Assembly: GCA_019637155.1 (NCBI GenBank)
Contig: JAHBWE010000009.1
Span: 186,001-250,000 of the forward strand
Direction: 5' to 3'
DNA: 64,000 bases
Source of the DNA: Labilithrix sp.
GTDB lineage: Bacteria; Myxococcota_A; Polyangia; Polyangiales; Polyangiaceae
The notes under the pieces are model-generated. The model had not been told where the DNA came from and searched no databases. It was given only the letters and a program-made list of their open reading frames with translations. Position 1 is the first letter of the stretch; the number at the start of each line of letters is the position of its first letter. This document shows positions 1-64,000 of this stretch, piece after piece. The position numbers and the translations under genes are program-made.

Positions 1-50
1 GAGGAGCCCGATTCGGCGCGCCAGGTTCGGCGACGAACTGCGTGCATCAT
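1..50 (-). CDS. possible 5' end of a further ABC-exporter gene (partial)
   Basis: Reading the minus strand, an ATG at 48-50 (second ATG at 45-47) opens a frame that starts MMHAVRRRTWRAESGS and runs off the window edge. It lies 22 bases after the stop of the ABC ATPase, where a membrane subunit of the same exporter would be expected. Sixteen residues are too few to identify a family, so this rests on position and an Arg-rich start only. Confidence 0.25.
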   Translation of the reverse strand, partial: MMHAVRRRTWRAESGS

Positions 51-72
51 GCACGCGAACGTCGACCCGTCG

Positions 73-762
73 CTACTCGGGCGACGATGCTCGTGGGGTC
101 TCGGCGGACTGGCTCTGGATTGAGCCTCGGTCGATCACGATGCGGTCGTCGGCGACGGACTTGGCGAAGGACTCGTCGTGGGTCACCACGATGACGACCG
201 CACCTCGCTTCGCCTCGGCGCGGACCGTGGCGTTCAAGACCTCGACGCCGCTCTTGTCGAGGCCCGTCGTCGGCTCGTCGAGGAGCAAGAGGCGCGGGGC
301 GTGGACGAGCGCGCGCGCGAGCGCCACGCGCTGGCGCTGGCCGCGTGAGTAGGTGCGGAACGGGCGCTCCGCGAAGACGCCGAGGGCGAAGCGCTCTCGC
401 GCCGCCTCGAAGGCCGCGTCCGCGTCGAGGCCGTGGAGGCGCGCCGAGAGCTCGATGTTCTCGCGGCCCGTGAGGTCCGCGTAACAGAGCGCGTCGTGGC
501 CCAGCCAGCCCAGCGTCCGCCGTACCGCGTCGCGCGTCTTGCCGAGGGTGCCGTGCGAGACCTTTCCCGACGTGGGCCTCGTCAACGTGCCGACGATGGA
601 GAGCAACGTGGACTTGCCCGAACCGTTCGCGCCCAGCACCACCGCGACTCGCCCCGCGTCGAAGCTCACGCTCACCCCCCGAAGCGCTCGGACAGCCGGC
701 GGGTACGTCTTCGTCACCCCCGTCAGCGACACGCGCGCAGGCGCCGGAGCCGAGGTCGTCAC
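73..762 (-). CDS. ABC transporter ATP-binding protein, CcmA-like
   Basis: About 229 residues with a complete ABC ATPase core: Walker A GANGSGKST, a Q-loop region near GWLGHDALCY, an atypical signature YSRGQRQRV in place of LSGGQ, Walker B RLLLLDEPTTGLD, and switch THD. Length and arrangement fit single-domain exporters such as CcmA, which powers haem handling in cytochrome c maturation, and a CcmF-CcmH protein is encoded 16 kb away; the substrate is inference. The open frame continues far upstream through a repeat array, but the GTG at 760-762, just before VSLTGVTKTYPP, gives the normal family length. The last 20 residues are Ser/Glu-rich. Confidence 0.85.
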   Translation of the reverse strand: MTTSAPAPARVSLTGVTKTYPPAVRALRGVSVSFDAGRVAVVLGANGSGKSTLLSIVGTLTRPTSGKVSHGTLGKTRDAVRRTLGWLGHDALCYADLTGRENIELSARLHGLDADAAFEAARERFALGVFAERPFRTYSRGQRQRVALARALVHAPRLLLLDEPTTGLDKSGVEVLNATVRAEAKRGAVVIVVTHDESFAKSVADDRIVIDRGSIQSQSAETPRASSPE

Positions 763-924
763 GGCCCGCAGCCTGCCGCTCTTTCGGCCCGGCGAAAAGG
801 AGTTCTCACGCTCAACGTCGCGCCCCACCGACCCCCGCCCCCGGGCCCCGACATGGTGCGCGCCCCCCGCGGCCGAGCTTCCGCCTCCAACGGGGCCGGG
901 AAAGGCCCGAAAGCCGACACGTTG

Positions 925-1310
925 TGGCGGGCCAGATGCGGTCGGCCCCGATGTGGCGGGCCCCGACCTGCCGGCCCCGACCTGCCGGGCCCCGATGCGC
1001 TCGGCCCCGACCTGCCGGGCCCCGACCTGCCGGCCCCGACCTGCCGGCCTCGACCTGCCGGCCCCGATGAGGTGGGGCCAGATGCGGTCGGCCCCGACGT
1101 GGCGGGCCCGATGTGGCGGGCCCCGACCTGCCGGGCCCCGACCTGCCGGGCCCCGACCTGCCGGGCCCCGACCTGCCGGCCCCGACTTGCCGGCCCCGAC
1201 CGGGCGGGCCCCGATGCGCTCGGCCCCGACCTGTCGGGCCCCGACCTGACGGCCCCGACCTGACGGCCCCGATGCGCTCGGCCCCGACCTGCCGGCCCCG
1301 ACCGGGCGGG
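925..1310. repeat. 15-bp GC-rich tandem array with pentapeptide-like register
   Basis: About 25 imperfect copies of a 15-base unit close to GGCCCCGACCTGCCG fill this stretch. Variants carry GATGCGCTC, GATGTGGCG or GATGAGGTG in the middle. In one plus-strand frame the unit reads GPDLP, resembling the A/G-D-L-x-x register of pentapeptide-repeat proteins but with Pro in place of Ala/Ser. All neighbouring frames are also open because the unit contains no stop. No start site or flanking domain supports a real protein, so it is annotated as a minisatellite, possibly derived from a pentapeptide-repeat gene. Confidence 0.75.
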
Positions 1311-1311
1311 C

Positions 1312-1428
1312 TCGCCCCGGGGCCCCGCGACCGCGGCCGCTCCAGCGGTTGCGAAGCAACCCTCGCGCTCCGCGCGAGGGCCGTGGTCGCGGGGTGGGGG
1401 TGTCGGGGGCGAAGCCCCCGACGTTGAG
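1312..1428 (+). repeat. intergenic hairpin repeat, copy R1
   Basis: Composite element made of short hairpins with 3-base loops: GGTTGC-GAA-GCAACC, CTCGCGC-TCC-GCGCGAG, and a terminal stem at 1402-1422 with arms GTCGGGGGC / GCCCCCGAC around GAA. It ends in the family-wide GTTGA about 30 bases before the MoxR start. The same architecture recurs at 24.06 kb, 37.2 kb and 58.6-59.5 kb. It has no T-tract, so it is not a classical terminator. Confidence 0.8.
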
Positions 1429-1456
1429 AGCCAAGAACCGTGCTACGCTCGACGCC

Positions 1457-2419
1457 ATGACTGCTGCTGCGGCTATGCTCGGAGAGGAGCTTCCGCTGAT
1501 CCAGAAATTGCGGCAGGCCGTGGAAGGCGCGCTCGAGGGGAAGCCCGAAGCCGTGGAGCTCGCGCTCGTCGCCCTCCTCGCCCGCGGACACCTCCTCATC
1601 GAAGACGTGCCCGGCGTCGGGAAGACCACCCTCGCGCGCGCGCTCGCCCGTGCAGTCGGAGGCGAGCTCCGGCGCGTTCAGTTCACGAGCGACCTCCTCC
1701 CCAGCGACGTCGTCGGCGTCTCGATCTTCGATCAGCGCGAGGGCGAGTTCAAATTCCGGCAAGGGCCCATCTTCGGCAACGTCCTCCTCGCCGACGAGAT
1801 CAACCGCGCCTCGCCGCGTACGCAGTCCGCGCTCCTCGAGGCGATGAACGAAGCGCAGGTCTCGGCCGACGGGCAGACCCATCCGCTGCCCGATCCGTTC
1901 TTCGTCATCGCGACGCAGAACCCGCAGGACTTCGCGGGGACGTTCCCGCTGCCGGAGTCCCAGCTCGATCGCTTCATCCTCCGCCTGCGGATCGGGTATC
2001 CGCCGCCGCAGGTCGAGATGCGCCTCCTCCTCGAAGGCAACTCCGACACCGCGCGCGACGTCCCCGTCGTCCTCGATCCCGCGAAGCTCGTGACGCTGCA
2101 GCTCCAGGTCGACCGCGTCACGATGGAGTCCTCGCTCCTCAGCTACCTCCACGCGCTCATCCTCGCCACGCGTCAGGCGCCCGTGCTCTCCCTCGGCACG
2201 TCGACGCGCGGCGGCATGGCCCTCGCGAAGGCGGCCCGCGCGCGCGCGCTCGTCCGCGGTCGCCACTACTGCATCCCCGACGACATCCACGACCTCGCCG
2301 TCCCCGTGCTCGCGCATCGCGTCCGCCTCTCGACGCACGCCGACGGATTCGTGCCTTCACGTGACGAAGCCGAGGCGGCGGTGCGCGACATCGTCGCGCG
2401 CGTCCCCGTCCCGGTCTGA
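1457..2419 (+). CDS. MoxR-family AAA+ ATPase
   Basis: About 320 residues. The AAA+ core shows Walker A GVGKTT near residue 55, Walker B NVLLADEINRA, a sensor 1 region FFVIATQNPQDFAGTFPLPE and a C-terminal lid domain. MoxR ATPases act as chaperones in the assembly or activation of membrane or metal-binding complexes. It is the first gene of a MoxR - DUF58 - transglutaminase set, a very widespread arrangement, and the genes are probably co-transcribed (32-base gap to the next). The frame is open further upstream through the hairpin repeat; the ATG at 1457, 29 bases after that repeat, is chosen because homology begins here. An in-frame ATG at 1475 is the alternative; neither has a strong ribosome site. 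Confidence 0.93.
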   Translation: MTAAAAMLGEELPLIQKLRQAVEGALEGKPEAVELALVALLARGHLLIEDVPGVGKTTLARALARAVGGELRRVQFTSDLLPSDVVGVSIFDQREGEFKFRQGPIFGNVLLADEINRASPRTQSALLEAMNEAQVSADGQTHPLPDPFFVIATQNPQDFAGTFPLPESQLDRFILRLRIGYPPPQVEMRLLLEGNSDTARDVPVVLDPAKLVTLQLQVDRVTMESSLLSYLHALILATRQAPVLSLGTSTRGGMALAKAARARALVRGRHYCIPDDIHDLAVPVLAHRVRLSTHADGFVPSRDEAEAAVRDIVARVPVPV

Positions 2420-2450
2420 ACCGTTCCGCCGTCGGAGGGAGTAGCGCCGC

Positions 2451-3725
2451 ATGGCCATGCAGTCGCCGGAGCCGAGCAACCCCGCCCTGTCGCGCGGACC
2501 GGAGAGCAAGGCGGAGCCTCCGAAGAGCGAGGCCATTCCGCTCTCGAAGGACGAGCCAGAGAAGCCGGCGAAATCGGAGAAGTCGGAGAACGCCAAGCCG
2601 TCCTCCGCCACGAAGCCCGCGTCGCGCTGGCCGTGGAGCCGCTTCAAGGCGCCGCGCCGGCTGAAGTTCACGCGGGAAGGGAAGTTCTTCGTCGGCATCA
2701 CCCTCGGCGTCGGCTTCGCCGCGATCAACACCGGCAACAACCTCCTCTACTTGCTCCTCGGCATGCTCCTCGCGCTCATCATCGTGAGCGGCCTCATGAG
2801 CGAGCTCAGCCTGCGCGACCTCACCGTCGTCCGCCGGCTCCCGCTCCGCGCGCAGGTCGGGCGGCCGCACCTCGTCGAGATCGAGGTCTTCAACCACAAG
2901 GGCCGCGTCCCGTCGTACGCGATCGAGGTCGAGGACCTCCGCGCGGGACAGCCCGCCGACAAGCGCTGCTTCTTCCTCAAGATCAGCCCGAAGAGCGCGC
3001 AGGTCGCGGCCTACCGGCGCACGCCGGCGAAGCGCGGGCGCGACCGCCACGTCGGCTTCCGCATCGCGACGCGCTTTCCGTTCGGGCTCTTCGAGAAATC
3101 GCGCGAGGTCCCGGCCGAGGGCGAGCTCGTCATCTACCCCGCGATCGATCCGATCCAGCTGCCGGCGCTGCCGCCGGGGCGACACGGCGAAGGAGACACC
3201 TCCCTCGGCCGCGGCTTCGGCGACGACTACGTCGGCCTCAAGCTCCATCGCGAAGGCGAAGACCGGCGCGACATCCACTGGCGCAAGACCGCGGCGGCGG
3301 GGCAGCTCGTGATGCGGGAGCGCGCGCGCGACGCGCGGCCGGACGTGCACCTCACCCTCGACGTCGTCCGCCGCGGCGACGCGAAGGACGATTGGTTCAA
3401 CGCGTTCGAGCGGCGCATCCGCGACATCGCCTCGCGCTCCGTCGCGCACATCAAGCGCGGCGACACCGTCTCGGTGAAGACGACGGCGGGCGAGATCGTC
3501 CGCGGCGATCGATCGACCGGCGCCGATCGGCTCCTCCGCTTCCTCGCCCTCGTCGAGTCCCTCACGCAGGCCGAGCTCGCCGAGCGCGCGAAGACGCCGC
3601 GCCTCGACCCGCCGAGCTCCGGGACAAAATCGACGAAAGCGTCAGAGGCGAAGCTCGAGCCCCCCAAGCCCCCAACACCCACGCTCCTCGCGCCCGTCCC
3701 GAGGAACGAGGAGGCCTCGTCGTGA
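2451..3725 (+). CDS. DUF58 domain membrane protein
   Basis: 424 residues starting at ATG after a clear GGAGGGA site. Residues 1-75 are low-complexity, rich in Lys, Glu, Ser and Pro, and probably cytoplasmic. A hydrophobic hairpin around residues 82-120 (two membrane segments including NLLYLLLGMLLALIIVSGLM) anchors the protein. The DUF58 core contains GDDYVGLKLHREGEDRRDIHWRKTAA, the diagnostic region of the family. DUF58 proteins are invariably found with MoxR ATPases and often with TgpA-type transglutaminases; the molecular role is not established. The C-terminal 35 residues are again Lys/Pro-rich. The stop overlaps the next start by GTGA, implying translational coupling. Confidence 0.92.
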   Translation: MAMQSPEPSNPALSRGPESKAEPPKSEAIPLSKDEPEKPAKSEKSENAKPSSATKPASRWPWSRFKAPRRLKFTREGKFFVGITLGVGFAAINTGNNLLYLLLGMLLALIIVSGLMSELSLRDLTVVRRLPLRAQVGRPHLVEIEVFNHKGRVPSYAIEVEDLRAGQPADKRCFFLKISPKSAQVAAYRRTPAKRGRDRHVGFRIATRFPFGLFEKSREVPAEGELVIYPAIDPIQLPALPPGRHGEGDTSLGRGFGDDYVGLKLHREGEDRRDIHWRKTAAAGQLVMRERARDARPDVHLTLDVVRRGDAKDDWFNAFERRIRDIASRSVAHIKRGDTVSVKTTAGEIVRGDRSTGADRLLRFLALVESLTQAELAERAKTPRLDPPSSGTKSTKASEAKLEPPKPPTPTLLAPVPRNEEASS

Positions 3726-5916
3726 GGTTCGGCCTCGTCCACCGCATCATGACGGACGCGCTCGCCGCGCTCGGCGTGCTCGCGGTCGTGAACACCGCGT
3801 CGATGTCGACGTGGACGACCGGCTTCGTCATCGCCGGCCTCGCGCTCGCGCTCGCGGTGCCCGAGTCCTGGCAGACCAAGCCCGCGCTCCGCCACCTCGC
3901 GACGATCGGCCCGCTCACGCTCTTCGCGGTGCAAGGGGTGCGGCTCCTCGCCGGTCGCCCCGCCCTCGACGTCGCGGTCGAGTTCGCCGCCATCTTGCAG
4001 ATCATCCGCCTCGCCACCCGCCGCGGCGCCGCGCACGACCAGCAGATCATCGTCCTCGCGCTCCTCCACTTCGTCGCGGGGACCGTCCTCGGCGGCGGCC
4101 TCTCCTACGGCCTCTGCTTCGTCGGGTTCCTCATCGTCGCGCCCGGCGCGCTCGTCCTCAGCCACCTCCGGCGCGAGGTCGAAGGCAACTACCGGCAGGG
4201 CGCGCGCGATCGCACCGGCCTCCCCGTCGACGTGCCGCGCATCCTCCGCTCACGCCGCGTCGTCGGGCGCGGGTTCCTCGCGACGACGTGCCTCCTCTCG
4301 GTCCCGATCTTCCTCTTCACCGCCGCGCTCTTCATCGTGTTCCCGCGCGTCGGGCTCTCGCTGCTCTTGCTGAACCATCACAACGGCGATCGCATGATCG
4401 GGTTCTCGGACCGGGTCGACCTCGGCGAGGTCGGAGCGATCCGCGACGTGCCCGCGCTCGCCCTGCGCTTCGACGTGCCCGACCTCCCGGAGCCGCGACC
4501 GCAGAAGCTCACCCTCCGCCTCCGCGGCACCGCCTTCGACGAGTACTCGGGCAAGGCCTGGGCGCGCACGCAGGCTAAGACGTTCAACGCGTCGAACCCG
4601 AGCAGCGGCATCCTCCCGATCGCGCGGCAGCCGAACGCCAACCCGAACGATCCGGCGCACGATCGCAAGATCACGATCGAGCTCGAGCCGATCGAGCCGA
4701 CCGTCGTCTTCCTCCCGCCGCGCACCGTCGCGCTCGAGCTCCGCACCCCGCAACAAGCGCTCGTCGGCGACACGCTCCAGCTCACGCGCGGCCCGGAGGG
4801 GGAGGTCCGCTACTCCGGCGAAGGCGCGCGCGGCATCCGCTACGACGCGTACATCGCGACCGATCGCGAGCCCATCATCGAGAACCTCCCGCTCTCCGAG
4901 CGCCCGCGCTACCTCCGGCTCCCTGCCGACACGCCGGAGCGCATCGGGCAGCTCGCGCACGAGTGGGCCGACGCGCAGCCCACCGCGTACCTGAAGGCGA
5001 AGGCGATCGAGGAGCACTTGAAGCACGACTTCAAGTACCAGCTCGGCTCGCCCTCCGGCGGCAAGCCCCAGCCGGTCGATCACTTCCTCTTCGAGTCGAA
5101 GCGCGGGCACTGCGAGTTCTTCTCGACCGCGATGGCGATCATGCTGCGTGAGGTCGGCATCCCTTCGCGCAACGTCACCGGCTTCGTCGGCGGGACGTAC
5201 AACCGCTTCGGCCAGTACTACGCCGTTCGTCAGGGCGACGCGCACTCGTGGGTCGAGGCCTACCTCGACGAGCCGGTCCACGGCTGGGTCACCTTCGACC
5301 CGACCCCGACGTCGGGCGCGCAGCCGCTCCAGGAGACGTCCGGCGCGTGGGTGTACCTCCGCGATCTGCTCGAGGCGCTCTCGCAGCGCTGGAACCGCTA
5401 CGTCATCGGCTACGACCTCAAGACCCAGATCCACATCTTCGAGGACCTGAGCCGCCGCTACGAGCAGTTCCGCACGAAGACCGGCGCGAACACCGGCGCG
5501 ATGGAGCGCGTGACGCGTCCGTCCGTCATCGCGGCCGCCGTCATCGTCGCCTCCCTCGGCGCGTACTTGCTCTGGCGGCGCCGTCGCTCCGTCACGCGGA
5601 AGGCGCCGGACAGCGCCGAGAAGCCGCGCATCGATCCGAAGCTCGAGGCCGCGACCGCGCTCTACCGCGCGCTCGAGATCGCGCTCTCGATGCAGGGGAT
5701 CGCGCGGCCCGCGGCGATGCCGCCGCTCAAGCACGCCGAGGACCTCGTCGAGCGGAAGCATCCGCTCGCGAAGCTGGTCCTCGATCTCACGAACCTCTAC
5801 ATCGAGGCGCGCTTCGGCGGCGTCACCCTCGACGAGCCGGCGCAGCGCGACTACGAGCGCCGGGTGAAGGAGATCCGCGCCTTCAAGGCGGAGCTCCCCA
5901 CCGCCGACGCGCCGGC

Positions 5917-5920
<4 letters not shown>
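3722..5920 (+). CDS. TgpA-type membrane transglutaminase
   Basis: About 732 residues from a GTG overlapping the DUF58 stop. The N-terminal half holds about six membrane segments (DUF3488 region). A periplasmic transglutaminase-like domain follows, with an intact triad: Cys464 in RGHCEFFSTAM, His508 in GDAHSWVEAY and Asp526 in FDPTP. A further membrane segment lies near residue 605 (VIAAAVIVASLGAYLLW) and a DUF4129-like tail follows. Homologues such as Pseudomonas TgpA are periplasm-facing transglutaminases or proteases, some essential. The order MoxR, DUF58, TgpA argues for one functional unit. The gene converges on clpB with a 4-base overlap of stops, leaving no room for an intergenic terminator. 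Confidence 0.92.
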
Positions 5921-8529
<2,609 letters not shown>

Positions 8530-8629
8530 TGAGCTCTCCTTTTGCCTCTCCGCAGCGCGGGGGCCTCCACGACAATAAGCACGGGCACGCGACCTGCAAC
8601 GGGAACGCGTCCGCCGCGATACGGCCGCG

Positions 8630-9352
8630 CTACTGGCAGGCGCGCAACGTCGCCGGCGCGATCGCGATCGACTGACACGACGAGCCGTTCGGACACGAGC
8701 CGCCCTGGGAGCTCGCGAGGCACGTCGGGCCCGTCTTTCCGCCGAGCGGGCCCATCCCGACGTTGCACGTCGGCGCGCACTGTGAGGCCATCGCGAACGC
8801 GGCGAGGTTCCACGAGACGCAGCAGACGCTGTCGCCCGGGCAGTCGTCCTTGTCGTCGCAGTGCAGCGTGCCGCCGGTCGAGCATGACGACGCGGTCGCC
8901 GCGCACGAGCTCGTCTCGAAGAACGTGCCCCAGCAGCACAGCGCCGATTGCCCCGTGCAGGTCTTCCCCGCGCCGCAGCTGACGACCGCGGAGCTGTTCG
9001 GCGCGTCCGGCGCCCCCGTGTCCGCCGGCGCCCCCGTGTCCGCCGGACCGGCGTCGCTCGCGTCGGGCGCGTTCGCGTCGGTGACGCGCGCGTCCGCGCC
9101 GGCGTCCGGCGCGCTCGTGTCCGGCGTCCCCGCGTCCGGGGTCGCGACGCTCACGGAGGAGTCCTTCACCGGCGTCGGCGGAGCGTCGCCGTCGGCGAGC
9201 ACGATCGAGTCGCCGCCGTCCGCGCCCGCGGCGACCTCGAGGTCGCCCACGCCGGTCAGCAGCACGCAGCCGCTGACGACCGACAGCGCGACCGCCGCGA
9301 CGAACATGTGCGCACGAAGCGATCGAGCCACGACAGCTCGAGAGCGTATCAC
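8630..9352 (-). CDS. Cys-rich Asp/Ala/Pro-rich lipoprotein
   Basis: 240 residues from a GTG (ATG at 9307 is the alternative). A basic start, hydrophobic stretch and lipobox SVVSGC place it as an exported lipoprotein. A long Asp/Ala/Pro/Thr linker (residues 40-120, APDAG and GAPADTGAP repeats) leads to a C-terminal domain with about 14 Cys, including CTGQSALCCWGTFF and CPGDSVCCVSW, probably disulfide-bonded. This linker-plus-knot design is common in Polyangiales lipoproteins; function unknown. It starts 6 bases beyond the gyrB stop and may be cotranscribed from gyrB. Confidence 0.8.
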   Translation of the reverse strand: MIRSRAVVARSLRAHMFVAAVALSVVSGCVLLTGVGDLEVAAGADGGDSIVLADGDAPPTPVKDSSVSVATPDAGTPDTSAPDAGADARVTDANAPDASDAGPADTGAPADTGAPDAPNSSAVVSCGAGKTCTGQSALCCWGTFFETSSCAATASSCSTGGTLHCDDKDDCPGDSVCCVSWNLAAFAMASQCAPTCNVGMGPLGGKTGPTCLASSQGGSCPNGSSCQSIAIAPATLRACQ

Positions 9353-9358
9353 GCGCGC

Positions 9359-12091
<2,733 letters not shown>

Positions 12092-12149
12092 TTAGCTGCG
12101 TCAACGGCGACCGAATTTCGGCCCGGATGACGCGCGGCGTCGACGGCTT

Positions 12150-13265
12150 CTAGCCGGGGGTCAAGAACCCACCGTCAACGCGAGAAAGGCGCCCTCCGTC
12201 GATCGTGAAATCCCGCCGCTGACCCGCGCCCGAGTCGATCAGCTCGGGGCGCGTCGTGGTGAGCACGACCTGGCCTTCCTGCTCGCGGAGGAACGCGAAG
12301 AGCGCCGCCGTGCGCTCGCGATCTAGCTCGCTCGAGACGTCGTCGAGGAGCAGCACCGGCCGCACGCCGCGCGCCGCGCCGATGACGTCGATCTCCGCCG
12401 ACTTCAGCGCCAGCGTCACCGCGCGATGTTGCCCTTGCGACGCGACCCCACGCACCGGGTGCCCCGAGATGGAGAGCGCGAGGTCGTCGCGATGCGGGCC
12501 CACCGTCGCGCTCCCGCGCCGGAGATCGGCCGCTCGCTTGTCGATCAGCGCCGCCGCGAAGGCCTCCGCGTCGCGCGGCGCGCCCGGAGCGTAGCTGGCC
12601 GCGAGGGAGAGGTCCGGCGCGGCGATGCGACGGAACGCTTCGAGCGCGCGCTCCGAGAGCGATGCCGCGGCCTCCGCGCGATGGTCCATCAGCGCGGTGC
12701 CGTGACGGACGATCAACGTCTCCCACTCGCCGAGGTCGGACGCCTGGACGCCGCGCGTATCCAGCGCGCGCTGCCGCGAGCGGACGGCCTTCGTGTAGCT
12801 CTCGAGCTCCAGCATCGCCGCGGGCGCGCGGTAAAGCGCGGTGCGATCGAGGAGGCGTCGTCGCTCCGCGCTCGCGCCCATCGAGAGCGCGATCTCTCCG
12901 GGATGGAACACGACGATCGGCGTGCGCACGGCGTACGCCGCGAGGGTAGGGGGCCGCTTGTCGTCGACGCGCACGAGGCGCGCGCCGGCGCGGATGCCGA
13001 CCGACTGCACGCGTGAGTCGCCCTCCTCGCGGACACGCGCGCGCACGCTCGCGAGCTCGCCCTCGAACGCTACGACGTCCGTCATCTTCGAGGAGCGAAA
13101 GCTCTTCGACGTCCCGAGGACGTAGAGCGCCTCGAGCAGGTTCGTCTTGCCTTGCCCGTTCGCGCCGCTGATGACGTTGAAGCGCGGCCCGAGCTCGACG
13201 TCGACCGCGGCGAGGTTCCGGAACGACCGGACCTGGACCGCTTCGATGGCGAGCGAACGCAGCAC
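12150..13265 (-). CDS. recF: DNA replication and repair protein RecF
   Basis: 371 residues, normal for RecF. SMC-like ATPase features are all present: Walker A GANGQGKTNLLEALY near residue 35, the signature region GVASQGQHRAVTLALK preceded by the typical TVGPHRDDL, and Walker B PVLLLDDVSSELD. RecF loads RecA at gapped DNA with RecO and RecR. The GTG start follows the dnaN stop directly, and the downstream neighbour is gyrB, the classic dnaN-recF-gyrB order. Confidence 0.95.
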   Translation of the reverse strand: MLRSLAIEAVQVRSFRNLAAVDVELGPRFNVISGANGQGKTNLLEALYVLGTSKSFRSSKMTDVVAFEGELASVRARVREEGDSRVQSVGIRAGARLVRVDDKRPPTLAAYAVRTPIVVFHPGEIALSMGASAERRRLLDRTALYRAPAAMLELESYTKAVRSRQRALDTRGVQASDLGEWETLIVRHGTALMDHRAEAAASLSERALEAFRRIAAPDLSLAASYAPGAPRDAEAFAAALIDKRAADLRRGSATVGPHRDDLALSISGHPVRGVASQGQHRAVTLALKSAEIDVIGAARGVRPVLLLDDVSSELDRERTAALFAFLREQEGQVVLTTTRPELIDSGAGQRRDFTIDGGRLSRVDGGFLTPG

Positions 13266-14435
13266 TCAGATGCGCATCGGCATCACGACCGACAAGAACT
13301 GGCGATCGGACGTCGTAGTGGCGCCGGAGGGCCTCAGCACCGCGGGATCGAGCTCACCGGAGAGCCCGATCGCGACCTCGTCGTCGCCCACCGCCGCGAG
13401 CACGTCGAGGAAGTACTTCGCGTTGAAGCCGATGCTCATGTTCGGCCCCGCGTACTCGACCGGGATCTCGTCGTACCCGTCGCCGCTCTCCGGCGACTCG
13501 CTCGTGATGCGCATCGAGCCCTTGGTCAGCGAGAGCTTCACGCCGCCGGTGCGCTCGCTCGCGGCGACGGAGACGGCGCGGAGGGCGTCCGCGAGGCCCG
13601 AGCGCGGCGCGCGGACGACCTTCTCCGACGCGGCAGGGATGACCTGGGAGTAGGGCGGGAACTGCGCGTCGACGAGCTTCACGCTGAACGTAGTGCCCGC
13701 GCCCTGGAAGAACGCGCTCGCGCCGCTCTGGGTGATGAGCAGCTCGGGCTTCTTGCCCTCGCCCTTGTCGTTCGTGGTGGTGGGGCCGTCCGCGAGCATC
13801 TCGTCGCAGAGGCGGCGGAGCTCCTGGATCGCCTTCAGCGGGATGAGCATCGTCGCCGACGCCTGGCGCCCTTCGACCTTCACGTCGACCTTCGAGAGCC
13901 GATGCCCGTCGGTCGTGACCATGCGAACTGTGTCGCCCTCCCACTCGAAGAGCGCGCTGTTCAGGTGGGCGCGCGTCTCGTCGGTCGAGATCGAGAAGTG
14001 CGTCTTCGCGATGAGCTCGGCGAGGACGTCGACGTCGAGCGCCAGCGTCGGCGAGCCCTCGGCCGGCTGCGGGAGCGGCGGGAAGTCGTCGCCCGGCATG
14101 CCGCGCAGCGTGTAGCGACGCGCGGTGCCGCTCGCCTTCAGCGTCGTCGTCGCGTTGTCCTGCGACGAGATGACGATCGGACCGTCGGGCATCATCTTCA
14201 CGCGCTCGAAGAGGTCCTTCGCCGACACCGCGACGCTGCCGCCCTTCGCGATGTCCGCGGGGATGCGGCCCATGAGCGAGAGGTACAGGTCCGTCGCCGC
14301 GAGCCGGAGCGTGTTCTGACCTTCCGCCGAGAGCAGGACGTTCGCGAGCACCGGCATCGTGCTCTTGCGCTCGGCGACGCCCTGCATGCGGGCGACGATC
14401 TTCAGCAAATCCTTCTTCGCGACGGTGAGCTCCAT
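13266..14435 (-). CDS. dnaN: DNA polymerase III beta sliding clamp
   Basis: About 389 residues from ATG at 14435 (MELTVAKKDLLKIVARMQG), preceded by GAGGACGAG; an upstream in-frame start at 14483 would add 16 residues without clamp similarity. Three repeated clamp domains are recognisable, with motifs RKSTMPVLANVLL, LRGMPGDDFPPLP and the C-terminal FLSVVMPMRI typical of the family. Domain 2 carries a Gly/Lys-rich insertion near residue 215 (TNDKGEGKKPEL). It forms the dimeric ring tethering polymerase III to DNA. recF follows with no gap; no dnaA lies upstream. Confidence 0.96.
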   Translation of the reverse strand: MELTVAKKDLLKIVARMQGVAERKSTMPVLANVLLSAEGQNTLRLAATDLYLSLMGRIPADIAKGGSVAVSAKDLFERVKMMPDGPIVISSQDNATTTLKASGTARRYTLRGMPGDDFPPLPQPAEGSPTLALDVDVLAELIAKTHFSISTDETRAHLNSALFEWEGDTVRMVTTDGHRLSKVDVKVEGRQASATMLIPLKAIQELRRLCDEMLADGPTTTNDKGEGKKPELLITQSGASAFFQGAGTTFSVKLVDAQFPPYSQVIPAASEKVVRAPRSGLADALRAVSVAASERTGGVKLSLTKGSMRITSESPESGDGYDEIPVEYAGPNMSIGFNAKYFLDVLAAVGDDEVAIGLSGELDPAVLRPSGATTTSDRQFLSVVMPMRI

Positions 14436-14786
14436 CTCGTCCTCGGGGCTAAGTGAAGTGCCTGGGTTGCCTCCCCCCGTCAAGGGTGCGGGCTCATGCT
14501 CCCGAGAGGTCCTTCCCGCCCGGAGCTCCCTGGAGGCTCGGTATGGAAGGAGAGAGAAATTTAAAGATCAGTATTGGATCTAGGGCCTGTGGGTTCCGGG
14601 GATAAGCCAAAATGCCGAAAGGATCCAATGGGCTATGACGAATGTGACTGGGGAGTGACGAGGGTGCAAGATCGGGGGGGCTCGTGAATGGAATTGTCCC
14701 ACCTCTCGTCCCCACCCCCGTCCGCCGCATCTCCCCAGCCTCGACCGCAGGCTTTTTCACAGGGCGAACCGGGATGATCGGGCGTC
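14436..14786. other. dnaN upstream region, weak replication-origin candidate
   Basis: A 351-base stretch without a gene between dnaN and a secreted-protein gene. It includes an unusually A/T-rich segment (GAGAGAAATTTAAAGATCAG, 14551-14570) and an inverted repeat with arms ATTGGATC (14573-14580) and GATCCAAT (14622-14629). Between the arms is TGTGG...GGATAA, which resembles a split DnaA box; TTTTTCACA near 14753 is a second weak match. A promoter for dnaN must also lie here. No convincing cluster of DnaA boxes was found. Confidence 0.3.
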
Positions 14787-16040
14787 TTATTTCGATCGTT
14801 TTTTCGACGCGGCGGGGGCCGTCGGGGCGTCCTCGATGAAGGTCCGCGCGAGGGCGTCCAGGAGCTCGCGTCGTGCACGCTCGTAGGTCTTCGGTCCGAC
14901 GTCGCCGGTGTGACGGGCCCGCTCGAGCTCCTCGAGCTGCGCGAGGAGGCGCGCGCGCTCGCTCTTGCGATCGGCCTTCGTGGGCCGGCGGGTGCCGAGC
15001 ACGAGGCCGAAGAGCAGCCCCGCCCCCGAGAGCATCGTCGCGATGATCTTCCCGGGACCCTCCGTCGGAAGACCTCGGATGATGACGTCCACGGAGCGGA
15101 TCGCCGAGTCGGACTTGGCGGCTTGTTTCTCGGTGACGAGGGCGCGCTGGCCTTGCCCGTCGCTGCGCGATTGCGGCGGCGGGAAGCCCGGCACCTCGAG
15201 CGTCATCTCGCGCGACGCGGGCGCGATGACCTGCACGTTCGCCATGTGCGGCGCCATGCCGACGGTGAGCTTCACCTCGGCCTCGCCTGCGTACGGCAGC
15301 TGCCAGCGCCACTCGACGTCGTGGCGGCCGGGTCCGAGGGTGCCGCGCAGCTTTACGCCCTTCTTCGGCACCGCGTCGACGCCGACGTCGGTCATGCCCT
15401 GCTGCGTGGTGAACGCGGTGAACTCCTCTGGCAGCGGGATGACGAGGTCGCGCGGGACCCAGGCGTTCTTGCCGAAGTTGAAGACGCGGAGCATCTGCTG
15501 GATCTGGACGCGATCGTCCTTCACCTCGGCGTAGACGATCGACTGCGCCACGATGAGCGCCTTCTCGACGTCGTCGGTCGTCGGGTAGACGTGGAGGATC
15601 GCGCGCATGCCGCCCTTGTCCGGCATGCGGAAGGGCATCACCGCGAAGGTCGCGTCACCGGTCGCGACCGAAGGCCGGTACGCGACGCCGCTGCCGCCCT
15701 CGAGGTGCTCCGCGGTCGCGACGCCGCTCGCGTCGGTGACGAAGGAGAGGCGCTTGCGGCTCTCGCCTTTTGCGACCGAGTTGTAGACGATACCGAGTGT
15801 CACATGCGTGCCGGGGAGCGGCTTGTTCTCGGCGTCGACGACCATGATCTGGAGCTGCCCGTCCGGGAGCGACGGCGCGTCCATGGCAGCGTCTTCCGGC
15901 GGTTGGCCGGGGACACCTCCGCCGCCATGACCGCGCGGTGCGTCCTCGTGCGGATCCTCGTCCGCCATCTGCGCGCCCGCGTCGGCGGCGAACGTCAGCG
16001 CCGCGAGGACGAGCGCGGCGATCTTCTTCGGATCAAGCAT
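14787..16040 (-). CDS. exported protein with Ig-like/carboxypeptidase-regulatory domain and C-terminal membrane anchor
   Basis: 417 residues. Residues 1-24 form a signal peptide (ALVLAALTFAADAGA). A His/Gly/Pro-rich spacer follows, then a beta-rich region (LQIMVVDAENKPLPGTHVTLGI) resembling carboxypeptidase-regulatory or Ig-like folds. One membrane helix lies near residue 345 (GKIIATMLSGAGLLFGLVLG), followed by a charged coiled coil of about 50 residues (ERARLLAQLEELERARHTGD) placed in the cytoplasm. The start overlaps the stop of the zinc-ribbon gene, so it is the third gene of the ccmF-ccmH unit. A role in cytochrome c assembly is inferred from position only. Confidence 0.85.
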   Translation of the reverse strand: MLDPKKIAALVLAALTFAADAGAQMADEDPHEDAPRGHGGGGVPGQPPEDAAMDAPSLPDGQLQIMVVDAENKPLPGTHVTLGIVYNSVAKGESRKRLSFVTDASGVATAEHLEGGSGVAYRPSVATGDATFAVMPFRMPDKGGMRAILHVYPTTDDVEKALIVAQSIVYAEVKDDRVQIQQMLRVFNFGKNAWVPRDLVIPLPEEFTAFTTQQGMTDVGVDAVPKKGVKLRGTLGPGRHDVEWRWQLPYAGEAEVKLTVGMAPHMANVQVIAPASREMTLEVPGFPPPQSRSDGQGQRALVTEKQAAKSDSAIRSVDVIIRGLPTEGPGKIIATMLSGAGLLFGLVLGTRRPTKADRKSERARLLAQLEELERARHTGDVGPKTYERARRELLDALARTFIEDAPTAPAASKKRSK

Positions 16041-16665
16041 CGGTCGTCTCGACCTTCTCGAGCTTCGTCGCGCACTCCTTGCAGAACTTCGCGTCGGGCT
16101 CGTTCTTCGCGTTGCAGCTCGGGCACTCGACGCGCGCCGGCTCTTCGTCTTTCGCCTTCTTCTTCGCGACGGGAGCGGGCTCGGGAGCGGGCTCGCCGCC
16201 GACGCCCGCCTTGAGGAGGTGCTCGCGCGCGGCCTCCTCGGCGAGCGCGCGGTTCGGGGCGAGGGCCTGGTCGATCTTCGTCATCACCGCCTTGAGGTCG
16301 GAGCGGTACTGCGCGGCGATCGGCTCGTAGTCGTCCGCCTCGATCTTCCCGAGGGCGCGCTCGTTCTCGATGTCCTTCAGCGCGCGGAGGAGCATCGTCT
16401 TGCGGCTCGTGAGCGCGTCCGCGTGCGCGTGCATGTCGAGCTCCTCGAGCTCGGGCGGCAGCGGCGCGTCGCCGGAGAGGACGCGGATCGAGCTCCAGAG
16501 GATCGCGATGACGCCGAGGAGCAGCCCCGCCGCGAGGACGAGGATGCTCGTCGCCGGCCCCATCATGACGCCGACGATCCCTGCGCTCACGACCGTGACG
16601 GCGGGGAGCCCGAGCGAGACGACCTTCGCGATCTTCGCCTCGTCCAGCTGCGAGGCCTCACTCAT
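16033..16665 (-). CDS. membrane protein with C-terminal zinc ribbon
   Basis: 210 residues. Two membrane helices occupy residues 14-62 (VVSLGLPAVTVVSAGIVGVM and ILVLAAGLLLGVIAILW). A Glu/Arg/Leu-rich coiled coil (about 75-140) resembles the CcmI-like helical region found with cytochrome c maturation genes. After a Lys/Ala/Pro linker, a zinc ribbon shows CPSCNAKNEPDAKFCKEC with paired CxxC. Both start and stop overlap the neighbouring genes. The zinc ribbon would face the cytoplasm. The function is unknown; the position suggests a partner of the fused CcmF-CcmH protein. Confidence 0.85.
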   Translation of the reverse strand: MSEASQLDEAKIAKVVSLGLPAVTVVSAGIVGVMMGPATSILVLAAGLLLGVIAILWSSIRVLSGDAPLPPELEELDMHAHADALTSRKTMLLRALKDIENERALGKIEADDYEPIAAQYRSDLKAVMTKIDQALAPNRALAEEAAREHLLKAGVGGEPAPEPAPVAKKKAKDEEPARVECPSCNAKNEPDAKFCKECATKLEKVETTDA

Positions 16666-19600
16666 CGAGATCCTCGAGCTCCTGATCGATGCGGTCGTCG
16701 AGCTTGTCGCGCTTCGGCGCCTCGTCGTCCTCCGACGTCTTCGCCGCGGCGTCGCTGTTGGAGCGCCAGCGGCGGAGGACGAACGCGAGCGCGATGCCTC
16801 CGCCGAAGATGGCGAGGAGCGGCGCGACGTAGATGGCCTTCATCGCGCCCTTGTCGGGCGGGATGGCGAGCGCGGCGGTGCCGTACTCCTGCACGTACTC
16901 GTCGATGATCGACTGCGGAGACTCGCCCTTCGAGAGGCGCTGGCGGAGGCGCTCGCGGGTCTGGTCCGCGGTCGAACACGCGCACGACGAGAGGAGCTCG
17001 CGCGGGCACGTCCCGCACATGCAGCGGAGTTGCTGGAAGACCGCCTTCTCCTTCGCGTCGTCGATCTGGACGCTGCCGGCGTGCTGCGAGGCGTTCCCTT
17101 GCGCGAACGCGCTGACGGGCAGGAGCGCGAGCACGACGCCGAGCGTGATGCTCGTCGCCACCGCGCCGGCGCCGCGCGCGAACCGCCACGCGCGCGACTC
17201 CTGCGGCTGCAGCTCGGGCCACATGCAGGCCGAGCTCCCGATGATGAGGATGATGCCGCCGAACCAGATCCAGCCGACGAGCGGGTTCAGGTGGATCTGG
17301 AGCGACGCCACCTTCGTCTCGGGCGAGATGCTGCCGACGACGAGGTAGAGGTCGTCGCGGACGGAGTGCATCATCGCCACCTCCGTCGTCGGCGAGTCCG
17401 GCATCTTCTTGTAGATGTACTTCGCGGGCGAGAGCTGCCCGATGTCCTTGCCGTCCTTGTCGAGGACGCGGACGTCCGCGAAGATCATGCGCTTGTTGTT
17501 GTCGACCTCCATCCGCGGGCCGACGTACTTCACCTGCAGGTGCTCGACGGCGTAGGTCTGACCCGGCGTCATCGTCGTCTCCCGGTCGACCGTCCACGAC
17601 TTCCCGGTGAAGCCGAAGAACATGAGGACGATGCCGAGGTGGACGACGTAGCCGCCGTAGCGGCGACGCCCCGCCGGCGGGAGGCTGACGATCCAGACGA
17701 AGAGCGTCGCGATCGCGCCGAAGCACGCGGCCACGACGACGAGCCCGGTCAGGCTCGGAGTGAGGCCGGCGCCGTAGGCCACGCCGAAGGCCACGAGGAG
17801 GAGGAGGAACGCGAGCGTGGTCTTGGCGAGGAGGGGCTTCGTCTTGTCGCCAGCGCGCGCCTGCGAGCGGTAGAGGAAGAAGAACTCCTGCGCGATGACG
17901 GCGAGGTTGAAGGCCGAGAGCGCGAAGCCGAGCACCGGCGTGTACGCGTTGAACGCGCGGAGCGCTGCGCCGAGCGCGCCGCCGTAGATCGGCTCGCTCC
18001 ACGCCACCGCCGGGAAGCCGACCTTGCGGCCGAACGCGAAGTGGACCGCGATCGCGAGGAAGGCCGCGGTCGTCGGCGCGACGAAGGCCCTTCGCAGCGC
18101 CTCGGTCGAGGTCTTCTTCCACCCGAAGAGCGTGCCGACGCCCATGAGGAAGAACACGGTGAGCCCGAGCGGCTGCATCCACGCGTTGTAGTAGGGCGGC
18201 CCGACGGTGACCTTCTCGTTCCAGAGCGCCTCGCTCACCATCGGGAACGTCGTCGCCACGAGGACGAAGAGCATGATCCCGAGGAGGCCGTAGTTGTTGA
18301 GGAGGAAGGTGAACTCGCGCGAGAGGATCGACTCCATGCGCGGGCGCGACACCGCGAGCTTGAGGCCGCGCGTCATGCGACGGAACGCGAGCTCGACCGC
18401 GGCGTAGACCGCGACGCCGACGACGACCGAGAACACCGCGACGCGCACGGACGCGTTGCTCATCGCCTCGAGCTTCCCGGAGAGCACCCACGCGCCGGGG
18501 GCGAGGCCGGCGACGACGATCCATCCCGCGGAGATGGCCGCGCCGCGGAGGACGTTGGCGTGGTCCCGCGCGACCCACGCCGTGAGGGGCTTCTTCGACA
18601 CGGTGAAGGCGGCGGCCGCGACGGCGGCGGCGAGCGCCCACACGACCGCGCCCATGCCCTGCTCGGTGAGCTGCTTCTTCCAGCCGTAGCTCGCGATCAT
18701 GAGCAGGACCGCGCCGGCGCCGGCGCCGACGAGGAGCGGGAGGAAGAAGGTGACCGCGGCGCGGGAGGCGCCGAGGCGGTCCTTGTTCGCGACGGTCGGG
18801 TCGATGCCGCGGAGCTCGGGCCAGCGGTAGAGGATGAGCGTCATGCAGAACGACGCGACCATCCCGAGGAACCAGAGGAAATATTCGCCGATCGACGACT
18901 GCGCGAACGAGTGCACGCTCGCGATCGCGCCCGAGCGCGTGAGGAACGTGCCGAAGATCGTCATGAAGAACGTCAGGCAGATGAGGAAGACGTTCCAGAC
19001 CTTCAGCATGCCGCGGCGCTCCTGGATCATCACGGAGTGCGCGAACGCGGCGATGGAGAGGAGCGGCATGAACGCCGCGTTCTCGACGGGATCCCAGGCC
19101 CAGTAGCCGCCCCAGCCGAGCTCCTCGTACGCCCAGAGCATGCCGAGCGTGTTGCCGATCGCGAGGAAGAGGAGCGCGAAGATCGTGAACTTGCGGCACG
19201 CGCCGATCCACTCGGCGTCGAGGCGTCCGGTCGCGAGGGCGGCGACGCAGAACGCGAACGGGATCGAGCACCCGACGAAGCCGACGTAGAGGCTCGGCGG
19301 GTGGATGATCATGTAGAAGTTCTGGAGGAGCGGGTTCAGCCCTTCTCCGTCGGTGCGCGCCCCGGCGACGCTGGTCGAGAACGGGTTCGCGGCGAACGCC
19401 ATCAAGACGCAGAAGAAGACGACGATCGCCATCAACGTCGCGATGACGTAGGGCTGGAGATCGAGGTGCTTTCTCCCGAGCGTCTTCACGCAGACGCCGA
19501 TGTAGAGCGACAAGAGGAAGAGCCACCACAAGAGCGAGCCGTCCTGTCCGCCCCAGAGCGCGGTGAACAGGAAGATGGTCGGCATGCTGCGGTCCGAGTA

Positions 19601-19828
19601 GTGCGCGACGTACCGGAGCCGGAAGTCGTGGCTGACGAACGCGTACGCGAGGCAGAGGACGGCGACCGCGATCAGCGCCACCGTGCCGTAGGCGCCGAAG
19701 CGTGCGGCTTGCAATGTCTTGATCCGTCCGGTCGCCCCCGCCGACAGCGAAACCGCGAACGTGTAGCTGGCCACGACCATGACGGCGAGGAGCAGCGTGC
19801 TTCCGAACAGGGGGAACGTGGACCACAT
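16658..19828 (-). CDS. ccmF: CcmF-CcmH fusion, cytochrome c haem lyase
   Basis: 1056 residues. The N-terminal about 880 are CcmF: many membrane helices, the WWD haem-handling motif WGGYWAWDPVENAAF near residue 237, and flanking His residues (MIIHPPSLY and ARDH). Helices end near EVKVASLQIHLNPL...WIWFGGIILIIGS. After a second hydrophobic segment ending VSAFAQGN comes a CcmH-like domain: QLRCMCGTCPRELLSSC (about residues 930-946) and SPQSIIDEYVQEYG, then one helix and an acidic tail. CcmF and CcmH jointly ligate haem to apocytochrome c and are usually separate genes. The Cys pattern has extra Cys compared with LRCxxCxN of enterobacterial CcmH. First gene of a three-gene unit. Confidence 0.9.
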   Translation of the reverse strand: MWSTFPLFGSTLLLAVMVVASYTFAVSLSAGATGRIKTLQAARFGAYGTVALIAVAVLCLAYAFVSHDFRLRYVAHYSDRSMPTIFLFTALWGGQDGSLLWWLFLLSLYIGVCVKTLGRKHLDLQPYVIATLMAIVVFFCVLMAFAANPFSTSVAGARTDGEGLNPLLQNFYMIIHPPSLYVGFVGCSIPFAFCVAALATGRLDAEWIGACRKFTIFALLFLAIGNTLGMLWAYEELGWGGYWAWDPVENAAFMPLLSIAAFAHSVMIQERRGMLKVWNVFLICLTFFMTIFGTFLTRSGAIASVHSFAQSSIGEYFLWFLGMVASFCMTLILYRWPELRGIDPTVANKDRLGASRAAVTFFLPLLVGAGAGAVLLMIASYGWKKQLTEQGMGAVVWALAAAVAAAAFTVSKKPLTAWVARDHANVLRGAAISAGWIVVAGLAPGAWVLSGKLEAMSNASVRVAVFSVVVGVAVYAAVELAFRRMTRGLKLAVSRPRMESILSREFTFLLNNYGLLGIMLFVLVATTFPMVSEALWNEKVTVGPPYYNAWMQPLGLTVFFLMGVGTLFGWKKTSTEALRRAFVAPTTAAFLAIAVHFAFGRKVGFPAVAWSEPIYGGALGAALRAFNAYTPVLGFALSAFNLAVIAQEFFFLYRSQARAGDKTKPLLAKTTLAFLLLLVAFGVAYGAGLTPSLTGLVVVAACFGAIATLFVWIVSLPPAGRRRYGGYVVHLGIVLMFFGFTGKSWTVDRETTMTPGQTYAVEHLQVKYVGPRMEVDNNKRMIFADVRVLDKDGKDIGQLSPAKYIYKKMPDSPTTEVAMMHSVRDDLYLVVGSISPETKVASLQIHLNPLVGWIWFGGIILIIGSSACMWPELQPQESRAWRFARGAGAVATSITLGVVLALLPVSAFAQGNASQHAGSVQIDDAKEKAVFQQLRCMCGTCPRELLSSCACSTADQTRERLRQRLSKGESPQSIIDEYVQEYGTAALAIPPDKGAMKAIYVAPLLAIFGGGIALAFVLRRWRSNSDAAAKTSEDDEAPKRDKLDDRIDQELEDLDE

Positions 19829-19992
19829 GAGCCGGCCTCCAGTCTACCCGACGATCGAGCCTCGCGGTGCGGCGTGGGGCGAAGGGACGGGCGCGCGGTT
19901 TTCTTCCGGACGGTCGTGTTTTCTCGGACGCCGCGGAGATCGCGCGGCGCGGACCGAGGCGTGTCACCCCCGCGTGGGGGCTCTGGCCTGGG

Positions 19993-21075
19993 TCAACGGC
20001 AGAGCGGCTCGAGGAGCCGCAGGCCCTCCGCGAAGCGCTCGCGATCGCAGGTCGCCCACGAGAGGCGGAACGACTCGGGGGCGCCGAAGAACGCGCCGGC
20101 GCCGACGAGGACGCCGGCGGTGCGCGCGGTCTCCTCGATGCGCGCGGTGAGGTCGCCGCGGCCGGGGAGCGTGATCATGCCGAAGAGCCCGGCCGCCGGC
20201 GCGCTCCAGCGCGCGTTCGGCAGCTTCGACGCCCACGCCTCCGCGAGCTCGCGCTTTCCGGCGACGAGGCTCTTCGCGCGGCGCGAGAGCGTCCCGAGCG
20301 CGCCGAGCGCGGCGGCGCCGTACGCGGCGTGCGAGAGCGGCAGGTGCCCGACCGTCGCGATCGACGCCGCCTTCGCCGCCGCCACGACCGGCTCGGGCCC
20401 GAGCAGCCAGCCGACGCGATGCATCCCGAGGCCCCAGCACTTCGTGAGGCTCGAGATCGCGACGACGTTCGGCGCGAGCTTCCGCGCGCTCCGCCGGAAG
20501 ACGCCGTCCTCGGGCAGGTCTTCGAGCGGCGCGTAGACCTCGTCGACGACGACGTGGGCTCCCCGCGCGTCGGCGATCTTCGCGAGCTCGCGGATCTCGT
20601 CGTCGCTCACGCGCACGCCGGTGGGGTTGTGGAGGGTGGTGACGACGATCGCGCGCGTGCGCGGCGTGATCGCGGCCGCGACGCGCTCGGGGACGACGCG
20701 GAAGCCGTCCTCCGCGCGGCGCTCGAAGGTGCGCACGCGCGCGCCGAGGCCCTCCGCGGCGCGCGTGAGCGGCTCGTAGCCCGGCGTCTCGACGAGGACC
20801 TCGTCGCCGGCGTCGCCGGCGGAGAGGAGCGCGGCGTACGCGAGGAAGATCGCGTGCGACGTGCCGAGCGCGGGCACGACGTCGGCGACGGGGACGTCCA
20901 CATGACGCGCGATCGCGGCGGGGAACCGCTGGTACGCCGTCATGTCGTCGATGTTCGGCGCGTCGACGCCGAGGTCTTGGAAGCTCGCGGCGGGCACGCC
21001 GCTCGAGGCGAGGTCGTACGGCACCTTGCCGTAGAGCTTCATCGCCCAGTCGATGTAGCGGGTCGCCGCGAACAC
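19993..21075 (-). CDS. PLP-dependent aminotransferase, class I/II
   Basis: 360 residues from a GTG at 21075, four bases past the preceding lipoprotein stop. Fold-type I features: TSHAIFLAYAALLSAGDEVLVETPGYE-type cofactor loop, LHNPTGVRVSDDEI, DEVYAPLE, and the Schiff-base lysine in SSLTKCWGLGMHRVGW. Slightly shorter than typical family members (about 390) because the N-terminal arm is reduced. The substrate cannot be read from sequence. It ends the methyltransferase - SpoA protein - lipoprotein - aminotransferase operon; CCCCCGCG/TGGGGG near 19970 is a possible downstream stem. Confidence 0.88.
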   Translation of the reverse strand: MFAATRYIDWAMKLYGKVPYDLASSGVPAASFQDLGVDAPNIDDMTAYQRFPAAIARHVDVPVADVVPALGTSHAIFLAYAALLSAGDAGDEVLVETPGYEPLTRAAEGLGARVRTFERRAEDGFRVVPERVAAAITPRTRAIVVTTLHNPTGVRVSDDEIRELAKIADARGAHVVVDEVYAPLEDLPEDGVFRRSARKLAPNVVAISSLTKCWGLGMHRVGWLLGPEPVVAAAKAASIATVGHLPLSHAAYGAAALGALGTLSRRAKSLVAGKRELAEAWASKLPNARWSAPAAGLFGMITLPGRGDLTARIEETARTAGVLVGAGAFFGAPESFRLSWATCDRERFAEGLRLLEPLCR

Positions 21076-21079
21076 TTCG

Positions 21080-21610
21080 CTACTTCTTGGTGAGCGTGAT
21101 CTTCGCCTCGCGCACGATCGCGGTCGTTCCGTCGGCGAGGTTGAGCGTCCCCTCCGCCGAGGCGCCGGCGATCTTCGCCGCGATCGTCCCGGTGAGGCCG
21201 TCGTCCTTCGGGTCCTTCCGCCGCACGACGCCGCGGATCTCGCCGTCGACGACGGAGCCTTCGATGATCGCGGGGCCGGCCGCGCCTTCGATCGTGCCGG
21301 CGACCTTCTCGCCGTCGACGGTGAGCTCGATCTTCCCGTCGCCCATGTGCTTCGACGGATCGTCCTTGAACTGCTTCACGCCGGCGTAGTCCTTGTTGCC
21401 GGTCGGGATCGAGAGCGTGCCCGGCGCGAGGGTGTAGGGACCGGACCAGGTCGCCTTCGTGGACGCAGGCTCGGCCGCCCCTGCGTCGGCGGGCCCGGCG
21501 GCGGCGTCGGTCGCGACGACCGCGCCGGCGTCGACCTCCTTCGTCGCTTCCTCTTTCTTCGGGCAGCCGGCGAGCGCGACGAGCGCGGCGAGGCAGAGCA
21601 TTCGTTTCAT
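21080..21610 (-). CDS. lipoprotein with beta-rich C-terminal domain
   Basis: 176 residues. The signal peptide MKRMLCLAALVALAGC ends in a lipobox (LAGC), followed by PKKEEATKEVDAG and an Ala/Asp linker. The C-terminal 110 residues look beta-rich, with Gly-x-Val/Ile alternation (GKIELTVDGEKVAGTIEGAAG, then VVDGEIRGVV and LTGTIAAKIAG), suggesting a repeated hairpin domain. No known family is recognised. ATGA overlap with the SpoA-protein gene upstream and a 4-base gap to the aminotransferase show it is inside an operon. Confidence 0.8.
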   Translation of the reverse strand: MKRMLCLAALVALAGCPKKEEATKEVDAGAVVATDAAAGPADAGAAEPASTKATWSGPYTLAPGTLSIPTGNKDYAGVKQFKDDPSKHMGDGKIELTVDGEKVAGTIEGAAGPAIIEGSVVDGEIRGVVRRKDPKDDGLTGTIAAKIAGASAEGTLNLADGTTAIVREAKITLTKK

Positions 21611-22674
21611 CGCTTCGTCATCCCTGTGATGCGGACGCCGTACTCGCCGTCGACGACGACGAGCTCGCCGTGCGCGACCTCCACGCCACCGATGCGCAGC
21701 ACCGCGGGGTTGCCTGCCGTCTTCACGCCGGTCGCGATCACGTCACCGTCGCGCAGCGCGGCCCACTCGCGCGCGGTCATCTGCACGGAGCCGACCTCGA
21801 CGCGCACGACGACGGGGGCCTCGAGCGCGACATCGAGCGGGGCTTTGCTGTCGGTCGTCATCGGCGGATCCCACGAATGGACGGCGGGCTCCGTTGTTAT
21901 CACGAGCCTGTCGTCGCTGCCCACCCGCGCGGCGAGCCCCTGCTCCGCGCCCTCGGCGACGAGCGCGAGGCTCCACGTCTCCTCCGGGCCGGCGAGGAAC
22001 ACGTCGCCGGGCTGGAGCGCCTCGACCTCCGCGCGTGCGGCGAGGCACGAAGTCGCGACGATGGGGAGCGCGATCGGTGACGAGCCGAGGCGATCGAGGT
22101 CGGGCGCGCCGCGACGTGCGGCGAGGGGCGGGAAGGTGACGCGCGCGTCGAAGGTCGCGCCGCCTACGGTGACGTCGAGCGCGGCGGTCGCGGCGTTCGG
22201 CGCGGGCGCGTCCGTCGCGAGGCGGAGCGGCGTCCCGAGCGCGCGCGCCGCGGCGACGACGACGGCGGCGAACGCGCCGTGGAGGTCGGGCGGCGCGCCC
22301 TTGGTGGGGTTCGCGATGCCGGCGGGCGGCTGCTTCAACGCGCGCGCGACGAGCTCTCGCGCGAGCGCCCCTTCGGCCTCGACGACGAAGACGCGGCCCG
22401 GCTCGGCGGCGGGAACGAACGCCGCCGACACGGCGCCGCTCGGCGCCGCGGCCTCGGCGCTCAGCGCGACCTCGGGCTTCGCAACCGCGCGTCGCAGCGA
22501 GAGCTGGATCGGGGCGCCGGCGATCGCCTCGAGCGCGCGAGCGACAGGCTCTCCGTCGTCGAGCGCGGCGCGGAGGGCGCGGAGCTGGGCCTGGGCATCG
22601 AGCTCGGCGCGTTCGATGCGGGGCAGGGAGGCGACGTCGAACGGCGCGATCGTCTGCGGCTCAGCCGCCGTCAT
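21607..22674 (-). CDS. SctQ/FliN-type (SpoA domain) secretion protein, orphan
   Basis: 355 residues. The C-terminal about 70 form a SpoA domain (VVVRVEVGSVQMTAREWAAL, DGDVIATG, PAVLRIGGVEVAHGELVVVD, YGVRITGM). A second, weaker SpoA-like segment lies near residues 205-275 (EALQPGDVFLAG). Two SpoA domains at the C-terminus of a protein this long match SctQ/YscQ, the cytoplasmic sorting-platform component of type III secretion, rather than FliN. The N-terminal 200 residues are Ala-rich and diverged. No other secretion gene is within the window, so it is either an outlying part of a dispersed system or repurposed. Overlaps both operon neighbours. Confidence 0.75.
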   Translation of the reverse strand: MTAAEPQTIAPFDVASLPRIERAELDAQAQLRALRAALDDGEPVARALEAIAGAPIQLSLRRAVAKPEVALSAEAAAPSGAVSAAFVPAAEPGRVFVVEAEGALARELVARALKQPPAGIANPTKGAPPDLHGAFAAVVVAAARALGTPLRLATDAPAPNAATAALDVTVGGATFDARVTFPPLAARRGAPDLDRLGSSPIALPIVATSCLAARAEVEALQPGDVFLAGPEETWSLALVAEGAEQGLAARVGSDDRLVITTEPAVHSWDPPMTTDSKAPLDVALEAPVVVRVEVGSVQMTAREWAALRDGDVIATGVKTAGNPAVLRIGGVEVAHGELVVVDGEYGVRITGMTKR

Positions 22675-23359
22675 GCGAGGCCTTCTCGTGGAGCAGCGTC
22701 CAGTGGCGATCGCTCGTCATGCTCACGCGCGCGCCGGGCATGCCGGCGTCCTTCGCGAGGGCGCGGACCTCGTCGAGGGTGAGGGCGGCCTTGAGCGAGT
22801 CGCGGAACAGCATGCGCTGGTGATCGAAGCTGCCGCGTTGCCCTTCGTCGAGCGGGGGCTCGCCGCCGTAGAGGTGCACGAGGCGATCGACCTCTGCGTC
22901 GGTCGGGGGGCGGAAGAGGTCGCGCACGAAGACGAGCCCGCCCGGCGCGGTGACGCGCAGCATCTCGGCGAGGACGCTGCGCGGCTCGGGGATGTGATGG
23001 ACGATCGAGTTCGAGACGACGGCGGGGAACTCGCCGTCGTCGAACGGCAGGCCCTTCGCGTCGACCTTGATCAGCTCGATACGATCCGCGAGCCCGCTCG
23101 CGTCGACGTTGCGCTTGGCGAGGGCGAGCATGTGGACGGCGAGGTCGATCGCGACGACCTGCACGTGCGGCGTCCTCTTGCAGAGCGCGATCGGGATGAG
23201 CGCGGTGCCGGTCCCGACGTCGAGCACCTTGCCGGAGAGCTCCCGCGCCGCGAGCAGGTCGGCGCAGAACCTCTCGTTCACCGCGCCGTGGTCCATCGCG
23301 TCGTAGTCCGCCGCTTCCTCGGCGGTATCCATCACTTCGGGCTCGAGGACGCGCTCCAT
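22661..23359 (-). CDS. SAM-dependent methyltransferase
   Basis: About 232 residues from ATG at 23359. Class I Rossmann motifs: motif I VLDVGTGTALIPIAL, the acidic end of strand 2 VVAIDLAVHML, VSNSIVHHIPEP at motif IV, and a post-II region GGLVFVRDLFRP. Such UbiE-like enzymes methylate small molecules; the substrate is unknown. The open frame extends upstream into the divergent gene and lacks similarity there. First gene of the operon leading to the SpoA protein; the 40 bases separating it from the divergent TPR gene must hold both promoters. Confidence 0.88.
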   Translation of the reverse strand: MERVLEPEVMDTAEEAADYDAMDHGAVNERFCADLLAARELSGKVLDVGTGTALIPIALCKRTPHVQVVAIDLAVHMLALAKRNVDASGLADRIELIKVDAKGLPFDDGEFPAVVSNSIVHHIPEPRSVLAEMLRVTAPGGLVFVRDLFRPPTDAEVDRLVHLYGGEPPLDEGQRGSFDHQRMLFRDSLKAALTLDEVRALAKDAGMPGARVSMTSDRHWTLLHEKASHDGG

Positions 23360-23399
23360 CGAGCCACGCACGCTAGCAGATCTGGTAGCGTACCGAGCG

Positions 23400-24050
23400 A
23401 TGTCCGCCCGTTCGGTCGCGCTCGCGCTCATCCTTCCGGCCATGCTCGTCGCGCCGCTGGCCGCGTTCGGCGACGACGCGCCGCCGCCGAAGAAGAAGCT
23501 CCCGCCCGCGGCGACGGACGTGAAGTACGACCCGGAGGAGATCGTCGCGATCAGCCAGTTCATGGAGACGGCCGTGAAGGGCAACGAGCTCTTCGTCGCG
23601 AAGGACTACACCGCCGCGATCGACACGTTCAAGAAGGCGATCCAGCTCGCGCCGAAGAACGCGCTCGGCCCTTACCTCCTCGCGGAGGCCTACCTCGCGA
23701 ACGGCAACATGCCGGAGGCGGAGGCGGCGATCGCGTCGGCGGTGGAGCTCGCGCCGACGGAGCCGAAGAAGGTGGAGACGAAGGCGCGCATCTTGTTCCT
23801 GCGCGCGGACATCTACGAGCGCGAGAAGAAGTGGGCGGAGGCGAAGACGGCGTGGCAAGCCTACGTCGACGTCGCGAGCAAGGTGACCGGCGACGCCGGC
23901 GTATACCCCCAGACCGGCACGACCCGCATCGCCGCCATCCAGAAGGTCATCGACCTCGAAGCGAAGTACGCCGCCGTCCGCGAACGCATCGCCGCCGACA
24001 AGGCCGACGCCGGCAAGAGCGCCGCGAAGCCCGCACCGACGAAGAAGTAG
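23400..24050 (+). CDS. exported TPR-repeat protein
   Basis: 216 residues. A signal peptide (MSARSVALALILPAMLVAPLAAFG) is followed by a Pro/Lys-rich stretch. Residues 50-165 contain three to four TPR units: GNELFVAKDYTAAIDTFKKAIQLAP, GPYLLAEAYLANGNMPEAEA and ILFLRADIYEREKKWAEAKT. The C-terminus is Lys/Ala-rich (KADAGKSAAKPAPTKK). Soluble periplasmic TPR proteins are protein-binding scaffolds; partner unknown. Transcribed alone and divergently from the methyltransferase operon. The stop is followed after 13 bases by a hairpin of the repeat family that may serve as 3' end. Confidence 0.88.
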   Translation: MSARSVALALILPAMLVAPLAAFGDDAPPPKKKLPPAATDVKYDPEEIVAISQFMETAVKGNELFVAKDYTAAIDTFKKAIQLAPKNALGPYLLAEAYLANGNMPEAEAAIASAVELAPTEPKKVETKARILFLRADIYEREKKWAEAKTAWQAYVDVASKVTGDAGVYPQTGTTRIAAIQKVIDLEAKYAAVRERIAADKADAGKSAAKPAPTKK

Positions 24051-24060
24051 GGAGGTTCTC

Positions 24061-24160
24061 AGCGTCGGGGGCTTCGCCCCCGACACCCCCACCCCAGACA
24101 CGGCCCTCGCGCGGAGCGCTCGGGGCGCTGCGCGCCCGCTTCTGGGGCCCCGGTTGGGGG
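24061..24160 (-). repeat. intergenic hairpin repeat, copy R2 (reverse)
   Basis: Reverse-oriented copy of the repeat at 1.4 kb. The terminal stem is at 24064-24084 with arms GTCGGGGGC / GCCCCCGAC around TTC, followed (minus-strand order) by the conserved block GCGCGAGGGCCGTGTCTGG and CCCAGAAGCGG, which matches the copy at 37.2 kb almost base for base. It lies directly after the TPR gene stop. Confidence 0.8.
24064..24084 (+). terminator. possible factor-dependent 3' end hairpin of the TPR gene
   Basis: Nine-base-pair perfect stem with a TTC loop, 13 bases after the TPR stop. No T-tract follows, so intrinsic termination is doubtful; it could stabilise the transcript end or assist Rho-type termination. 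It is also the terminal hairpin of the repeat element here. Confidence 0.3.
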
Positions 24161-24203
24161 GCTGCGGGTTGGGGGGTTCTTGGGAACGCGGTAGGCTTCG
24201 GGG

Positions 24204-24501
24204 GTGCGGGTCGTGGGGAAGCGGAAGCAGGGGGTTGGAGATCGTGACGGTCTCGACAAGCTCGTGCTGGAGCTCGGCGGTGGGGCGCCCAAGGGGGTTT
24301 TTCGCTACCGGACGCAGGAAGAGGCGAACCGAGATCGCGTACGGCGTCGCGGCGGAGCTCGCCGCGTCGGCGCTCGACCGCCTCGCCGCGCCGGCGCCGA
24401 AGCTGCGACCGACGGAGCGCACCACGATCGTCGAACCCGGCATTCTCGCCACGCCCGACGACGGCGGCATGCCCTTCACGACCGCCGCGGCCGCGGTGTG
24501 A
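24204..24501 (+). pseudogene. possible frameshifted small gene remnant
   Basis: Two overlapping plus-strand frames each look protein-like over half of this stretch. The first (from 24204) reads GDRDGLDKLVLELGGG and then APKGVFRYRTQEEANRDR, then turns into Arg-rich shadow sequence. The second takes over near 24335 with EIAYGVAAELAASALDRLAA to the stop at 24501. This looks like one short gene split by a frameshift, although two unrelated fragments or chance cannot be excluded. No known domain is recognised. Confidence 0.3.
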
Positions 24502-24532
24502 GCGCCGCTCGCGCGCGTGGTAGAGTTCTCTC

Positions 24533-24778
24533 GTGCAGGACACGTGCGCCGTCATGCTCGAGCGGTACCACGCGCTGCTGCGCGCGCAGGCTCCGCACGA
24601 GCGGCTCGCGCAGGCGATGGCCCTCTCCACGATGACGCGTGAGCTGGCGCTCGCAGGAATTCGCGCACGCTTTCCGAACGCCGACGCGCACGAGCTCGAC
24701 GTCCGGCTCGCCGTCCGCCTATACGGCCGCGACGCCGCGTGCAAGGTCTACGGCGAAGTCCCGGACGACGCGCGTTGA
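24533..24778 (+). CDS. small helical protein paired with nucleotidyltransferase
   Basis: 81 residues from a GTG. All-helical look, with YHALLRAQAPHERLAQAMAL and MTRELALAGIRARFPNADAHELDVRLAVRLYG. Proteins of this size and pattern commonly precede a nucleotidyltransferase-like gene in many bacterial genomes. The stop overlaps the next start by TTGA, so the two are translationally coupled. Whether it is an antitoxin-like partner is inference. No DNA-binding motif is apparent. Confidence 0.75.
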   Translation: MQDTCAVMLERYHALLRAQAPHERLAQAMALSTMTRELALAGIRARFPNADAHELDVRLAVRLYGRDAACKVYGEVPDDAR

Positions 24779-25350
24779 GCCCGCCGCCGGATGCGATCGC
24801 CGTCGCCCTGCGCGTCGCGGCGGCGATCGAAGCGGTCGGCGGTACGTACTTCGTCGGTGGCTCCGTCGCGAGCTCGCTCCAGGGCGAGCCTCGCTCCACG
24901 AACGACATCGACATCGTCGTCGAGCTGCCGCTCGGCCGGATCGACGCGCTCGCCGACGCGCTCGGCGCCGACTTCCAGGTCGATCGCGGCATGCTGCGCG
25001 ATGCGCTCCTCCACGGGCGCAGCTGCAACGTCTTCTACCTTCCTGTCTTGATGAAGATCGACCTGTTCGCGGTCGGCCCGCATCCCTACGACGAGATCGA
25101 GTTCGCGCGAAAGCGACGGATCCAGGTCCGGGCGGGTGGCGAGACGCTCGTCGTGAAGGCGCCTGAAGACACGATCGTGAGGAAGCTCCTCTGGTTCCGT
25201 GAGGGGGGAGGCGTCTCCGAGAAGCAATGGCGCGACGTCGTCGAGGTGCTGCGCGTGAGCGGCCCCGAGCTGGACGTCGCGTACCTCGATGCGTGGGCGG
25301 CGCGCCTCGGCCTCGGCGCGCTCCTCGCGAAGGCGCGGGCCGAGGCGTAG
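24775..25350 (+). CDS. nucleotidyltransferase-fold protein, AbiEii/DUF6036-like
   Basis: About 191 residues from a TTG overlapping the small upstream gene. Core motif near residue 25: GGTYFVGGSVASSLQGEPRS followed by TNDIDIVVEL, i.e. the GS and DxD signature of the polymerase-beta nucleotidyltransferase fold. A further acidic residue is in LMKIDLFAV, and the C-terminal half is helical (ETLVVKAPEDTIVRKLLWFR). Related families include AbiEii toxins and house-keeping nucleotidyltransferases. The stop lies 2 bases from the convergent DUF3857 gene. The upstream open frame to 24739 overlaps the partner gene and is unlikely. Confidence 0.8.
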   Translation: MSPPPDAIAVALRVAAAIEAVGGTYFVGGSVASSLQGEPRSTNDIDIVVELPLGRIDALADALGADFQVDRGMLRDALLHGRSCNVFYLPVLMKIDLFAVGPHPYDEIEFARKRRIQVRAGGETLVVKAPEDTIVRKLLWFREGGGVSEKQWRDVVEVLRVSGPELDVAYLDAWAARLGLGALLAKARAEA

Positions 25351-25352
25351 GG

Positions 25353-28300
25353 TCAGAGCCCCAGCGCGATCTCGCGTGCCAGCAGCTGGTCGGCGCTCTG
25401 GGTGAACTGGATGAACTTCTGGTACTCCGCGCCGGGCTGGACGCGGCCGGCGGGGATGTCGACGACGCGGACGAGGCGGATGGAGTTGCCCTCTACCGAG
25501 TCCTTCACCGTCACCGTGCGGTCGCCGTCCGAGAGCTCACCGGTGGGGAGCGACGACGGGAGGCGCATGTTCGTCGGCGTCACGATCTGGAAGTTCACCT
25601 CGACGTGCGAGCTCGTCGCGAGGAGGAGCGGCGTCTGCCGCTGCGGCAGCGACGCGATCTGCGCGATGTCGACCGCGAAGAGCTCCTTCAGGATGAGACG
25701 GCCCGGGCCCGCGGGGCGCGCGAGCTGGGGGACGTCGGCGCGGAGCTTGAGGACGAGCGGCATGTCGAGCGCGTCCTTGTTCTCGATCCGCATGTCCTTG
25801 AGGCGCGCGCCCGGGAGGTTGTTCGCGAGGAGGCGCGTCTCCACGAACTCGGAGCGCTTCGACTCCGCGACGCGATCGAAGAGCGCGCGGAGCGCGATGC
25901 CCATCCGGCCGACGTACGACTGCGTGATCTCCACCGACGCGGAGCCGTCCTCCTTCAAGGTCGCCCGACCGTCGAGGATGACGCCGTCGGCGTCGCCCAG
26001 CGCCGGCGTCGTCGCGCGCGGCGTGCCCGGCACGAGGCGGATCGCGGGCTGGCCGCGGAGGTCCGCCGGCACGTAGCCGAACGGCGCGAACTTGTCGCGG
26101 ATCGTGAGCCAGCGCTCGGCGGGCGCGTTCTTTTGCGTCGTCTCGATCCGGACGACGACGTTGTCGAAGCTCTCGACCTCGCTCATCTTGCCGATCGGCG
26201 GCATCGCGATGCGGCTCTTCACGAGCGCGAGCTCGGCGCGGAGGCTCAAGAGGCGCATCAGGTAGAAGAACGCGGACTGACGGCTCCCCGCGCGCCCCGT
26301 CACGACGCGGCGTCCGTCGTTCTCCTGCGCGTCCTGGATCGCCTCCGCGACGTACTTGTAGATTGCACGGGCCTGATCGTCCGGCCTCGTCGCGGGGATC
26401 CCCTTCACGATCGCGTTCGCGACCGCGATGAGGCGCGGGTCGAGCGGCGTCTCCTCGCTCGCCGCGTCGACGTAGCGGAGGAGCGTGTCGTCGAGGTTCA
26501 CGCCCCAGCCGATGCGTACGCTCGGGAGGAACTCGCGCGGGTTCGGCGCCTCGGGCTCCTCCACCGCGGGCGGGCTCTCGTCGACGCGCCAGCGCCGCTC
26601 GACGAAGGGGCCGCGCTCGGTGACGGTCGGCGCGGGGACCTGCCCCACCACCTCGGTCTCGACGTGGCGGTCCTTCGGCGACACGACGATGAACTCGCTC
26701 CGCCAGTAGCCCTTGTCGGCCTCGCGGAAGAACCAGTGCGGCCCGCGGTAGCGCCGTCCCTTGCCGCCCTCGCTCGGCATCATCGTGATGTGCTCCATCT
26801 CGAAGTAGTCGCCGACCTCGAGGTGAGGCATCGTGAGGGTGGGCTTGCCGGCGACGGTCTCGGGCTCGAGGATCGAGCCGTCCGGTTTGATGACGCGGAG
26901 GCGCAGGACGAGGCCGTCCGGCGGCTTCTGCTCCGCCTCCTTGTCGACCGCCTCTTGCGACTGCATGCGGACGATCTCGTGCTCGAGCATCTCGCTCGAG
27001 CCGTCGGAGTGCACCCAGACCGCGGCGTAGTCGAGGATGCGCGCGGCGGTGCCTTCCATCCGCTTGCCGCTCTTCTCCCAGGCCTCGAACTCCTTGATCA
27101 CCTTGCGCCCGTCGGTGCGGTACGGATCGAGCAGCGTCGCGCCTTCGACGATCTCCATCGCCTCGCGGATCTCCTGCCCCTTCGAGCCCGCCTGGAGCGC
27201 GGCCGCGAGCGCGGCGCGGAGCGCGGTCGTGTCGCCGGCGGCGTACTTCGCGTCGGCGAGGCGGAGGCGCGCGCCCGAGTCGGCGGGGTTCTTTTGGAGC
27301 GCCTTCTCGAGCTCTACCGCGGCCGCGCTCGGATCGCCCGAGCGCATGAGCACGTCGGCGATGCGCCCCGTGATCTCCTTCTTGTCGGGGCGGCGCTTCT
27401 CGAGGCGGCGCAGCTCCGCGATCGCCGCCGGCCAGTCGTGCCGCGCGAGCGCGCGATCGAGGTCGACCTCGGCGTCGGGATCGAGCTTCTTGATCCGCGC
27501 GGCGACCGCGTCGGCCTCCGTGAGCGAGCCGTCGCCTTCGAGCGCGCCGAGGTAGATGCCGAGCGCGTCGCGATCGTCGGGGAAGCGCTGGCTCAGCGCG
27601 AGCGCGGTGCTGGAGAGCTCCGCGCGCCAGCCGAGCCGCGCGTAGACGCGCGCGAGCTGCTCCGTGACCTGCGGCACCGCCGGCAGCTCCGCCGCGAGCT
27701 TGCGCAGCGGCTCGACCGCCTCGACGAGGCCGCGGGCCTCCGCGTCGTCGAGGAGGAGCCACGCGCGCGCGTACCAGAGGCGCGGGTCCGCGTTCGACGC
27801 GCGGGAGTAGAGCTCCTTCTCGTTGATGCGCCGCTGCTGGTCCGGGTACGCGGGATCGCGCTGCGCGTACTGCGCGGCGAAGAGGAGCGCGATCGGCGCC
27901 GCGTCCTTCGGCTCCACGAGCGGCTGGATGAGCGCGGACGCGACGTCGCTGAGCCCGTCGATCCACGACGCGTGCGCGGCGAGCATGCGCTGGAGCGGCG
28001 TGAGCCCGGGGTCGCGCCCCGCCGCGACCTCGGCGACCACGTCCGAGATCGGGTTCGGATCGTCGAGGACGGTGGGCGGCGAGACGCCGTACGGCTTGGA
28101 CGAGTCGCTGTCGCTCCCGATCGCCGCCCTTGTGCCGTCGAGGTTGAGGAGGCGGATCGAGCCGGCGTCCGCCATCACGCGCGCGAGGACGCGGTGGCGC
28201 CCGCGCGCGACGCGGACCGCGCCGCCGAAGCGCTGCCAGACGCCCCACTCGCGGAGATCGCGGTTCACGATCCGAACGTCGTCGACCCAGACCGCGATCG

Positions 28301-29153
28301 CGCCCTGCACCGCGACGAGCAGGTCACGCGGGGTCTTCGTGTCGAAGAACGTCTCGAGGTAATAGACGCCGTCGTCGTTCCGCTCGCTGCTCGCGACGAG
28401 GCAGCGATGACGCTCCGTCGCGAGGACGTGCGGGACGTTCCCGCGCAGCGGCTCCTCCGGCCACGAGGGCGGCCACGGCGACTTCTCGGCCGGGAACGAG
28501 CGGCGGCGATCCGGCGCCGTCCCGCGCCCGAACGGGCCCGCGATGCGCACGTTCTTCGCGCAGCCCATCCGCGTCGTGACGAGGTTGTCGTACGCCTCGC
28601 CGGTGACCTCGGCGCGGTCGAGCGCCTCCGCGGTCGACCACTCGTGGAGCTCCGCGAGCGCGCGCCAGCCGACGTTGCCGGGCGACGCGACGATCGCGTC
28701 GAGCGCGGCTCGGTTGTCCTTCCACAGGTTCGCGATGCTGCCGCGGAGGCCGACGAGGTGATGGGTCGAGATCCACGCCACGAGCTCTGCCGGGATCAGC
28801 TCGCTCTTCCGCGCGTGCCCCAGCGCCGCGATGTACTCGCGCGCGGCGGCGCGCGGATCGCCGTGCGTCTCGTCCCAGAGCGCGGCGCCGACGTTCGCGT
28901 AGAGGCCGCGGTCCTTGATCCCGTCGCCGGCGAGCTTCTTCCGCGCCGACTCCGCCCCCGCCGCGGTGCCGCCCGGCGCGAACATCTCGTCGAGGAGCCA
29001 GCGTCCGATCACCTCGCCGTCGTTCGAGGCGCGCCCATATTCACGCATGCGCGCGATGTCGACCGGCGTCCGCGCGTCGGGGAGGCCGCTCTCGCACGCC
29101 CCGAGCGCGAGGACGGTGAAGATCGCGAGCGTGAGCCGCAGCACCTTGATCAC
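25353..29153 (-). CDS. TPR - DUF3857 - transglutaminase-fold lipoprotein, catalytic Cys missing
   Basis: About 1266 residues. The GTG start overlaps the upstream paralogue stop (GTGA). Signal and lipobox: VIKVLRLTLAIFTVLALGAC. Order: a carbohydrate-binding-like beta region (about 170-300, VQGAIAVWVDDVRIVNRDL), a long TPR region (about 380-700), DUF3857 (about 715-900, WVHSDGSSEMLEHEIVRMQS) and a transglutaminase fold. At the catalytic position the paralogue has GDCKDKA; here the aligned segment is AGSRQSA around Ser957, so the nucleophile is lost. A C-terminal beta domain follows. Probably a binding or structural partner on the membrane facing the periplasm. The frame is open to 33602 but only as antisense to the neighbour. 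Confidence 0.85.
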   Translation of the reverse strand: MIKVLRLTLAIFTVLALGACESGLPDARTPVDIARMREYGRASNDGEVIGRWLLDEMFAPGGTAAGAESARKKLAGDGIKDRGLYANVGAALWDETHGDPRAAAREYIAALGHARKSELIPAELVAWISTHHLVGLRGSIANLWKDNRAALDAIVASPGNVGWRALAELHEWSTAEALDRAEVTGEAYDNLVTTRMGCAKNVRIAGPFGRGTAPDRRRSFPAEKSPWPPSWPEEPLRGNVPHVLATERHRCLVASSERNDDGVYYLETFFDTKTPRDLLVAVQGAIAVWVDDVRIVNRDLREWGVWQRFGGAVRVARGRHRVLARVMADAGSIRLLNLDGTRAAIGSDSDSSKPYGVSPPTVLDDPNPISDVVAEVAAGRDPGLTPLQRMLAAHASWIDGLSDVASALIQPLVEPKDAAPIALLFAAQYAQRDPAYPDQQRRINEKELYSRASNADPRLWYARAWLLLDDAEARGLVEAVEPLRKLAAELPAVPQVTEQLARVYARLGWRAELSSTALALSQRFPDDRDALGIYLGALEGDGSLTEADAVAARIKKLDPDAEVDLDRALARHDWPAAIAELRRLEKRRPDKKEITGRIADVLMRSGDPSAAAVELEKALQKNPADSGARLRLADAKYAAGDTTALRAALAAALQAGSKGQEIREAMEIVEGATLLDPYRTDGRKVIKEFEAWEKSGKRMEGTAARILDYAAVWVHSDGSSEMLEHEIVRMQSQEAVDKEAEQKPPDGLVLRLRVIKPDGSILEPETVAGKPTLTMPHLEVGDYFEMEHITMMPSEGGKGRRYRGPHWFFREADKGYWRSEFIVVSPKDRHVETEVVGQVPAPTVTERGPFVERRWRVDESPPAVEEPEAPNPREFLPSVRIGWGVNLDDTLLRYVDAASEETPLDPRLIAVANAIVKGIPATRPDDQARAIYKYVAEAIQDAQENDGRRVVTGRAGSRQSAFFYLMRLLSLRAELALVKSRIAMPPIGKMSEVESFDNVVVRIETTQKNAPAERWLTIRDKFAPFGYVPADLRGQPAIRLVPGTPRATTPALGDADGVILDGRATLKEDGSASVEITQSYVGRMGIALRALFDRVAESKRSEFVETRLLANNLPGARLKDMRIENKDALDMPLVLKLRADVPQLARPAGPGRLILKELFAVDIAQIASLPQRQTPLLLATSSHVEVNFQIVTPTNMRLPSSLPTGELSDGDRTVTVKDSVEGNSIRLVRVVDIPAGRVQPGAEYQKFIQFTQSADQLLAREIALGL

Positions 29154-32100
29154 TTGCCCACCGTATACGTGAGGGTTTGGCCGAGCTCGCGGTCGACCTG
29201 CTCGCAGAAGGCGCGGAAGGCGGGGTAGTCGCTCGCCGCGACGCGTGACTTCGTGAGCGCGATCGTCGTCTTGAGGCGGACGACGTTGCCGTTCGTCTCG
29301 GTCTCGACCTTGAAGGTGCCGAACGGGGTGGTGCCGGAGGCCGCGTGCGGCGCGCCGAGGACCTTCGCGCCTTGCGGGAGGCGGACCACCGTCTCGTTCT
29401 CCTCGGTCGTGAGCGCGCTGATGCGGAGCGACTGGCGCCGGCTCGAGAGCGCCGCGTAGCCGCGGACCATGTGCTCGCGCGCGCCCATCCCCACCGTGCG
29501 CGTGTCGCCGTCTTTGCGCGCGAACGAGGGCGCCTTCGCCTTCGCCTTGATCTCCACGTTGCTCTCGATGTCGTCGAGGTCGTTCGACGTCACGGACTGC
29601 ACGTCGAGCTGCGGGATCTCGCTCGCGAGGTCCTCCTGCACGCGCTGCTTCTGGGTCGCCTTCGCGTGGTAGCGGCCGCGCCACGACGACGCGTGCACGC
29701 CGCTGACGGACACGTTCCAGTCGATCTGCGCGGAGCCGTCGGCGTTCACCGCCGCCTCGATGCGCTTCGACGAGACGCTCTCGCTCGCGGGCGGCTCGGG
29801 GAGGTGCACGAGCTTCGGCTTGCCCTCGTTGATCTGGATCGCGAGCGCGCCGCGGTCCATCGCCGGCAGCTCGCCGGAGCCGGTGAACTCGGCGGTGCCG
29901 TCGAGGTACCAGTCGAGCGAGGGGACGTACGCGATCGCGTGGTCGAACGGCGCGAGGCTCGCGGGCTCCTGCTCGAAGTCGCCCTTCATCCCGGTGCGGA
30001 GGACCACGATCGTCGCGTTGATGCCGAGCTCCTTCAGCATCGTGACGATGAGGGTCGCCTTGTCTTTGCAGTCGCCGAAGCCGCGCGCGAAGATCTGCGC
30101 GCAGCGGTACGGCTTGAAGCCGTGGATGCCGAACTCGAGCGCGACGTAGCGCGTCTTTTGCACGACAAAGTCGTAAATAGCCTTGACCTTGTCTTTGTCG
30201 GTCTTGGCGTTCTTGGTGATCTCGAGCGCGCGGCGGCGGACCTCGTCGTCGGCGGTGAACTGGTCCTTCACGAGGCCCCAGTACCAGCGCCCCATGTCGT
30301 CCCAGCTCTTGTAGGTCGAGACGTGGACGTGGCCCAGCGTCTCCGCGAGCGGCGGCGCGCCGGGCTCCGGATCGAGCGGCGCGACGTTGGCGGCGGTGAA
30401 GCGCCAGACGCGGGAGCTCCCTTGCTCTTCGATCTTCTGCTGGAGGCCGGGGACGTTCGGCTTGTTGAAGTAGAACGTGCGCGTCTTCGGCGTGATGAGC
30501 ACGTACTCGGAGTGCGCGATCGGCTCGGTGGACTGGAGGTACGTGATCTCGCCGAAGTAGTCGGCGAACGCGTTGCGGTGCGCGACGTCCTCGACGCGGT
30601 ACTGGAGCTCCACCACGTCGCCGGGATCGAGGCGCGGGAAGTGGACGTAGAAGGCGCGCGCCGACGAGTACATCGCCATCGACGGGTTGTCGGTCGGGCC
30701 CTCGCCGCTCTCGATCGCCTCGTCGACGGTGCCGCTCTTGCGGTAGACCTTCGCCCCGCGGAGCTGCACCGTCTCGCTGTCGGCCTGGAAGCCGAAGCCG
30801 TACTCGCGCGCCTCCGCCGCGGCGGCGTCGGTGAGCGGCTGGAAGACGACCTGATGGAAGCGGCTCGCGAGGCCGTTCGGGAACACGGTCGTGACCTGAA
30901 GGTCGACGAGCGTGCGCCGCGTGCGGCCGTTCGCGGGCTCGCCGCGGCGCTTGAGGAACTCGGCGCTCGGGCGCGCGTAGACCTCGTCGGCGCGCGGGCG
31001 CGCGGGCTCGGTGTGCGCCACGTACTCGCGCACGTCCTTCTCTTGCGGCTTCAGCTCGAGCACCTTCTTGAGGAGGCGGAGCTGCTCGTCTGTCTGCCCT
31101 CCCACCGCGTAGACGTCGGCGAGCGAGCGCAGCGTCGCGACGTCCTCGGGCGCGAGGTCGAGCGAGCGGCGGAAGGTGGCGATCGCCTTCGGTCGATCGC
31201 CGAGCGCGACGTACGCCTTCGCCGCGGTCGCGAGCGAGCGCCCGGAGTCCGGGTTCGTCTCGAGGAGCCGCTCGATCCAGCGGTTCGCGAGGGCGGGGTT
31301 CCGCTTCGCGAGCGCGAGCTCGATGCGGTCGGTGAGCATCTGCGTGTCGTCGTAGCGGAGCGTCGCGTAGCGGGCGGCCGTCTCCTCCATCTCGGAGACG
31401 CGATCGAGGTCGCGCAGCGCGGCGGTGTTCGCGCGGAGGAGCGCGACCGAGCGCGGGCGGCGATCGAGCGCGCGCTGCAGCATCGAGAGCGCGGTCTCGC
31501 GGAGGCCGGCCTCGGAGAAGAGCTCGACGTGGGCGAGGTTCGCGGGGACGTTGTCGGGATCGAGCGCGAGGACCTTGTCGAAGTAGGGGACCGCGTCGCG
31601 CCAGTTCGCGCCGCCGCGCGCGTGGGCGGCGCGGGCGATGAGCGCGTCGATGCGGTCCTCGAGCGACGTGTCCTTGTTCTTGCGGACGAGGTCCTCCGCC
31701 TTGTCGAGCCAGATCGCGTGCTGGTTGCGGTTCTCGGCGAGGTCGCCGGCGAGGAGGCAGCGCTGCACGGTCGGCGCCTTCTCGGCCGCGCGCACCGCGA
31801 GATCGCGCGCGCGGCGCTCCGCCGGATCGTCCGAGCTCGTGAGCACGAGGTAGCGCGCGTACGCCTCGAGCGACGCCGGCGTCGCCGCACCGGCGGTGAG
31901 CTTCTCGAACGCGGTGACGGGCCCGCTCACGGCGGGAGAGGGCGGCTTCTCGCCCTTCTTGAAGCGCACCGCCGCGGCCTCGCGCGCGTGCGACGGATCG
32001 GGATCCGACTCGAGCTGCCGGTCCGGCGCGCCGCTCGGATCGGCGAGGCGGAGGGAGAACATCGGCGCGTCGTCGTCGCCGCAGACCTTCACCGTGAGGC

Positions 32101-32842
32101 GGTGCCAGCTCGCGTCGCGCATCGTGAGCGTCACGCCGAAGCGATCGCTGTCGAGGTCGCGGTACTTGGGATCCTTCAGCACCTCGATGCCGTCGAAGAA
32201 GACCTTCGTCGCGCCGCTCGCGCCGAGCCACACCGAGAAGGGACGCGGCGCGTTCTTCGCCCGCGGATCGCGCACGAACGTCGTCGCGTAGCCGCAGACC
32301 ATCTCTTGCGGGCGCATCATCGCGCCGAGGTCGACCCACCCGTACGGGAACGCGTCGGGGGTCAGGCGGTTGCCGACCTGGCGCTCCTTGCCCTCGTAGG
32401 TGCGCGCCATGCTGAGCGCGTCGGCGAGCTCCTCCTCCGGGCCGAAGCTGCGATCGAGGCCGGTCTTGCCTTCGTTGTCGAAGGGACCCGCCACGACCCA
32501 GCGGCTCACGAACCCGAGCGCGCGGATCTTCGACTTCGCGGCGGTGAGGTCGCCGCGGCGGCGGCGGGCGTAGGCCTCGAGGAGCCCGGCGTAGACGCGG
32601 AGCGGCGGGGCGACGGCGGGCTCGCGCGCGAGGGCGCCGAGCGTCTCCTCGACCTGGGCGGGCTCGCCTTGATCCCACTCCTGCCAGATCTGGCGGAGCG
32701 GGACGTAGCCGAGCGGCATTCCTCCGCGGACCACGTCGTCGGACAGCTTCGTCAGCCGCGGGAGCCGCTGCCCCACGTCCGCGGCGGCGAGGCCGGGCAC
32801 CACGGCGAAGAGCACCGCGCAGAAGAAGAGGAGACGCTTCAC
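29150..32842 (-). CDS. exported TPR - DUF3857 - transglutaminase-like protein
   Basis: 1230 residues with signal peptide MKRLLFFCAVLFAVVPGLAAA. Order: helical region, beta-sandwich ligand-binding-like segment (about 110-260, VAGPFDNEGKTGLD and FSVWLGASGATKVFFDGIEV), TPR units (about 300-620), DUF3857 (about 640-830) and a transglutaminase core with intact Cys925 in GDCKDKATLIVTMLKELGI, and FDHAIAYVPSLDWYLDGTAEF supplying the His and Asp positions. A beta-rich C-terminal domain ends the protein. Family members are periplasmic or surface proteins of unknown substrate. First of two tandem paralogues; the second, overlapping by GTGA, lacks the Cys. Probably one complex. Confidence 0.87.
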   Translation of the reverse strand: MKRLLFFCAVLFAVVPGLAAADVGQRLPRLTKLSDDVVRGGMPLGYVPLRQIWQEWDQGEPAQVEETLGALAREPAVAPPLRVYAGLLEAYARRRRGDLTAAKSKIRALGFVSRWVVAGPFDNEGKTGLDRSFGPEEELADALSMARTYEGKERQVGNRLTPDAFPYGWVDLGAMMRPQEMVCGYATTFVRDPRAKNAPRPFSVWLGASGATKVFFDGIEVLKDPKYRDLDSDRFGVTLTMRDASWHRLTVKVCGDDDAPMFSLRLADPSGAPDRQLESDPDPSHAREAAAVRFKKGEKPPSPAVSGPVTAFEKLTAGAATPASLEAYARYLVLTSSDDPAERRARDLAVRAAEKAPTVQRCLLAGDLAENRNQHAIWLDKAEDLVRKNKDTSLEDRIDALIARAAHARGGANWRDAVPYFDKVLALDPDNVPANLAHVELFSEAGLRETALSMLQRALDRRPRSVALLRANTAALRDLDRVSEMEETAARYATLRYDDTQMLTDRIELALAKRNPALANRWIERLLETNPDSGRSLATAAKAYVALGDRPKAIATFRRSLDLAPEDVATLRSLADVYAVGGQTDEQLRLLKKVLELKPQEKDVREYVAHTEPARPRADEVYARPSAEFLKRRGEPANGRTRRTLVDLQVTTVFPNGLASRFHQVVFQPLTDAAAAEAREYGFGFQADSETVQLRGAKVYRKSGTVDEAIESGEGPTDNPSMAMYSSARAFYVHFPRLDPGDVVELQYRVEDVAHRNAFADYFGEITYLQSTEPIAHSEYVLITPKTRTFYFNKPNVPGLQQKIEEQGSSRVWRFTAANVAPLDPEPGAPPLAETLGHVHVSTYKSWDDMGRWYWGLVKDQFTADDEVRRRALEITKNAKTDKDKVKAIYDFVVQKTRYVALEFGIHGFKPYRCAQIFARGFGDCKDKATLIVTMLKELGINATIVVLRTGMKGDFEQEPASLAPFDHAIAYVPSLDWYLDGTAEFTGSGELPAMDRGALAIQINEGKPKLVHLPEPPASESVSSKRIEAAVNADGSAQIDWNVSVSGVHASSWRGRYHAKATQKQRVQEDLASEIPQLDVQSVTSNDLDDIESNVEIKAKAKAPSFARKDGDTRTVGMGAREHMVRGYAALSSRRQSLRISALTTEENETVVRLPQGAKVLGAPHAASGTTPFGTFKVETETNGNVVRLKTTIALTKSRVAASDYPAFRAFCEQVDRELGQTLTYTVGK

Positions 32843-32954
32843 GGCGCAGGGTTTTCCGCCGCGCGCTCCCCCGCGTCAAGGTCAGCGAGATGGCGCTCGA
32901 GTTGCAATGCTCGCGTTCGTGCCTCCCTCCGCCATCTGGTGTAAGAACGACCTC

Positions 32955-33956
32955 GTGTCCTCGGCCCTGGAATCCGAGCCCCCGCCCTCCGTGCGGCTGA
33001 AGCGCTCGTCCGTGGTCAAGGGCCTCATCAAGACGATCCGGCCACACCAGTGGGTGAAGAACCTGTTCGTGATGGCGCCGATGTTCTTCCACAAGGACCT
33101 CTTCGGCACCTCCGTCGGGAGCGGCGATCCGACGCTGAACCTGATGGTCGCGGGGAAGGCCTTCGCCGCGACGGCGGTGTTCTGCCTCCTCGCGGGCGCG
33201 GTCTACACGATCAACGACCTCGTCGACGTCGAGGCCGATCGCATCCACCCGGTGAAGCGCGAGCGACCGATCGCGAGCGGCGTCGTCCCGGAGAACATGG
33301 CGCGCGGCTTCGCCGGGCTCCTCGTCGTCCTCGCGTTCGCGATCAGCCTCGGCACGCTCCGCCTCCACGAGGGGACGCTCAACTGGGCGTTCACCGGCGT
33401 CGCCGCGCTCTATTTCGTCGAGAACATCGCCTACAGCTTCAAGCTCAAGAAGGTCGCGTTCCTCGACGTCGGTCTCATCTCGTTCGGCTTCGTGCTCCGC
33501 GTCCTCGCCGGCGGCTACGCGACGGAGACGAAGGTGAGCTGGTACATGCTCGCGTGCACGGCGGGCATCGCGCTCTTCCTCGGCTTCGGCAAGCGCCGGC
33601 ACGAGCTCGAAGGCGCCACCGCGGGCAAGCAGCGCGCGGCGCTCGAGGCGTACACGAAGCGGTCGCTCACGGTGGCCCTCGCCGTCACGGGCATCGCGAC
33701 CGCCGCGACGTACGTGGCCTACACGCTCGACAAGGACACGGAGGCGTTCTTCCAGACCGACAAGCTCTGGTTGACCGCGCCTTTCACGCTCTTCGGCATC
33801 TATCGCTTCCTCATGTTGGTCTCCGGCCGCGCCGGCCGCGGCCGCAAGGCGGAGAGCCCGACCCAGGAAATGCTGAGCGACGTCCCGTTCGTGCTGAACC
33901 TCGTCATCTGGGTCCTCATCGTCGTCGCGATCGTCTACCGCCTGCGCCCCGGCTGA
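32955..33956 (+). CDS. UbiA-family prenyltransferase, decaprenyl-phosphate phosphoribosyltransferase-like
   Basis: About 333 residues, with eight to nine membrane helices. The N-terminal IRPHQWVKNLFVMAPMFF and the diagnostic NDLVDVEADRIHPVKRERPIASG carry the first Asp-rich motif (NDxxDxxxD) of UbiA enzymes. The second motif region reads KVAFLDVGLISFGFVLRVLAGGYA. The pattern matches bacterial homologues of mycobacterial Rv3806c, which transfers 5-phosphoribose onto decaprenyl phosphate. The GTG at 32955 is favoured because similarity starts shortly after; an in-frame ATG at 32907 adds 16 residues of atypical sequence. It stands alone, divergent from the DUF3857 operon, so the downstream sugar pathway is not visible. 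Confidence 0.88.
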   Translation: MSSALESEPPPSVRLKRSSVVKGLIKTIRPHQWVKNLFVMAPMFFHKDLFGTSVGSGDPTLNLMVAGKAFAATAVFCLLAGAVYTINDLVDVEADRIHPVKRERPIASGVVPENMARGFAGLLVVLAFAISLGTLRLHEGTLNWAFTGVAALYFVENIAYSFKLKKVAFLDVGLISFGFVLRVLAGGYATETKVSWYMLACTAGIALFLGFGKRRHELEGATAGKQRAALEAYTKRSLTVALAVTGIATAATYVAYTLDKDTEAFFQTDKLWLTAPFTLFGIYRFLMLVSGRAGRGRKAESPTQEMLSDVPFVLNLVIWVLIVVAIVYRLRPG

Positions 33957-33997
33957 GGGGGGCTCGCGTAGCGGCTGAGTTTCGGTATCCTGGGCGA

Positions 33998-35062
33998 ATG
34001 CGCCTGGGTGGGATCGTGCTTCTCTTTGTGCTCGGGCTCGGGTGCAAGTCGGCGGCGGTGAACGTTCCGGTCGCGGACGAGAGCTCCATCACCGCCGACG
34101 ATGACGGGCCGTTCGATCCGAAGACCGGGGACGAGATCGCGGAGCTCTTCGCGCGCGTGATGCGCTCGCGGCCGCCGCCGGTGAAGCGCGCGGTGTTCCT
34201 CAAGCCCCACGCGTGCGCGACGGCGAAATTCGACATTTCCGCCGATCTGCCCGAGCGCCTCAAGGTCGGCCTCTTCGCGACGCCGGGGACGCACGACGCG
34301 TGGGTCCGCATCTCGAGCGACACCTCGCCGGCGACGCCGGACAAGGCGAACAGCACGGTGGGCTTCTCGCTGAAGGTGCTCGGCGTGCCGGGCACGAAGA
34401 TCCTCGCCGGCGAGGAGGACGCGCAGACGCACGATTTCCTCACGCAGAACCACGACGTCTTCTTCGTCGACACGGCGCAGGACTTCCTCGAGTTCACGCG
34501 CGCCATCTTCGATCGCACGCTCGACCAGTACCTCGCCGCGCACCCGACGTTCGACCAGATCCTCAAGGACATGGAGAAGCCGGTCGAGAACGCGCTCGCC
34601 ACGCGCTACTGGTCGACGCAGCCGTACCGCTTCGGCGACAAGGACTACGTGAAGTACGCGGTGCGCCCGTGCTCGGCGTGGCCGCCGGAGCCTCCCGCGG
34701 AGGACGAGCCGAGCTACATCCGCGCGCGCGTCGAGCGTGACCTCGCCGCGAGCGACGCGTGCTTCGATCTCCAGGTGCAGCTCCGCGGCGACGACGCCAA
34801 CGCGTTCCCGCTCGACAAGGCGACCGTGCGCTGGGACGAGTCGGTGAGCGCGCCGCAGACGGTGGCGCGGATCACGATCGCGAAGCAGGACGTCGCCGCG
34901 AACGAGGCCGCCTGCGAGAACATGTCGTTCACGGCGTGGCACGCGCTGCCGGAGCATCGCCCGGTCGGCAGCATCAACAAGGCGCGCGGCATCGCGTACA
35001 AGAAGCTCGCCGACGAGCGGCGCACGAAGAACAACGTCCCGATCCGGGAGCCGCAGCCATGA
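33998..35062 (+). CDS. catalase-fold lipoprotein
   Basis: About 354 residues from ATG at 33998. The lipobox VLGLGC predicts a lipidated exported protein. The body has the catalase-like haem-peroxidase core seen in proteins associated with quinoprotein oxidases: TPGTHDAWVRISSDTSPAT, the segment NSTVGFSLKVLGVPG and THDFLTQNHDVFFVD. Full catalase activity cannot be claimed: the classical catalase His-Asn pair and proximal Tyr region are not clearly recognisable. Its stop overlaps the start of the LodA-like oxidase, an enzyme that makes H2O2, so the local role is plausibly peroxide removal; this is inference. Confidence 0.82.
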   Translation: MRLGGIVLLFVLGLGCKSAAVNVPVADESSITADDDGPFDPKTGDEIAELFARVMRSRPPPVKRAVFLKPHACATAKFDISADLPERLKVGLFATPGTHDAWVRISSDTSPATPDKANSTVGFSLKVLGVPGTKILAGEEDAQTHDFLTQNHDVFFVDTAQDFLEFTRAIFDRTLDQYLAAHPTFDQILKDMEKPVENALATRYWSTQPYRFGDKDYVKYAVRPCSAWPPEPPAEDEPSYIRARVERDLAASDACFDLQVQLRGDDANAFPLDKATVRWDESVSAPQTVARITIAKQDVAANEAACENMSFTAWHALPEHRPVGSINKARGIAYKKLADERRTKNNVPIREPQP

Positions 35063-37065
35063 GCGATCCGAAGATCACACGCCGTCAGCTCATCGGCGGA
35101 GCCGCGGCGGGCGCCGCCCTTGGCGTCGCGTGCCGGCGGGACTACTTCGCGCAGTCGGAGTCGCAGCTCAACGGGGACGAGCAGATCGTCCGCGCCGTCA
35201 TCCACCCCGGCATCGGCGTCGCGCGCGTCGGCAACAGCGCCGAGGGCTTCTTCATCGGGCCCGAGGTCGTGGAGCCCACGATCACGGAGGTGGGGCAGAG
35301 CCGCGACGGGGCGGGCGCGCTCAAGCGGCAGGCCGCGCGCTTCCGCATCTACGGCTACAACGCGCAGGGGCAGATCGTCCGTGAGATCACGGGCGACAAC
35401 GCCGACGTCGACTGGTTCGTGCAGCTCGCGAACAAGAAGGCGGCCTGGTACCGCTTCATCGCGGCGATGGACCTGCCGGAGTCCTCGACCCTGAAGTGCA
35501 TCCGCCGCAACGCGGGCGTCACCGATCGCGCGTCGCTCGTCGCGGGCGGCGGCACGAAGACGATCAAGGGCAAGAGCATCTCGGGTCCGGCCTACCGCTT
35601 CGACACGAGGCTCTTCGGCGCGCCGGTCTCGCTCGGCGAGGTCCGCACCGACGAGCACGGCCGGCTCCTCGTCCTCGGCGGCCTCGGCAAGGCGGGCTCG
35701 CCCGAGAACAAACCGATCTACGATCCGCGCGACGGCGACAGCTTCAACAACGCGGACGGCTGGTGGGACGACATCGCGGACGGTCCCGTCAGCGCGGTGG
35801 TGCGCCTCGGCGGCCGGCAGATCCCGGTCGAGCCGGCGTGGGTCATCGTCGGTCCGCCGAACTACGCGCCCGACGTCATCGGCTGGCGCACGATGCACGA
35901 TCTCCTCGTCGACACGTTCGTCGACGCGGGCATGCTCGCGCTTCCGGCCACCACGTCGTTCACGAAGGACGTGCTCCCGGCGCTGCGCCGGCTCTCGAAC
36001 CTGCAGTGGGTGAACAGGGGCTTTTCGGAGGGCTACCGCAAGGGCGTCCAGTTCGACTTCGACGACGCGACGAGCATCGCGAACCTGAACCGGCGCGACG
36101 CCGACAACAAGGGATTCCGCGAGCAGATCCGGAGCTCCTTCCGCCCGCCGGGCAAGGCGCGCCGCGACTGGCCGTGGATCTACGGCGACGCGTTCGGCAC
36201 CTTCGATCAGTCGCCGGCGGTCGATCTCTCGGTCGGGCATCTCCGCTCGCTCCACCTCGAGCGCTGGGCGAACGGCGACTTCATCGACGACTGGGACCCG
36301 ACCGCGAAGCCGCTCCGCGCGCTCGAGCAGGTGCCGCTCGGCGAGCAGCCCGCGATGCTCGACATGGCGGCGCTCCACTTCTGCCTCGCGGACGCGTTCC
36401 ACCCCGGCTGCGAGCTCACGTGGCCGATGCGCCACGCGACCATGTATTCTGCACCTTTCCGCGTCAAGCGCCGGCAGGAGAGCGACAAGGAGCCGGACTA
36501 CGGCCCCGAGCTCACGCAGGCGATCGCGCTCGGCCCGAACGGCCCGCTCCACGCGCAGGCGGCGGGCGACCTCACGCGCTGGATGGCGATGCCGTGGCAC
36601 GGCGACACGATCTTCTGCCGCTCCGGCTACGAGCCCCAATACGATCCGTATTTGCCGACGTTCTGGCCGGCGCGCGTCCCGAACCACGTGCTCACGGCGG
36701 AGGACTACGCGACCGCGATGAACACGTCGCTCCCGCGCGAGCAGCGCCTCGCCGCGTTCCGCAACCGCGCGAGCTGGGTGCGCCGCATGACGGGCGGCCC
36801 GCCCGCGCAGATGATGCAGATGGTCCGCGAGTGGGATCTCCTCGGCGTCGTCGAGGCGCGCCCCGGCCCCGCGAGCGATCCCGATCTCCCGGCGCAGATG
36901 TTCGTCGAGTCGCTCCCGCCGTCCGTCCGCGGCAGCGGCGGCAGCGTCCCGCTGGGCGAGACGGCCCCCCCCGGCAGCGCCGCGAGCGCAGCACAACAAG
37001 CCGGCTGGGACGACGAGGCCCAGCTCGAGGCTTTCCGTCAAATCCGCATCCGCCGCCCCCAATGA
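35059..37065 (+). CDS. LodA-like quinoprotein oxidase, putative CTQ cofactor, Tat-exported lipoprotein
   Basis: 668 residues. The N-terminus MSDPKITRRQLIGGAAAGAA with a following LGVAC is a twin-arginine signal with a lipobox, unusual in this family. The body begins VIHPGIGVARVGNSAEGFFI, typical of LodA/GoxA amino-acid oxidases that build a cysteine tryptophylquinone from their own side chains. Candidate cofactor residues are Cys451 in FHPGCELTWPMR and Trp513 in MAMPWHGDTIFC (Trp508 is close by); the spacing is close to the 65 residues of LodA. The reaction would be oxidative deamination with release of ammonia and H2O2; the substrate is unknown. The flavoprotein needed for cofactor maturation follows after a hairpin repeat. 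Confidence 0.88.
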   Translation: MSDPKITRRQLIGGAAAGAALGVACRRDYFAQSESQLNGDEQIVRAVIHPGIGVARVGNSAEGFFIGPEVVEPTITEVGQSRDGAGALKRQAARFRIYGYNAQGQIVREITGDNADVDWFVQLANKKAAWYRFIAAMDLPESSTLKCIRRNAGVTDRASLVAGGGTKTIKGKSISGPAYRFDTRLFGAPVSLGEVRTDEHGRLLVLGGLGKAGSPENKPIYDPRDGDSFNNADGWWDDIADGPVSAVVRLGGRQIPVEPAWVIVGPPNYAPDVIGWRTMHDLLVDTFVDAGMLALPATTSFTKDVLPALRRLSNLQWVNRGFSEGYRKGVQFDFDDATSIANLNRRDADNKGFREQIRSSFRPPGKARRDWPWIYGDAFGTFDQSPAVDLSVGHLRSLHLERWANGDFIDDWDPTAKPLRALEQVPLGEQPAMLDMAALHFCLADAFHPGCELTWPMRHATMYSAPFRVKRRQESDKEPDYGPELTQAIALGPNGPLHAQAAGDLTRWMAMPWHGDTIFCRSGYEPQYDPYLPTFWPARVPNHVLTAEDYATAMNTSLPREQRLAAFRNRASWVRRMTGGPPAQMMQMVREWDLLGVVEARPGPASDPDLPAQMFVESLPPSVRGSGGSVPLGETAPPGSAASAAQQAGWDDEAQLEAFRQIRIRRPQ

Positions 37066-37159
37066 TCAGGGCCGCAACGCGCCCCGAACGCGACGCGCGA
37101 GCCTGGGATTGGGCGTCAGGGACCCCAGAACCGGCCGCGGAGCGCGCGAGGGCAGGGTC

Positions 37160-37264
37160 GGGCGGAGCCCCAGAAGCGGCCGCTTCAGCGGGCGCGAAGC
37201 GCCCCGAGCGCGCAGCGCGAGGGCCGTGTCTGGGGTGGGGTGTCGGGGCGAAGCCCCGACGTTG
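37160..37264 (+). repeat. intergenic hairpin repeat, copy R3
   Basis: Forward copy of the repeat family between the oxidase and its flavoprotein. Conserved CCCAGAAGCGG and GCGCGAGGGCCGTGTCTGG are followed by a terminal stem at 37242-37260 whose arms are GTCGGGGC / GCCCCGAC around GAA. Each arm is one pair shorter than at 1.4 and 24.06 kb. The terminal GTTGA contains the TTG used as start of the next gene. The segment before it, 37068-37159, is GC-rich and repetitive, with no gene seen. Confidence 0.8.
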
Positions 37265-38491
37265 AACAACTGGGACGTTGCGGTCGTGGGGGGAGGGCCG
37301 GGCGGCGCGATCGCGGCGTACGTGCTCGCGCGGGCGGGGCGGCGCGTGCTCCTTGTCGACGACGACGCGCTGGTCGAGGGCCGGGTCATCGGCGAGTCGT
37401 TGCCGGCGATCGCGGGGCATTTGCTCGGCGAGCTGGAGCTGCGTGGGCTCCTCGGCGTGCACGCTCCGGCGTTCGGCAACCTGTCGTCGTGGGGGAGCGA
37501 CGACCTCGAGGCGACGGACTTCATCCACGATCCGCACGGGCACGGCTGGCACCTCGATCGCGCGAGGTTCAACCGCGACCTCCGCGAGGCCGCCGTCGCC
37601 GCGGGCGCGACGCTGCGCGCGACCCGCCTCCGCGACGCGACGCGCGGCCCCGACGGCTGGGCGCTCCGCTTCACCGACGCGGCGGCGACGGAGACCGCAG
37701 CGTGCATCATCGACGCCACCGGCCGCCGCGCCACGATCGCCCGCCGCGAAGGCGCAACACGCACGCGTGACGACGACCTCCTCGCGCTCTACGCGTGGAC
37801 GTCACGACCCGCCCTCCCCAGCTCGCGGCCGCCGGAGTCCCGCGCCGCGGTGTCGTTGGACGCGCCATCCAGCCCTGGGCCGTCGGAGTCCCGCGCCGCG
37901 GCGATGCCGCCCGACCCTTCCAGTCCACCGGAGTCGCGCGAGGTGCACGGCGCGCCGCCCCCGGGGCCTCGCGGTGATACGCGCACGCTGGTCGAGGCGA
38001 CGGCGAGGGGTTGGTGGTACACCGCGCCGTTGCCGGACGGCGTGCACGTCGTGGTGCTCCACGTCGGCGAGGTCGATGCGCGCGCGATGCGCGATGAGCC
38101 CGCGCGGTGGAGGGACGCGCTCGCGGCGACGCGGTTCGTGTCGGCGCGGCTCGCGGGCGCGACGTTCGCGGGGCCGCCGCAGGTGACCGAGGCGTGCGGC
38201 GCGCGGCTCGATACGTTCCTCGGTCGTGGCTGGGTCGCGACCGGCGACGCGGCGCTCTCCTTCGATCCGGTCGCGGCGCAGGGACTGTTCAATGCACTCT
38301 ACACGGGCATGAAGGCGGGCATCGCGGTGGACGCCGCGCTCCGCGGCGACCCCAAGGAGCTCGCCGCGTACGCGCGTCGTCTCGAGGAGATCCGCGCGGC
38401 GTACGTCGAGCGTCATCGCTACGTCTACATGCTCGAGTCCCGCTTCTCCGGCGAGCCATTCTGGGCCGCGCGCCGCCGCGAAATGGCGTGA
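37262..38491 (+). CDS. LodB-like FAD-dependent oxidoreductase
   Basis: About 409 residues from a TTG. The start NNWDVAVVGGGPGGAIAAYV is a dinucleotide-binding fold with GxGxxG, followed by GRVIGESLPAIAG and GWVATGDAALSFDPVAAQGL, the second FAD-binding GD motif; this is the tryptophan-halogenase-like flavoprotein class to which LodB belongs. LodB is required to make the tryptophylquinone of the partner oxidase, which lies 196 bases upstream. An insertion of about 50 residues near 180-235, Pro/Ser/Ala-rich with repeated PPESRAA-like units, splits the substrate domain. No ribosome site is evident because the start sits in the repeat; an ATG does not occur nearby. Confidence 0.85.
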   Translation: MNNWDVAVVGGGPGGAIAAYVLARAGRRVLLVDDDALVEGRVIGESLPAIAGHLLGELELRGLLGVHAPAFGNLSSWGSDDLEATDFIHDPHGHGWHLDRARFNRDLREAAVAAGATLRATRLRDATRGPDGWALRFTDAAATETAACIIDATGRRATIARREGATRTRDDDLLALYAWTSRPALPSSRPPESRAAVSLDAPSSPGPSESRAAAMPPDPSSPPESREVHGAPPPGPRGDTRTLVEATARGWWYTAPLPDGVHVVVLHVGEVDARAMRDEPARWRDALAATRFVSARLAGATFAGPPQVTEACGARLDTFLGRGWVATGDAALSFDPVAAQGLFNALYTGMKAGIAVDAALRGDPKELAAYARRLEEIRAAYVERHRYVYMLESRFSGEPFWAARRREMA

Positions 38492-38527
38492 GGTCGGCGG
38501 CGTGGCTAAGCTTTCGTCTCGAACCGT

Positions 38528-39289
38528 ATGGCTGCCGCCGCCCCCGCCGCCGACTCGCTCACCGCCAAGCCTGGGGCGTGGGTCGATCTCGGGCTCACCC
38601 TGCCGATCTTCCTCGTCTATCACCTCGCGGTCGTGTTCCTCGGCGTGCAGAACGCCACCGACGTCGTGACCGGCACGCTGCTGAGCTTGAGCGCCGGCAA
38701 CAAGACGACGTACCTCCTCTCCACGCTCGCGATCGGCGTCATCTTCGCCGGCACCTTCGCGCTCGCCGGACGCGGGCAGGCGTTCCGCCCGCGGAAGTTC
38801 CTCCAGATCGCGATCGAGGGCGTCGTCTACGCCTTCACGATGGCGGTCTTCGCGAGCTACGTGGTGGGCAGCATCTTCGCGGGGCCGTCGTCGATCCGAG
38901 ACGAGGGGCGCTTCGTCGGCTTCATCATGTCGCTCGGCGCCGGGTTCTACGAAGAGCTCACGTTCCGCGTGATCCTCTTCGGGCTCGGCGCGAAGGTCCT
39001 CGTGAAGGTGTTCGGGAACCAGAAGGTCGAGCTCGCCGGCACGCAGATCGTGACGCGCTTCTCCTTCCGGTCATGGATGGTGATGTTCGGCTGGGCGGTC
39101 GCGAGCGCGCTCGTGTTCAGCGGCGTCCACTACGTCGGCTCCATGTCCGATACGTTCCACCTCACGAGCTTCACCTTCCGCGCGGTGCTCGGTCTCGTGC
39201 TCACGCTCATCTTCGTCACGCGCGGCTTCGCGGCCGCGGTGTGGACCCACGCCATCTACGACGTCTGGGTCCTCGTCTTCCACGCGTGA
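38528..39289 (+). CDS. CPBP-family intramembrane metalloprotease
   Basis: 253 residues with seven to eight membrane helices. The family motifs are all seen: GAGFYEELTFRVILF (EExxxR), FSGVHYVG (catalytic His region) and AVWTHAIYDVW (HxxxD). CPBP/CAAX-type proteases act inside the membrane on prenylated or small membrane proteins; several protect against self-made bacteriocins. The target here is unknown. It starts 36 bases after the flavoprotein stop and might be cotranscribed. Confidence 0.9.
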   Translation: MAAAAPAADSLTAKPGAWVDLGLTLPIFLVYHLAVVFLGVQNATDVVTGTLLSLSAGNKTTYLLSTLAIGVIFAGTFALAGRGQAFRPRKFLQIAIEGVVYAFTMAVFASYVVGSIFAGPSSIRDEGRFVGFIMSLGAGFYEELTFRVILFGLGAKVLVKVFGNQKVELAGTQIVTRFSFRSWMVMFGWAVASALVFSGVHYVGSMSDTFHLTSFTFRAVLGLVLTLIFVTRGFAAAVWTHAIYDVWVLVFHA

Positions 39290-39295
39290 GCAGGA

Positions 39296-39634
39296 TCACT
39301 CGGCGGTGAGCGCGCACTTGCCGTCGACGCATCCCAGCGACTGCGGGAGGCAGGCCTGCGTGCACAGCACGCTGCTCTCCGCGCATTCCTTGACCACGGC
39401 GTCGTAGTCGGCCTTGGCCGCGTCACGGCGAACCGCCGCGCTGTCGCAGCAGCTCGCGCAGTCCTTGACCGCGTCGACGATCATGCAGTCGGCGACCGAG
39501 GTGCAAGCGGAGTCGTACCTCGTGGGATCGAACGAGCGCGGCGACGACGGTGGCGGCGTGGTGCTCGCGTCGTCGTTGCCGCACGCGCCGACGATCGCGA
39601 CCAACACGACCAAGCCCCGGATGCAGCGCACCAT
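39296..39634 (-). CDS. small Cys-rich lipoprotein
   Basis: About 112 residues from ATG at 39634; the upstream open frame is Arg-rich and lacks similarity. Signal MVRCIRGLVVLVAIVGAC ends in a lipobox. After GNDDASTTPPPSS, the mature part has about nine Cys in the pattern CTSVADCMIVDAVKDCASCC and later CTQACLPQSLGC. The same (S/T)xxDC...CC arrangement occurs in the lipoprotein at 44.6 kb. Function unknown. Divergent from the Imm21 gene with 91 bases between. Confidence 0.82.
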   Translation of the reverse strand: MVRCIRGLVVLVAIVGACGNDDASTTPPPSSPRSFDPTRYDSACTSVADCMIVDAVKDCASCCDSAAVRRDAAKADYDAVVKECAESSVLCTQACLPQSLGCVDGKCALTAE

Positions 39635-39725
39635 TCGACGAGCATATCGCACGCGTCGTGGAAAAGGGCGCTCGACCACCTCCGCTCGCAGACGTAGCGC
39701 GTCGAGGATCTGATATGCCCGTCGG

Positions 39726-40253
39726 ATGGCGAAGAAGGACACGCTGACCTACGTGGAGACCGAAGGCGGCCCCTTCGTCCTCCTCCCCCTCGAGCTCAAG
39801 AAGGCGTGGAAGGGCGCCGGTGACGATGACGACGATGACGACGACGAGAGTGACTACGAACGGGCGGAGGCGTTCGTGTCCACCGTCGGTGTGCTCGACG
39901 TCGGCAAGGGCAAGGCGCTCGTCCTGGGGGAGGCGGAGGTGACGGCCTACCGCGCGACCAAGGACGGAGGGGTCTTCATCCAGCGTGTGTTCGGAGACGA
40001 GGACGCGGCCGTCATTCGTGCCGTGGACGGAGCGCTGGCGTCGGGAAAGTGGAAAGACGCGAAGCTCGAGCTGCTCGTCGCTAAAAAGGGCAAGCTCGCC
40101 CTGTTCGACTCGGCGTGTGCATACGAAGACGCGGACGAAGACGAGATCCTCGAGGTCACGCTCGCCCCCGGCCGGTACGCGATCAAGACGGCTCGCGTCA
40201 AGTCGAAGGAGGTCGAGGCGGGCCTCGTTCGGCTCGTCCGGCTGCCGAAGTGA
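39726..40253 (+). CDS. Imm21-family immunity protein
   Basis: 175 residues. YVETEGGPFVLLPLELKKAW, then DYERAEAFVSTVGVLDVGKG and KALVLGEAEVTAY, reproduce the Imm21 pattern (ESxGGPLxLLP...DYxRA...VGxGxALVLGDEP), a family encoded next to polymorphic-toxin genes. A poly-Asp tract (eight Asp, residues 33-40, from a GAC/GAT repeat) is inserted between the first strand and SDYERA. The C-terminal half (FDSACAYED, ILEVTLAPGRYAIKTARVK) is a second small beta domain. It opens a four-gene island; no toxin gene is adjacent. Cytoplasmic, no signal peptide. Confidence 0.82.
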   Translation: MAKKDTLTYVETEGGPFVLLPLELKKAWKGAGDDDDDDDDESDYERAEAFVSTVGVLDVGKGKALVLGEAEVTAYRATKDGGVFIQRVFGDEDAAVIRAVDGALASGKWKDAKLELLVAKKGKLALFDSACAYEDADEDEILEVTLAPGRYAIKTARVKSKEVEAGLVRLVRLPK

Positions 40254-40299
40254 CGTCGTTCTCGATTCACCCCCGCGCATGCCGGCGCGATGATGGGCC

Positions 40300-41559
40300 G
40301 TGGCCGCGAAGAAGAAGACGCCGGTGGCGAGCAAGGGCCCATCGCTCTTGAGCGCGATCGACGACGCGCTCAAGACCGGAAAGAACGCCCACTTCAAGGC
40401 GGTGTCCGACGCCGCCGAGCGCGCATCGCTGGAGGAGCTCCTCGCCGCGACGACGGCGCTCCTCACGCGCACGTCGTGGCCAGCCGACATCCACGCCCTA
40501 GCGGGACAGGAGAAGAACCTCTTCCAGCTGCGTCGCGCGTCGATCCTCGGCTCGACCTTCGCGTCGGCGTTCAAGCGGCGCGGAGGGCCGGCCGCCGACC
40601 GCGCGCTCATCGAGCTCGTCGAGAGCCCGGAGGAGATGATCCAGGCCTACGCAGAGGAGGTCGCGATCGGCGGGAATCTGGAGGAGCGCACCGCACCGGC
40701 GAGCAAGACGGTCCTCGCTCGTCTCGCGACGCACATGCGGAAGGGCGATCCGCTCTCTGGGGCGGCGGCGGTGGCCGCACACCTGCTCGGCGAGGAGGAC
40801 GTCGGGCGACGGCTCGCCGCCCTCGACGACGGCAAGGCGGCGTTCGGACACGCGCTGTCGAAGTTCGCCGCCCTGTCCCGCGGGCATGTTCCTCTTACGC
40901 CGGCGCTCTGGGATCTCTACCGGAGGCGCTACGGACGAAACATCATCGTGATCGCGGAGGAGCTCGAGGCGCGCGCCCCCGTCGACGTGCTCGTCCACGC
41001 CCTCGCGACGACGGACACCTGCGACGCGTCGATCCTCGTCGGCCTGGAGCTGCGCGCCGCCGCGAGCTCGGTGCCGGCCCTGCGCGCGGTGCTGCCCAAG
41101 GTGTCGAGGCGGCCCGTCGCGAAGAAGCTCTCGAAGCTCGTGAAGAAGCTCTCGTCCCGCGGCGCCGCGACGACGGCGCCGGTGCCGCCGGTAGCAGGTG
41201 TCGTGGCGACCGATGGTGGGCCGATCCTCCTCGGCTCCAAGCGCGCCCTCGCCAAGTGGCGCGGCTCGCTCCCCGACATGCCGCCCGAGGGCGACTACCA
41301 CGATGCGTACGAGGCGAGATCGTTCGAGGCGATCTCACGGGGCGGCGAAGACGTCCTCGTCCTGCGCTCGAGGGTCGCGGAGCTCCTCGAGCCAGGCGAT
41401 GGATCCTTCTGGCTCTTGCTCGAAGGCACCCTCGAGGGTCGCGGCCTCGTGCTCCTCGACGCGGCGTACTCCCTCGCCCGCGCGCGCGACGCGAGCAAGC
41501 GTCTCCTCGCGTTGCCCACGAAGGGCGGCGACCACGTTCTCTCGAAGGGGGTTGCGTGA
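40300..41559 (+). CDS. HEAT-like protein with C-terminal Imm21-like domain
   Basis: 419 residues from GTG. Residues 40-285 are helical repeats (LEELLAATTALLTRT, LIELVESPEEMIQAYAEEVA, VLARLATHMRKGDPLSGAAA) consistent with HEAT/ARM-type solenoids. After a Lys-rich stretch, residues 310-410 read GGPILLGSKRALAKWRG, then GDYHDAYEARSFEAIS and VLVLRSRVAELL, which aligns by eye to the neighbouring Imm21 protein. This looks like a fusion of a scaffold with an immunity fold. The stop overlaps the following membrane-protein gene (GTGA). No exact family is recognised for the N-terminal part. Confidence 0.72.
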   Translation: MAAKKKTPVASKGPSLLSAIDDALKTGKNAHFKAVSDAAERASLEELLAATTALLTRTSWPADIHALAGQEKNLFQLRRASILGSTFASAFKRRGGPAADRALIELVESPEEMIQAYAEEVAIGGNLEERTAPASKTVLARLATHMRKGDPLSGAAAVAAHLLGEEDVGRRLAALDDGKAAFGHALSKFAALSRGHVPLTPALWDLYRRRYGRNIIVIAEELEARAPVDVLVHALATTDTCDASILVGLELRAAASSVPALRAVLPKVSRRPVAKKLSKLVKKLSSRGAATTAPVPPVAGVVATDGGPILLGSKRALAKWRGSLPDMPPEGDYHDAYEARSFEAISRGGEDVLVLRSRVAELLEPGDGSFWLLLEGTLEGRGLVLLDAAYSLARARDASKRLLALPTKGGDHVLSKGVA

Positions 41560-42065
41560 AGGGCCGTGACGTCGAGATCGCCGCTCAGGTCCGCGCCGGC
41601 TTCGTCGCGTGCACGGTCTACGCGGTGACGATGGTCGCGGCGGGCGCGTGGCTGTGGCTCGCCCCGTCACGCGGCGGCGTCGCGTACGCGCTCGGCGTGC
41701 TCTGCCTCGTCGTCACATGCGTGGTCCTCCATGTGTGCGGCAAGCCGATCGCCGCGCGGACGGGCTACGACGGCTCGATGATGTTCTTCATCGTGTGGTT
41801 CTTCGCGCTCTTCGGGGTGTTCATGCCGGTCATCGGCTCGGTCCTCTGTCTCGTCGCCGCCGTCTGGCGTCTGAGGGGCAAGGTCGGCGGCGTGACGCTC
41901 ACCTTCGGCGAGCACGGCGAAGGCGGCAGCAAGCACTACCCCGCGATCCAGCTCCGCGAGCGCGAGGGCGTCCCGTTGGGGCTCACGTACGTCGTCCTGG
42001 CGCTCGGTTGGCCGCTCGTCGTGTTCCCGTTGATCCCGAAGGAGCTCTACGCCTCGGCGGGGTGA
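41556..42065 (+). CDS. small integral membrane protein
   Basis: About 169 residues from a GTG overlapping the previous stop. Four membrane helices: VACTVYAVTMVAAGAWLWLA, YALGVLCLVVTCVVLHVCG, MMFFIVWFFALFGVFMPVIG with VLCLVAAVWRL, and LGLTYVVLALGWPLVVFPLI. A short soluble loop (GGVTLTFGEHGEGGSKHYPA) lies between the third and fourth. No family is recognised. Translational coupling with the HEAT-Imm21 protein suggests a membrane-localised partner. Confidence 0.75.
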   Translation: MKGRDVEIAAQVRAGFVACTVYAVTMVAAGAWLWLAPSRGGVAYALGVLCLVVTCVVLHVCGKPIAARTGYDGSMMFFIVWFFALFGVFMPVIGSVLCLVAAVWRLRGKVGGVTLTFGEHGEGGSKHYPAIQLREREGVPLGLTYVVLALGWPLVVFPLIPKELYASAG

Positions 42066-42074
42066 GCCGTCACG

Positions 42075-43331
42075 ATGAGACCCTTCGCGATCGATCCGAA
42101 GTCCGAGGAGCTGTTCCAGCGAGGCTGGCCCGAGCTGCGCACGCTGGTCGACGACCATCCTCACCTGAAGGACCCTGCGAAGTGGAGCCAGAAGGCGTTC
42201 CACTCGTACGCCGCGGACATCTATCACGTGGCTTGGCCGCGCGAGGTCGCGCACCGGTTCGTGCGCATCATGGGGATGCCGCGGAAGGAGCTCCCCCTCG
42301 CAGAGAGGCTCGCCGCGATCGCCGAACAGGCGAAGGTGGCGGGCCCCGTCACCGAGGCGGAGGCTCGCAGCGTCCTGGCTCGGATCGTTCACCCGGAGTC
42401 GAGGCATCCGGAGAACAACGTCAAGAACCTGCTCTTCTTGCTCGAGGCGATGGTCGGCGGCGACGTCGTCTTCGACGCCGCGCTCTCCGTCTACGAGGAG
42501 CTGAGCGACGCCCAGCTCGAGCACGACAACCTCCACGATCCGCTCTACGTCGCCGACTGGCTCGGGTTCGTCCTGCGTCGCCTCGATCGGGCGGCGCAGG
42601 AGGCAGGGCGCGCCCGCGTCGCGGCCCTGCTCGGCCGCTGGGGGAAGCACTCCGTCTGGAGGGAGCTCACGCGGGTGATCGGCGGCGCCCCCGCCGTCCT
42701 CGCGACCAAGTCCCCGCGCGCAGCCGGCATCTGGCTGCACACCCTCCACCACGTCGACGACGCCAAGTTCATCGTCGAGAACGCGCATCGAGACAACGTC
42801 GGCTCCTTCGACATCCAGCTCGCCTTCCGTGGGGGCGAGCCGGTCCTCGAGTGGTACGCCAAGCGTCTGCCGAAGCTGCCGAAGGAGCGCCTCGCCGGCT
42901 TCGTCGAGGAGCTCGCGCTGGTCGCGTCGCCGAAGGCCGTCGAGATGCTTCGGGTCCTGCACCAGAAGAAGAGCGTGAGCGCGCGCGTCGCCGAGGTCTT
43001 GGCGACGCGCGGCGAGGCTCCGCAGCCGTCGGCGCCGGCGAAGACGCTCGGTCCGGAGAAGCGCTTCGACGAGCTGTCCGCGTGGATCCAGAAGGCGCTG
43101 AAAGCGGCGCGCGGCGACGCCGCGAAAGAGGAGGCCGCGCTCCTCGCCGCGGTCGATCGCTACGCGGAGATCCGCAGCGACGCCGGCGAACCGCCGGGCG
43201 AGTTCGTCGTGCAGTTCTTCATGGTCGACGGCGTGGCGCTCGAGAAGGAACGCCCTGCGCCGCTCACGAAGCTGCGGCCGAAGCCGACCGACGCCGAGTG
43301 GGCGCGATGGACCGAGATCTTGCAGCGCTGA
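42075..43331 (+). CDS. helical-repeat protein of unknown function in the immunity island
   Basis: 418 residues, soluble and largely helical. Units such as EAEARSVLARIVHPESRHPE, VFDAALSVYEELSDAQLEHD, and PKLPKERLAGFVEELALVAS suggest HEAT-like repeats; the start MRPFAIDPKSEELFQRGWPE and the C-terminus KLRPKPTDAEWARWTEILQR are distinctive. No catalytic motif or known domain is recognised. It lies 9 bases after the membrane-protein gene and ends the island. A role alongside the Imm21 proteins is inferred from position. Confidence 0.75.
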   Translation: MRPFAIDPKSEELFQRGWPELRTLVDDHPHLKDPAKWSQKAFHSYAADIYHVAWPREVAHRFVRIMGMPRKELPLAERLAAIAEQAKVAGPVTEAEARSVLARIVHPESRHPENNVKNLLFLLEAMVGGDVVFDAALSVYEELSDAQLEHDNLHDPLYVADWLGFVLRRLDRAAQEAGRARVAALLGRWGKHSVWRELTRVIGGAPAVLATKSPRAAGIWLHTLHHVDDAKFIVENAHRDNVGSFDIQLAFRGGEPVLEWYAKRLPKLPKERLAGFVEELALVASPKAVEMLRVLHQKKSVSARVAEVLATRGEAPQPSAPAKTLGPEKRFDELSAWIQKALKAARGDAAKEEAALLAAVDRYAEIRSDAGEPPGEFVVQFFMVDGVALEKERPAPLTKLRPKPTDAEWARWTEILQR

Positions 43332-43340
43332 ACGCGATCG

Positions 43341-44576
43341 TCATGCTCGCCGCGACGGCTCCGTCGGTTCGCGGTCGAGGCCGAAGGCGAGGAGCATCGC
43401 GATGAACATGCCGACCGCGCCGAGGACGTATGGCGAGCGCGGCCCCAGGGTCCCGTACACCCAGCCGCCGAGGCCCGGGCCGAACATGCGCGCGAGGCTC
43501 GCCGCGGACTGGTTCGTACCGAGCGTGGCGCCCTGCGCGCTCGGGTCGGCGCGCTTGGAGATGAACGCGCCGGTGCTCGGCTGCGTCATGCCGTTGCCGA
43601 GGGCGAGGAGGGCGCCGCCGACGTAGAGGAGCGGCTTGCCCGCCGTCGCCGAGAGCGCGATGACGGCGAACGCCGCCGCCTGGATCCCGGTGCCGACGCG
43701 GATGAGCAACGCCTCGCGGAAGCGGCGCGACAGCGGGCGAATGAGGCCGCCCTGGACGCTCGCCGCGACGACGCCGATGAACGCGAGCACGATGCCCGTG
43801 TCGAGCGGCTCCATCTGGAAGCTGTCCTTGCTGAAGAAGCGGAACGTCTGGTCGAGGACGGTGAAGGACAGCGTGATCGCGAAGTTCACCGCGACCGCGA
43901 TCGCGATGCCGGGGCGCGCGAACGCGTCGCGGGCGGCGCCGAAGTCGAGCGGCGAGAGCGAGCGCTTCGTCTCCGCGCGGCGCTCCGGCGGCAGCGACTC
44001 CTTCAAGCCGACGAAGGCCCAGCCGAGGTTCACGCACGAGAGCGAGGCCGCGACGAAGCAGGGCACCGCGCCGGTGCGCCCGCCGATCGGGATCGCGGAG
44101 AGCGCGCCGCCGATCGCGGGGCCGAGGATGAAGCCGAGGCCGAAGGCCATCCCGATGAGCCCCATCCCCTTCGAGCGCTCCTCCGGCTTCGTCACGTCGG
44201 CGATGTACGCGCTCGCGGTGCCGAGGTTCGCGGTCGCGATGCCGCTCGCCGCGCGCGCCGCGAAGAGCCACGCGATGTGCTCCGCGCGGAGGAGCGCGAA
44301 GCCGAGGCCGAACATGCCGAGCGCGGTCGCGGTGATGCTCCACAACAGCACCGGTCGCCGGCCGACGCGGTCCGAGACGCGGCCCCACACCGGCACGAAC
44401 ACGAACTGCATCAGCGAGTAGATCGAGGCGAGGAGCGTGCCGGTGAGCTCGCTCGTGCCGAACGTCGAGCGCGACTCCTCCGCGAGGAACGGCAAGACGA
44501 GGCTGAACCCGAGGATGTCGAGGAAGACGATCAGGAAGATCGCGCCAAGGCCGGGTGTCTTTTGCGGCGATGACAT
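43341..44576 (-). CDS. MFS transporter, TetA-like drug/proton antiporter class
   Basis: About 411 residues from ATG at 44576 with 12 membrane helices. Motif A in the loop between helices 2 and 3 is GRVSDRVGRRPVLLWSI; the antiporter-type motif C is GLGFILGPAIGGALS. The start GLGAIFLIVFLDILGFSLVLPFL resembles the TetA subgroup. Likely proton-driven export of a small hydrophobic compound; the substrate is unknown. Stands alone, convergent with the immunity island (9-base gap) and divergent from a lipoprotein gene. Upstream in-frame extension to 45305 is antisense to the DUF2252 gene and rejected. Confidence 0.9.
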   Translation of the reverse strand: MSSPQKTPGLGAIFLIVFLDILGFSLVLPFLAEESRSTFGTSELTGTLLASIYSLMQFVFVPVWGRVSDRVGRRPVLLWSITATALGMFGLGFALLRAEHIAWLFAARAASGIATANLGTASAYIADVTKPEERSKGMGLIGMAFGLGFILGPAIGGALSAIPIGGRTGAVPCFVAASLSCVNLGWAFVGLKESLPPERRAETKRSLSPLDFGAARDAFARPGIAIAVAVNFAITLSFTVLDQTFRFFSKDSFQMEPLDTGIVLAFIGVVAASVQGGLIRPLSRRFREALLIRVGTGIQAAAFAVIALSATAGKPLLYVGGALLALGNGMTQPSTGAFISKRADPSAQGATLGTNQSAASLARMFGPGLGGWVYGTLGPRSPYVLGAVGMFIAMLLAFGLDREPTEPSRRA

Positions 44577-44630
44577 CGACGGGGAGTCCGGCTTAGCAGG
44601 AGTCCGCCGCTTCGAGTAGTCTCGCGCCCC

Positions 44631-44963
44631 ATGCTCTCGCGTCTCGCCGTGGTCCTCGCCGCCCTTGCCTTCGTCGCCGTCGCGTGCGGCGGCTCGGAGG
44701 ACAAGGGCAAGACTCCCTCCGGCGCGCGGGCGTCGTGCGCGAGCGACTCGGACTGCACGGTCAGCGACTCCTCGGGCTGCTGCAAGTCGTGCCCCGACCA
44801 GCCCTTCGGGATGCCGGTGCTCGCGTTCGAGCAGCAGAAGAACAAGTGCGCGGTGGTCGAGTGCGCTGCTTCTTCGGATCGCATCGAGTGTCCCAAGGTC
44901 GAGCCCACCGACGCGTTCGTCGCCTACTGCAAGGAAGGCACCTGCGCGGCGCGGAAGAAGTAG
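44631..44963 (+). CDS. small Cys-rich lipoprotein
   Basis: 110 residues. Signal peptide MLSRLAVVLAALAFVAVAC with lipobox. The mature chain has CASDSDCTVSDSSGCCKSCP, then CAVVECAASSDRIEC and CKEGTCAARKK: about ten Cys in a pattern matching the lipoprotein at 39.3 kb, hence a likely paralogue. Probably disulfide-bonded in the envelope. Function unknown. Cotranscribed with the DUF2252 gene, 11 bases away. Confidence 0.83.
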   Translation: MLSRLAVVLAALAFVAVACGGSEDKGKTPSGARASCASDSDCTVSDSSGCCKSCPDQPFGMPVLAFEQQKNKCAVVECAASSDRIECPKVEPTDAFVAYCKEGTCAARKK

Positions 44964-44974
44964 CATTCGGAGGC

Positions 44975-46162
44975 GTGAAGACGGCGCGCGCACTCGTCCT
45001 CGGCGCCGTGCTCGCGTGCGGCCCGGCGGCGGTCGCGCCGGCGCCGGGGCCCACGGCTCCGCGTCCCGACACGTTCGCGATCGACGGCGCCGCGCTCCTC
45101 GCGAAGGACCCCCACGTCGCGCGCAAGGTCGGGAGGACGCCGTACACGTTCTTCCGCTACCAGAACCGCGCGTTCGCGGAGCGGGTCTGCAATCGATGGG
45201 CGAGCACCATCCCGCGCATGCCGCTCGTCCACGTCCACGGAGACGCTCACCTCGAGCAGTACGCCGTCGCGGAGGGCGGTCGCGGTCTCGCCGACTTCGA
45301 CGCATCAGGCGAAGGTCCGCCTGTCATCGATTTTGCAAGATTCTCCGCATCGCTCGCGCTCGCGCGTCCCTACGACCACGCCGGGACGAAGGCGGCGATC
45401 GCGGCGCTCTTCCGCGGCTACTCGCGTGCGCTCATCGACGCGCGTGCGACGATGAACGAGCCGCGCGTCGTCATGCGTCTCCGCGAGCGCTTCGAGCCGA
45501 CGCGGCTCGAGTGGCTCGATCGCATGACGCTGCTGATCTCGCCCTCCGATCCGGCCGATCACGAGGTCTTCGCTCAGGCGTGGAGGGGCTTCGTGGGTGA
45601 GATGTGCTCGCTCGATCCTTCGCTCGACGAGGACTTCTTCACCGTGAAGGCCGGCGGCAAGCTCGAGCTCGGGATCGGGAGCGCCCACGCCGAGAAGTTC
45701 CTCGCCCGCATCGAGGGCCCCACCTCCGCGCTGGACGACGACATCCTCCTCGAGGCGAAGGCGCTCGAGCCGGGCGCGCTCGCGAGCTGCATGCGCGGCG
45801 TCGATCTCGACGCGACGCGGGTGATCGAGACGCAGCTCCAGATGTCGGCCGCGCCCGAGCGCTTCCTCGGCGCGATGACGATCCGCGGCAAGCCGTACTA
45901 CACGCACGCGTGGCAGGTCTTCTACAAGGAGCTCTCCGTCGACGACGTCCACACCGCCGCGGAGCTCGCGGAGCTCGCGGAGGACGTCGGCCTCCAGCTC
46001 GGCCGCGGCCACGCGAAGTCGAAGGACGCGGCGCGCGTCCCGAAGCTCCGCGCGGAGCTGCTCGAGACCGCGAAGCGCGTCGAGGCCGACGTCGTCGACG
46101 AGGCGTTCGAGCTCGCGCACGAAGTCTCGCTCGCGTGGGAGCAATACCGGCTCGCGCTGTGA
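44975..46162 (+). CDS. DUF2252-family lipoprotein
   Basis: About 395 residues from GTG; the lipobox VLGAVLACG makes it an exported lipoprotein. DUF2252 hallmarks: FFRYQNRAFAERVCNRW, VHVHGDAHLEQYAVAEGGRG, DFDASGEGPPVIDFARFSAS and a C-terminal RGHAKSKD. The GDxHxxN-like and DFD elements resemble the active site of kinase-like (APH-type) folds, but activity is unknown, and most family members are cytoplasmic, so a signal peptide is unusual. The start codon directly follows GGAGGC, spacing that is too short to be ideal. Confidence 0.82.
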   Translation: MKTARALVLGAVLACGPAAVAPAPGPTAPRPDTFAIDGAALLAKDPHVARKVGRTPYTFFRYQNRAFAERVCNRWASTIPRMPLVHVHGDAHLEQYAVAEGGRGLADFDASGEGPPVIDFARFSASLALARPYDHAGTKAAIAALFRGYSRALIDARATMNEPRVVMRLRERFEPTRLEWLDRMTLLISPSDPADHEVFAQAWRGFVGEMCSLDPSLDEDFFTVKAGGKLELGIGSAHAEKFLARIEGPTSALDDDILLEAKALEPGALASCMRGVDLDATRVIETQLQMSAAPERFLGAMTIRGKPYYTHAWQVFYKELSVDDVHTAAELAELAEDVGLQLGRGHAKSKDAARVPKLRAELLETAKRVEADVVDEAFELAHEVSLAWEQYRLAL

Positions 46163-46175
46163 TCCGGTCGCGAGG

Positions 46176-46910
46176 TCAGAGCTTCCGCGCGTGCACGAAG
46201 GCCTCGAGGTTCCCCTTCGGCCCCTCGAGGACGCTGTCGGCGGTGCCGAGGAGCTCGAAGCCCGCCGCTCTCACGTCGGCGGCCGCGTCGTCGATCGCGC
46301 GCCGGCGCACCTCCGGATCCTTCACCACGCCGCGCGATCGCGCCGCCTCGTCGCGACCGACCTCGAACTGCGGCTTCACGAGCGCGACGAGCTCGCCGCG
46401 CGTCGCCGTGCAGCGCGCGATCGCGGCCGCGAGCTTGCCGAGCCCGATGAAGGAGGCGTCGACGACGACGAGCTCGCACGGCCCCCCGATCGCGTCGGGC
46501 GTGAGCGTGCGCGCGTTCGTGCGCTCGAGGTTCTGCACGCGCGGATCGACGCGCAGCGAGTGGGCGAGCTGTCCGTACCCGACGTCGACGGCGGCGACCG
46601 ACGCCGCGCCGCGCTGGAGGAGGCAGTCGGTGAAGCCCCCCGTCGACGCGCCGAGGTCGAGGCAGCGCTTGCCGCGCGGGTCCACACCGAACGCATCGAG
46701 CGCCCCCGCGAGCTTCACTCCGCCACGCGACACGTACGGATGGTCCTCTCCGCGCACGGCGATCGCCGCGTCCTCGGGCAACATCGCCCCCGCCTTGTCG
46801 ACGCGCACCTCCCCGACGTACACCTTGCCCGCGAGGATGAGCGCCTGCGCCTTCGCCCGCGTCACCACGAGGCCCCGCTGCACGAGCAACTGATCGGCGC
46901 GCGTCTTCAA
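46176..46910 (-). CDS. tlyA: TlyA-family rRNA ribose methyltransferase
   Basis: About 244 residues from a TTG (LKTRADQLLVQRGL) with GAGGACCCC upstream; the longer open frame to 47018 is Arg/Pro-rich and unrelated. An N-terminal S4 RNA-binding domain (TRADQLLVQRGLVVTRAKAQ) precedes an RrmJ/FtsJ-type methyltransferase with motif I CLDLGASTGGFTDCLLQRG, VVDASFIGLGKL and LVKPQFEVGRDEA. TlyA methylates 16S and/or 23S rRNA 2'-O positions, giving capreomycin sensitivity in mycobacteria. The gene converges on the DUF2252 gene (13-base gap). Confidence 0.92.
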   Translation of the reverse strand: MKTRADQLLVQRGLVVTRAKAQALILAGKVYVGEVRVDKAGAMLPEDAAIAVRGEDHPYVSRGGVKLAGALDAFGVDPRGKRCLDLGASTGGFTDCLLQRGAASVAAVDVGYGQLAHSLRVDPRVQNLERTNARTLTPDAIGGPCELVVVDASFIGLGKLAAAIARCTATRGELVALVKPQFEVGRDEAARSRGVVKDPEVRRRAIDDAAADVRAAGFELLGTADSVLEGPKGNLEAFVHARKL

Positions 46911-47124
46911 GGGGTCCTCGCGCCTGCGAACCCTGCGACTTGCATCTCCGCGCGGTGCGGGTGGGCGCGCGCCTCGGGGGCTGCCAGCGCTGCGCGGTGC
47001 GGCTCCGCGCGGTGGCACTGGTGGACGTGCGCGTCGGGGCCCGTCGGCCCTGCGCGTTGGCGCGGGTGGGCGCGTGCGTCATCGTGGGGCTCCGCGTGGG
47101 GCGTGCGTGCGTACGTGGGGATGG
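46911..47124. other. low-complexity GC/GT-rich spacer, no gene seen
   Basis: 214 bases between btuF-like and tlyA genes, made of imperfect GTGCG-, GCGGTG- and GGGCGCG-type short repeats (for example GCGCGGTGCGG and CTCCGCGCGGTGG). All frames are open and Arg/Ala/Pro-rich, typical of noncoding GC-rich DNA. It is not a copy of the hairpin repeat family. A promoter for tlyA may be included, but none is clear. Confidence 0.5.
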
Positions 47125-47988
47125 TCACTGGGCGGGGAGCTCGGGGTGGATGGCGCGGGCGAGGAGGGCGAGGCCGTCGCCGATGCGGGGGCCGGGGCGG
47201 AGGACGGACTCGTCCGCGATCGTGCGGACGCGGCCCTCCTTCACCGCGCGGACCGCGCTCCAGCCGGGCGCGTTCGCGTTCAGCCGCTCGGCTGCGTTCT
47301 CCTCCATCATCGCGGCGTTCACGACGACGTCCGGATCGAGGACGAGGACGCGCTCGGCTCCGATCGTGGGGTACGCGCCGCCCTCCTTGATCACGTTCGT
47401 GCCGCCCGCCTTCGCGATCATCTCGTCCGCGAAGCTGCCGGGGCCGGCGACGGAGAGCGGCGCGAGGCCGAACACGAGCAGCACCTTCGGCCGCGGTAGC
47501 TTCGCGACCGCGGTCACCGTCTCGTCGATGCGCGCGTGCAGCTTCGCGACCGCCGCGCGCGCGCCGTCCATACGCGCGGTCTTCTCGCCGAGGCCGAGGA
47601 GCATGTCGTCGATCGCGGCGAGCTTCTCGGTCTCGGGGAAATACGTGACGACGCCGCGCGCCTCGAGCTGCTGCGTGATCGCGTTGCCGGCCGGTCCGCG
47701 TGCCCCCACCACGAGGTCGGGACGGAGCCCGAGGATCGCCTCGAGCGACGGATCGACGTAGCCACCGACCTGCGGGAGCTTCGCGACCTCGGGCGGATGG
47801 TTGCAATAACGCGAACGCCCGACGAGGAGCGAGCCCGCGCCGATCGCGAAGACCGCCTCCGTCGTCGACGGCGAGAGCGAGACGATCCGCTCCGGCGCCG
47901 CCTTCTTCTTCGCCTCCGAGCGCGTGCACCCGAGCGTGGCGATCGCGGCGATCGCGGCGAGCACGAAGACGACGAACGCGCGCGTCAT
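47125..47988 (-). CDS. BtuF/FecB-like periplasmic binding lipoprotein
   Basis: About 287 residues from ATG at 47988, overlapping the previous stop (ATGA). Lipobox AIATLGC follows the hydrophobic segment AFVVFVLAAIAA. The fold is a class III substrate-binding protein: RIVSLSPSTTEAVFAIGAG, VGRSRYCNHPPEVAKLPQVG, LEAILGLRPDLVVGARG and the long linking helix. RYCNHPPE and the following VGGY resemble BtuF-type vitamin B12 binders, but cobalamin versus other metal chelates cannot be decided. No permease genes or cobalamin riboswitch are nearby, so it would depend on a transporter elsewhere. Confidence 0.87.
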   Translation of the reverse strand: MTRAFVVFVLAAIAAIATLGCTRSEAKKKAAPERIVSLSPSTTEAVFAIGAGSLLVGRSRYCNHPPEVAKLPQVGGYVDPSLEAILGLRPDLVVGARGPAGNAITQQLEARGVVTYFPETEKLAAIDDMLLGLGEKTARMDGARAAVAKLHARIDETVTAVAKLPRPKVLLVFGLAPLSVAGPGSFADEMIAKAGGTNVIKEGGAYPTIGAERVLVLDPDVVVNAAMMEENAAERLNANAPGWSAVRAVKEGRVRTIADESVLRPGPRIGDGLALLARAIHPELPAQ

Positions 47989-48362
47989 CAGGGCCCTGCG
48001 TCGCACGTGGCCGTGCCCGCCGAGAGGCTGCCCGTCGTCTCGACGTACGACACGCAGACCCACTCCCCGCGCGGACAGCGGCACGTCCAATAGGTCGGCC
48101 TCGTCGGATACTGCGTGCCGCCGTCGGCGCAGACCTCGTCGCGGGCGCTCGTCGAGAACTCGCACTCCGCGTCCGAGACGCAGGGGCCGCGCGGCGGGCC
48201 CTCCGGGCGGACGACATGCCGGTTCGTCTCCTGGCACTGCCGGTCGCGCGCCTGTGGCGTGGCCGGGGCGCGAGCGTCCGCCTCGACCGGCGCCGGCGCG
48301 TCGTCCCTCGTCTCTCCGCCGCACGCCGAGAGCAGGAGCGTAGTCACGACGACGTGCCGCAC
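47988..48362 (-). CDS. small Cys-rich lipoprotein
   Basis: 124 residues from GTG. The very short signal MRHVVVTTLLLSAC ends in a lipobox. An Asp/Ala/Pro linker leads to CVSDAECEFSTSARDEVCAD, TYWTCRCPRGEWVCVS and TATCDAGP, with eight Cys. The CVSDAEC element recalls CxSDxDC in the lipoprotein at 44.6 kb. Coupled by ATGA to the binding-protein gene, so possibly an accessory of that receptor. Function unknown. Confidence 0.75.
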   Translation of the reverse strand: MRHVVVTTLLLSACGGETRDDAPAPVEADARAPATPQARDRQCQETNRHVVRPEGPPRGPCVSDAECEFSTSARDEVCADGGTQYPTRPTYWTCRCPRGEWVCVSYVETTGSLSAGTATCDAGP

Positions 48363-48388
48363 GAGAGGAGAGATATCATGGTCGGTCC

Positions 48389-48964
48389 TTGCCTGCGCCG
48401 TCGCCGATCGATCACTATGCGCTCTTCGACGACGTGGTCGCCGTCGCGAAGAACGCGCACGGCGCGACGGCGGGGTGGCGCGCGATCTGCGTGCGCGCGC
48501 AGCGTACGGTCGGCAAGAAGGTCGCGAGTCCGCTCGCCGCGCTCGACCTCGACGAGGAGATCGCGCCGCTCGGCGTCCGCGTTCGTGTCATCGCCGCGCA
48601 CGCGCCGATCGAGGTCGACACGCTCGTGTTCGGGCTCTTCGACGGCGTCGACGACGACGGGAGCGGCGTCTACACCGGCTTCCACCTCATGGGCACGACC
48701 GGGATCGATCACGGCGCGCGCTGGCTCACGAAGACGCCGACGTGGAGGCCGAAGGACCGCTTCCTCTCGTCGCCGTCGCTCGACGCGATCGTGCGCGCCG
48801 GGAACGAGACGCGCGGCGAGCCGAAGAAGGCGGTCGCCCACGCGCTCCGCTTCGGCGCCGCCGCGCTCCTCGCGCGCTTCGCGGCGGAAGGGCTGCACCA
48901 GCGCATCGTCGTCGCGTTCGACGACGGCGACTTCGCCGAGGTCCGCGCCCCGCTGAAGCTCTAG
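48389..48964 (+). CDS. hypothetical cytoplasmic protein
   Basis: 191 residues from a TTG. Mixed alpha/beta with GDFAEVRAPLKL at the end; central TLVFGLFDGVDDDGSGVYTG and FHLMGTTGIDHGARWLTK. No signal peptide, no membrane segment and no recognised motif. The gene converges with the response-regulator gene (4-base overlap of ends) and is divergent from the lipoprotein operon. An ATG at 48378 is out of frame, so the TTG is the only reasonable start. Composition matches the neighbourhood. Confidence 0.7.
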   Translation: MPAPSPIDHYALFDDVVAVAKNAHGATAGWRAICVRAQRTVGKKVASPLAALDLDEEIAPLGVRVRVIAAHAPIEVDTLVFGLFDGVDDDGSGVYTGFHLMGTTGIDHGARWLTKTPTWRPKDRFLSSPSLDAIVRAGNETRGEPKKAVAHALRFGAAALLARFAAEGLHQRIVVAFDDGDFAEVRAPLKL

Positions 48965-50349
48965 CGCTGCGGGATCAGCGCGTACTTGTGGAGCTTCTCG
49001 ATCAGCGCGGGGCGCGAGACGCCGAGGCGGCGCGCGGTCTCGCTCTGGTTCTTGTTCGCGGACTCGAACTCCGCGCTGATGATCGCGCGCTCGAACGACT
49101 CGACCCGCGCGCGGAGCGAATGGCCCGGGCCCGGATCGCCCGGCGCGGCGCCGCTCGATGGGACCATCGAGAACGGCGCGTTGGTGGAGCGCGCCTCCTC
49201 CGTCAGCGAGCGCCACAGCGCGAGGGTCAGGTTGTCGTCGGCGGTCAGCGCGAGCAGGCGCGCGACCGTGTTCTCGATCTCGCGGACGTTGCCCGGCCAG
49301 GTGTGCGCCTTGAACGCGTCGATGAGCGCCGGCTCGATGACGACGCGGTCCATGCCGTAGCGCTCCGAGTACGTCCGCACGAACGCGTGCACGAGCGGCT
49401 CGATGTCCTCCGGTCGCTCGCGCAGCGGGGGGACGCGGATCGGCACTACGTTGAGCCGATAGAAGAGGTCCTCGCGGAAGCGGCCCGCCTTCACCTCCGC
49501 CGCGAGGTCGCGGTTCGTCGCCGCGACGAGGCGCACGTCGACGTGCTCGGCGCGCCCGCCGACCGGCTGCACGTCCCCCGACTGCAGCGCGCGCAGCACC
49601 TTCGCTTGAATGGGCAGCGCGAGCTCGCCGACCTCGTCGATGAAGAGCGTGCCCTTGTCCGCTTGCTGGAAGTAGCCCGTGCGCGCCGAGGTCGCGCCGG
49701 TGAACGCGCCCTTCGCGTGGCCGAAGAGCTCCGCCTCCGCGAGCTCGCCCGGGATCGCGGCGGCGTTGAAGCGGACGAGCGCCTTGTCGGCGCGCTTCGA
49801 GTGCGCGTGCAGCGCGGCGGCGAGGACGTCCTTGCCGACGCCGCTCTCGCCGGTGAGGAGCACGGTGACGTCCTTCGGCGCGACGCGCGCGACGAGCTCG
49901 AGGACGCGCTTCGTCACCGGGCTCGCGGCGACGATCGGACGACCGAGCGACGCTTCCGTGCGGAGGCGCGCGTTCTCGAGGCGCAGCTTCCGCGTGTCGG
50001 CGGCGCGCGTCACCGCGAGCGCGATCTCGTCGGGATCGAAGGGCTTCGGGACGTAGTCGAACGCGCCCGCCTTCATCGCCGCGACCGCGACGCGCTCGGA
50101 GCCGTGCGCGGTGAGCATCATCACCGGCACGCCCGGATCGAGCACGCGCATGGTGGAGAGCACCTGCATGCCGTCGACCTCGGGCATCGCGAGGTCGGTG
50201 ATGATCACGTCGGCGCCGCGCGCCTCGAACGCCGCGATCCCGGCCGCGCCGCCGTCGGCCGTCTCCACGTCGTGACCGGCGTCGCCGAGGACCGCCTCGA
50301 GCGTGAAGCGCATCGCCGGTTCGTCGTCGATGACCAGGACACGCGCCAT
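48961..50349 (-). CDS. sigma-54-dependent NtrC-type response regulator
   Basis: 462 residues. Receiver domain with phospho-acceptor Asp52 (VIITDLAMPEVDG) and conserved VIDDEP, TAHGS and KPF. The AAA+ domain has GESGVGKDVLAAALH, the sigma-54 contact loop GAFTGA, FIDEVGELALPIQAKVLRAL and a WPGNVREIENTV segment. The Fis-type helix-turn-helix reads QSETARRLGVSRPALIEKL. It should activate sigma-54 promoters on phosphorylation. The kinase gene lies 11 bases upstream in the same operon, making a cognate pair; the target genes are not evident. Confidence 0.95.
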   Translation of the reverse strand: MARVLVIDDEPAMRFTLEAVLGDAGHDVETADGGAAGIAAFEARGADVIITDLAMPEVDGMQVLSTMRVLDPGVPVMMLTAHGSERVAVAAMKAGAFDYVPKPFDPDEIALAVTRAADTRKLRLENARLRTEASLGRPIVAASPVTKRVLELVARVAPKDVTVLLTGESGVGKDVLAAALHAHSKRADKALVRFNAAAIPGELAEAELFGHAKGAFTGATSARTGYFQQADKGTLFIDEVGELALPIQAKVLRALQSGDVQPVGGRAEHVDVRLVAATNRDLAAEVKAGRFREDLFYRLNVVPIRVPPLRERPEDIEPLVHAFVRTYSERYGMDRVVIEPALIDAFKAHTWPGNVREIENTVARLLALTADDNLTLALWRSLTEEARSTNAPFSMVPSSGAAPGDPGPGHSLRARVESFERAIISAEFESANKNQSETARRLGVSRPALIEKLHKYALIPQR

Positions 50350-50360
50350 GAGTCAGTCCC

Positions 50361-51806
50361 TCAGGACGGCACTTTTTCCGCGCTCGCGAAGGCCGGCGCG
50401 GGGGTGGCCGGATCGGCCGGGGCCGTCGCGGCGTCCACCACCGGCTTCACCGCCGCGGCCGCGTAGCGACACGGGTTCGGGAGCTTCTCCTTGCCGTGCG
50501 CGTGCGCCGGGAGCCGCACGATCGCCGAGGTGCCGCGACCGCGCTTGCTCTCGAAGTCGAGCGTGCCGCCGTGCTGCTCGACGATGCCGCGCGCGATCGC
50601 GATGCCGAGCCCCGAGCCGCCGTCCTTCGTCGTGAAGTACGGCTTGCGGATGCGCTCGAGCACCTCCGGCGCCATGCCGGTGCCGCGATCGATGACGCGC
50701 AGGATCGCCGCGCCGTCGCCGCAGCTCTTCGCGACCTCGATCGTCACGGTGGAGCCCTTCGACGAGGCCTGCATCGCGTTGAGCACGAGGTTGAGGAGCG
50801 CCTGGCGGAGCTTCTTCGCGTCGGCGTCGAGCGAGAGCTCGCGCGAGCCACGCACCTCGAGCGCGACACCGGCGTCGTTCGCGCGCGTCTCGAGCAACGT
50901 CGAGAGCTCACGCGCGATGTCGTACGGCTTCGTCTCGGCGACGTTGAGCTCGTCGAGGCCGCGCGAGAACGAGAGGAAGCCGTCGACGATCTCCTGAAGA
51001 CGCTCCGCCTCCGACGCGACGATCGCGAGGCGCTCCTTCATCTTCGCGTCCTCGGCGCTCCGCGCCATGTGCGTCGAGAGCCCCTTGATCGCCGCGAGCG
51101 GGTTCTTCACCTCGTGCGCGAGGCGCGCCGCGATGCCCTCGAGCGCGCGCGTGCGGCCTTCGTTCTCGTCGCAGAGCTCTTCGCGGCGCTCCGCGAGCTC
51201 GAGGGTGAGGCGCTCGTACGCGCCGGTCACGGTCTTGCCGATGTTGTAGACCGCGATGAGCGACATGACCGCGCTCGCGAACGCGATCGTCACGTACTCG
51301 CGCGTCGCGAACGGGCCCGCGCCCCAGAGCGGCTCCGGCAGCATGTAGCTCCGCGCGAACCACGCCATGATCCCGAACACGACGAGGAACTTGCCGACGA
51401 AGTGACGGCGGCGGTTCTCGAGCTCGGGGCTCATCGCGACCCCGACCATGAACGGCATCAAGCTGAGCAGGAGCGGGGACGCGAGGCCGCCGGTGTTCCC
51501 GATCGCGACGAGGATGCTCGTGCCGCAGAGGAACAACATGAGCTGGTTCCGCCGCCCGTACGTGCGCTCGACCGCGAGGAACCCGAGGATCATCGTGCCC
51601 GACGCCGCGATCTGGATCGCGAGGCGGTCGCGCGGGAAGCCGTGGACCGCGAGCAGCGCGATGACGAGCGCGTGGAACGGCGCGACGAGCGCGAGCCGCC
51701 ACCGCGACGTCATCGTCGCCATGTCGGTGAAGACACGGCGGCGCTCGGCCTCGAACCGCGCCCGGCGACGCGCGGTCTGGACTTCGAGCTCCGAGGTCAT
51801 CCCCAT
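50361..51806 (-). CDS. membrane sensor histidine kinase
   Basis: About 481 residues from ATG at 51806 (51800 is an alternative). Five to six membrane helices between residues 35 and 200 (MASE-like sensor without a large extracellular loop), then a dimerisation domain with His231 in ARLAHEVKNPLAAIKGLSTH and an ATPase domain with NLVLNAMQA (N box), RVIDRGTGM, FTTKDGGSGLGIAIARGIVE (G boxes). The C-terminal 40 residues are Ala/Pro-rich. Autophosphorylates His and signals to the NtrC-type regulator directly downstream. The input is presumably a membrane-linked signal. Confidence 0.94.
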   Translation of the reverse strand: MGMTSELEVQTARRRARFEAERRRVFTDMATMTSRWRLALVAPFHALVIALLAVHGFPRDRLAIQIAASGTMILGFLAVERTYGRRNQLMLFLCGTSILVAIGNTGGLASPLLLSLMPFMVGVAMSPELENRRRHFVGKFLVVFGIMAWFARSYMLPEPLWGAGPFATREYVTIAFASAVMSLIAVYNIGKTVTGAYERLTLELAERREELCDENEGRTRALEGIAARLAHEVKNPLAAIKGLSTHMARSAEDAKMKERLAIVASEAERLQEIVDGFLSFSRGLDELNVAETKPYDIARELSTLLETRANDAGVALEVRGSRELSLDADAKKLRQALLNLVLNAMQASSKGSTVTIEVAKSCGDGAAILRVIDRGTGMAPEVLERIRKPYFTTKDGGSGLGIAIARGIVEQHGGTLDFESKRGRGTSAIVRLPAHAHGKEKLPNPCRYAAAAVKPVVDAATAPADPATPAPAFASAEKVPS

Positions 51807-51888
51807 GGTCCGAGGCCAAAGCATAGCGCGATCCTGCAGGCTTCCCCGCTCGATCCGATGCTCGCCGACCCGGAACGGTTGCGAGACT

Positions 51889-53214
51889 TCAGCGCTTGCG
51901 GCGGCGCATGGCGGCGGCGAGGGCGAGGCCGAGGCCGAGGAGGGCGCCGGACGAGCCGTTCGCGCTCGAACCACTGAACGCACAGCTGGTGGTCGTGATC
52001 GTCTGGGTCTGCGGGGCCGCGCCGAGGTCGCCGCCCGCCGTCTCGCCGCCGGAGGTGGACGGGGTGGTCTCGACGGTCTTCTTCGGCGCGCGGAGGCAGA
52101 AGCCCCACTGGCAGGAGAAGCCCTTGCCGCAGGTGTCCTCCTCGTCTTCCTCGCACGTCTCGGCGCAGACGCGCACGTCGTCGACCTCGACGCAGACGCC
52201 GGACGCGCAGTCCTTGCTCTTCTTGCAGGTGCCGCCGTTCTCGACGTCGCCGCCCGCGGTCGTGTTGCCGCCGCCGGCGTCGGGCTTGCTCTCGTTGTCG
52301 TCCGGCGCGTCGATCTGCGCGGTCCAGGCCGGCTCGTCGTAGAGCGTCCAGCTCTGCGAGGCGATCTTGGCGACGTCGAGCACGAAGTCGCGGTGCGCGT
52401 CGAAGCGGGTGTAGAGCGAGCCCTCGCAGGCGGTGCCGTCGGCGCTCTCGCCGCCGCGCGAGAGGACGCCGAACGAGACGGGATCTTCCGCCTCGAACGA
52501 GGAGGTCTCGAACGCGCTCGAGCCGCTGTCGCCCTGGCAGATGCCGCTGCCGCCGATGAACTCCTTCGTGTCGACGAAGCTCGGGCAGTTCATCGTCGGC
52601 GAGCCCGGGACGCAGCGCACGTCGATGCCGGAGAGGATGCGCCGCGTGCCCGCGCCGCCGTTGCCGCCCATGCTCGCGGGCATCGTGCGGCCGTAGCCGA
52701 TCGCGGTGAACGAGGGCACGAACCTCGTTGCATCATACATCTTGTGCTGCACCCCCGGCGTGATCGGCTTCGCCTCCGTCTCGGGGACGCTCTTCTCGAG
52801 CACGATCAGCGCGATGTCGTTCCCGCAGATGTGGGGATCGTTCGGGCGGTAGATGCTCTTCGCCCTGTACCAGCCGGGCGACGTCGACGGGTTGCCGTTG
52901 AGGGAGGTGTTCGTCGTGATCCAGAAGCCGGTCTTGTCCGCGCCGAAGGTCGGGTTCTTCGTGCAGTCGATCCGCTGCGGCGACGCGCTGACGCAATGGC
53001 GCGCGGTCGCGACGAGGTTCGGGAGGATGAGCGCGCCGGAGCAGATGCCGTTGTTCGAGCGGACGCCGACCGCGAAACGGTGCGTGTTGTCGATCTCGCC
53101 GCCCTGGACGTTGGCCGTGGCCGTGCCCAGCTCGTCCTTCGCCGACGAGGAGCAACCGACGATCGCGAGCACCCCACAAAGGACCGTGCTCGCCGTGATC
53201 CCAGCCAACCGCAT
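51889..53214 (-). CDS. trypsin-like serine protease lipoprotein with MYXO-CTERM-like tail
   Basis: About 441 residues. ATG at 53214 has GGGAG upstream. Lipobox VLAIVGC; then GGEIDNTHRFAVGVRSNNGI begins an S1 peptidase domain with His in VATARHC, Asp in GNDIALIVLE and Ser in CQGDSGSSAF. A Cys-rich region follows (CKKSKDCASGVCVEVDDVRV and CGKGFSCQWGFC). After a Thr/Gly linker the C-terminus is SCAFSGSSANG, a hydrophobic helix and RRRKR, which matches the Cys-helix-Arg design of MYXO-CTERM sorting signals. Having both an N-terminal lipobox and this tail is odd. Likely surface-exposed or secreted. Confidence 0.87.
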   Translation of the reverse strand: MRLAGITASTVLCGVLAIVGCSSSAKDELGTATANVQGGEIDNTHRFAVGVRSNNGICSGALILPNLVATARHCVSASPQRIDCTKNPTFGADKTGFWITTNTSLNGNPSTSPGWYRAKSIYRPNDPHICGNDIALIVLEKSVPETEAKPITPGVQHKMYDATRFVPSFTAIGYGRTMPASMGGNGGAGTRRILSGIDVRCVPGSPTMNCPSFVDTKEFIGGSGICQGDSGSSAFETSSFEAEDPVSFGVLSRGGESADGTACEGSLYTRFDAHRDFVLDVAKIASQSWTLYDEPAWTAQIDAPDDNESKPDAGGGNTTAGGDVENGGTCKKSKDCASGVCVEVDDVRVCAETCEEDEEDTCGKGFSCQWGFCLRAPKKTVETTPSTSGGETAGGDLGAAPQTQTITTTSCAFSGSSANGSSGALLGLGLALAAAMRRRKR

Positions 53215-53409
53215 CAATCGCTCCCGTCTCCTGCCGCCATCCCTGGCGAAAGGTGGTGCACTGTAGTCTCATGGATCCGGTCTGCACCCCTCATTCGCGT
53301 CTCAATCCCGATGGTTGGGTAACGACGCGATGCGTCAATCCGAAAACGCACGGCTATTTTGGCCCAGCCCCACGACCCGTGGCCTCCTTGGCACCTGCGG
53401 AGGCTTCGA

Positions 53410-54273
53410 ATGAGGAATGCGCTCGGTTGTGGAGTAGCTGTGGGGATCTTGCTTGCTGCGTCGACGGCGATGGCCCAGGAGCCGACGCCGCCTCCGACAG
53501 AGCCGATCCCGCCCCCGCCACCGCCGCCAACGGTTCAGGCCCAGACGACGGTCTCGACCAAGACGGCGAGCGGCAACGGCAGCACCGCTGCCGCCGAGGA
53601 GACGAAGGACGACGGCACCACCGACCACGAGAAGGTCGTCGGTCACTTCGGCGTCGGGTACTTCGGCGTGACCGCGCAGCCGATCGGCACCGGCGCTCCC
53701 AACGCCGTCGGCCGCGGCACCGTGCAGGTGCCGGTCATCGGAGCGCGCTACTGGCTCTCGAACCGCATCGGCATCGACGGCGGTCTCGGCTTGAACTTCT
53801 TCAGCTCGTCGCGCGCGGTCGAGCAGAACGGCGCCGAGACGACGACCGACGGCCCGGCGGTCATCGCGTTCGCGCTGCACGCCGGCGTGCCGATCGCGTT
53901 CGCCTACGGCAAGCACTACAAGTTCCTCGCCGTGCCGGAGATCAACTTCGGCTACGCGACGCAGACGGAAGAGGCGCAGAACCCGCCCGCGGGCGCGCCG
54001 GTCCCGCCCGACATCCACCGCAGCGGCCTCCGCTTCGACGTCGGCGCCCGGATCGGAACCGAGATCCAGTTCGGCTTCATCGGGATCCCGGAGCTCGCGC
54101 TCCAGGCCTCCGTGGGGCTCAACTTCCGCCGCCGCGTGTGGAATGCTTCTCAGGACACGACGCCGCAACCCACGTCGTCGTCCGACGGCGCGACCGACTT
54201 CGGCACCACCGTGCAGGCCGATCCGTGGGCGCTCTTCACCAACAACATCGCCGCCATCTACTACTTCCCGTGA
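53410..54273 (+). CDS. outer-membrane beta-barrel-like exported protein
   Basis: About 287 residues from ATG at 53410, preceded by GGAGG; the open frame begins at 53359 but those 17 residues precede the signal peptide. Signal MRNALGCGVAVGILLAASTA (AMA cleavage), a Pro-rich linker (PPPTEPIPPPPPPP), then alternating hydrophobic/polar strands (FGVGYFGVTAQPIG, IGIDGGLGLNFFSS, DVGARIGTEIQFGFIG, ALQASVGLNFRRRVW) ending in an aromatic YYFP. This suits an 8-stranded barrel. No specific family is recognised. A lipoprotein gene overlaps its stop. Confidence 0.83.
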   Translation: MRNALGCGVAVGILLAASTAMAQEPTPPPTEPIPPPPPPPTVQAQTTVSTKTASGNGSTAAAEETKDDGTTDHEKVVGHFGVGYFGVTAQPIGTGAPNAVGRGTVQVPVIGARYWLSNRIGIDGGLGLNFFSSSRAVEQNGAETTTDGPAVIAFALHAGVPIAFAYGKHYKFLAVPEINFGYATQTEEAQNPPAGAPVPPDIHRSGLRFDVGARIGTEIQFGFIGIPELALQASVGLNFRRRVWNASQDTTPQPTSSSDGATDFGTTVQADPWALFTNNIAAIYYFP

Positions 54274-54845
54274 GACCTTACGCGCTCGTTCCCGTCGCGC
54301 TCGCGGCCGCCGCATGTGTCGGCGGCGGCGGCGCGCTCTCGCAGTCGCTCGAGACGCAGGACCGACCGCCGATTTCGAACGAGGGCGTGTCGAGCTCGTC
54401 CGAAGGGGTGAGCGTCTCGAACGAAGGCGTGAGCAGCACGACCGAGTCCGCGGGTCGCAACAGCGTCGAGGGCTCGCCGACCGGAGGCTTCGACTGCGCG
54501 GGCACGTATCGGTGCACCTCCACCTCCGACGGCGATTCCGACAGCAGCTCGGTCGTGCTCACGCCCGCCGGCTCCGGCGGCTGCAGCGGAGACGGCGCCG
54601 TTCTCCAGGCGGACGGCACGATCCTCGCGAACGGCAGGGCGATCGCGACGTGGACGTCGACGGGGAACGGCTTCACGTTCACCACGCAGACGACGAGCGG
54701 GGGTCAGGTCCGCTCGGTCACGGTGACGTGCACCAAGGTCTCGAGCTCGGTCGATCGCCCTTCGCGGGGCGACGACGACGACGACGACGACGATTCGCCG
54801 CCGCCGCCCGTCACCATCATCGACGGCGGCGCTCCCAGCGGCTGA
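54270..54845 (+). CDS. Ser/Gly-rich lipoprotein with poly-Asp tract
   Basis: About 191 residues from GTG overlapping the barrel gene stop. Signal RPYALVPVALAAAAC with lipobox. Low-complexity linker with repeated SNEGVSSSSEGVSVSNEGVS, then a beta region FDCAGTYRCTSTSDGDS and IATWTSTGNGFTFTTQTTSG containing four Cys. A run of nine Asp (GAC repeat, near 54772-54798) is followed by SPPPPVTIIDGGAPSG. No family recognised. The Asp tract could bind cations. Probably associated with the barrel protein. Confidence 0.8.
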   Translation: MRPYALVPVALAAAACVGGGGALSQSLETQDRPPISNEGVSSSSEGVSVSNEGVSSTTESAGRNSVEGSPTGGFDCAGTYRCTSTSDGDSDSSSVVLTPAGSGGCSGDGAVLQADGTILANGRAIATWTSTGNGFTFTTQTTSGGQVRSVTVTCTKVSSSVDRPSRGDDDDDDDDSPPPPVTIIDGGAPSG

Positions 54846-54851
54846 TCGCGT

Positions 54852-55718
54852 TCAGGGAGCGAGCTCCGCGCGCGCGCCCTCGGGCAAGAGCCCGGCGGCG
54901 CGTCCGCGCGTGAAGAGCTCGTCGATCGCGCGGCGCACGTCGTCCGGCGCGTCGAGCGTGTCCGCGTTCGCGTACATCGCGAGGTAGCGGTCGAGCGAGG
55001 CGCGATCGAGCCCCACGTCCGCGCGCGTCTCTGCGTCGAGCAGCGCGCGCGCGACCTCGTCCGCGTGCTCGGCCGCCCATCGGATCGACGCGCGGCACAC
55101 GCGCGAGACCTTCGTGATGGTCTCCGCCCCGAGGCCCCGCCGGATCGCGTTGCCGCCGAGCGGGAGCGGGAGCCCGCCCGTCACGCGCGCCCACTCCTCG
55201 CCGATGTCGACGACCTTCGCCGTCCCCTCTCGCTCGTAGAAGAGGCGCCCTTCGTGGATGAGCAGCGCGGCGTCGATCGCTCCCGCGCGCAGCTCCTCGA
55301 ACACCTGCGAGTACGGCGCGATCGGCACGACGACCGGCTCGAAGTCGGGGAGGAGCAGGCGCGTGACGAGGTACGCGGTGGTGCGGAGCCCCGGCACGCC
55401 GACGCGCTTGCCCGCGAGGTCCGCGAGCGCGGTGCCCGGCTCCTCCGTCACGACGACCGGCCCGTAGCCGCGGCCGACCGACATGCCGTGCGGCAAGAGG
55501 AGGTAGTCCTTCGCCACGCGCGCGTAGTGGGCGATCGACACCGCGCACACGTCCGCGCCCTCGCCGCTCTCGGCGCGCCGGTTCAACGTCTCGGTGTCCG
55601 CGCGCTCGCTCGTGAAGGAGAGGCCCTCCGTGTCGACCTTCCCGTTCAGGAGGGCCCAGAACATGAAGATGTCGTCGCTGTCGGGCGAGAACGCGAGGCG
55701 GATCAGGTTTGTGTGCAT
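54852..55718 (-). CDS. MqnD-like 1,4-dihydroxy-6-naphthoate synthase family protein
   Basis: About 288 residues from ATG at 55718. The start IRLAFSPDSDDIFMFWALLN and the segment DTETLNRRAESGEGADVCAVSIAHYA, followed by GMSVGRGYGPVVVTEEPG, match MqnD/MqnA-family enzymes (VitK2 biosynthesis fold, related to periplasmic binding proteins). MqnD catalyses a late step of the futalosine menaquinone pathway. The usual SPCPNDTF motif is altered to SPDSDDIF, so an altered function is possible. The start overlaps the cinA stop by 16 bases. Other mqn genes are absent in the window. Confidence 0.83.
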   Translation of the reverse strand: MHTNLIRLAFSPDSDDIFMFWALLNGKVDTEGLSFTSERADTETLNRRAESGEGADVCAVSIAHYARVAKDYLLLPHGMSVGRGYGPVVVTEEPGTALADLAGKRVGVPGLRTTAYLVTRLLLPDFEPVVVPIAPYSQVFEELRAGAIDAALLIHEGRLFYEREGTAKVVDIGEEWARVTGGLPLPLGGNAIRRGLGAETITKVSRVCRASIRWAAEHADEVARALLDAETRADVGLDRASLDRYLAMYANADTLDAPDDVRRAIDELFTRGRAAGLLPEGARAELAP

Positions 55719-56938
55719 GCTGCACGCACCATCGCGAGGCCCTGGTAGGCCGCGAGCGTCTGGATCCAGTGGCGGTCGCCGGGGAAGGTCTGCTCCTTCA
55801 CGACGTTCCCTTTCTGGGTCGACACCGCGAGGTAGACAAGCCCCACCGGCTTCGTCTCGCTCCCGCCGGTCGGGCCCGCGATGCCGGTGATCGCGAGCGC
55901 CACGTCCGCGTTCGAGACGCGGCGCGCGCCGTCGGCCATGCGCATCGCGACCTCCGGGCTCACCGCGCCGTGCCCGCGGAGCACCTCCTCGTCGACGCCG
56001 AGCACGGCCTGCTTCGCGGAGTTCGCGTAGGTCACGGCGTCGAGGACGAGGTAGTCGCTCGCGCCGGGCTCGCGCGTGAGGAGGTGGCCGACGAGGCCGC
56101 CGGTGCACGACTCCGCGATCGCGAGCGTCCAGCCGCGCGTGCGGAGCGCGCGGCCGACCACGCCGGCGAAGGTGTCGTCGCCGTTGCCGTAGATCACCTC
56201 GCCGATGCGGGCGCGCACCTCGCTCGCGGCGCGCTCGGCGAGCTCGATCGCCGCCTTGTGCTCGCCCGCGCGCGCGAGGACCTTCACCTCGATCTCGGGG
56301 AAGTGCGCGCGGTACCCGATCGTGACGCCGGGGAACGCGGCCTCGACCCCCGCGAGCCGCTCGCCGACGACGCTCTCGGGCAGACCGAAGGTGCGGTAGC
56401 GGATCTGGTGCGAGTCGTTCGGCGCCATCTCGCGGATGCGCGGCACGACCTGCTCCTCGAACATGCGTTTCATCTCCGGCGGCACGCCGGGGAGGAAGAA
56501 CGCGCGCGCGCCGCGGATCTCGACCATGAAGCCGGCGGCGGTGCCGATCGGGTTCGGGAGCACGGTCGCGCCGGCGGGGAAGTCCGCCTGCTTCATGTTC
56601 GACTCGTTCATCGTGCGTCCGAGCTTCTCGAAGCGACGGCGGATGTGCTCGAGCGACGCGGCGTCGCGCTCGAGGCCGACGTTGAGCGCCGCGGCGACGG
56701 CCTCGGTCGTGAGGTCGTCCGTCGTCGGTCCGAGCCCGCCGGTCGAGATGACGACCTTGGCGCCGCGCGCGATGCGCTCGAGCGCGGAGACGATGCGCGC
56801 CTTGTCGTCGTCGACGGTGCAGTGCTCGAGCACCTCGAAGCCGAGGTCGGTCAGCGCCGCGGCGATCCACGTCGCGTTCGTGTTGGTGAGCTCGCCACGC
56901 GTGATCTCGGTCCCGATGCTGAGCACCGCAGAGGTCAT
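55703..56938 (-). CDS. cinA: CinA-family protein (competence/damage-inducible)
   Basis: About 411 residues from ATG at 56938. The N-terminal MoCF-like domain (SAVLSIGTEITRGELTNTNA, TGGLGPTTDDLTTEA) is followed by a linker and the C-terminal nicotinamide-nucleotide amidase domain with AIAESCTGGLVGHLLTREPG, VTYANSAKQAVLGV and ITGIAGPTGGSETKPVGLV, including the catalytic Ser-type motif ESCTGG. Length fits full-size CinA. Role: NMN deamidation in pyridine-nucleotide salvage. Operon neighbours are the FGE-fold protein upstream (7-base gap) and the MqnD-like gene. Confidence 0.93.
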   Translation of the reverse strand: MTSAVLSIGTEITRGELTNTNATWIAAALTDLGFEVLEHCTVDDDKARIVSALERIARGAKVVISTGGLGPTTDDLTTEAVAAALNVGLERDAASLEHIRRRFEKLGRTMNESNMKQADFPAGATVLPNPIGTAAGFMVEIRGARAFFLPGVPPEMKRMFEEQVVPRIREMAPNDSHQIRYRTFGLPESVVGERLAGVEAAFPGVTIGYRAHFPEIEVKVLARAGEHKAAIELAERAASEVRARIGEVIYGNGDDTFAGVVGRALRTRGWTLAIAESCTGGLVGHLLTREPGASDYLVLDAVTYANSAKQAVLGVDEEVLRGHGAVSPEVAMRMADGARRVSNADVALAITGIAGPTGGSETKPVGLVYLAVSTQKGNVVKEQTFPGDRHWIQTLAAYQGLAMVRAACTQT

Positions 56939-56945
56939 GGACTCG

Positions 56946-57779
56946 TCAGCGTACCGCGCCGTACGCACAGCGGAAGCCGATCGTGGGGTCGCCCTTCGAG
57001 GCGACCTCGGCCGACACCTCGGTGCGGGGCCACGTCCGGAGCTCGGTGGCGAGGCTGGTGCGCCACGACCCGCCGCGCACGACCGCGCTCGGCGCATCGA
57101 CCCATTCCGCGACGTTTCCGGCGAGATCGTGGACCCCGAGCGGGGTCGCGCCGTCGGGGTGCGCGCCCACCGTGTCGGGTCCGGTCGCGCCGTGCGCGCA
57201 GGGACCACGCTCCACGCCCCACGCGGCGCGGCGGCACACCGCGCCGGTGTCCCCCCACGGATAGCGGCGCGGTTTGTCGCCCGCGGCCGCGGCGAGCCAC
57301 TCGTCTTCGGCCGGGAGCCGGCCGCCGCGCGCGGCGCAGTACGCGCGGGCGGCGGCGAGGGGCACGTTCGTCGCGGCCCGCGCGGGATCGCGGTCGTCGC
57401 AGGGGACCTTCTGGGCGCGGCAGAAGCGGCCCGCCGTGACCTCGAGGCGATCGAGAGCGAACGCGGCGACGTGGACCGTGCGCGGCGCGACGCGGCCCTC
57501 CGCTTCCCAGTCCGACGGACCGATCACGACCGTCGTCTCCGGGATCGCGACGAGCTCGCGCTCCGGCGCGTCGCAGCCGTGCTCGGTCTCGACGAGCGGG
57601 GCGGGGCACGGCGGGAGGGCGAAGCAGCGCGTTCCCTCGTGAACGAAGCCGGCGGCGCAGCCGATCTCGGGCTCCGCCGCGTAACACCGGACGAAGAGGT
57701 AGCTCGCGATCCCGACCGCCAGGAGCGCGCCGATCGCGGCGAGGGCGCGTCGCGCCGCCGGATCCGCGTCCTGCAGCAT
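56946..57779 (-). CDS. membrane-anchored FGE-sulfatase-fold protein lacking the catalytic Cys pair
   Basis: 277 residues. One N-terminal membrane helix (IGALLAVGIASYLFV) and Cys-rich stretch (IGCAAGFVHEGTRCFALPPCPA) precede a formylglycine-generating-enzyme fold: LDRLEVTAGRFCRAQ, AARAYCAARGGRLPAEDEW, RYPWGD, LAGNVAEWVD and VVRGGSW. True FGE enzymes have a Cys pair shortly after the RGGS element; here it reads SWRTSLATELRTW, so catalysis is unlikely. Such proteins often act in complex assembly or binding. Adjacent to the FAH gene with no gap. Confidence 0.82.
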   Translation of the reverse strand: MLQDADPAARRALAAIGALLAVGIASYLFVRCYAAEPEIGCAAGFVHEGTRCFALPPCPAPLVETEHGCDAPERELVAIPETTVVIGPSDWEAEGRVAPRTVHVAAFALDRLEVTAGRFCRAQKVPCDDRDPARAATNVPLAAARAYCAARGGRLPAEDEWLAAAAGDKPRRYPWGDTGAVCRRAAWGVERGPCAHGATGPDTVGAHPDGATPLGVHDLAGNVAEWVDAPSAVVRGGSWRTSLATELRTWPRTEVSAEVASKGDPTIGFRCAYGAVR

Positions 57780-58538
57780 TCAGGCGCCGACGACGCCGAC
57801 GGACAGCTCTCCGATCCCTTCGACCGACACGACGACCTTGTTCCCCGCCGCGAGGGGACCGACGCCCTCGGGCGTGCCGGTGACGATGAGGTCGCCCGGC
57901 TCGAGCGTCATCGCCGCGCTGATGTACGCGATGAGCGTGGGCACGTCGAAGATCATCTGCGACGTGCGGCCCTGCTGCTTCAACACGCCGTCCACCGCGC
58001 AGCTCACGGCGAGGTCCTTCGGATCGAGCTCGGTCTCGATCCAGGGGCCGACCGGGCAGAACGTGTCGAAGCCCTTCGCCCGCGACCACTGCCCGTCCTT
58101 CTTCTGGAGATCGCGCGCGGTGACGTCGCACACGCAGGTGTACCCGTAGACGGAGTCGAGCGCCTGCTCCCGCGCGGCGCGCTTCACGCGGCGGCCGATG
58201 ACGACGCCGAGCTCCGCTTCGTGCTCCACCTTCTCGCTCTCTTTCGGGAGCACGATCGCCCCGCCGGGCCCGACGACGGACGACGGCGCCTTCAAGAAGA
58301 GGAGGGGCTCCTTCGGGACCTCGTTCCCGAGCTCCTTCGCGTGCGCGGCGTAGTTGCGTCCGACGCAGATGATCTTCGACGGCCGCACCGGCGCGCGGAG
58401 ATCGGCCGCCGACCACGAGATCTCGTGGGACCCGAGTCGCGCGCCCTCGAACGGCGACCCGTCGAAGCGGCGCGCCCGATCGCCGTCGAGCGCGAACCAT
58501 GCTCTGTCGCCGTTCTTCTCCAGTACACCGACCCGCAT
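57780..58538 (-). CDS. fumarylacetoacetate-hydrolase-family protein
   Basis: 252 residues. FAH-type core: [38 protein letters not shown], metal-binding [11 protein letters not shown] (E-x-E), then [14 protein letters not shown] with the conserved Asp, and [15 protein letters not shown]. Members hydrolyse, isomerise or decarboxylate acylpyruvates and homoprotocatechuate-type acids; the substrate here is unknown. The ATG start at 58538 lies just outside the repeat array; the promoter must be inside or beyond the repeats. First gene of the minus-strand operon FAH - FGE-like - cinA - mqnD-like. Confidence 0.92.
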
Positions 58539-58579
58539 GGGTCGGTGAGCTTAGCATGGTCAGGGGGCTCTCTCTCTTG

Positions 58580-58852
58580 GTCGGGGGCTTTGCCCCCGAC
58601 ACCCCCCGCGCGCGCGGACACGACCCCCGAAGACGGGGGTTGCTTCGCAACCGCTGTGGCGGTCGCGTCCGCGCGCCGGTTGGCCTGGGGGCGGGGCGAG
58701 TCTGGTCTTTCATGGTCGGGGGCTTTGCCCCCGACACCCCCCCGCGCGCGCGGACACGACCCCCGAAGACGGGGGTTGCTTCGCAACCGCTGTGGCGGTC
58801 GCGTCCGCGCGCCGGTTGGCCTGGGGGCGGGGCGAGTTTGGTCTTTCATGGT
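58580..58852 (-). repeat. tandem array R4a, about 135-bp units
   Basis: Two complete near-identical units of about 135 bases (starting at 58581 and 58716) and a third start at 58852. Each begins with the family hairpin, arms GTCGGGGGC / GCCCCCGAC around TTT (58580-58600, 58715-58735, 58851-58871). Each then has GCGCGCGCGGACACGACC, the hairpin GGTTGC-TTC-GCAACC and the end GGTCTTTCATGG. On the minus strand the hairpin faces the FAH gene start. Confidence 0.85.
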
Positions 58853-58888
58853 CGGGGGCTTTGCCCCCGACACCCCCACCCCGCGACC

Positions 58889-59475
58889 ACGGCCCTCGCG
58901 CTTTGCGCTCGGGTTGCTTCGCAACCGCATTCGCGGCCGCGGTCGCGGGGCCCCGGGGCCTGCCCAAGCGCTGGGGTGGTGATGGGGAGCACGGCCCTCG
59001 CGCTTTGCGCTCGGGTTGCTTCGCAACCGCATTCGCGGCCGCGGTCGCGGGGCCCCGGGGCCTGCCCAAGCGCTGGGGCGGTGATGGGAGCACGGCCCTC
59101 GCGCTGCGTGCTCGGGTTGCTTCGCATTCGCGGTCGCGGGGCCCCGGGGGGTTGGCCAAGCGCTGGGGCAGTGATGGGAGCACGGCCCTCGCGCATTGCG
59201 CTCGGGTTGCTTCGCACCCGCATTCGCGGCCGCGGTCGCGGGGCCCCGGGGCCTGCCCAAGCGCTGGGGCGGTGATGGGGAGCACGGCCCTCGCGCATTG
59301 CGCTCGGGTTGCATCGCGCCCGCATTCGCGGCCGCGGTCGCGGGGCCCCGGGGTGGCCGGTTGCGCTGGGGCGGTGATGGGAGCACGGCCCTCGCGCATT
59401 GCGCTCGGGTTGCATCGCGCCCGCATTCGCGGCCGCGGTCGCGGGGGCCCCGGGCGGCCGGTTGCGCTGCGGTCT
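58889..59475 (-). repeat. tandem array R4b, six about 101-bp units
   Basis: Six units starting at 58889, 58991, 59092, 59182, 59284 and 59385 (periods 102, 101, 90, 102, 101). Each has ACGGCCCTCGCGC, then GCTCGGGTTGC, a degenerate partner arm (GCAACC, GCACCC, GCGCCC), GCGGCCGCGGTCGCGGGG, CCCCGGGG and GCGCTGGGGCGGTGATGGG. The block between TGATGGG and ACGGCCC links each copy. No stop in several frames, but no coding signal. No unique spacers, so not a CRISPR. The array abuts the acetyltransferase stop at 59480. Confidence 0.85.
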
Positions 59476-59479
59476 CGGG

Positions 59480-60145
59480 TTAGCGTGAGGTTGAGAGGGG
59501 GGTGTGTTGGTGGCCGGTGGGGGTGAAGTTGGTGGGGGCGAGCCAGCGTTGGATGGCGGCGCTGATGCGGGGCCAGTCGCGGTCGAGGATCGCGAACCAG
59601 GCGGTGTCGCGGTTTCTTCCTTTTACGATCATGTGCTGCGCGAAGGTTCCCTCGAACGTGAAGCCGAAGCGGAGGGCGGCTCTTCGCGAAGGCTCGTTCT
59701 CGGCGTCGCACTTCCACTCGAAGCGGCGGTAGCCGAGGTCGACGAACGCGTGCTGCGCGAAGAGCCACAGCGCCTCCGTCGCCACCCGCGTGCGCGCGAT
59801 GCGCGGGCCCCACAGGATGCTGCCGATCTCGATCACGCCGTGCTCGGGCGTGATGCGGAGATACGCCTGCCGTCCTTCTGCGCGTCCCGTCGCGCGGTCG
59901 ATGACGGCGTAGAAGAGCGGGTCCGCTCCGCGCGACGCGGCCTCGATCCATGCGTCGGTCGCGGCGCGATCGGGCGGCGGAGAATCGAAGAGCCAGCGGT
60001 AGCGCTCCGGCTCGGCGCGGGAGGCTTCGTCGAGCGTCTCTGCGTGCTTCGCGGCGAGCCTCTCGAGGCGCGCGTAGCGACCTTCGAGCGTCGAGCCATC
60101 GGGCCGCGGGCGCGGCGTCCAGGTCGAGAGGTCGGCCCCGCTCAT
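59480..60145 (-). CDS. GNAT-family N-acetyltransferase
   Basis: About 221 residues from ATG at 60145 overlapping the previous stop (ATGA). RimJ/RimL-type core: LEGRYARLERLAAKHAETLD, FYAVIDRATGRAEGRQAYLR, EIGSILWGPRIARTRVATEA (acetyl-CoA loop, R-x-x-x-A/G-T) and YRRFEWKCDAENEPSRRAAL followed by FGFTFEGTFAQHMIVKGRNR. Probably acetylates a protein N-terminus or small amine; the substrate is unknown. Last gene of the rpe - metalloprotease - GNAT operon. The C-terminus ends in the repeat array border. Confidence 0.88.
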   Translation of the reverse strand: MSGADLSTWTPRPRPDGSTLEGRYARLERLAAKHAETLDEASRAEPERYRWLFDSPPPDRAATDAWIEAASRGADPLFYAVIDRATGRAEGRQAYLRITPEHGVIEIGSILWGPRIARTRVATEALWLFAQHAFVDLGYRRFEWKCDAENEPSRRAALRFGFTFEGTFAQHMIVKGRNRDTAWFAILDRDWPRISAAIQRWLAPTNFTPTGHQHTPLSTSR

Positions 60146-61566
60146 GGATTCGCGAGCACCTCGTCCGCCCACTTCTTCGTCTGCGCGCACGTGGCGGTGG
60201 AGGTCCAGCCGCCCGCGCCGCGCTTGGCGGGGCCGGCGGCGATCACGAGCTCGCGGTCCCTCCGCGCGAGGAGGAGCGGGCCGAGATCGCTCCGCTCGAA
60301 GCAGATCGCGGTCGGCGTCTCGAGCGCGGGCTTCCCGAGCGTCTTCTTCATGCCCGGCGTGACCTTCGTGAAGGCGCGCTCCGAGAAGCCGTCGGGGCGC
60401 GGCCGGTCGGCGTCGTACCGCTCGTGGACCGCGAAGGCCATTTCATCGCCTTTCACGTAAATCGCGGATCGGTCGCCGCCCCAGCCCGACGCGGCGAGGC
60501 GCGCGAGGTGGCTCTCGGTCCACTCCTCGTACATGAGCGCGAACTCGAGCTCGCCGAAGGAGTCCTCGTCGTCCTTCTTCCATCCCGAGCCGAGCGCGTT
60601 GGCGGTCGGCGGAGACACCGTGAGCGGAGGCTCGTGCTTCTCCCACTTGTCGAAGTGGAGCACCTGCTCCGTCGTCGTCGGCGGGTTCTCCCAGACCCTG
60701 TTCACCGCCGCCCAGCCGCCCTTCCGCCGCGCGGCGTTGACGAAGAAGAGACCGTCGACGTACGGCGCCATCAGGCTCGCCTTCAGGATGTGGGGGACGT
60801 TCTTGATCGACTCGCCCTTCATGCCCGCCGCCATCATCTCGCGCAGGCTCGACTCCGGCGGATCGAGCGCGGTCATGCTCACGCCGCCCTCGTCCGCCAT
60901 CGCGTAGTCGATCATCAGGCTCGTCGCGTCACCCTCCGCGAGGCACGCGAGGGCGAGGGTCTTGTCGCCTTCGCCCGGCTTGTACGTGGAGCGGGACTTC
61001 AGGTCCCACGACTGGTCCTGCAGCGCGTGCACGAGCTCGTGGGCGAGGGTCGCCTGCGCCTCTTTTCCTTTGAGGTCGTTCGCGAGGTACATCGTGCCGT
61101 TCTTCGGCTCGTAGAAGCCCTCGAGCTGCGCGTCGAGCAGCTTCAGGAGCTCGTCGAGGTACACGAACGACGCCGGCGCGAAGCCGAGGAGCTGGAGGAG
61201 CTCGCCCTCACGCTTCAGCGCCTCCGGCGGGTACTCGCGGAGCGCCTTCTCCTTGATGCGCCCGACGAGCTCGCTGCGCTCGAGCTTCACGCCGGGGACC
61301 GGCCGTTGCGCGTTGACGCCGCGGAGCGCGCTCACGCGGGCGAGCGCCCTCGCGACCTGCTTCGACTCCTTCGAGGCGAGCGCGCTCTCGCTCTTCGGCG
61401 CCGCGGGCTCGGCGGTGGTGGCGATCGGCGGCGGCGTCGGGAGCGGGCTCGGCGGCGGCGGCGCGCTCGTCGTCGAGCACCCTGCGATCAGCGCCAGCGC
61501 CGCGAGGAGCGTCGCGCGCTGCGTGGCCGCGCTGACGGCGCGACGCACCTCCCCGCGCGGCCTCAC
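60142..61566 (-). CDS. HExxH metalloprotease-like lipoprotein
   Basis: 474 residues from a GTG overlapping the rpe stop. Signal AALALIAGC with lipobox, then a Pro/Ser/Thr-rich linker. A zinc-protease motif HELVH at residues 176-180 sits in [20 protein letters not shown]; the third ligand is possibly in [15 protein letters not shown] (Glu). Family members of this length in Myxococcota are of unknown target. The remainder holds [20 protein letters not shown] and ends [15 protein letters not shown]. Predicted envelope-facing endopeptidase. The first in-frame ATG is far downstream, so GTG is supported by the overlap. Confidence 0.85.
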
Positions 61567-62228
61567 TTCGCGCCTCGGATGGCGGCGATCGCGGCCTTGT
61601 AGTCCTTCGCGTCGAAGACCGCGCTCCCCGCGACGAGCACGCGCGCCCCCGCCGCGATCGCGCGCGGCGCGGTGTCGGCGTTGATGCCGCCGTCGATCTC
61701 GAGGTCGATCGGCAGCTTCCGCTCGTCGATCATCCGCCGGATCGCGGTGACCTTCGGCAGCACGGCGTCGATCATCGACTGCCCGCCGAAGCCCGGGTTC
61801 ACGCTCATGACGAGCACCTGATCGCAGACGTCGAGGACGTAGCGGATCGTGTCCTCCGGCGTGGACGGGTTCATCGTCACGCCGGCGCGTTTTCCGAGGG
61901 AGCGGATGTGCGCGAGCGTCCTGTGCAAATGGGTGCAGGCTTCGACGTGGATCGTGATCGTGTCCGCCCCCGCCTCCGCGAAGGCGTCGACGTAGCGCTC
62001 GGGCTCGACGATCATCAGGTGAACGTCGAGCGGCAGGCGCGTGACTTTACGGATCGATTTCACGACCGGTGGGCCGATCGTGATGTTCGGGACGAAGCGG
62101 CCGTCCATCACGTCGACGTGGATCCAGTCGGCGCCGGCGTCCTCGACCGCGGCGATCTCCTCTCCGAGCCGGGCGAAGCTCGCCGACAGGATCGAGGGGG
62201 CAACGAGGACGCGATCGCCGTGGCTCAT
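61563..62228 (-). CDS. rpe: ribulose-phosphate 3-epimerase
   Basis: About 221 residues from ATG at 62228; the upstream frame to 62633 is antisense to the GNAT gene. TIM-barrel motifs: [35 protein letters not shown] (metal His/Asp), [41 protein letters not shown] and [12 protein letters not shown]. Interconverts ribulose-5-phosphate and xylulose-5-phosphate in the pentose phosphate pathway. First gene of a three-gene operon; divergent from the GNAT gene with 30 bases between starts. Confidence 0.96.
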
Positions 62229-62258
62229 CGGGCCGCGAAAGGCTATCAAGAAGTCGTC

Positions 62259-62720
62259 ATGCAGGCGCGCAAGATCACGAAGGCCGACTTCGATCAGATC
62301 GTCGAGGTCATCGATCGGTGGTGGGGCGGACCGATGGCCACCTTCGCGCATCCGATCTTCTTCTGGGAGCTCGGGGACAACGCGCTGGTGGTCGAAGAGG
62401 ACGGGAAGCTCATCGGTTTCATCCTCGGCTTCCTCGTCTTCAAGACGCCGAAGACGGGCTACGTCCACCTCGTCGGCATCCATCCCGATCACCGGCGGCA
62501 GGGCGTCGGTCGTCTCCTCTACGAGCAGTTCACCGCGCGCTGTCTCCAGCTCGGCTGCACGCGCATGAAGGCGATCACCACCGTCGCGAACGAGGGCTCG
62601 CTCAAGTTCCACGAGGCGATGGGGTGGAAGCACGAAGAGCTGGAGGACTACGCCGGCAAGGGACGCAAGCGCATCGTGTTCACGAAAGAGCTGGTCGCGC
62701 CCGGCACGCCGATGGCGTGA
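62259..62720 (+). CDS. GNAT-family acetyltransferase
   Basis: 153 residues from ATG at 62259. Standard fold: [59 protein letters not shown] (acetyl-CoA motif A, R-R-x-G-V-G) and [20 protein letters not shown]. Acts on an unidentified amine. A typical single-domain size. 30-base divergent spacer from rpe; 40 bases before the cyclic-nucleotide protein, likely cotranscribed. Confidence 0.9.
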
Positions 62721-62760
62721 GCTTTACAAGCTCCGCGAAGAGCGCGAAGGTCACAGGCAA

Positions 62761-63288
62761 ATGTCTTCCGTGAAGATCCCGGCCGCCGATCCGAAGGTCA
62801 CGCCTGCGCAGCTCCGCGAGGTCGGCCTGTTCGGCGCGCTCTCCGACGACTTCCTCGAGCACCTGGCCGGCACGCTCTCGGTCCAGCGCTACACGGTCGG
62901 CGACGTGATCTTCCGCGAGGGCGATCCCGCGCGCGAGATGTACGTGGTGCTCGACGGCGAGATCGAGGTGTTGAAGAAGAGCCGCCGCGGACGCGAGACG
63001 CGGGTGGCGATCCTCGGCCCGAACGACTGCTTCGGCGAGATGTCGATCATCGACATGCAGCCGCGGTCCGCGACGGTGCGCGCGGTCGGCTCGTCGCGCC
63101 TCCTCCGCATCTCCACCGAGGAGATGGACGCGCTCTACCGTCACGACCTCAAGAGCTACACCCTCATCGTGCTCAACATCGCGCGCGATCTCTCGCGGCG
63201 CCTCCGCGTCGCGGACGGCCTCCTCGCCGACTTCACGATGAACGTGCTCGACGAGTACGCGACGTCCGCCTCGGGCAAGGCGTCTTAG
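62761..63288 (+). CDS. cyclic-nucleotide-binding domain protein without effector domain
   Basis: 175 residues. A Crp/Fnr-type cNMP-binding domain spans most of the protein: LSDDFLEHLAGTLSVQRYTV, VIFREGDPAREMYVVLDGEI, the phosphate-binding cassette region FGEMSIIDMQPRSATVRAV and a helix YTLIVLNIARDLSRRLR. The usual C-terminal helix-turn-helix is missing, so it is not a DNA-binding regulator itself; it may regulate a partner by binding c-di-GMP, cAMP or none (RPRSAT has the Arg seen in cAMP binders). The stop overlaps the convergent lipoprotein stop by 4 bases. Confidence 0.88.
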   Translation: MSSVKIPAADPKVTPAQLREVGLFGALSDDFLEHLAGTLSVQRYTVGDVIFREGDPAREMYVVLDGEIEVLKKSRRGRETRVAILGPNDCFGEMSIIDMQPRSATVRAVGSSRLLRISTEEMDALYRHDLKSYTLIVLNIARDLSRRLRVADGLLADFTMNVLDEYATSASGKAS

Positions 63289-63611
63289 TTTTCGTCTTCG
63301 TTACCCGCGTCGCCGGCGTCGGCTTCGGCGTCGCCCGCGTCCGCTCCGCCGTCCGTGCCGCCGTCTTCGTCGGCGACGTTCGGCGGCTCGCCGTCGGGGG
63401 ACCCGGCCGCTCCGTCGCGGAACGAGTCTTCGGTCTGCGCTCCGCTGTCCATCGTCGGCGGCGGCGCGAAGACGCCTCCGTCGGCGAGAGCGGAAGGCTC
63501 CTGCGGCGGGAGCGGCTGCGGGTTCAGCGGATCGATCACGCACGCGACGAGCCCGCCGCCGATGAGGAGCGACGCGCCGAGGCGGAAGCGAGCGCTGCGG
63601 GAGAGCTTCAC
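63285..63611 (-). CDS. NPQPLPP lipoprotein, Asp/Gly-rich
   Basis: About 108 residues from GTG overlapping the preceding gene stop (GTGA). Signal RFRLGASLLIGGGLVAC with lipobox, followed by VIDPLNPQPLPPQEPSA, an NPQPLPP motif just after the lipid site. The remainder is an Asp/Ala/Gly-rich low-complexity chain (DEDGGTDGGADAGDAEADAG). No domain. Tandem with a similar lipoprotein at 63.6-63.9 kb. Confidence 0.75.
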   Translation of the reverse strand: MKLSRSARFRLGASLLIGGGLVACVIDPLNPQPLPPQEPSALADGGVFAPPPTMDSGAQTEDSFRDGAAGSPDGEPPNVADEDGGTDGGADAGDAEADAGDAGNEDEN

Positions 63612-63877
63612 TCCGGCCCCGCGTCGGCGTCCGCTCCTGCGTCCGGATCGGCGCTCGCGTCGCCCGGCGCGGCGGCGACGCCGGAGGAGCTCGTGCTTCC
63701 GCCGAAGCCGCTCGAGGAGGAGCCGCTGGCCGTCTCGGGATCGCGCTGATCGTCGTCGTCGTCTCCGGTGACGGGCGGGAGCGGCTGCGGGTTCAGCTCG
63801 CCGCTGCACGCCACGACGGCGGCGCCGCCGATGGCAGCGAGGAGGGCGAGGTGGACGAGGCGACGGCGGACGAGCAC
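63608..63877 (-). CDS. NPQPLPP lipoprotein, Asp/Ser-rich
   Basis: About 89 residues from GTG at 63877. The signal LVHLALLAAIGGAAVVAC ends in a lipobox and is followed by SGELNPQPLPPVTG, a second NPQPLPP motif. The rest is low complexity (GDDDDDQRDPETASGSSSSG and DPDAGADADAGPE). Its stop overlaps the start of the neighbouring NPQPLPP gene. The open frame continues to 63988, but the added residues precede the signal. The last 123 bases of the window hold no recognised gene. Confidence 0.72.
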   Translation of the reverse strand: MLVRRRLVHLALLAAIGGAAVVACSGELNPQPLPPVTGDDDDDQRDPETASGSSSSGFGGSTSSSGVAAAPGDASADPDAGADADAGPE

Positions 63878-64000
63878 GAGCGGACTAATAGCAGCGAGCG
63901 TACCAGGCGCGACGCTGCGTGGAAAATCACGACGGTGCGGGGCCACGGTCGCGCTCGTACCCTGACAGCTTGCGAGCGGGTGGCTCACGTTGGCACAATC

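What the first reader, a model, noticed from the sequence alone, without database searches (positions are those of the whole stretch)
39726..43331. Imm21-type immunity island without a visible toxin
Four consecutive genes: Imm21-like protein, HEAT-like protein with Imm21-like C-terminus, four-helix membrane protein and a helical-repeat protein. Imm21 proteins counter polymorphic toxins, yet no toxin, VgrG, Rhs or T6SS gene is near. The two Imm21-like domains, one fused to a solenoid and coupled to a membrane protein, suggest either orphan-immunity stock or an uncharacterised system in which the solenoid is the working part.
Basis: partly seen in the sequence, partly recalled or inferred. Interest (0 to 1): 0.6.

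Follow-up and report, generated by a model that had tools for sequence, protein, structure and literature searches.

The report
Toxin-less immunity gene island
A myxobacterium carries a small acquired set of "antidote" genes without any poison gene; relatives of two of them sit beside the same DNA-cutting toxin elsewhere, so the set most likely protects the cell against a competitor's weapon.

Summary
The four genes are real, co-directional and packed like an operon. Gene 1 is a genuine Imm21 protein (PF15589, 7.2e-27). Gene 2 is a helical protein with a diverged Imm21-like C-terminus. Gene 3 is a small multi-helix membrane protein. Gene 4 is an alpha-solenoid of an unnamed family found in 38 of 317 genomes of the class. 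The operon lies in a 4.05-kb stretch inserted between a CPBP protease and an MFS transporter gene; in 10 of 10 relatives examined those two genes are neighbours. No toxin is in the window, and the toxin profile described here has no match in the genome. The likely target was found elsewhere. Gene-4 relatives lie near Rhs proteins ending in one nuclease type (CxxC-DHxPP-CxxC-Q), which matches the published motif of NGO1392-like HNH toxins, the listed partner of Imm21. A profile made from those toxins then hit three further toxins whose next gene is Imm21. Another genome fuses the gene-4 solenoid to an Imm21-like domain. Best reading: a heterogeneous polyimmunity locus (a known kind), with gene 4 as a new HEAT-type immunity family against the same nuclease family as Imm21. 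Protection is inferred, not shown; gene 3 remains unexplained.

The parts
39290..43340 (.). inserted segment (about 4.05 kb) between the CPBP protease gene (38528-39289 +) and the MFS transporter gene (43341-44576 -)
   Evidence: in 10 of 10 same-genus or same-family relatives the two flanking genes are direct neighbours (gap -31 to +79 bp) with none of these genes between them
39726..40253 (+). gene 1: Imm21 immunity protein, 175 aa
   Evidence: PF15589 E 7.2e-27; 55% identical to the Imm21 of G295
40300..41559 (+). gene 2: helical N-terminus (HEAT-like arrangement) plus diverged Imm21-like C-terminus, 419 aa, GTG start; candidate polyimmunity protein
   Evidence: local Imm21 HMM E 9.5e-10 at 302-400; intermediate homologue L055:7254-7775; AF2 helices 16-286, strands 298-404, low confidence
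41556..42065 (+). gene 3: membrane protein, about four TM helices, 169 aa, GTG start overlapping the stop of gene 2
   Evidence: hydropathy; relatives are membrane parts of zinc-ribbon proteins, G381 45% identity
42075..43331 (+). gene 4: alpha-solenoid, 418 aa, unnamed family with members beside Rhs toxins; C-terminal ~80 aa module shared with another protein of an Rhs operon
   Evidence: family in 38 of 317 genomes; AF2 pLDDT 88, all helical; HEAT/ARM-like matches at the level common for helical repeats; neighbours; C-terminal module
39296..39634 (-). small Cys-rich lipoprotein-like gene, divergent, inside the inserted segment; probably a passenger
   Evidence: gene call; absent between the flanking genes in relatives; not otherwise tested

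Best explanation
A horizontally acquired, toxin-less (orphan) heterogeneous polyimmunity operon. Genes 1 and 4, and probably gene 2, are cytosolic antidotes. Each would bind and neutralise a variant of one family of nuclease domain (CxxC-DH-CxxC-Q, NGO1392-like HNH) that competitors deliver on Rhs or other carrier proteins. Genes 1 and 2 carry Imm21-type domains; gene 4 is a HEAT-type solenoid immunity protein; gene 2 joins a solenoid to an Imm21-like domain, as a polyimmunity protein. Gene 3 is a membrane protein of unknown part and may be a passenger. Shown here: gene structure, Imm21 membership of gene 1, the insertion, and the repeated encoding of Imm21 and gene-4 relatives beside the same toxin family. 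Inferred: transcription as one unit, horizontal acquisition (from the empty site), toxin binding, protection, DNA as the target, and which gene covers which toxin subtype.
For: Gene-4 relatives lie near Rhs toxins in three genomes: G051 (same strand, two genes downstream), G410 (next gene, convergent), G239 (two copies beside the Rhs). All four Rhs proteins of those loci end in GCHxCG...DHxPP...PHCxxC..QG. A profile of only those four domains (A5) finds Imm21 as the very next gene in Enhygromyxa salina SWB007 (9 nt after the toxin), in G184 of another class, and on a Paraburkholderia caribensis plasmid (4-nt overlap). PMC3482391 lists Imm21 as a partner of NGO1392-like HNH toxins with exactly the CxxC, DH, CxxC, Q motif, and as a member of heterogeneous polyimmunity loci; it also lists HEAT repeats as an immunity category. 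G472 encodes a gene-4 solenoid fused to an Imm21-like domain; G333 and G477 encode other helical + Imm21 fusions. The locus matches the published description of polyimmunity loci: no toxin, one orientation, tiny gaps, different between relatives.
Against: No activity was tested. Most gene-4 and Imm21 relatives in the class stand alone without a toxin. The toxins were identified by motif; no Pfam or PDB model matches them. Gene 2's C-terminus falls short of the Pfam Imm21 cut-off and lacks part of the domain. Gene 3's relatives show no tie to immunity. Two A5-type toxins (G372, G369) have neither Imm21 nor a gene-4 relative beside them.
Confidence: 0.72

Rival explanations
1. A remnant: immunity genes left behind after a toxin locus was lost, or carried without present use, and decaying.
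For: No A5-type toxin in the genome; gene 2's Imm21-like domain is shortened; the locus is absent from relatives.
Against: All four frames are open with native-like codon use and tight spacing; no toxin fragment lies in the insert; the insert joins unrelated immunity types.
Confidence: 0.13
2. A separate, uncharacterised defence or signalling system in which the solenoids and the membrane protein act together and the Imm21 domains are sensors or adaptors.
For: Genes 2, 3 and 4 are tightly packed with a membrane protein between two solenoids; gene-4 solenoids are also fused to WGR and DUF7003 domains, which are not classical immunity domains.
Against: The four-gene order was not met in any neighbourhood examined; gene-3 relatives sit in other contexts; no PADLOC match.
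Confidence: 0.1
3. Gene 4 is a general protein-binding solenoid with housekeeping roles, and its closeness to Rhs toxins is incidental; only genes 1 and 2 are immunity.
For: Most of the 38 gene-4-family loci have no Rhs nearby; the family includes very large multidomain proteins in 12-13 Mb genomes.
Against: A5-type toxins are rare (about 8 credible loci in 134 genomes), so three gene-4 contigs within 5 kb of one would be about 0.004 by chance (hand estimate); fusion to an Imm21-like domain in G472; neighbours with SUKH-type genes in G477 and G480.
Confidence: 0.2

Closest known systems
Heterogeneous polyimmunity loci and polyimmunity proteins (Zhang et al. 2012, PMC3482391)
   Same: toxin-less run of co-oriented, closely spaced, unrelated immunity-type genes, variable between relatives; a fusion protein that includes an immunity domain
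   Different: small (three candidate immunity genes plus one membrane gene); includes a solenoid family without a Pfam model; no adjacent recombinase noticed
Imm21 (PF15589)
   Same: gene 1 scores far above the curated cut-off; WxG present; relatives directly follow CxxC-DH-CxxC toxins
   Different: gene 1 has YxxxE in place of YxxxC; gene 2's domain is shortened and below the cut-off
Imm-HEAT category of PMC3482391
   Same: gene 4 is a helical-repeat solenoid; relatives lie beside Rhs toxins
   Different: published partners are Ntox34 and Tox-REase-7, here an NGO1392-like HNH; no HEAT Pfam match
Tde5 with Tdi5a and Tdi5b (PMC13392607)
   Same: two unrelated immunity proteins against one bba-metal nuclease
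   Different: there both are encoded next to the cognate toxin and protection was shown; here no toxin, and only neighbourhood evidence

Membership tests
Imm21 (PF15589), gene 1 | score over the curated Pfam cut-off | tested here: met
   94.8 bits against 30.7, residues 8-162 over profile 1-157 of 159
Imm21 (PF15589), gene 1 | WxG motif (PMC3482391) | tested here: met
   WKG in the sequence
Imm21 (PF15589), gene 1 | YxxxC motif, called absolutely conserved in PMC3482391 | tested here: not met
   YERAE; its 55%-identical relative in G295 also lacks the Cys, as does at least one other aligned Pfam-passing match (L015), so the motif is not strict in these members. Filed as Imm21 on the Pfam definition only
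Imm21 (PF15589), C-terminus of gene 2 | score over the curated Pfam cut-off | tested here: not met
   no Pfam match; local HMM E 9.5e-10: called Imm21-like, not a member
Polyimmunity locus | no toxin or toxin cassette between the immunity genes | tested here: met
Polyimmunity locus | same orientation and small intergenic distances | tested here: met
   all +; gaps 46, -4 and 9 bp
Polyimmunity locus | content varies between close relatives | tested here: met
   empty site in 10 of 10 relatives
Polyimmunity locus | made of immunity genes | tested here: inconclusive
   gene 1 by family, gene 2 by a diverged domain, gene 4 by neighbourhood; gene 3 unassigned
Polyimmunity locus | genes confer protection | not testable with these tools
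   needs co-expression with a toxin domain
Imm-HEAT, gene 4 | HEAT-repeat fold | tested here: inconclusive
   confident alpha-solenoid, HEAT/ARM-like matches up to Z 8.2, a level common for helical repeats, no HEAT Pfam match
NGO1392-like / Tox-SuFu-Nuc HNH, for the neighbouring toxins in other genomes | CxxC, DH, CxxC, Q motif at the C-terminus of a carrier | tested here: met
   alignment A5 and the nine-sequence alignment; L030 lacks the second Cys of the first CxxC; no library model matched

The most novel reading that the evidence does not exclude
Gene 4 founds an undescribed HEAT-type immunity family. Together with Imm21 it gives layered, structurally unrelated protection against one nuclease-toxin family, assembled as an orphan operon and elsewhere as a single fused protein (G472), with each immunity type matched to a toxin subtype (Imm21 to the ARGPxRDF...GCHTCG subtype, the solenoid to the IDxAGxxYGCHSCG subtype).
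Probability: 0.35. Interest if true: 0.55.

Novelty: new member of a known kind. Interest (0 to 1): 0.42.

Why it matters
It gives an apparently toxin-less island a testable target and adds a solenoid family, without a Pfam model, to the immunity side of a widespread nuclease-toxin family. If both gene types act on one toxin family, it would be an orphan-locus parallel to the dual immunity recently shown for Tde5. The clean empty site also makes it a simple case for studying how antidote genes spread between predatory bacteria.

Tried and rejected
Known defence system: no PADLOC match. NCBIfam gave only sub-threshold hits. PilZ domain in gene 2: a 29% match to a PilZ-receiver protein in G046 was dropped, because the model predicts helices there, though at low confidence. 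Genome-wide pattern search with alignment A1 failed (too little conservation); a single-protein scan with the Enhygromyxa Imm21 returned only itself. A first Imm21 HMM was built on the wrong strand for minus hits and rebuilt. Solved structures: no relative of Imm21, of the gene-4 family or of the toxin domain. Foldseek and VIA gave only generic helical-repeat matches. No exact direct or inverted repeats beyond 9-10 bp link the insert ends, and no site-specific recombinase was noticed among the gene calls. Weak toxin-profile hits in G419 and G421 judged spurious. The Rhs neighbour of Imm21 in G515 (L182) has a different HNH-like end and was not counted. The gene-4 plasmid search found nothing.

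Full report
What is there. The window (70.6% GC) belongs to a 10.1-Mb, 46-contig genome of a myxobacterium-like organism; another genome of its class in this set is Enhygromyxa salina. Between a CPBP protease gene (38528-39289 +) and an MFS transporter gene (43341-44576 -) lie four + strand genes: 39726-40253, 40300-41559, 41556-42065 and 42075-43331, with gaps of 46, -4 and 9 bp. Codon-based gene calling finds the same four.

Gene 1 is Imm21 (PF15589, E 7.2e-27). Gene 2 has no Pfam match, but a myxobacterial Imm21 profile built without it hits residues 302-400 (E 9.5e-10). A free-standing protein of G476 links the two: 43-44% identical to gene 2's C-terminus and a PF15589 match at 2.7e-5, below the cut-off. 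Gene 2 keeps W-x-G and D-Y, but the domain is shortened. Its N-terminus is predicted helical at low confidence (pLDDT 66). Gene 3 has about four hydrophobic helices; its relatives, 8 of 317 genomes counting the window's own, include membrane parts of zinc-ribbon proteins. Gene 4 is a confident alpha-solenoid (pLDDT 88) of a family with no Pfam model, present in 38 of 317 genomes.

The locus is an insertion. The MFS gene was traced in relatives and ten neighbourhoods were read. In all ten, the CPBP and MFS genes are adjacent (gap -31 to +79 bp), so about 4.05 kb is extra in the window genome. The four-gene order was not met in any neighbourhood examined. The closest Imm21 (55% identical, G295) stands alone, and G295's gene-4 relative lies on another contig. 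No long repeats were found at the insert ends and no recombinase was noticed among the gene calls.

Where is the toxin? None in the window, and no A5-type toxin in the genome. Elsewhere the gene-4 family leads to one. In G051 a gene-4 relative lies two genes downstream of an Rhs protein on the same strand; in G410 it is the convergent next gene; in G239 two relatives lie beside an Rhs protein, and a further Rhs there is followed by an LRR-like gene and a protein sharing gene 4's C-terminal module. All four Rhs proteins end in GCHxCG ... DHxPP ... PHCxxC ... QG. This is the CxxC, DH, CxxC, Q signature that PMC3482391 gives for NGO1392-like (Tox-SuFu-Nuc) HNH toxins, whose listed partners include Imm21.

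That link was then tested without using Imm21. A profile of only these four toxin domains (A5) was searched in 134 genomes and in the fetched loci. It found further toxins. In three places the very next gene is Imm21: Enhygromyxa salina SWB007 (toxin stop about 9 nt before the Imm21 start), G184 of another class, and Paraburkholderia caribensis plasmid NZ_CP013104.1 (4-nt overlap, Rhs-type carrier). Two others (G372, G369) have different neighbours; in G372 these are a DUF1963 protein and a Cys-rich protein like one in G239. The Imm21-linked toxins share an ARGPxRDF ... GCHTCG front (L030 has GCHTSG), and the gene-4-linked ones mostly IDxAGxxYGCHSCG, which suggests subtype matching; the sample is small. 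A5-type toxins are rare (about 8 credible loci in about 1.1 Gb), so three of 38 gene-4 loci within 5 kb of one would be about 0.004 by chance (hand estimate). A5 was built from those loci, so that count is partly circular; the Imm21 result is not. The three Imm21 cases came from loci already fetched or found by Imm21 similarity, so they show that the pairing exists and recurs, not how common it is: most Imm21 loci in the class have no toxin beside them.

Further ties between solenoids and immunity domains: G472 encodes a gene-4 solenoid fused to an Imm21-like C-terminus; G333 and G477 encode other helical + Imm21 proteins; gene-4 relatives neighbour SUKH-type genes in G477 and G480, where the G480 one is a confirmed SMI1 + WGR protein; others are fused to WGR or DUF7003.

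Mechanism. PMC3482391 describes polyimmunity loci as toxin-less, co-oriented, closely spaced and variable between strains, serving as backup against toxins of non-kin, and describes polyimmunity proteins that fuse domains. The window fits. The likely function is cytosolic binding and neutralisation of incoming HNH nuclease domains by genes 1, 4 and perhaps 2. PMC13392607 shows that two unrelated immunity proteins can each inhibit one bba-metal nuclease, so two kinds of antidote for one toxin family is plausible. Shown: sequence families, insertion, toxin neighbourhoods. Inferred: binding, protection, substrate, subtype matching. Gene 3 is not explained.

Verdict. It is a new member of a known kind, with a probable new solenoid immunity family as the fresh element.

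Noticed in passing
window 44577-46175: A second stretch (Cys-rich small protein 44631-44963 + and a 395-aa protein 44975-46162 +) is extra relative to relatives, in which the MFS gene is directly followed by the orthologue of 46176-46910.
   Followed up: partly
window 33998-38491: The genes between 32907-33956 and the CPBP gene also differ between relatives, so the whole stretch looks like a turnover hot spot.
   Followed up: partly
window 39296-39634, 44631-44963, 47988-48362: Three small Cys-rich, lipoprotein-like genes lie within 9 kb, two of them inside the inserted stretches.
   Followed up: no
L042:9904-10287 and L194:10005-10424: A small family (127 and 139 aa, CGCCGK...YTEKH) sits downstream of A5-type Rhs toxins in two genomes: another candidate immunity protein without a Pfam match.
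   Followed up: no
L121:3463-4776: Gene-4 solenoid fused to an Imm21-like C-terminus (G472), a natural polyimmunity protein.
   Followed up: partly
L099:6498-9410 and L106:8244-12872: Gene-4 solenoid at the C-terminal end of very large proteins that also carry DUF7003.
   Followed up: no
L156:6806-8074: Gene 3's best relative is the C-terminal membrane part of a zinc-ribbon protein in a same-genus genome; gene 3 looks like that membrane part alone.
   Followed up: partly
L224 ([Kitasatospora] papulosa plasmid NZ_CP108282.1): Imm21 gene behind a DddA-like deaminase toxin and Imm1, with a HEAT-repeat protein a little further on: Imm21 and HEAT proteins near each other in another phylum.
   Followed up: no
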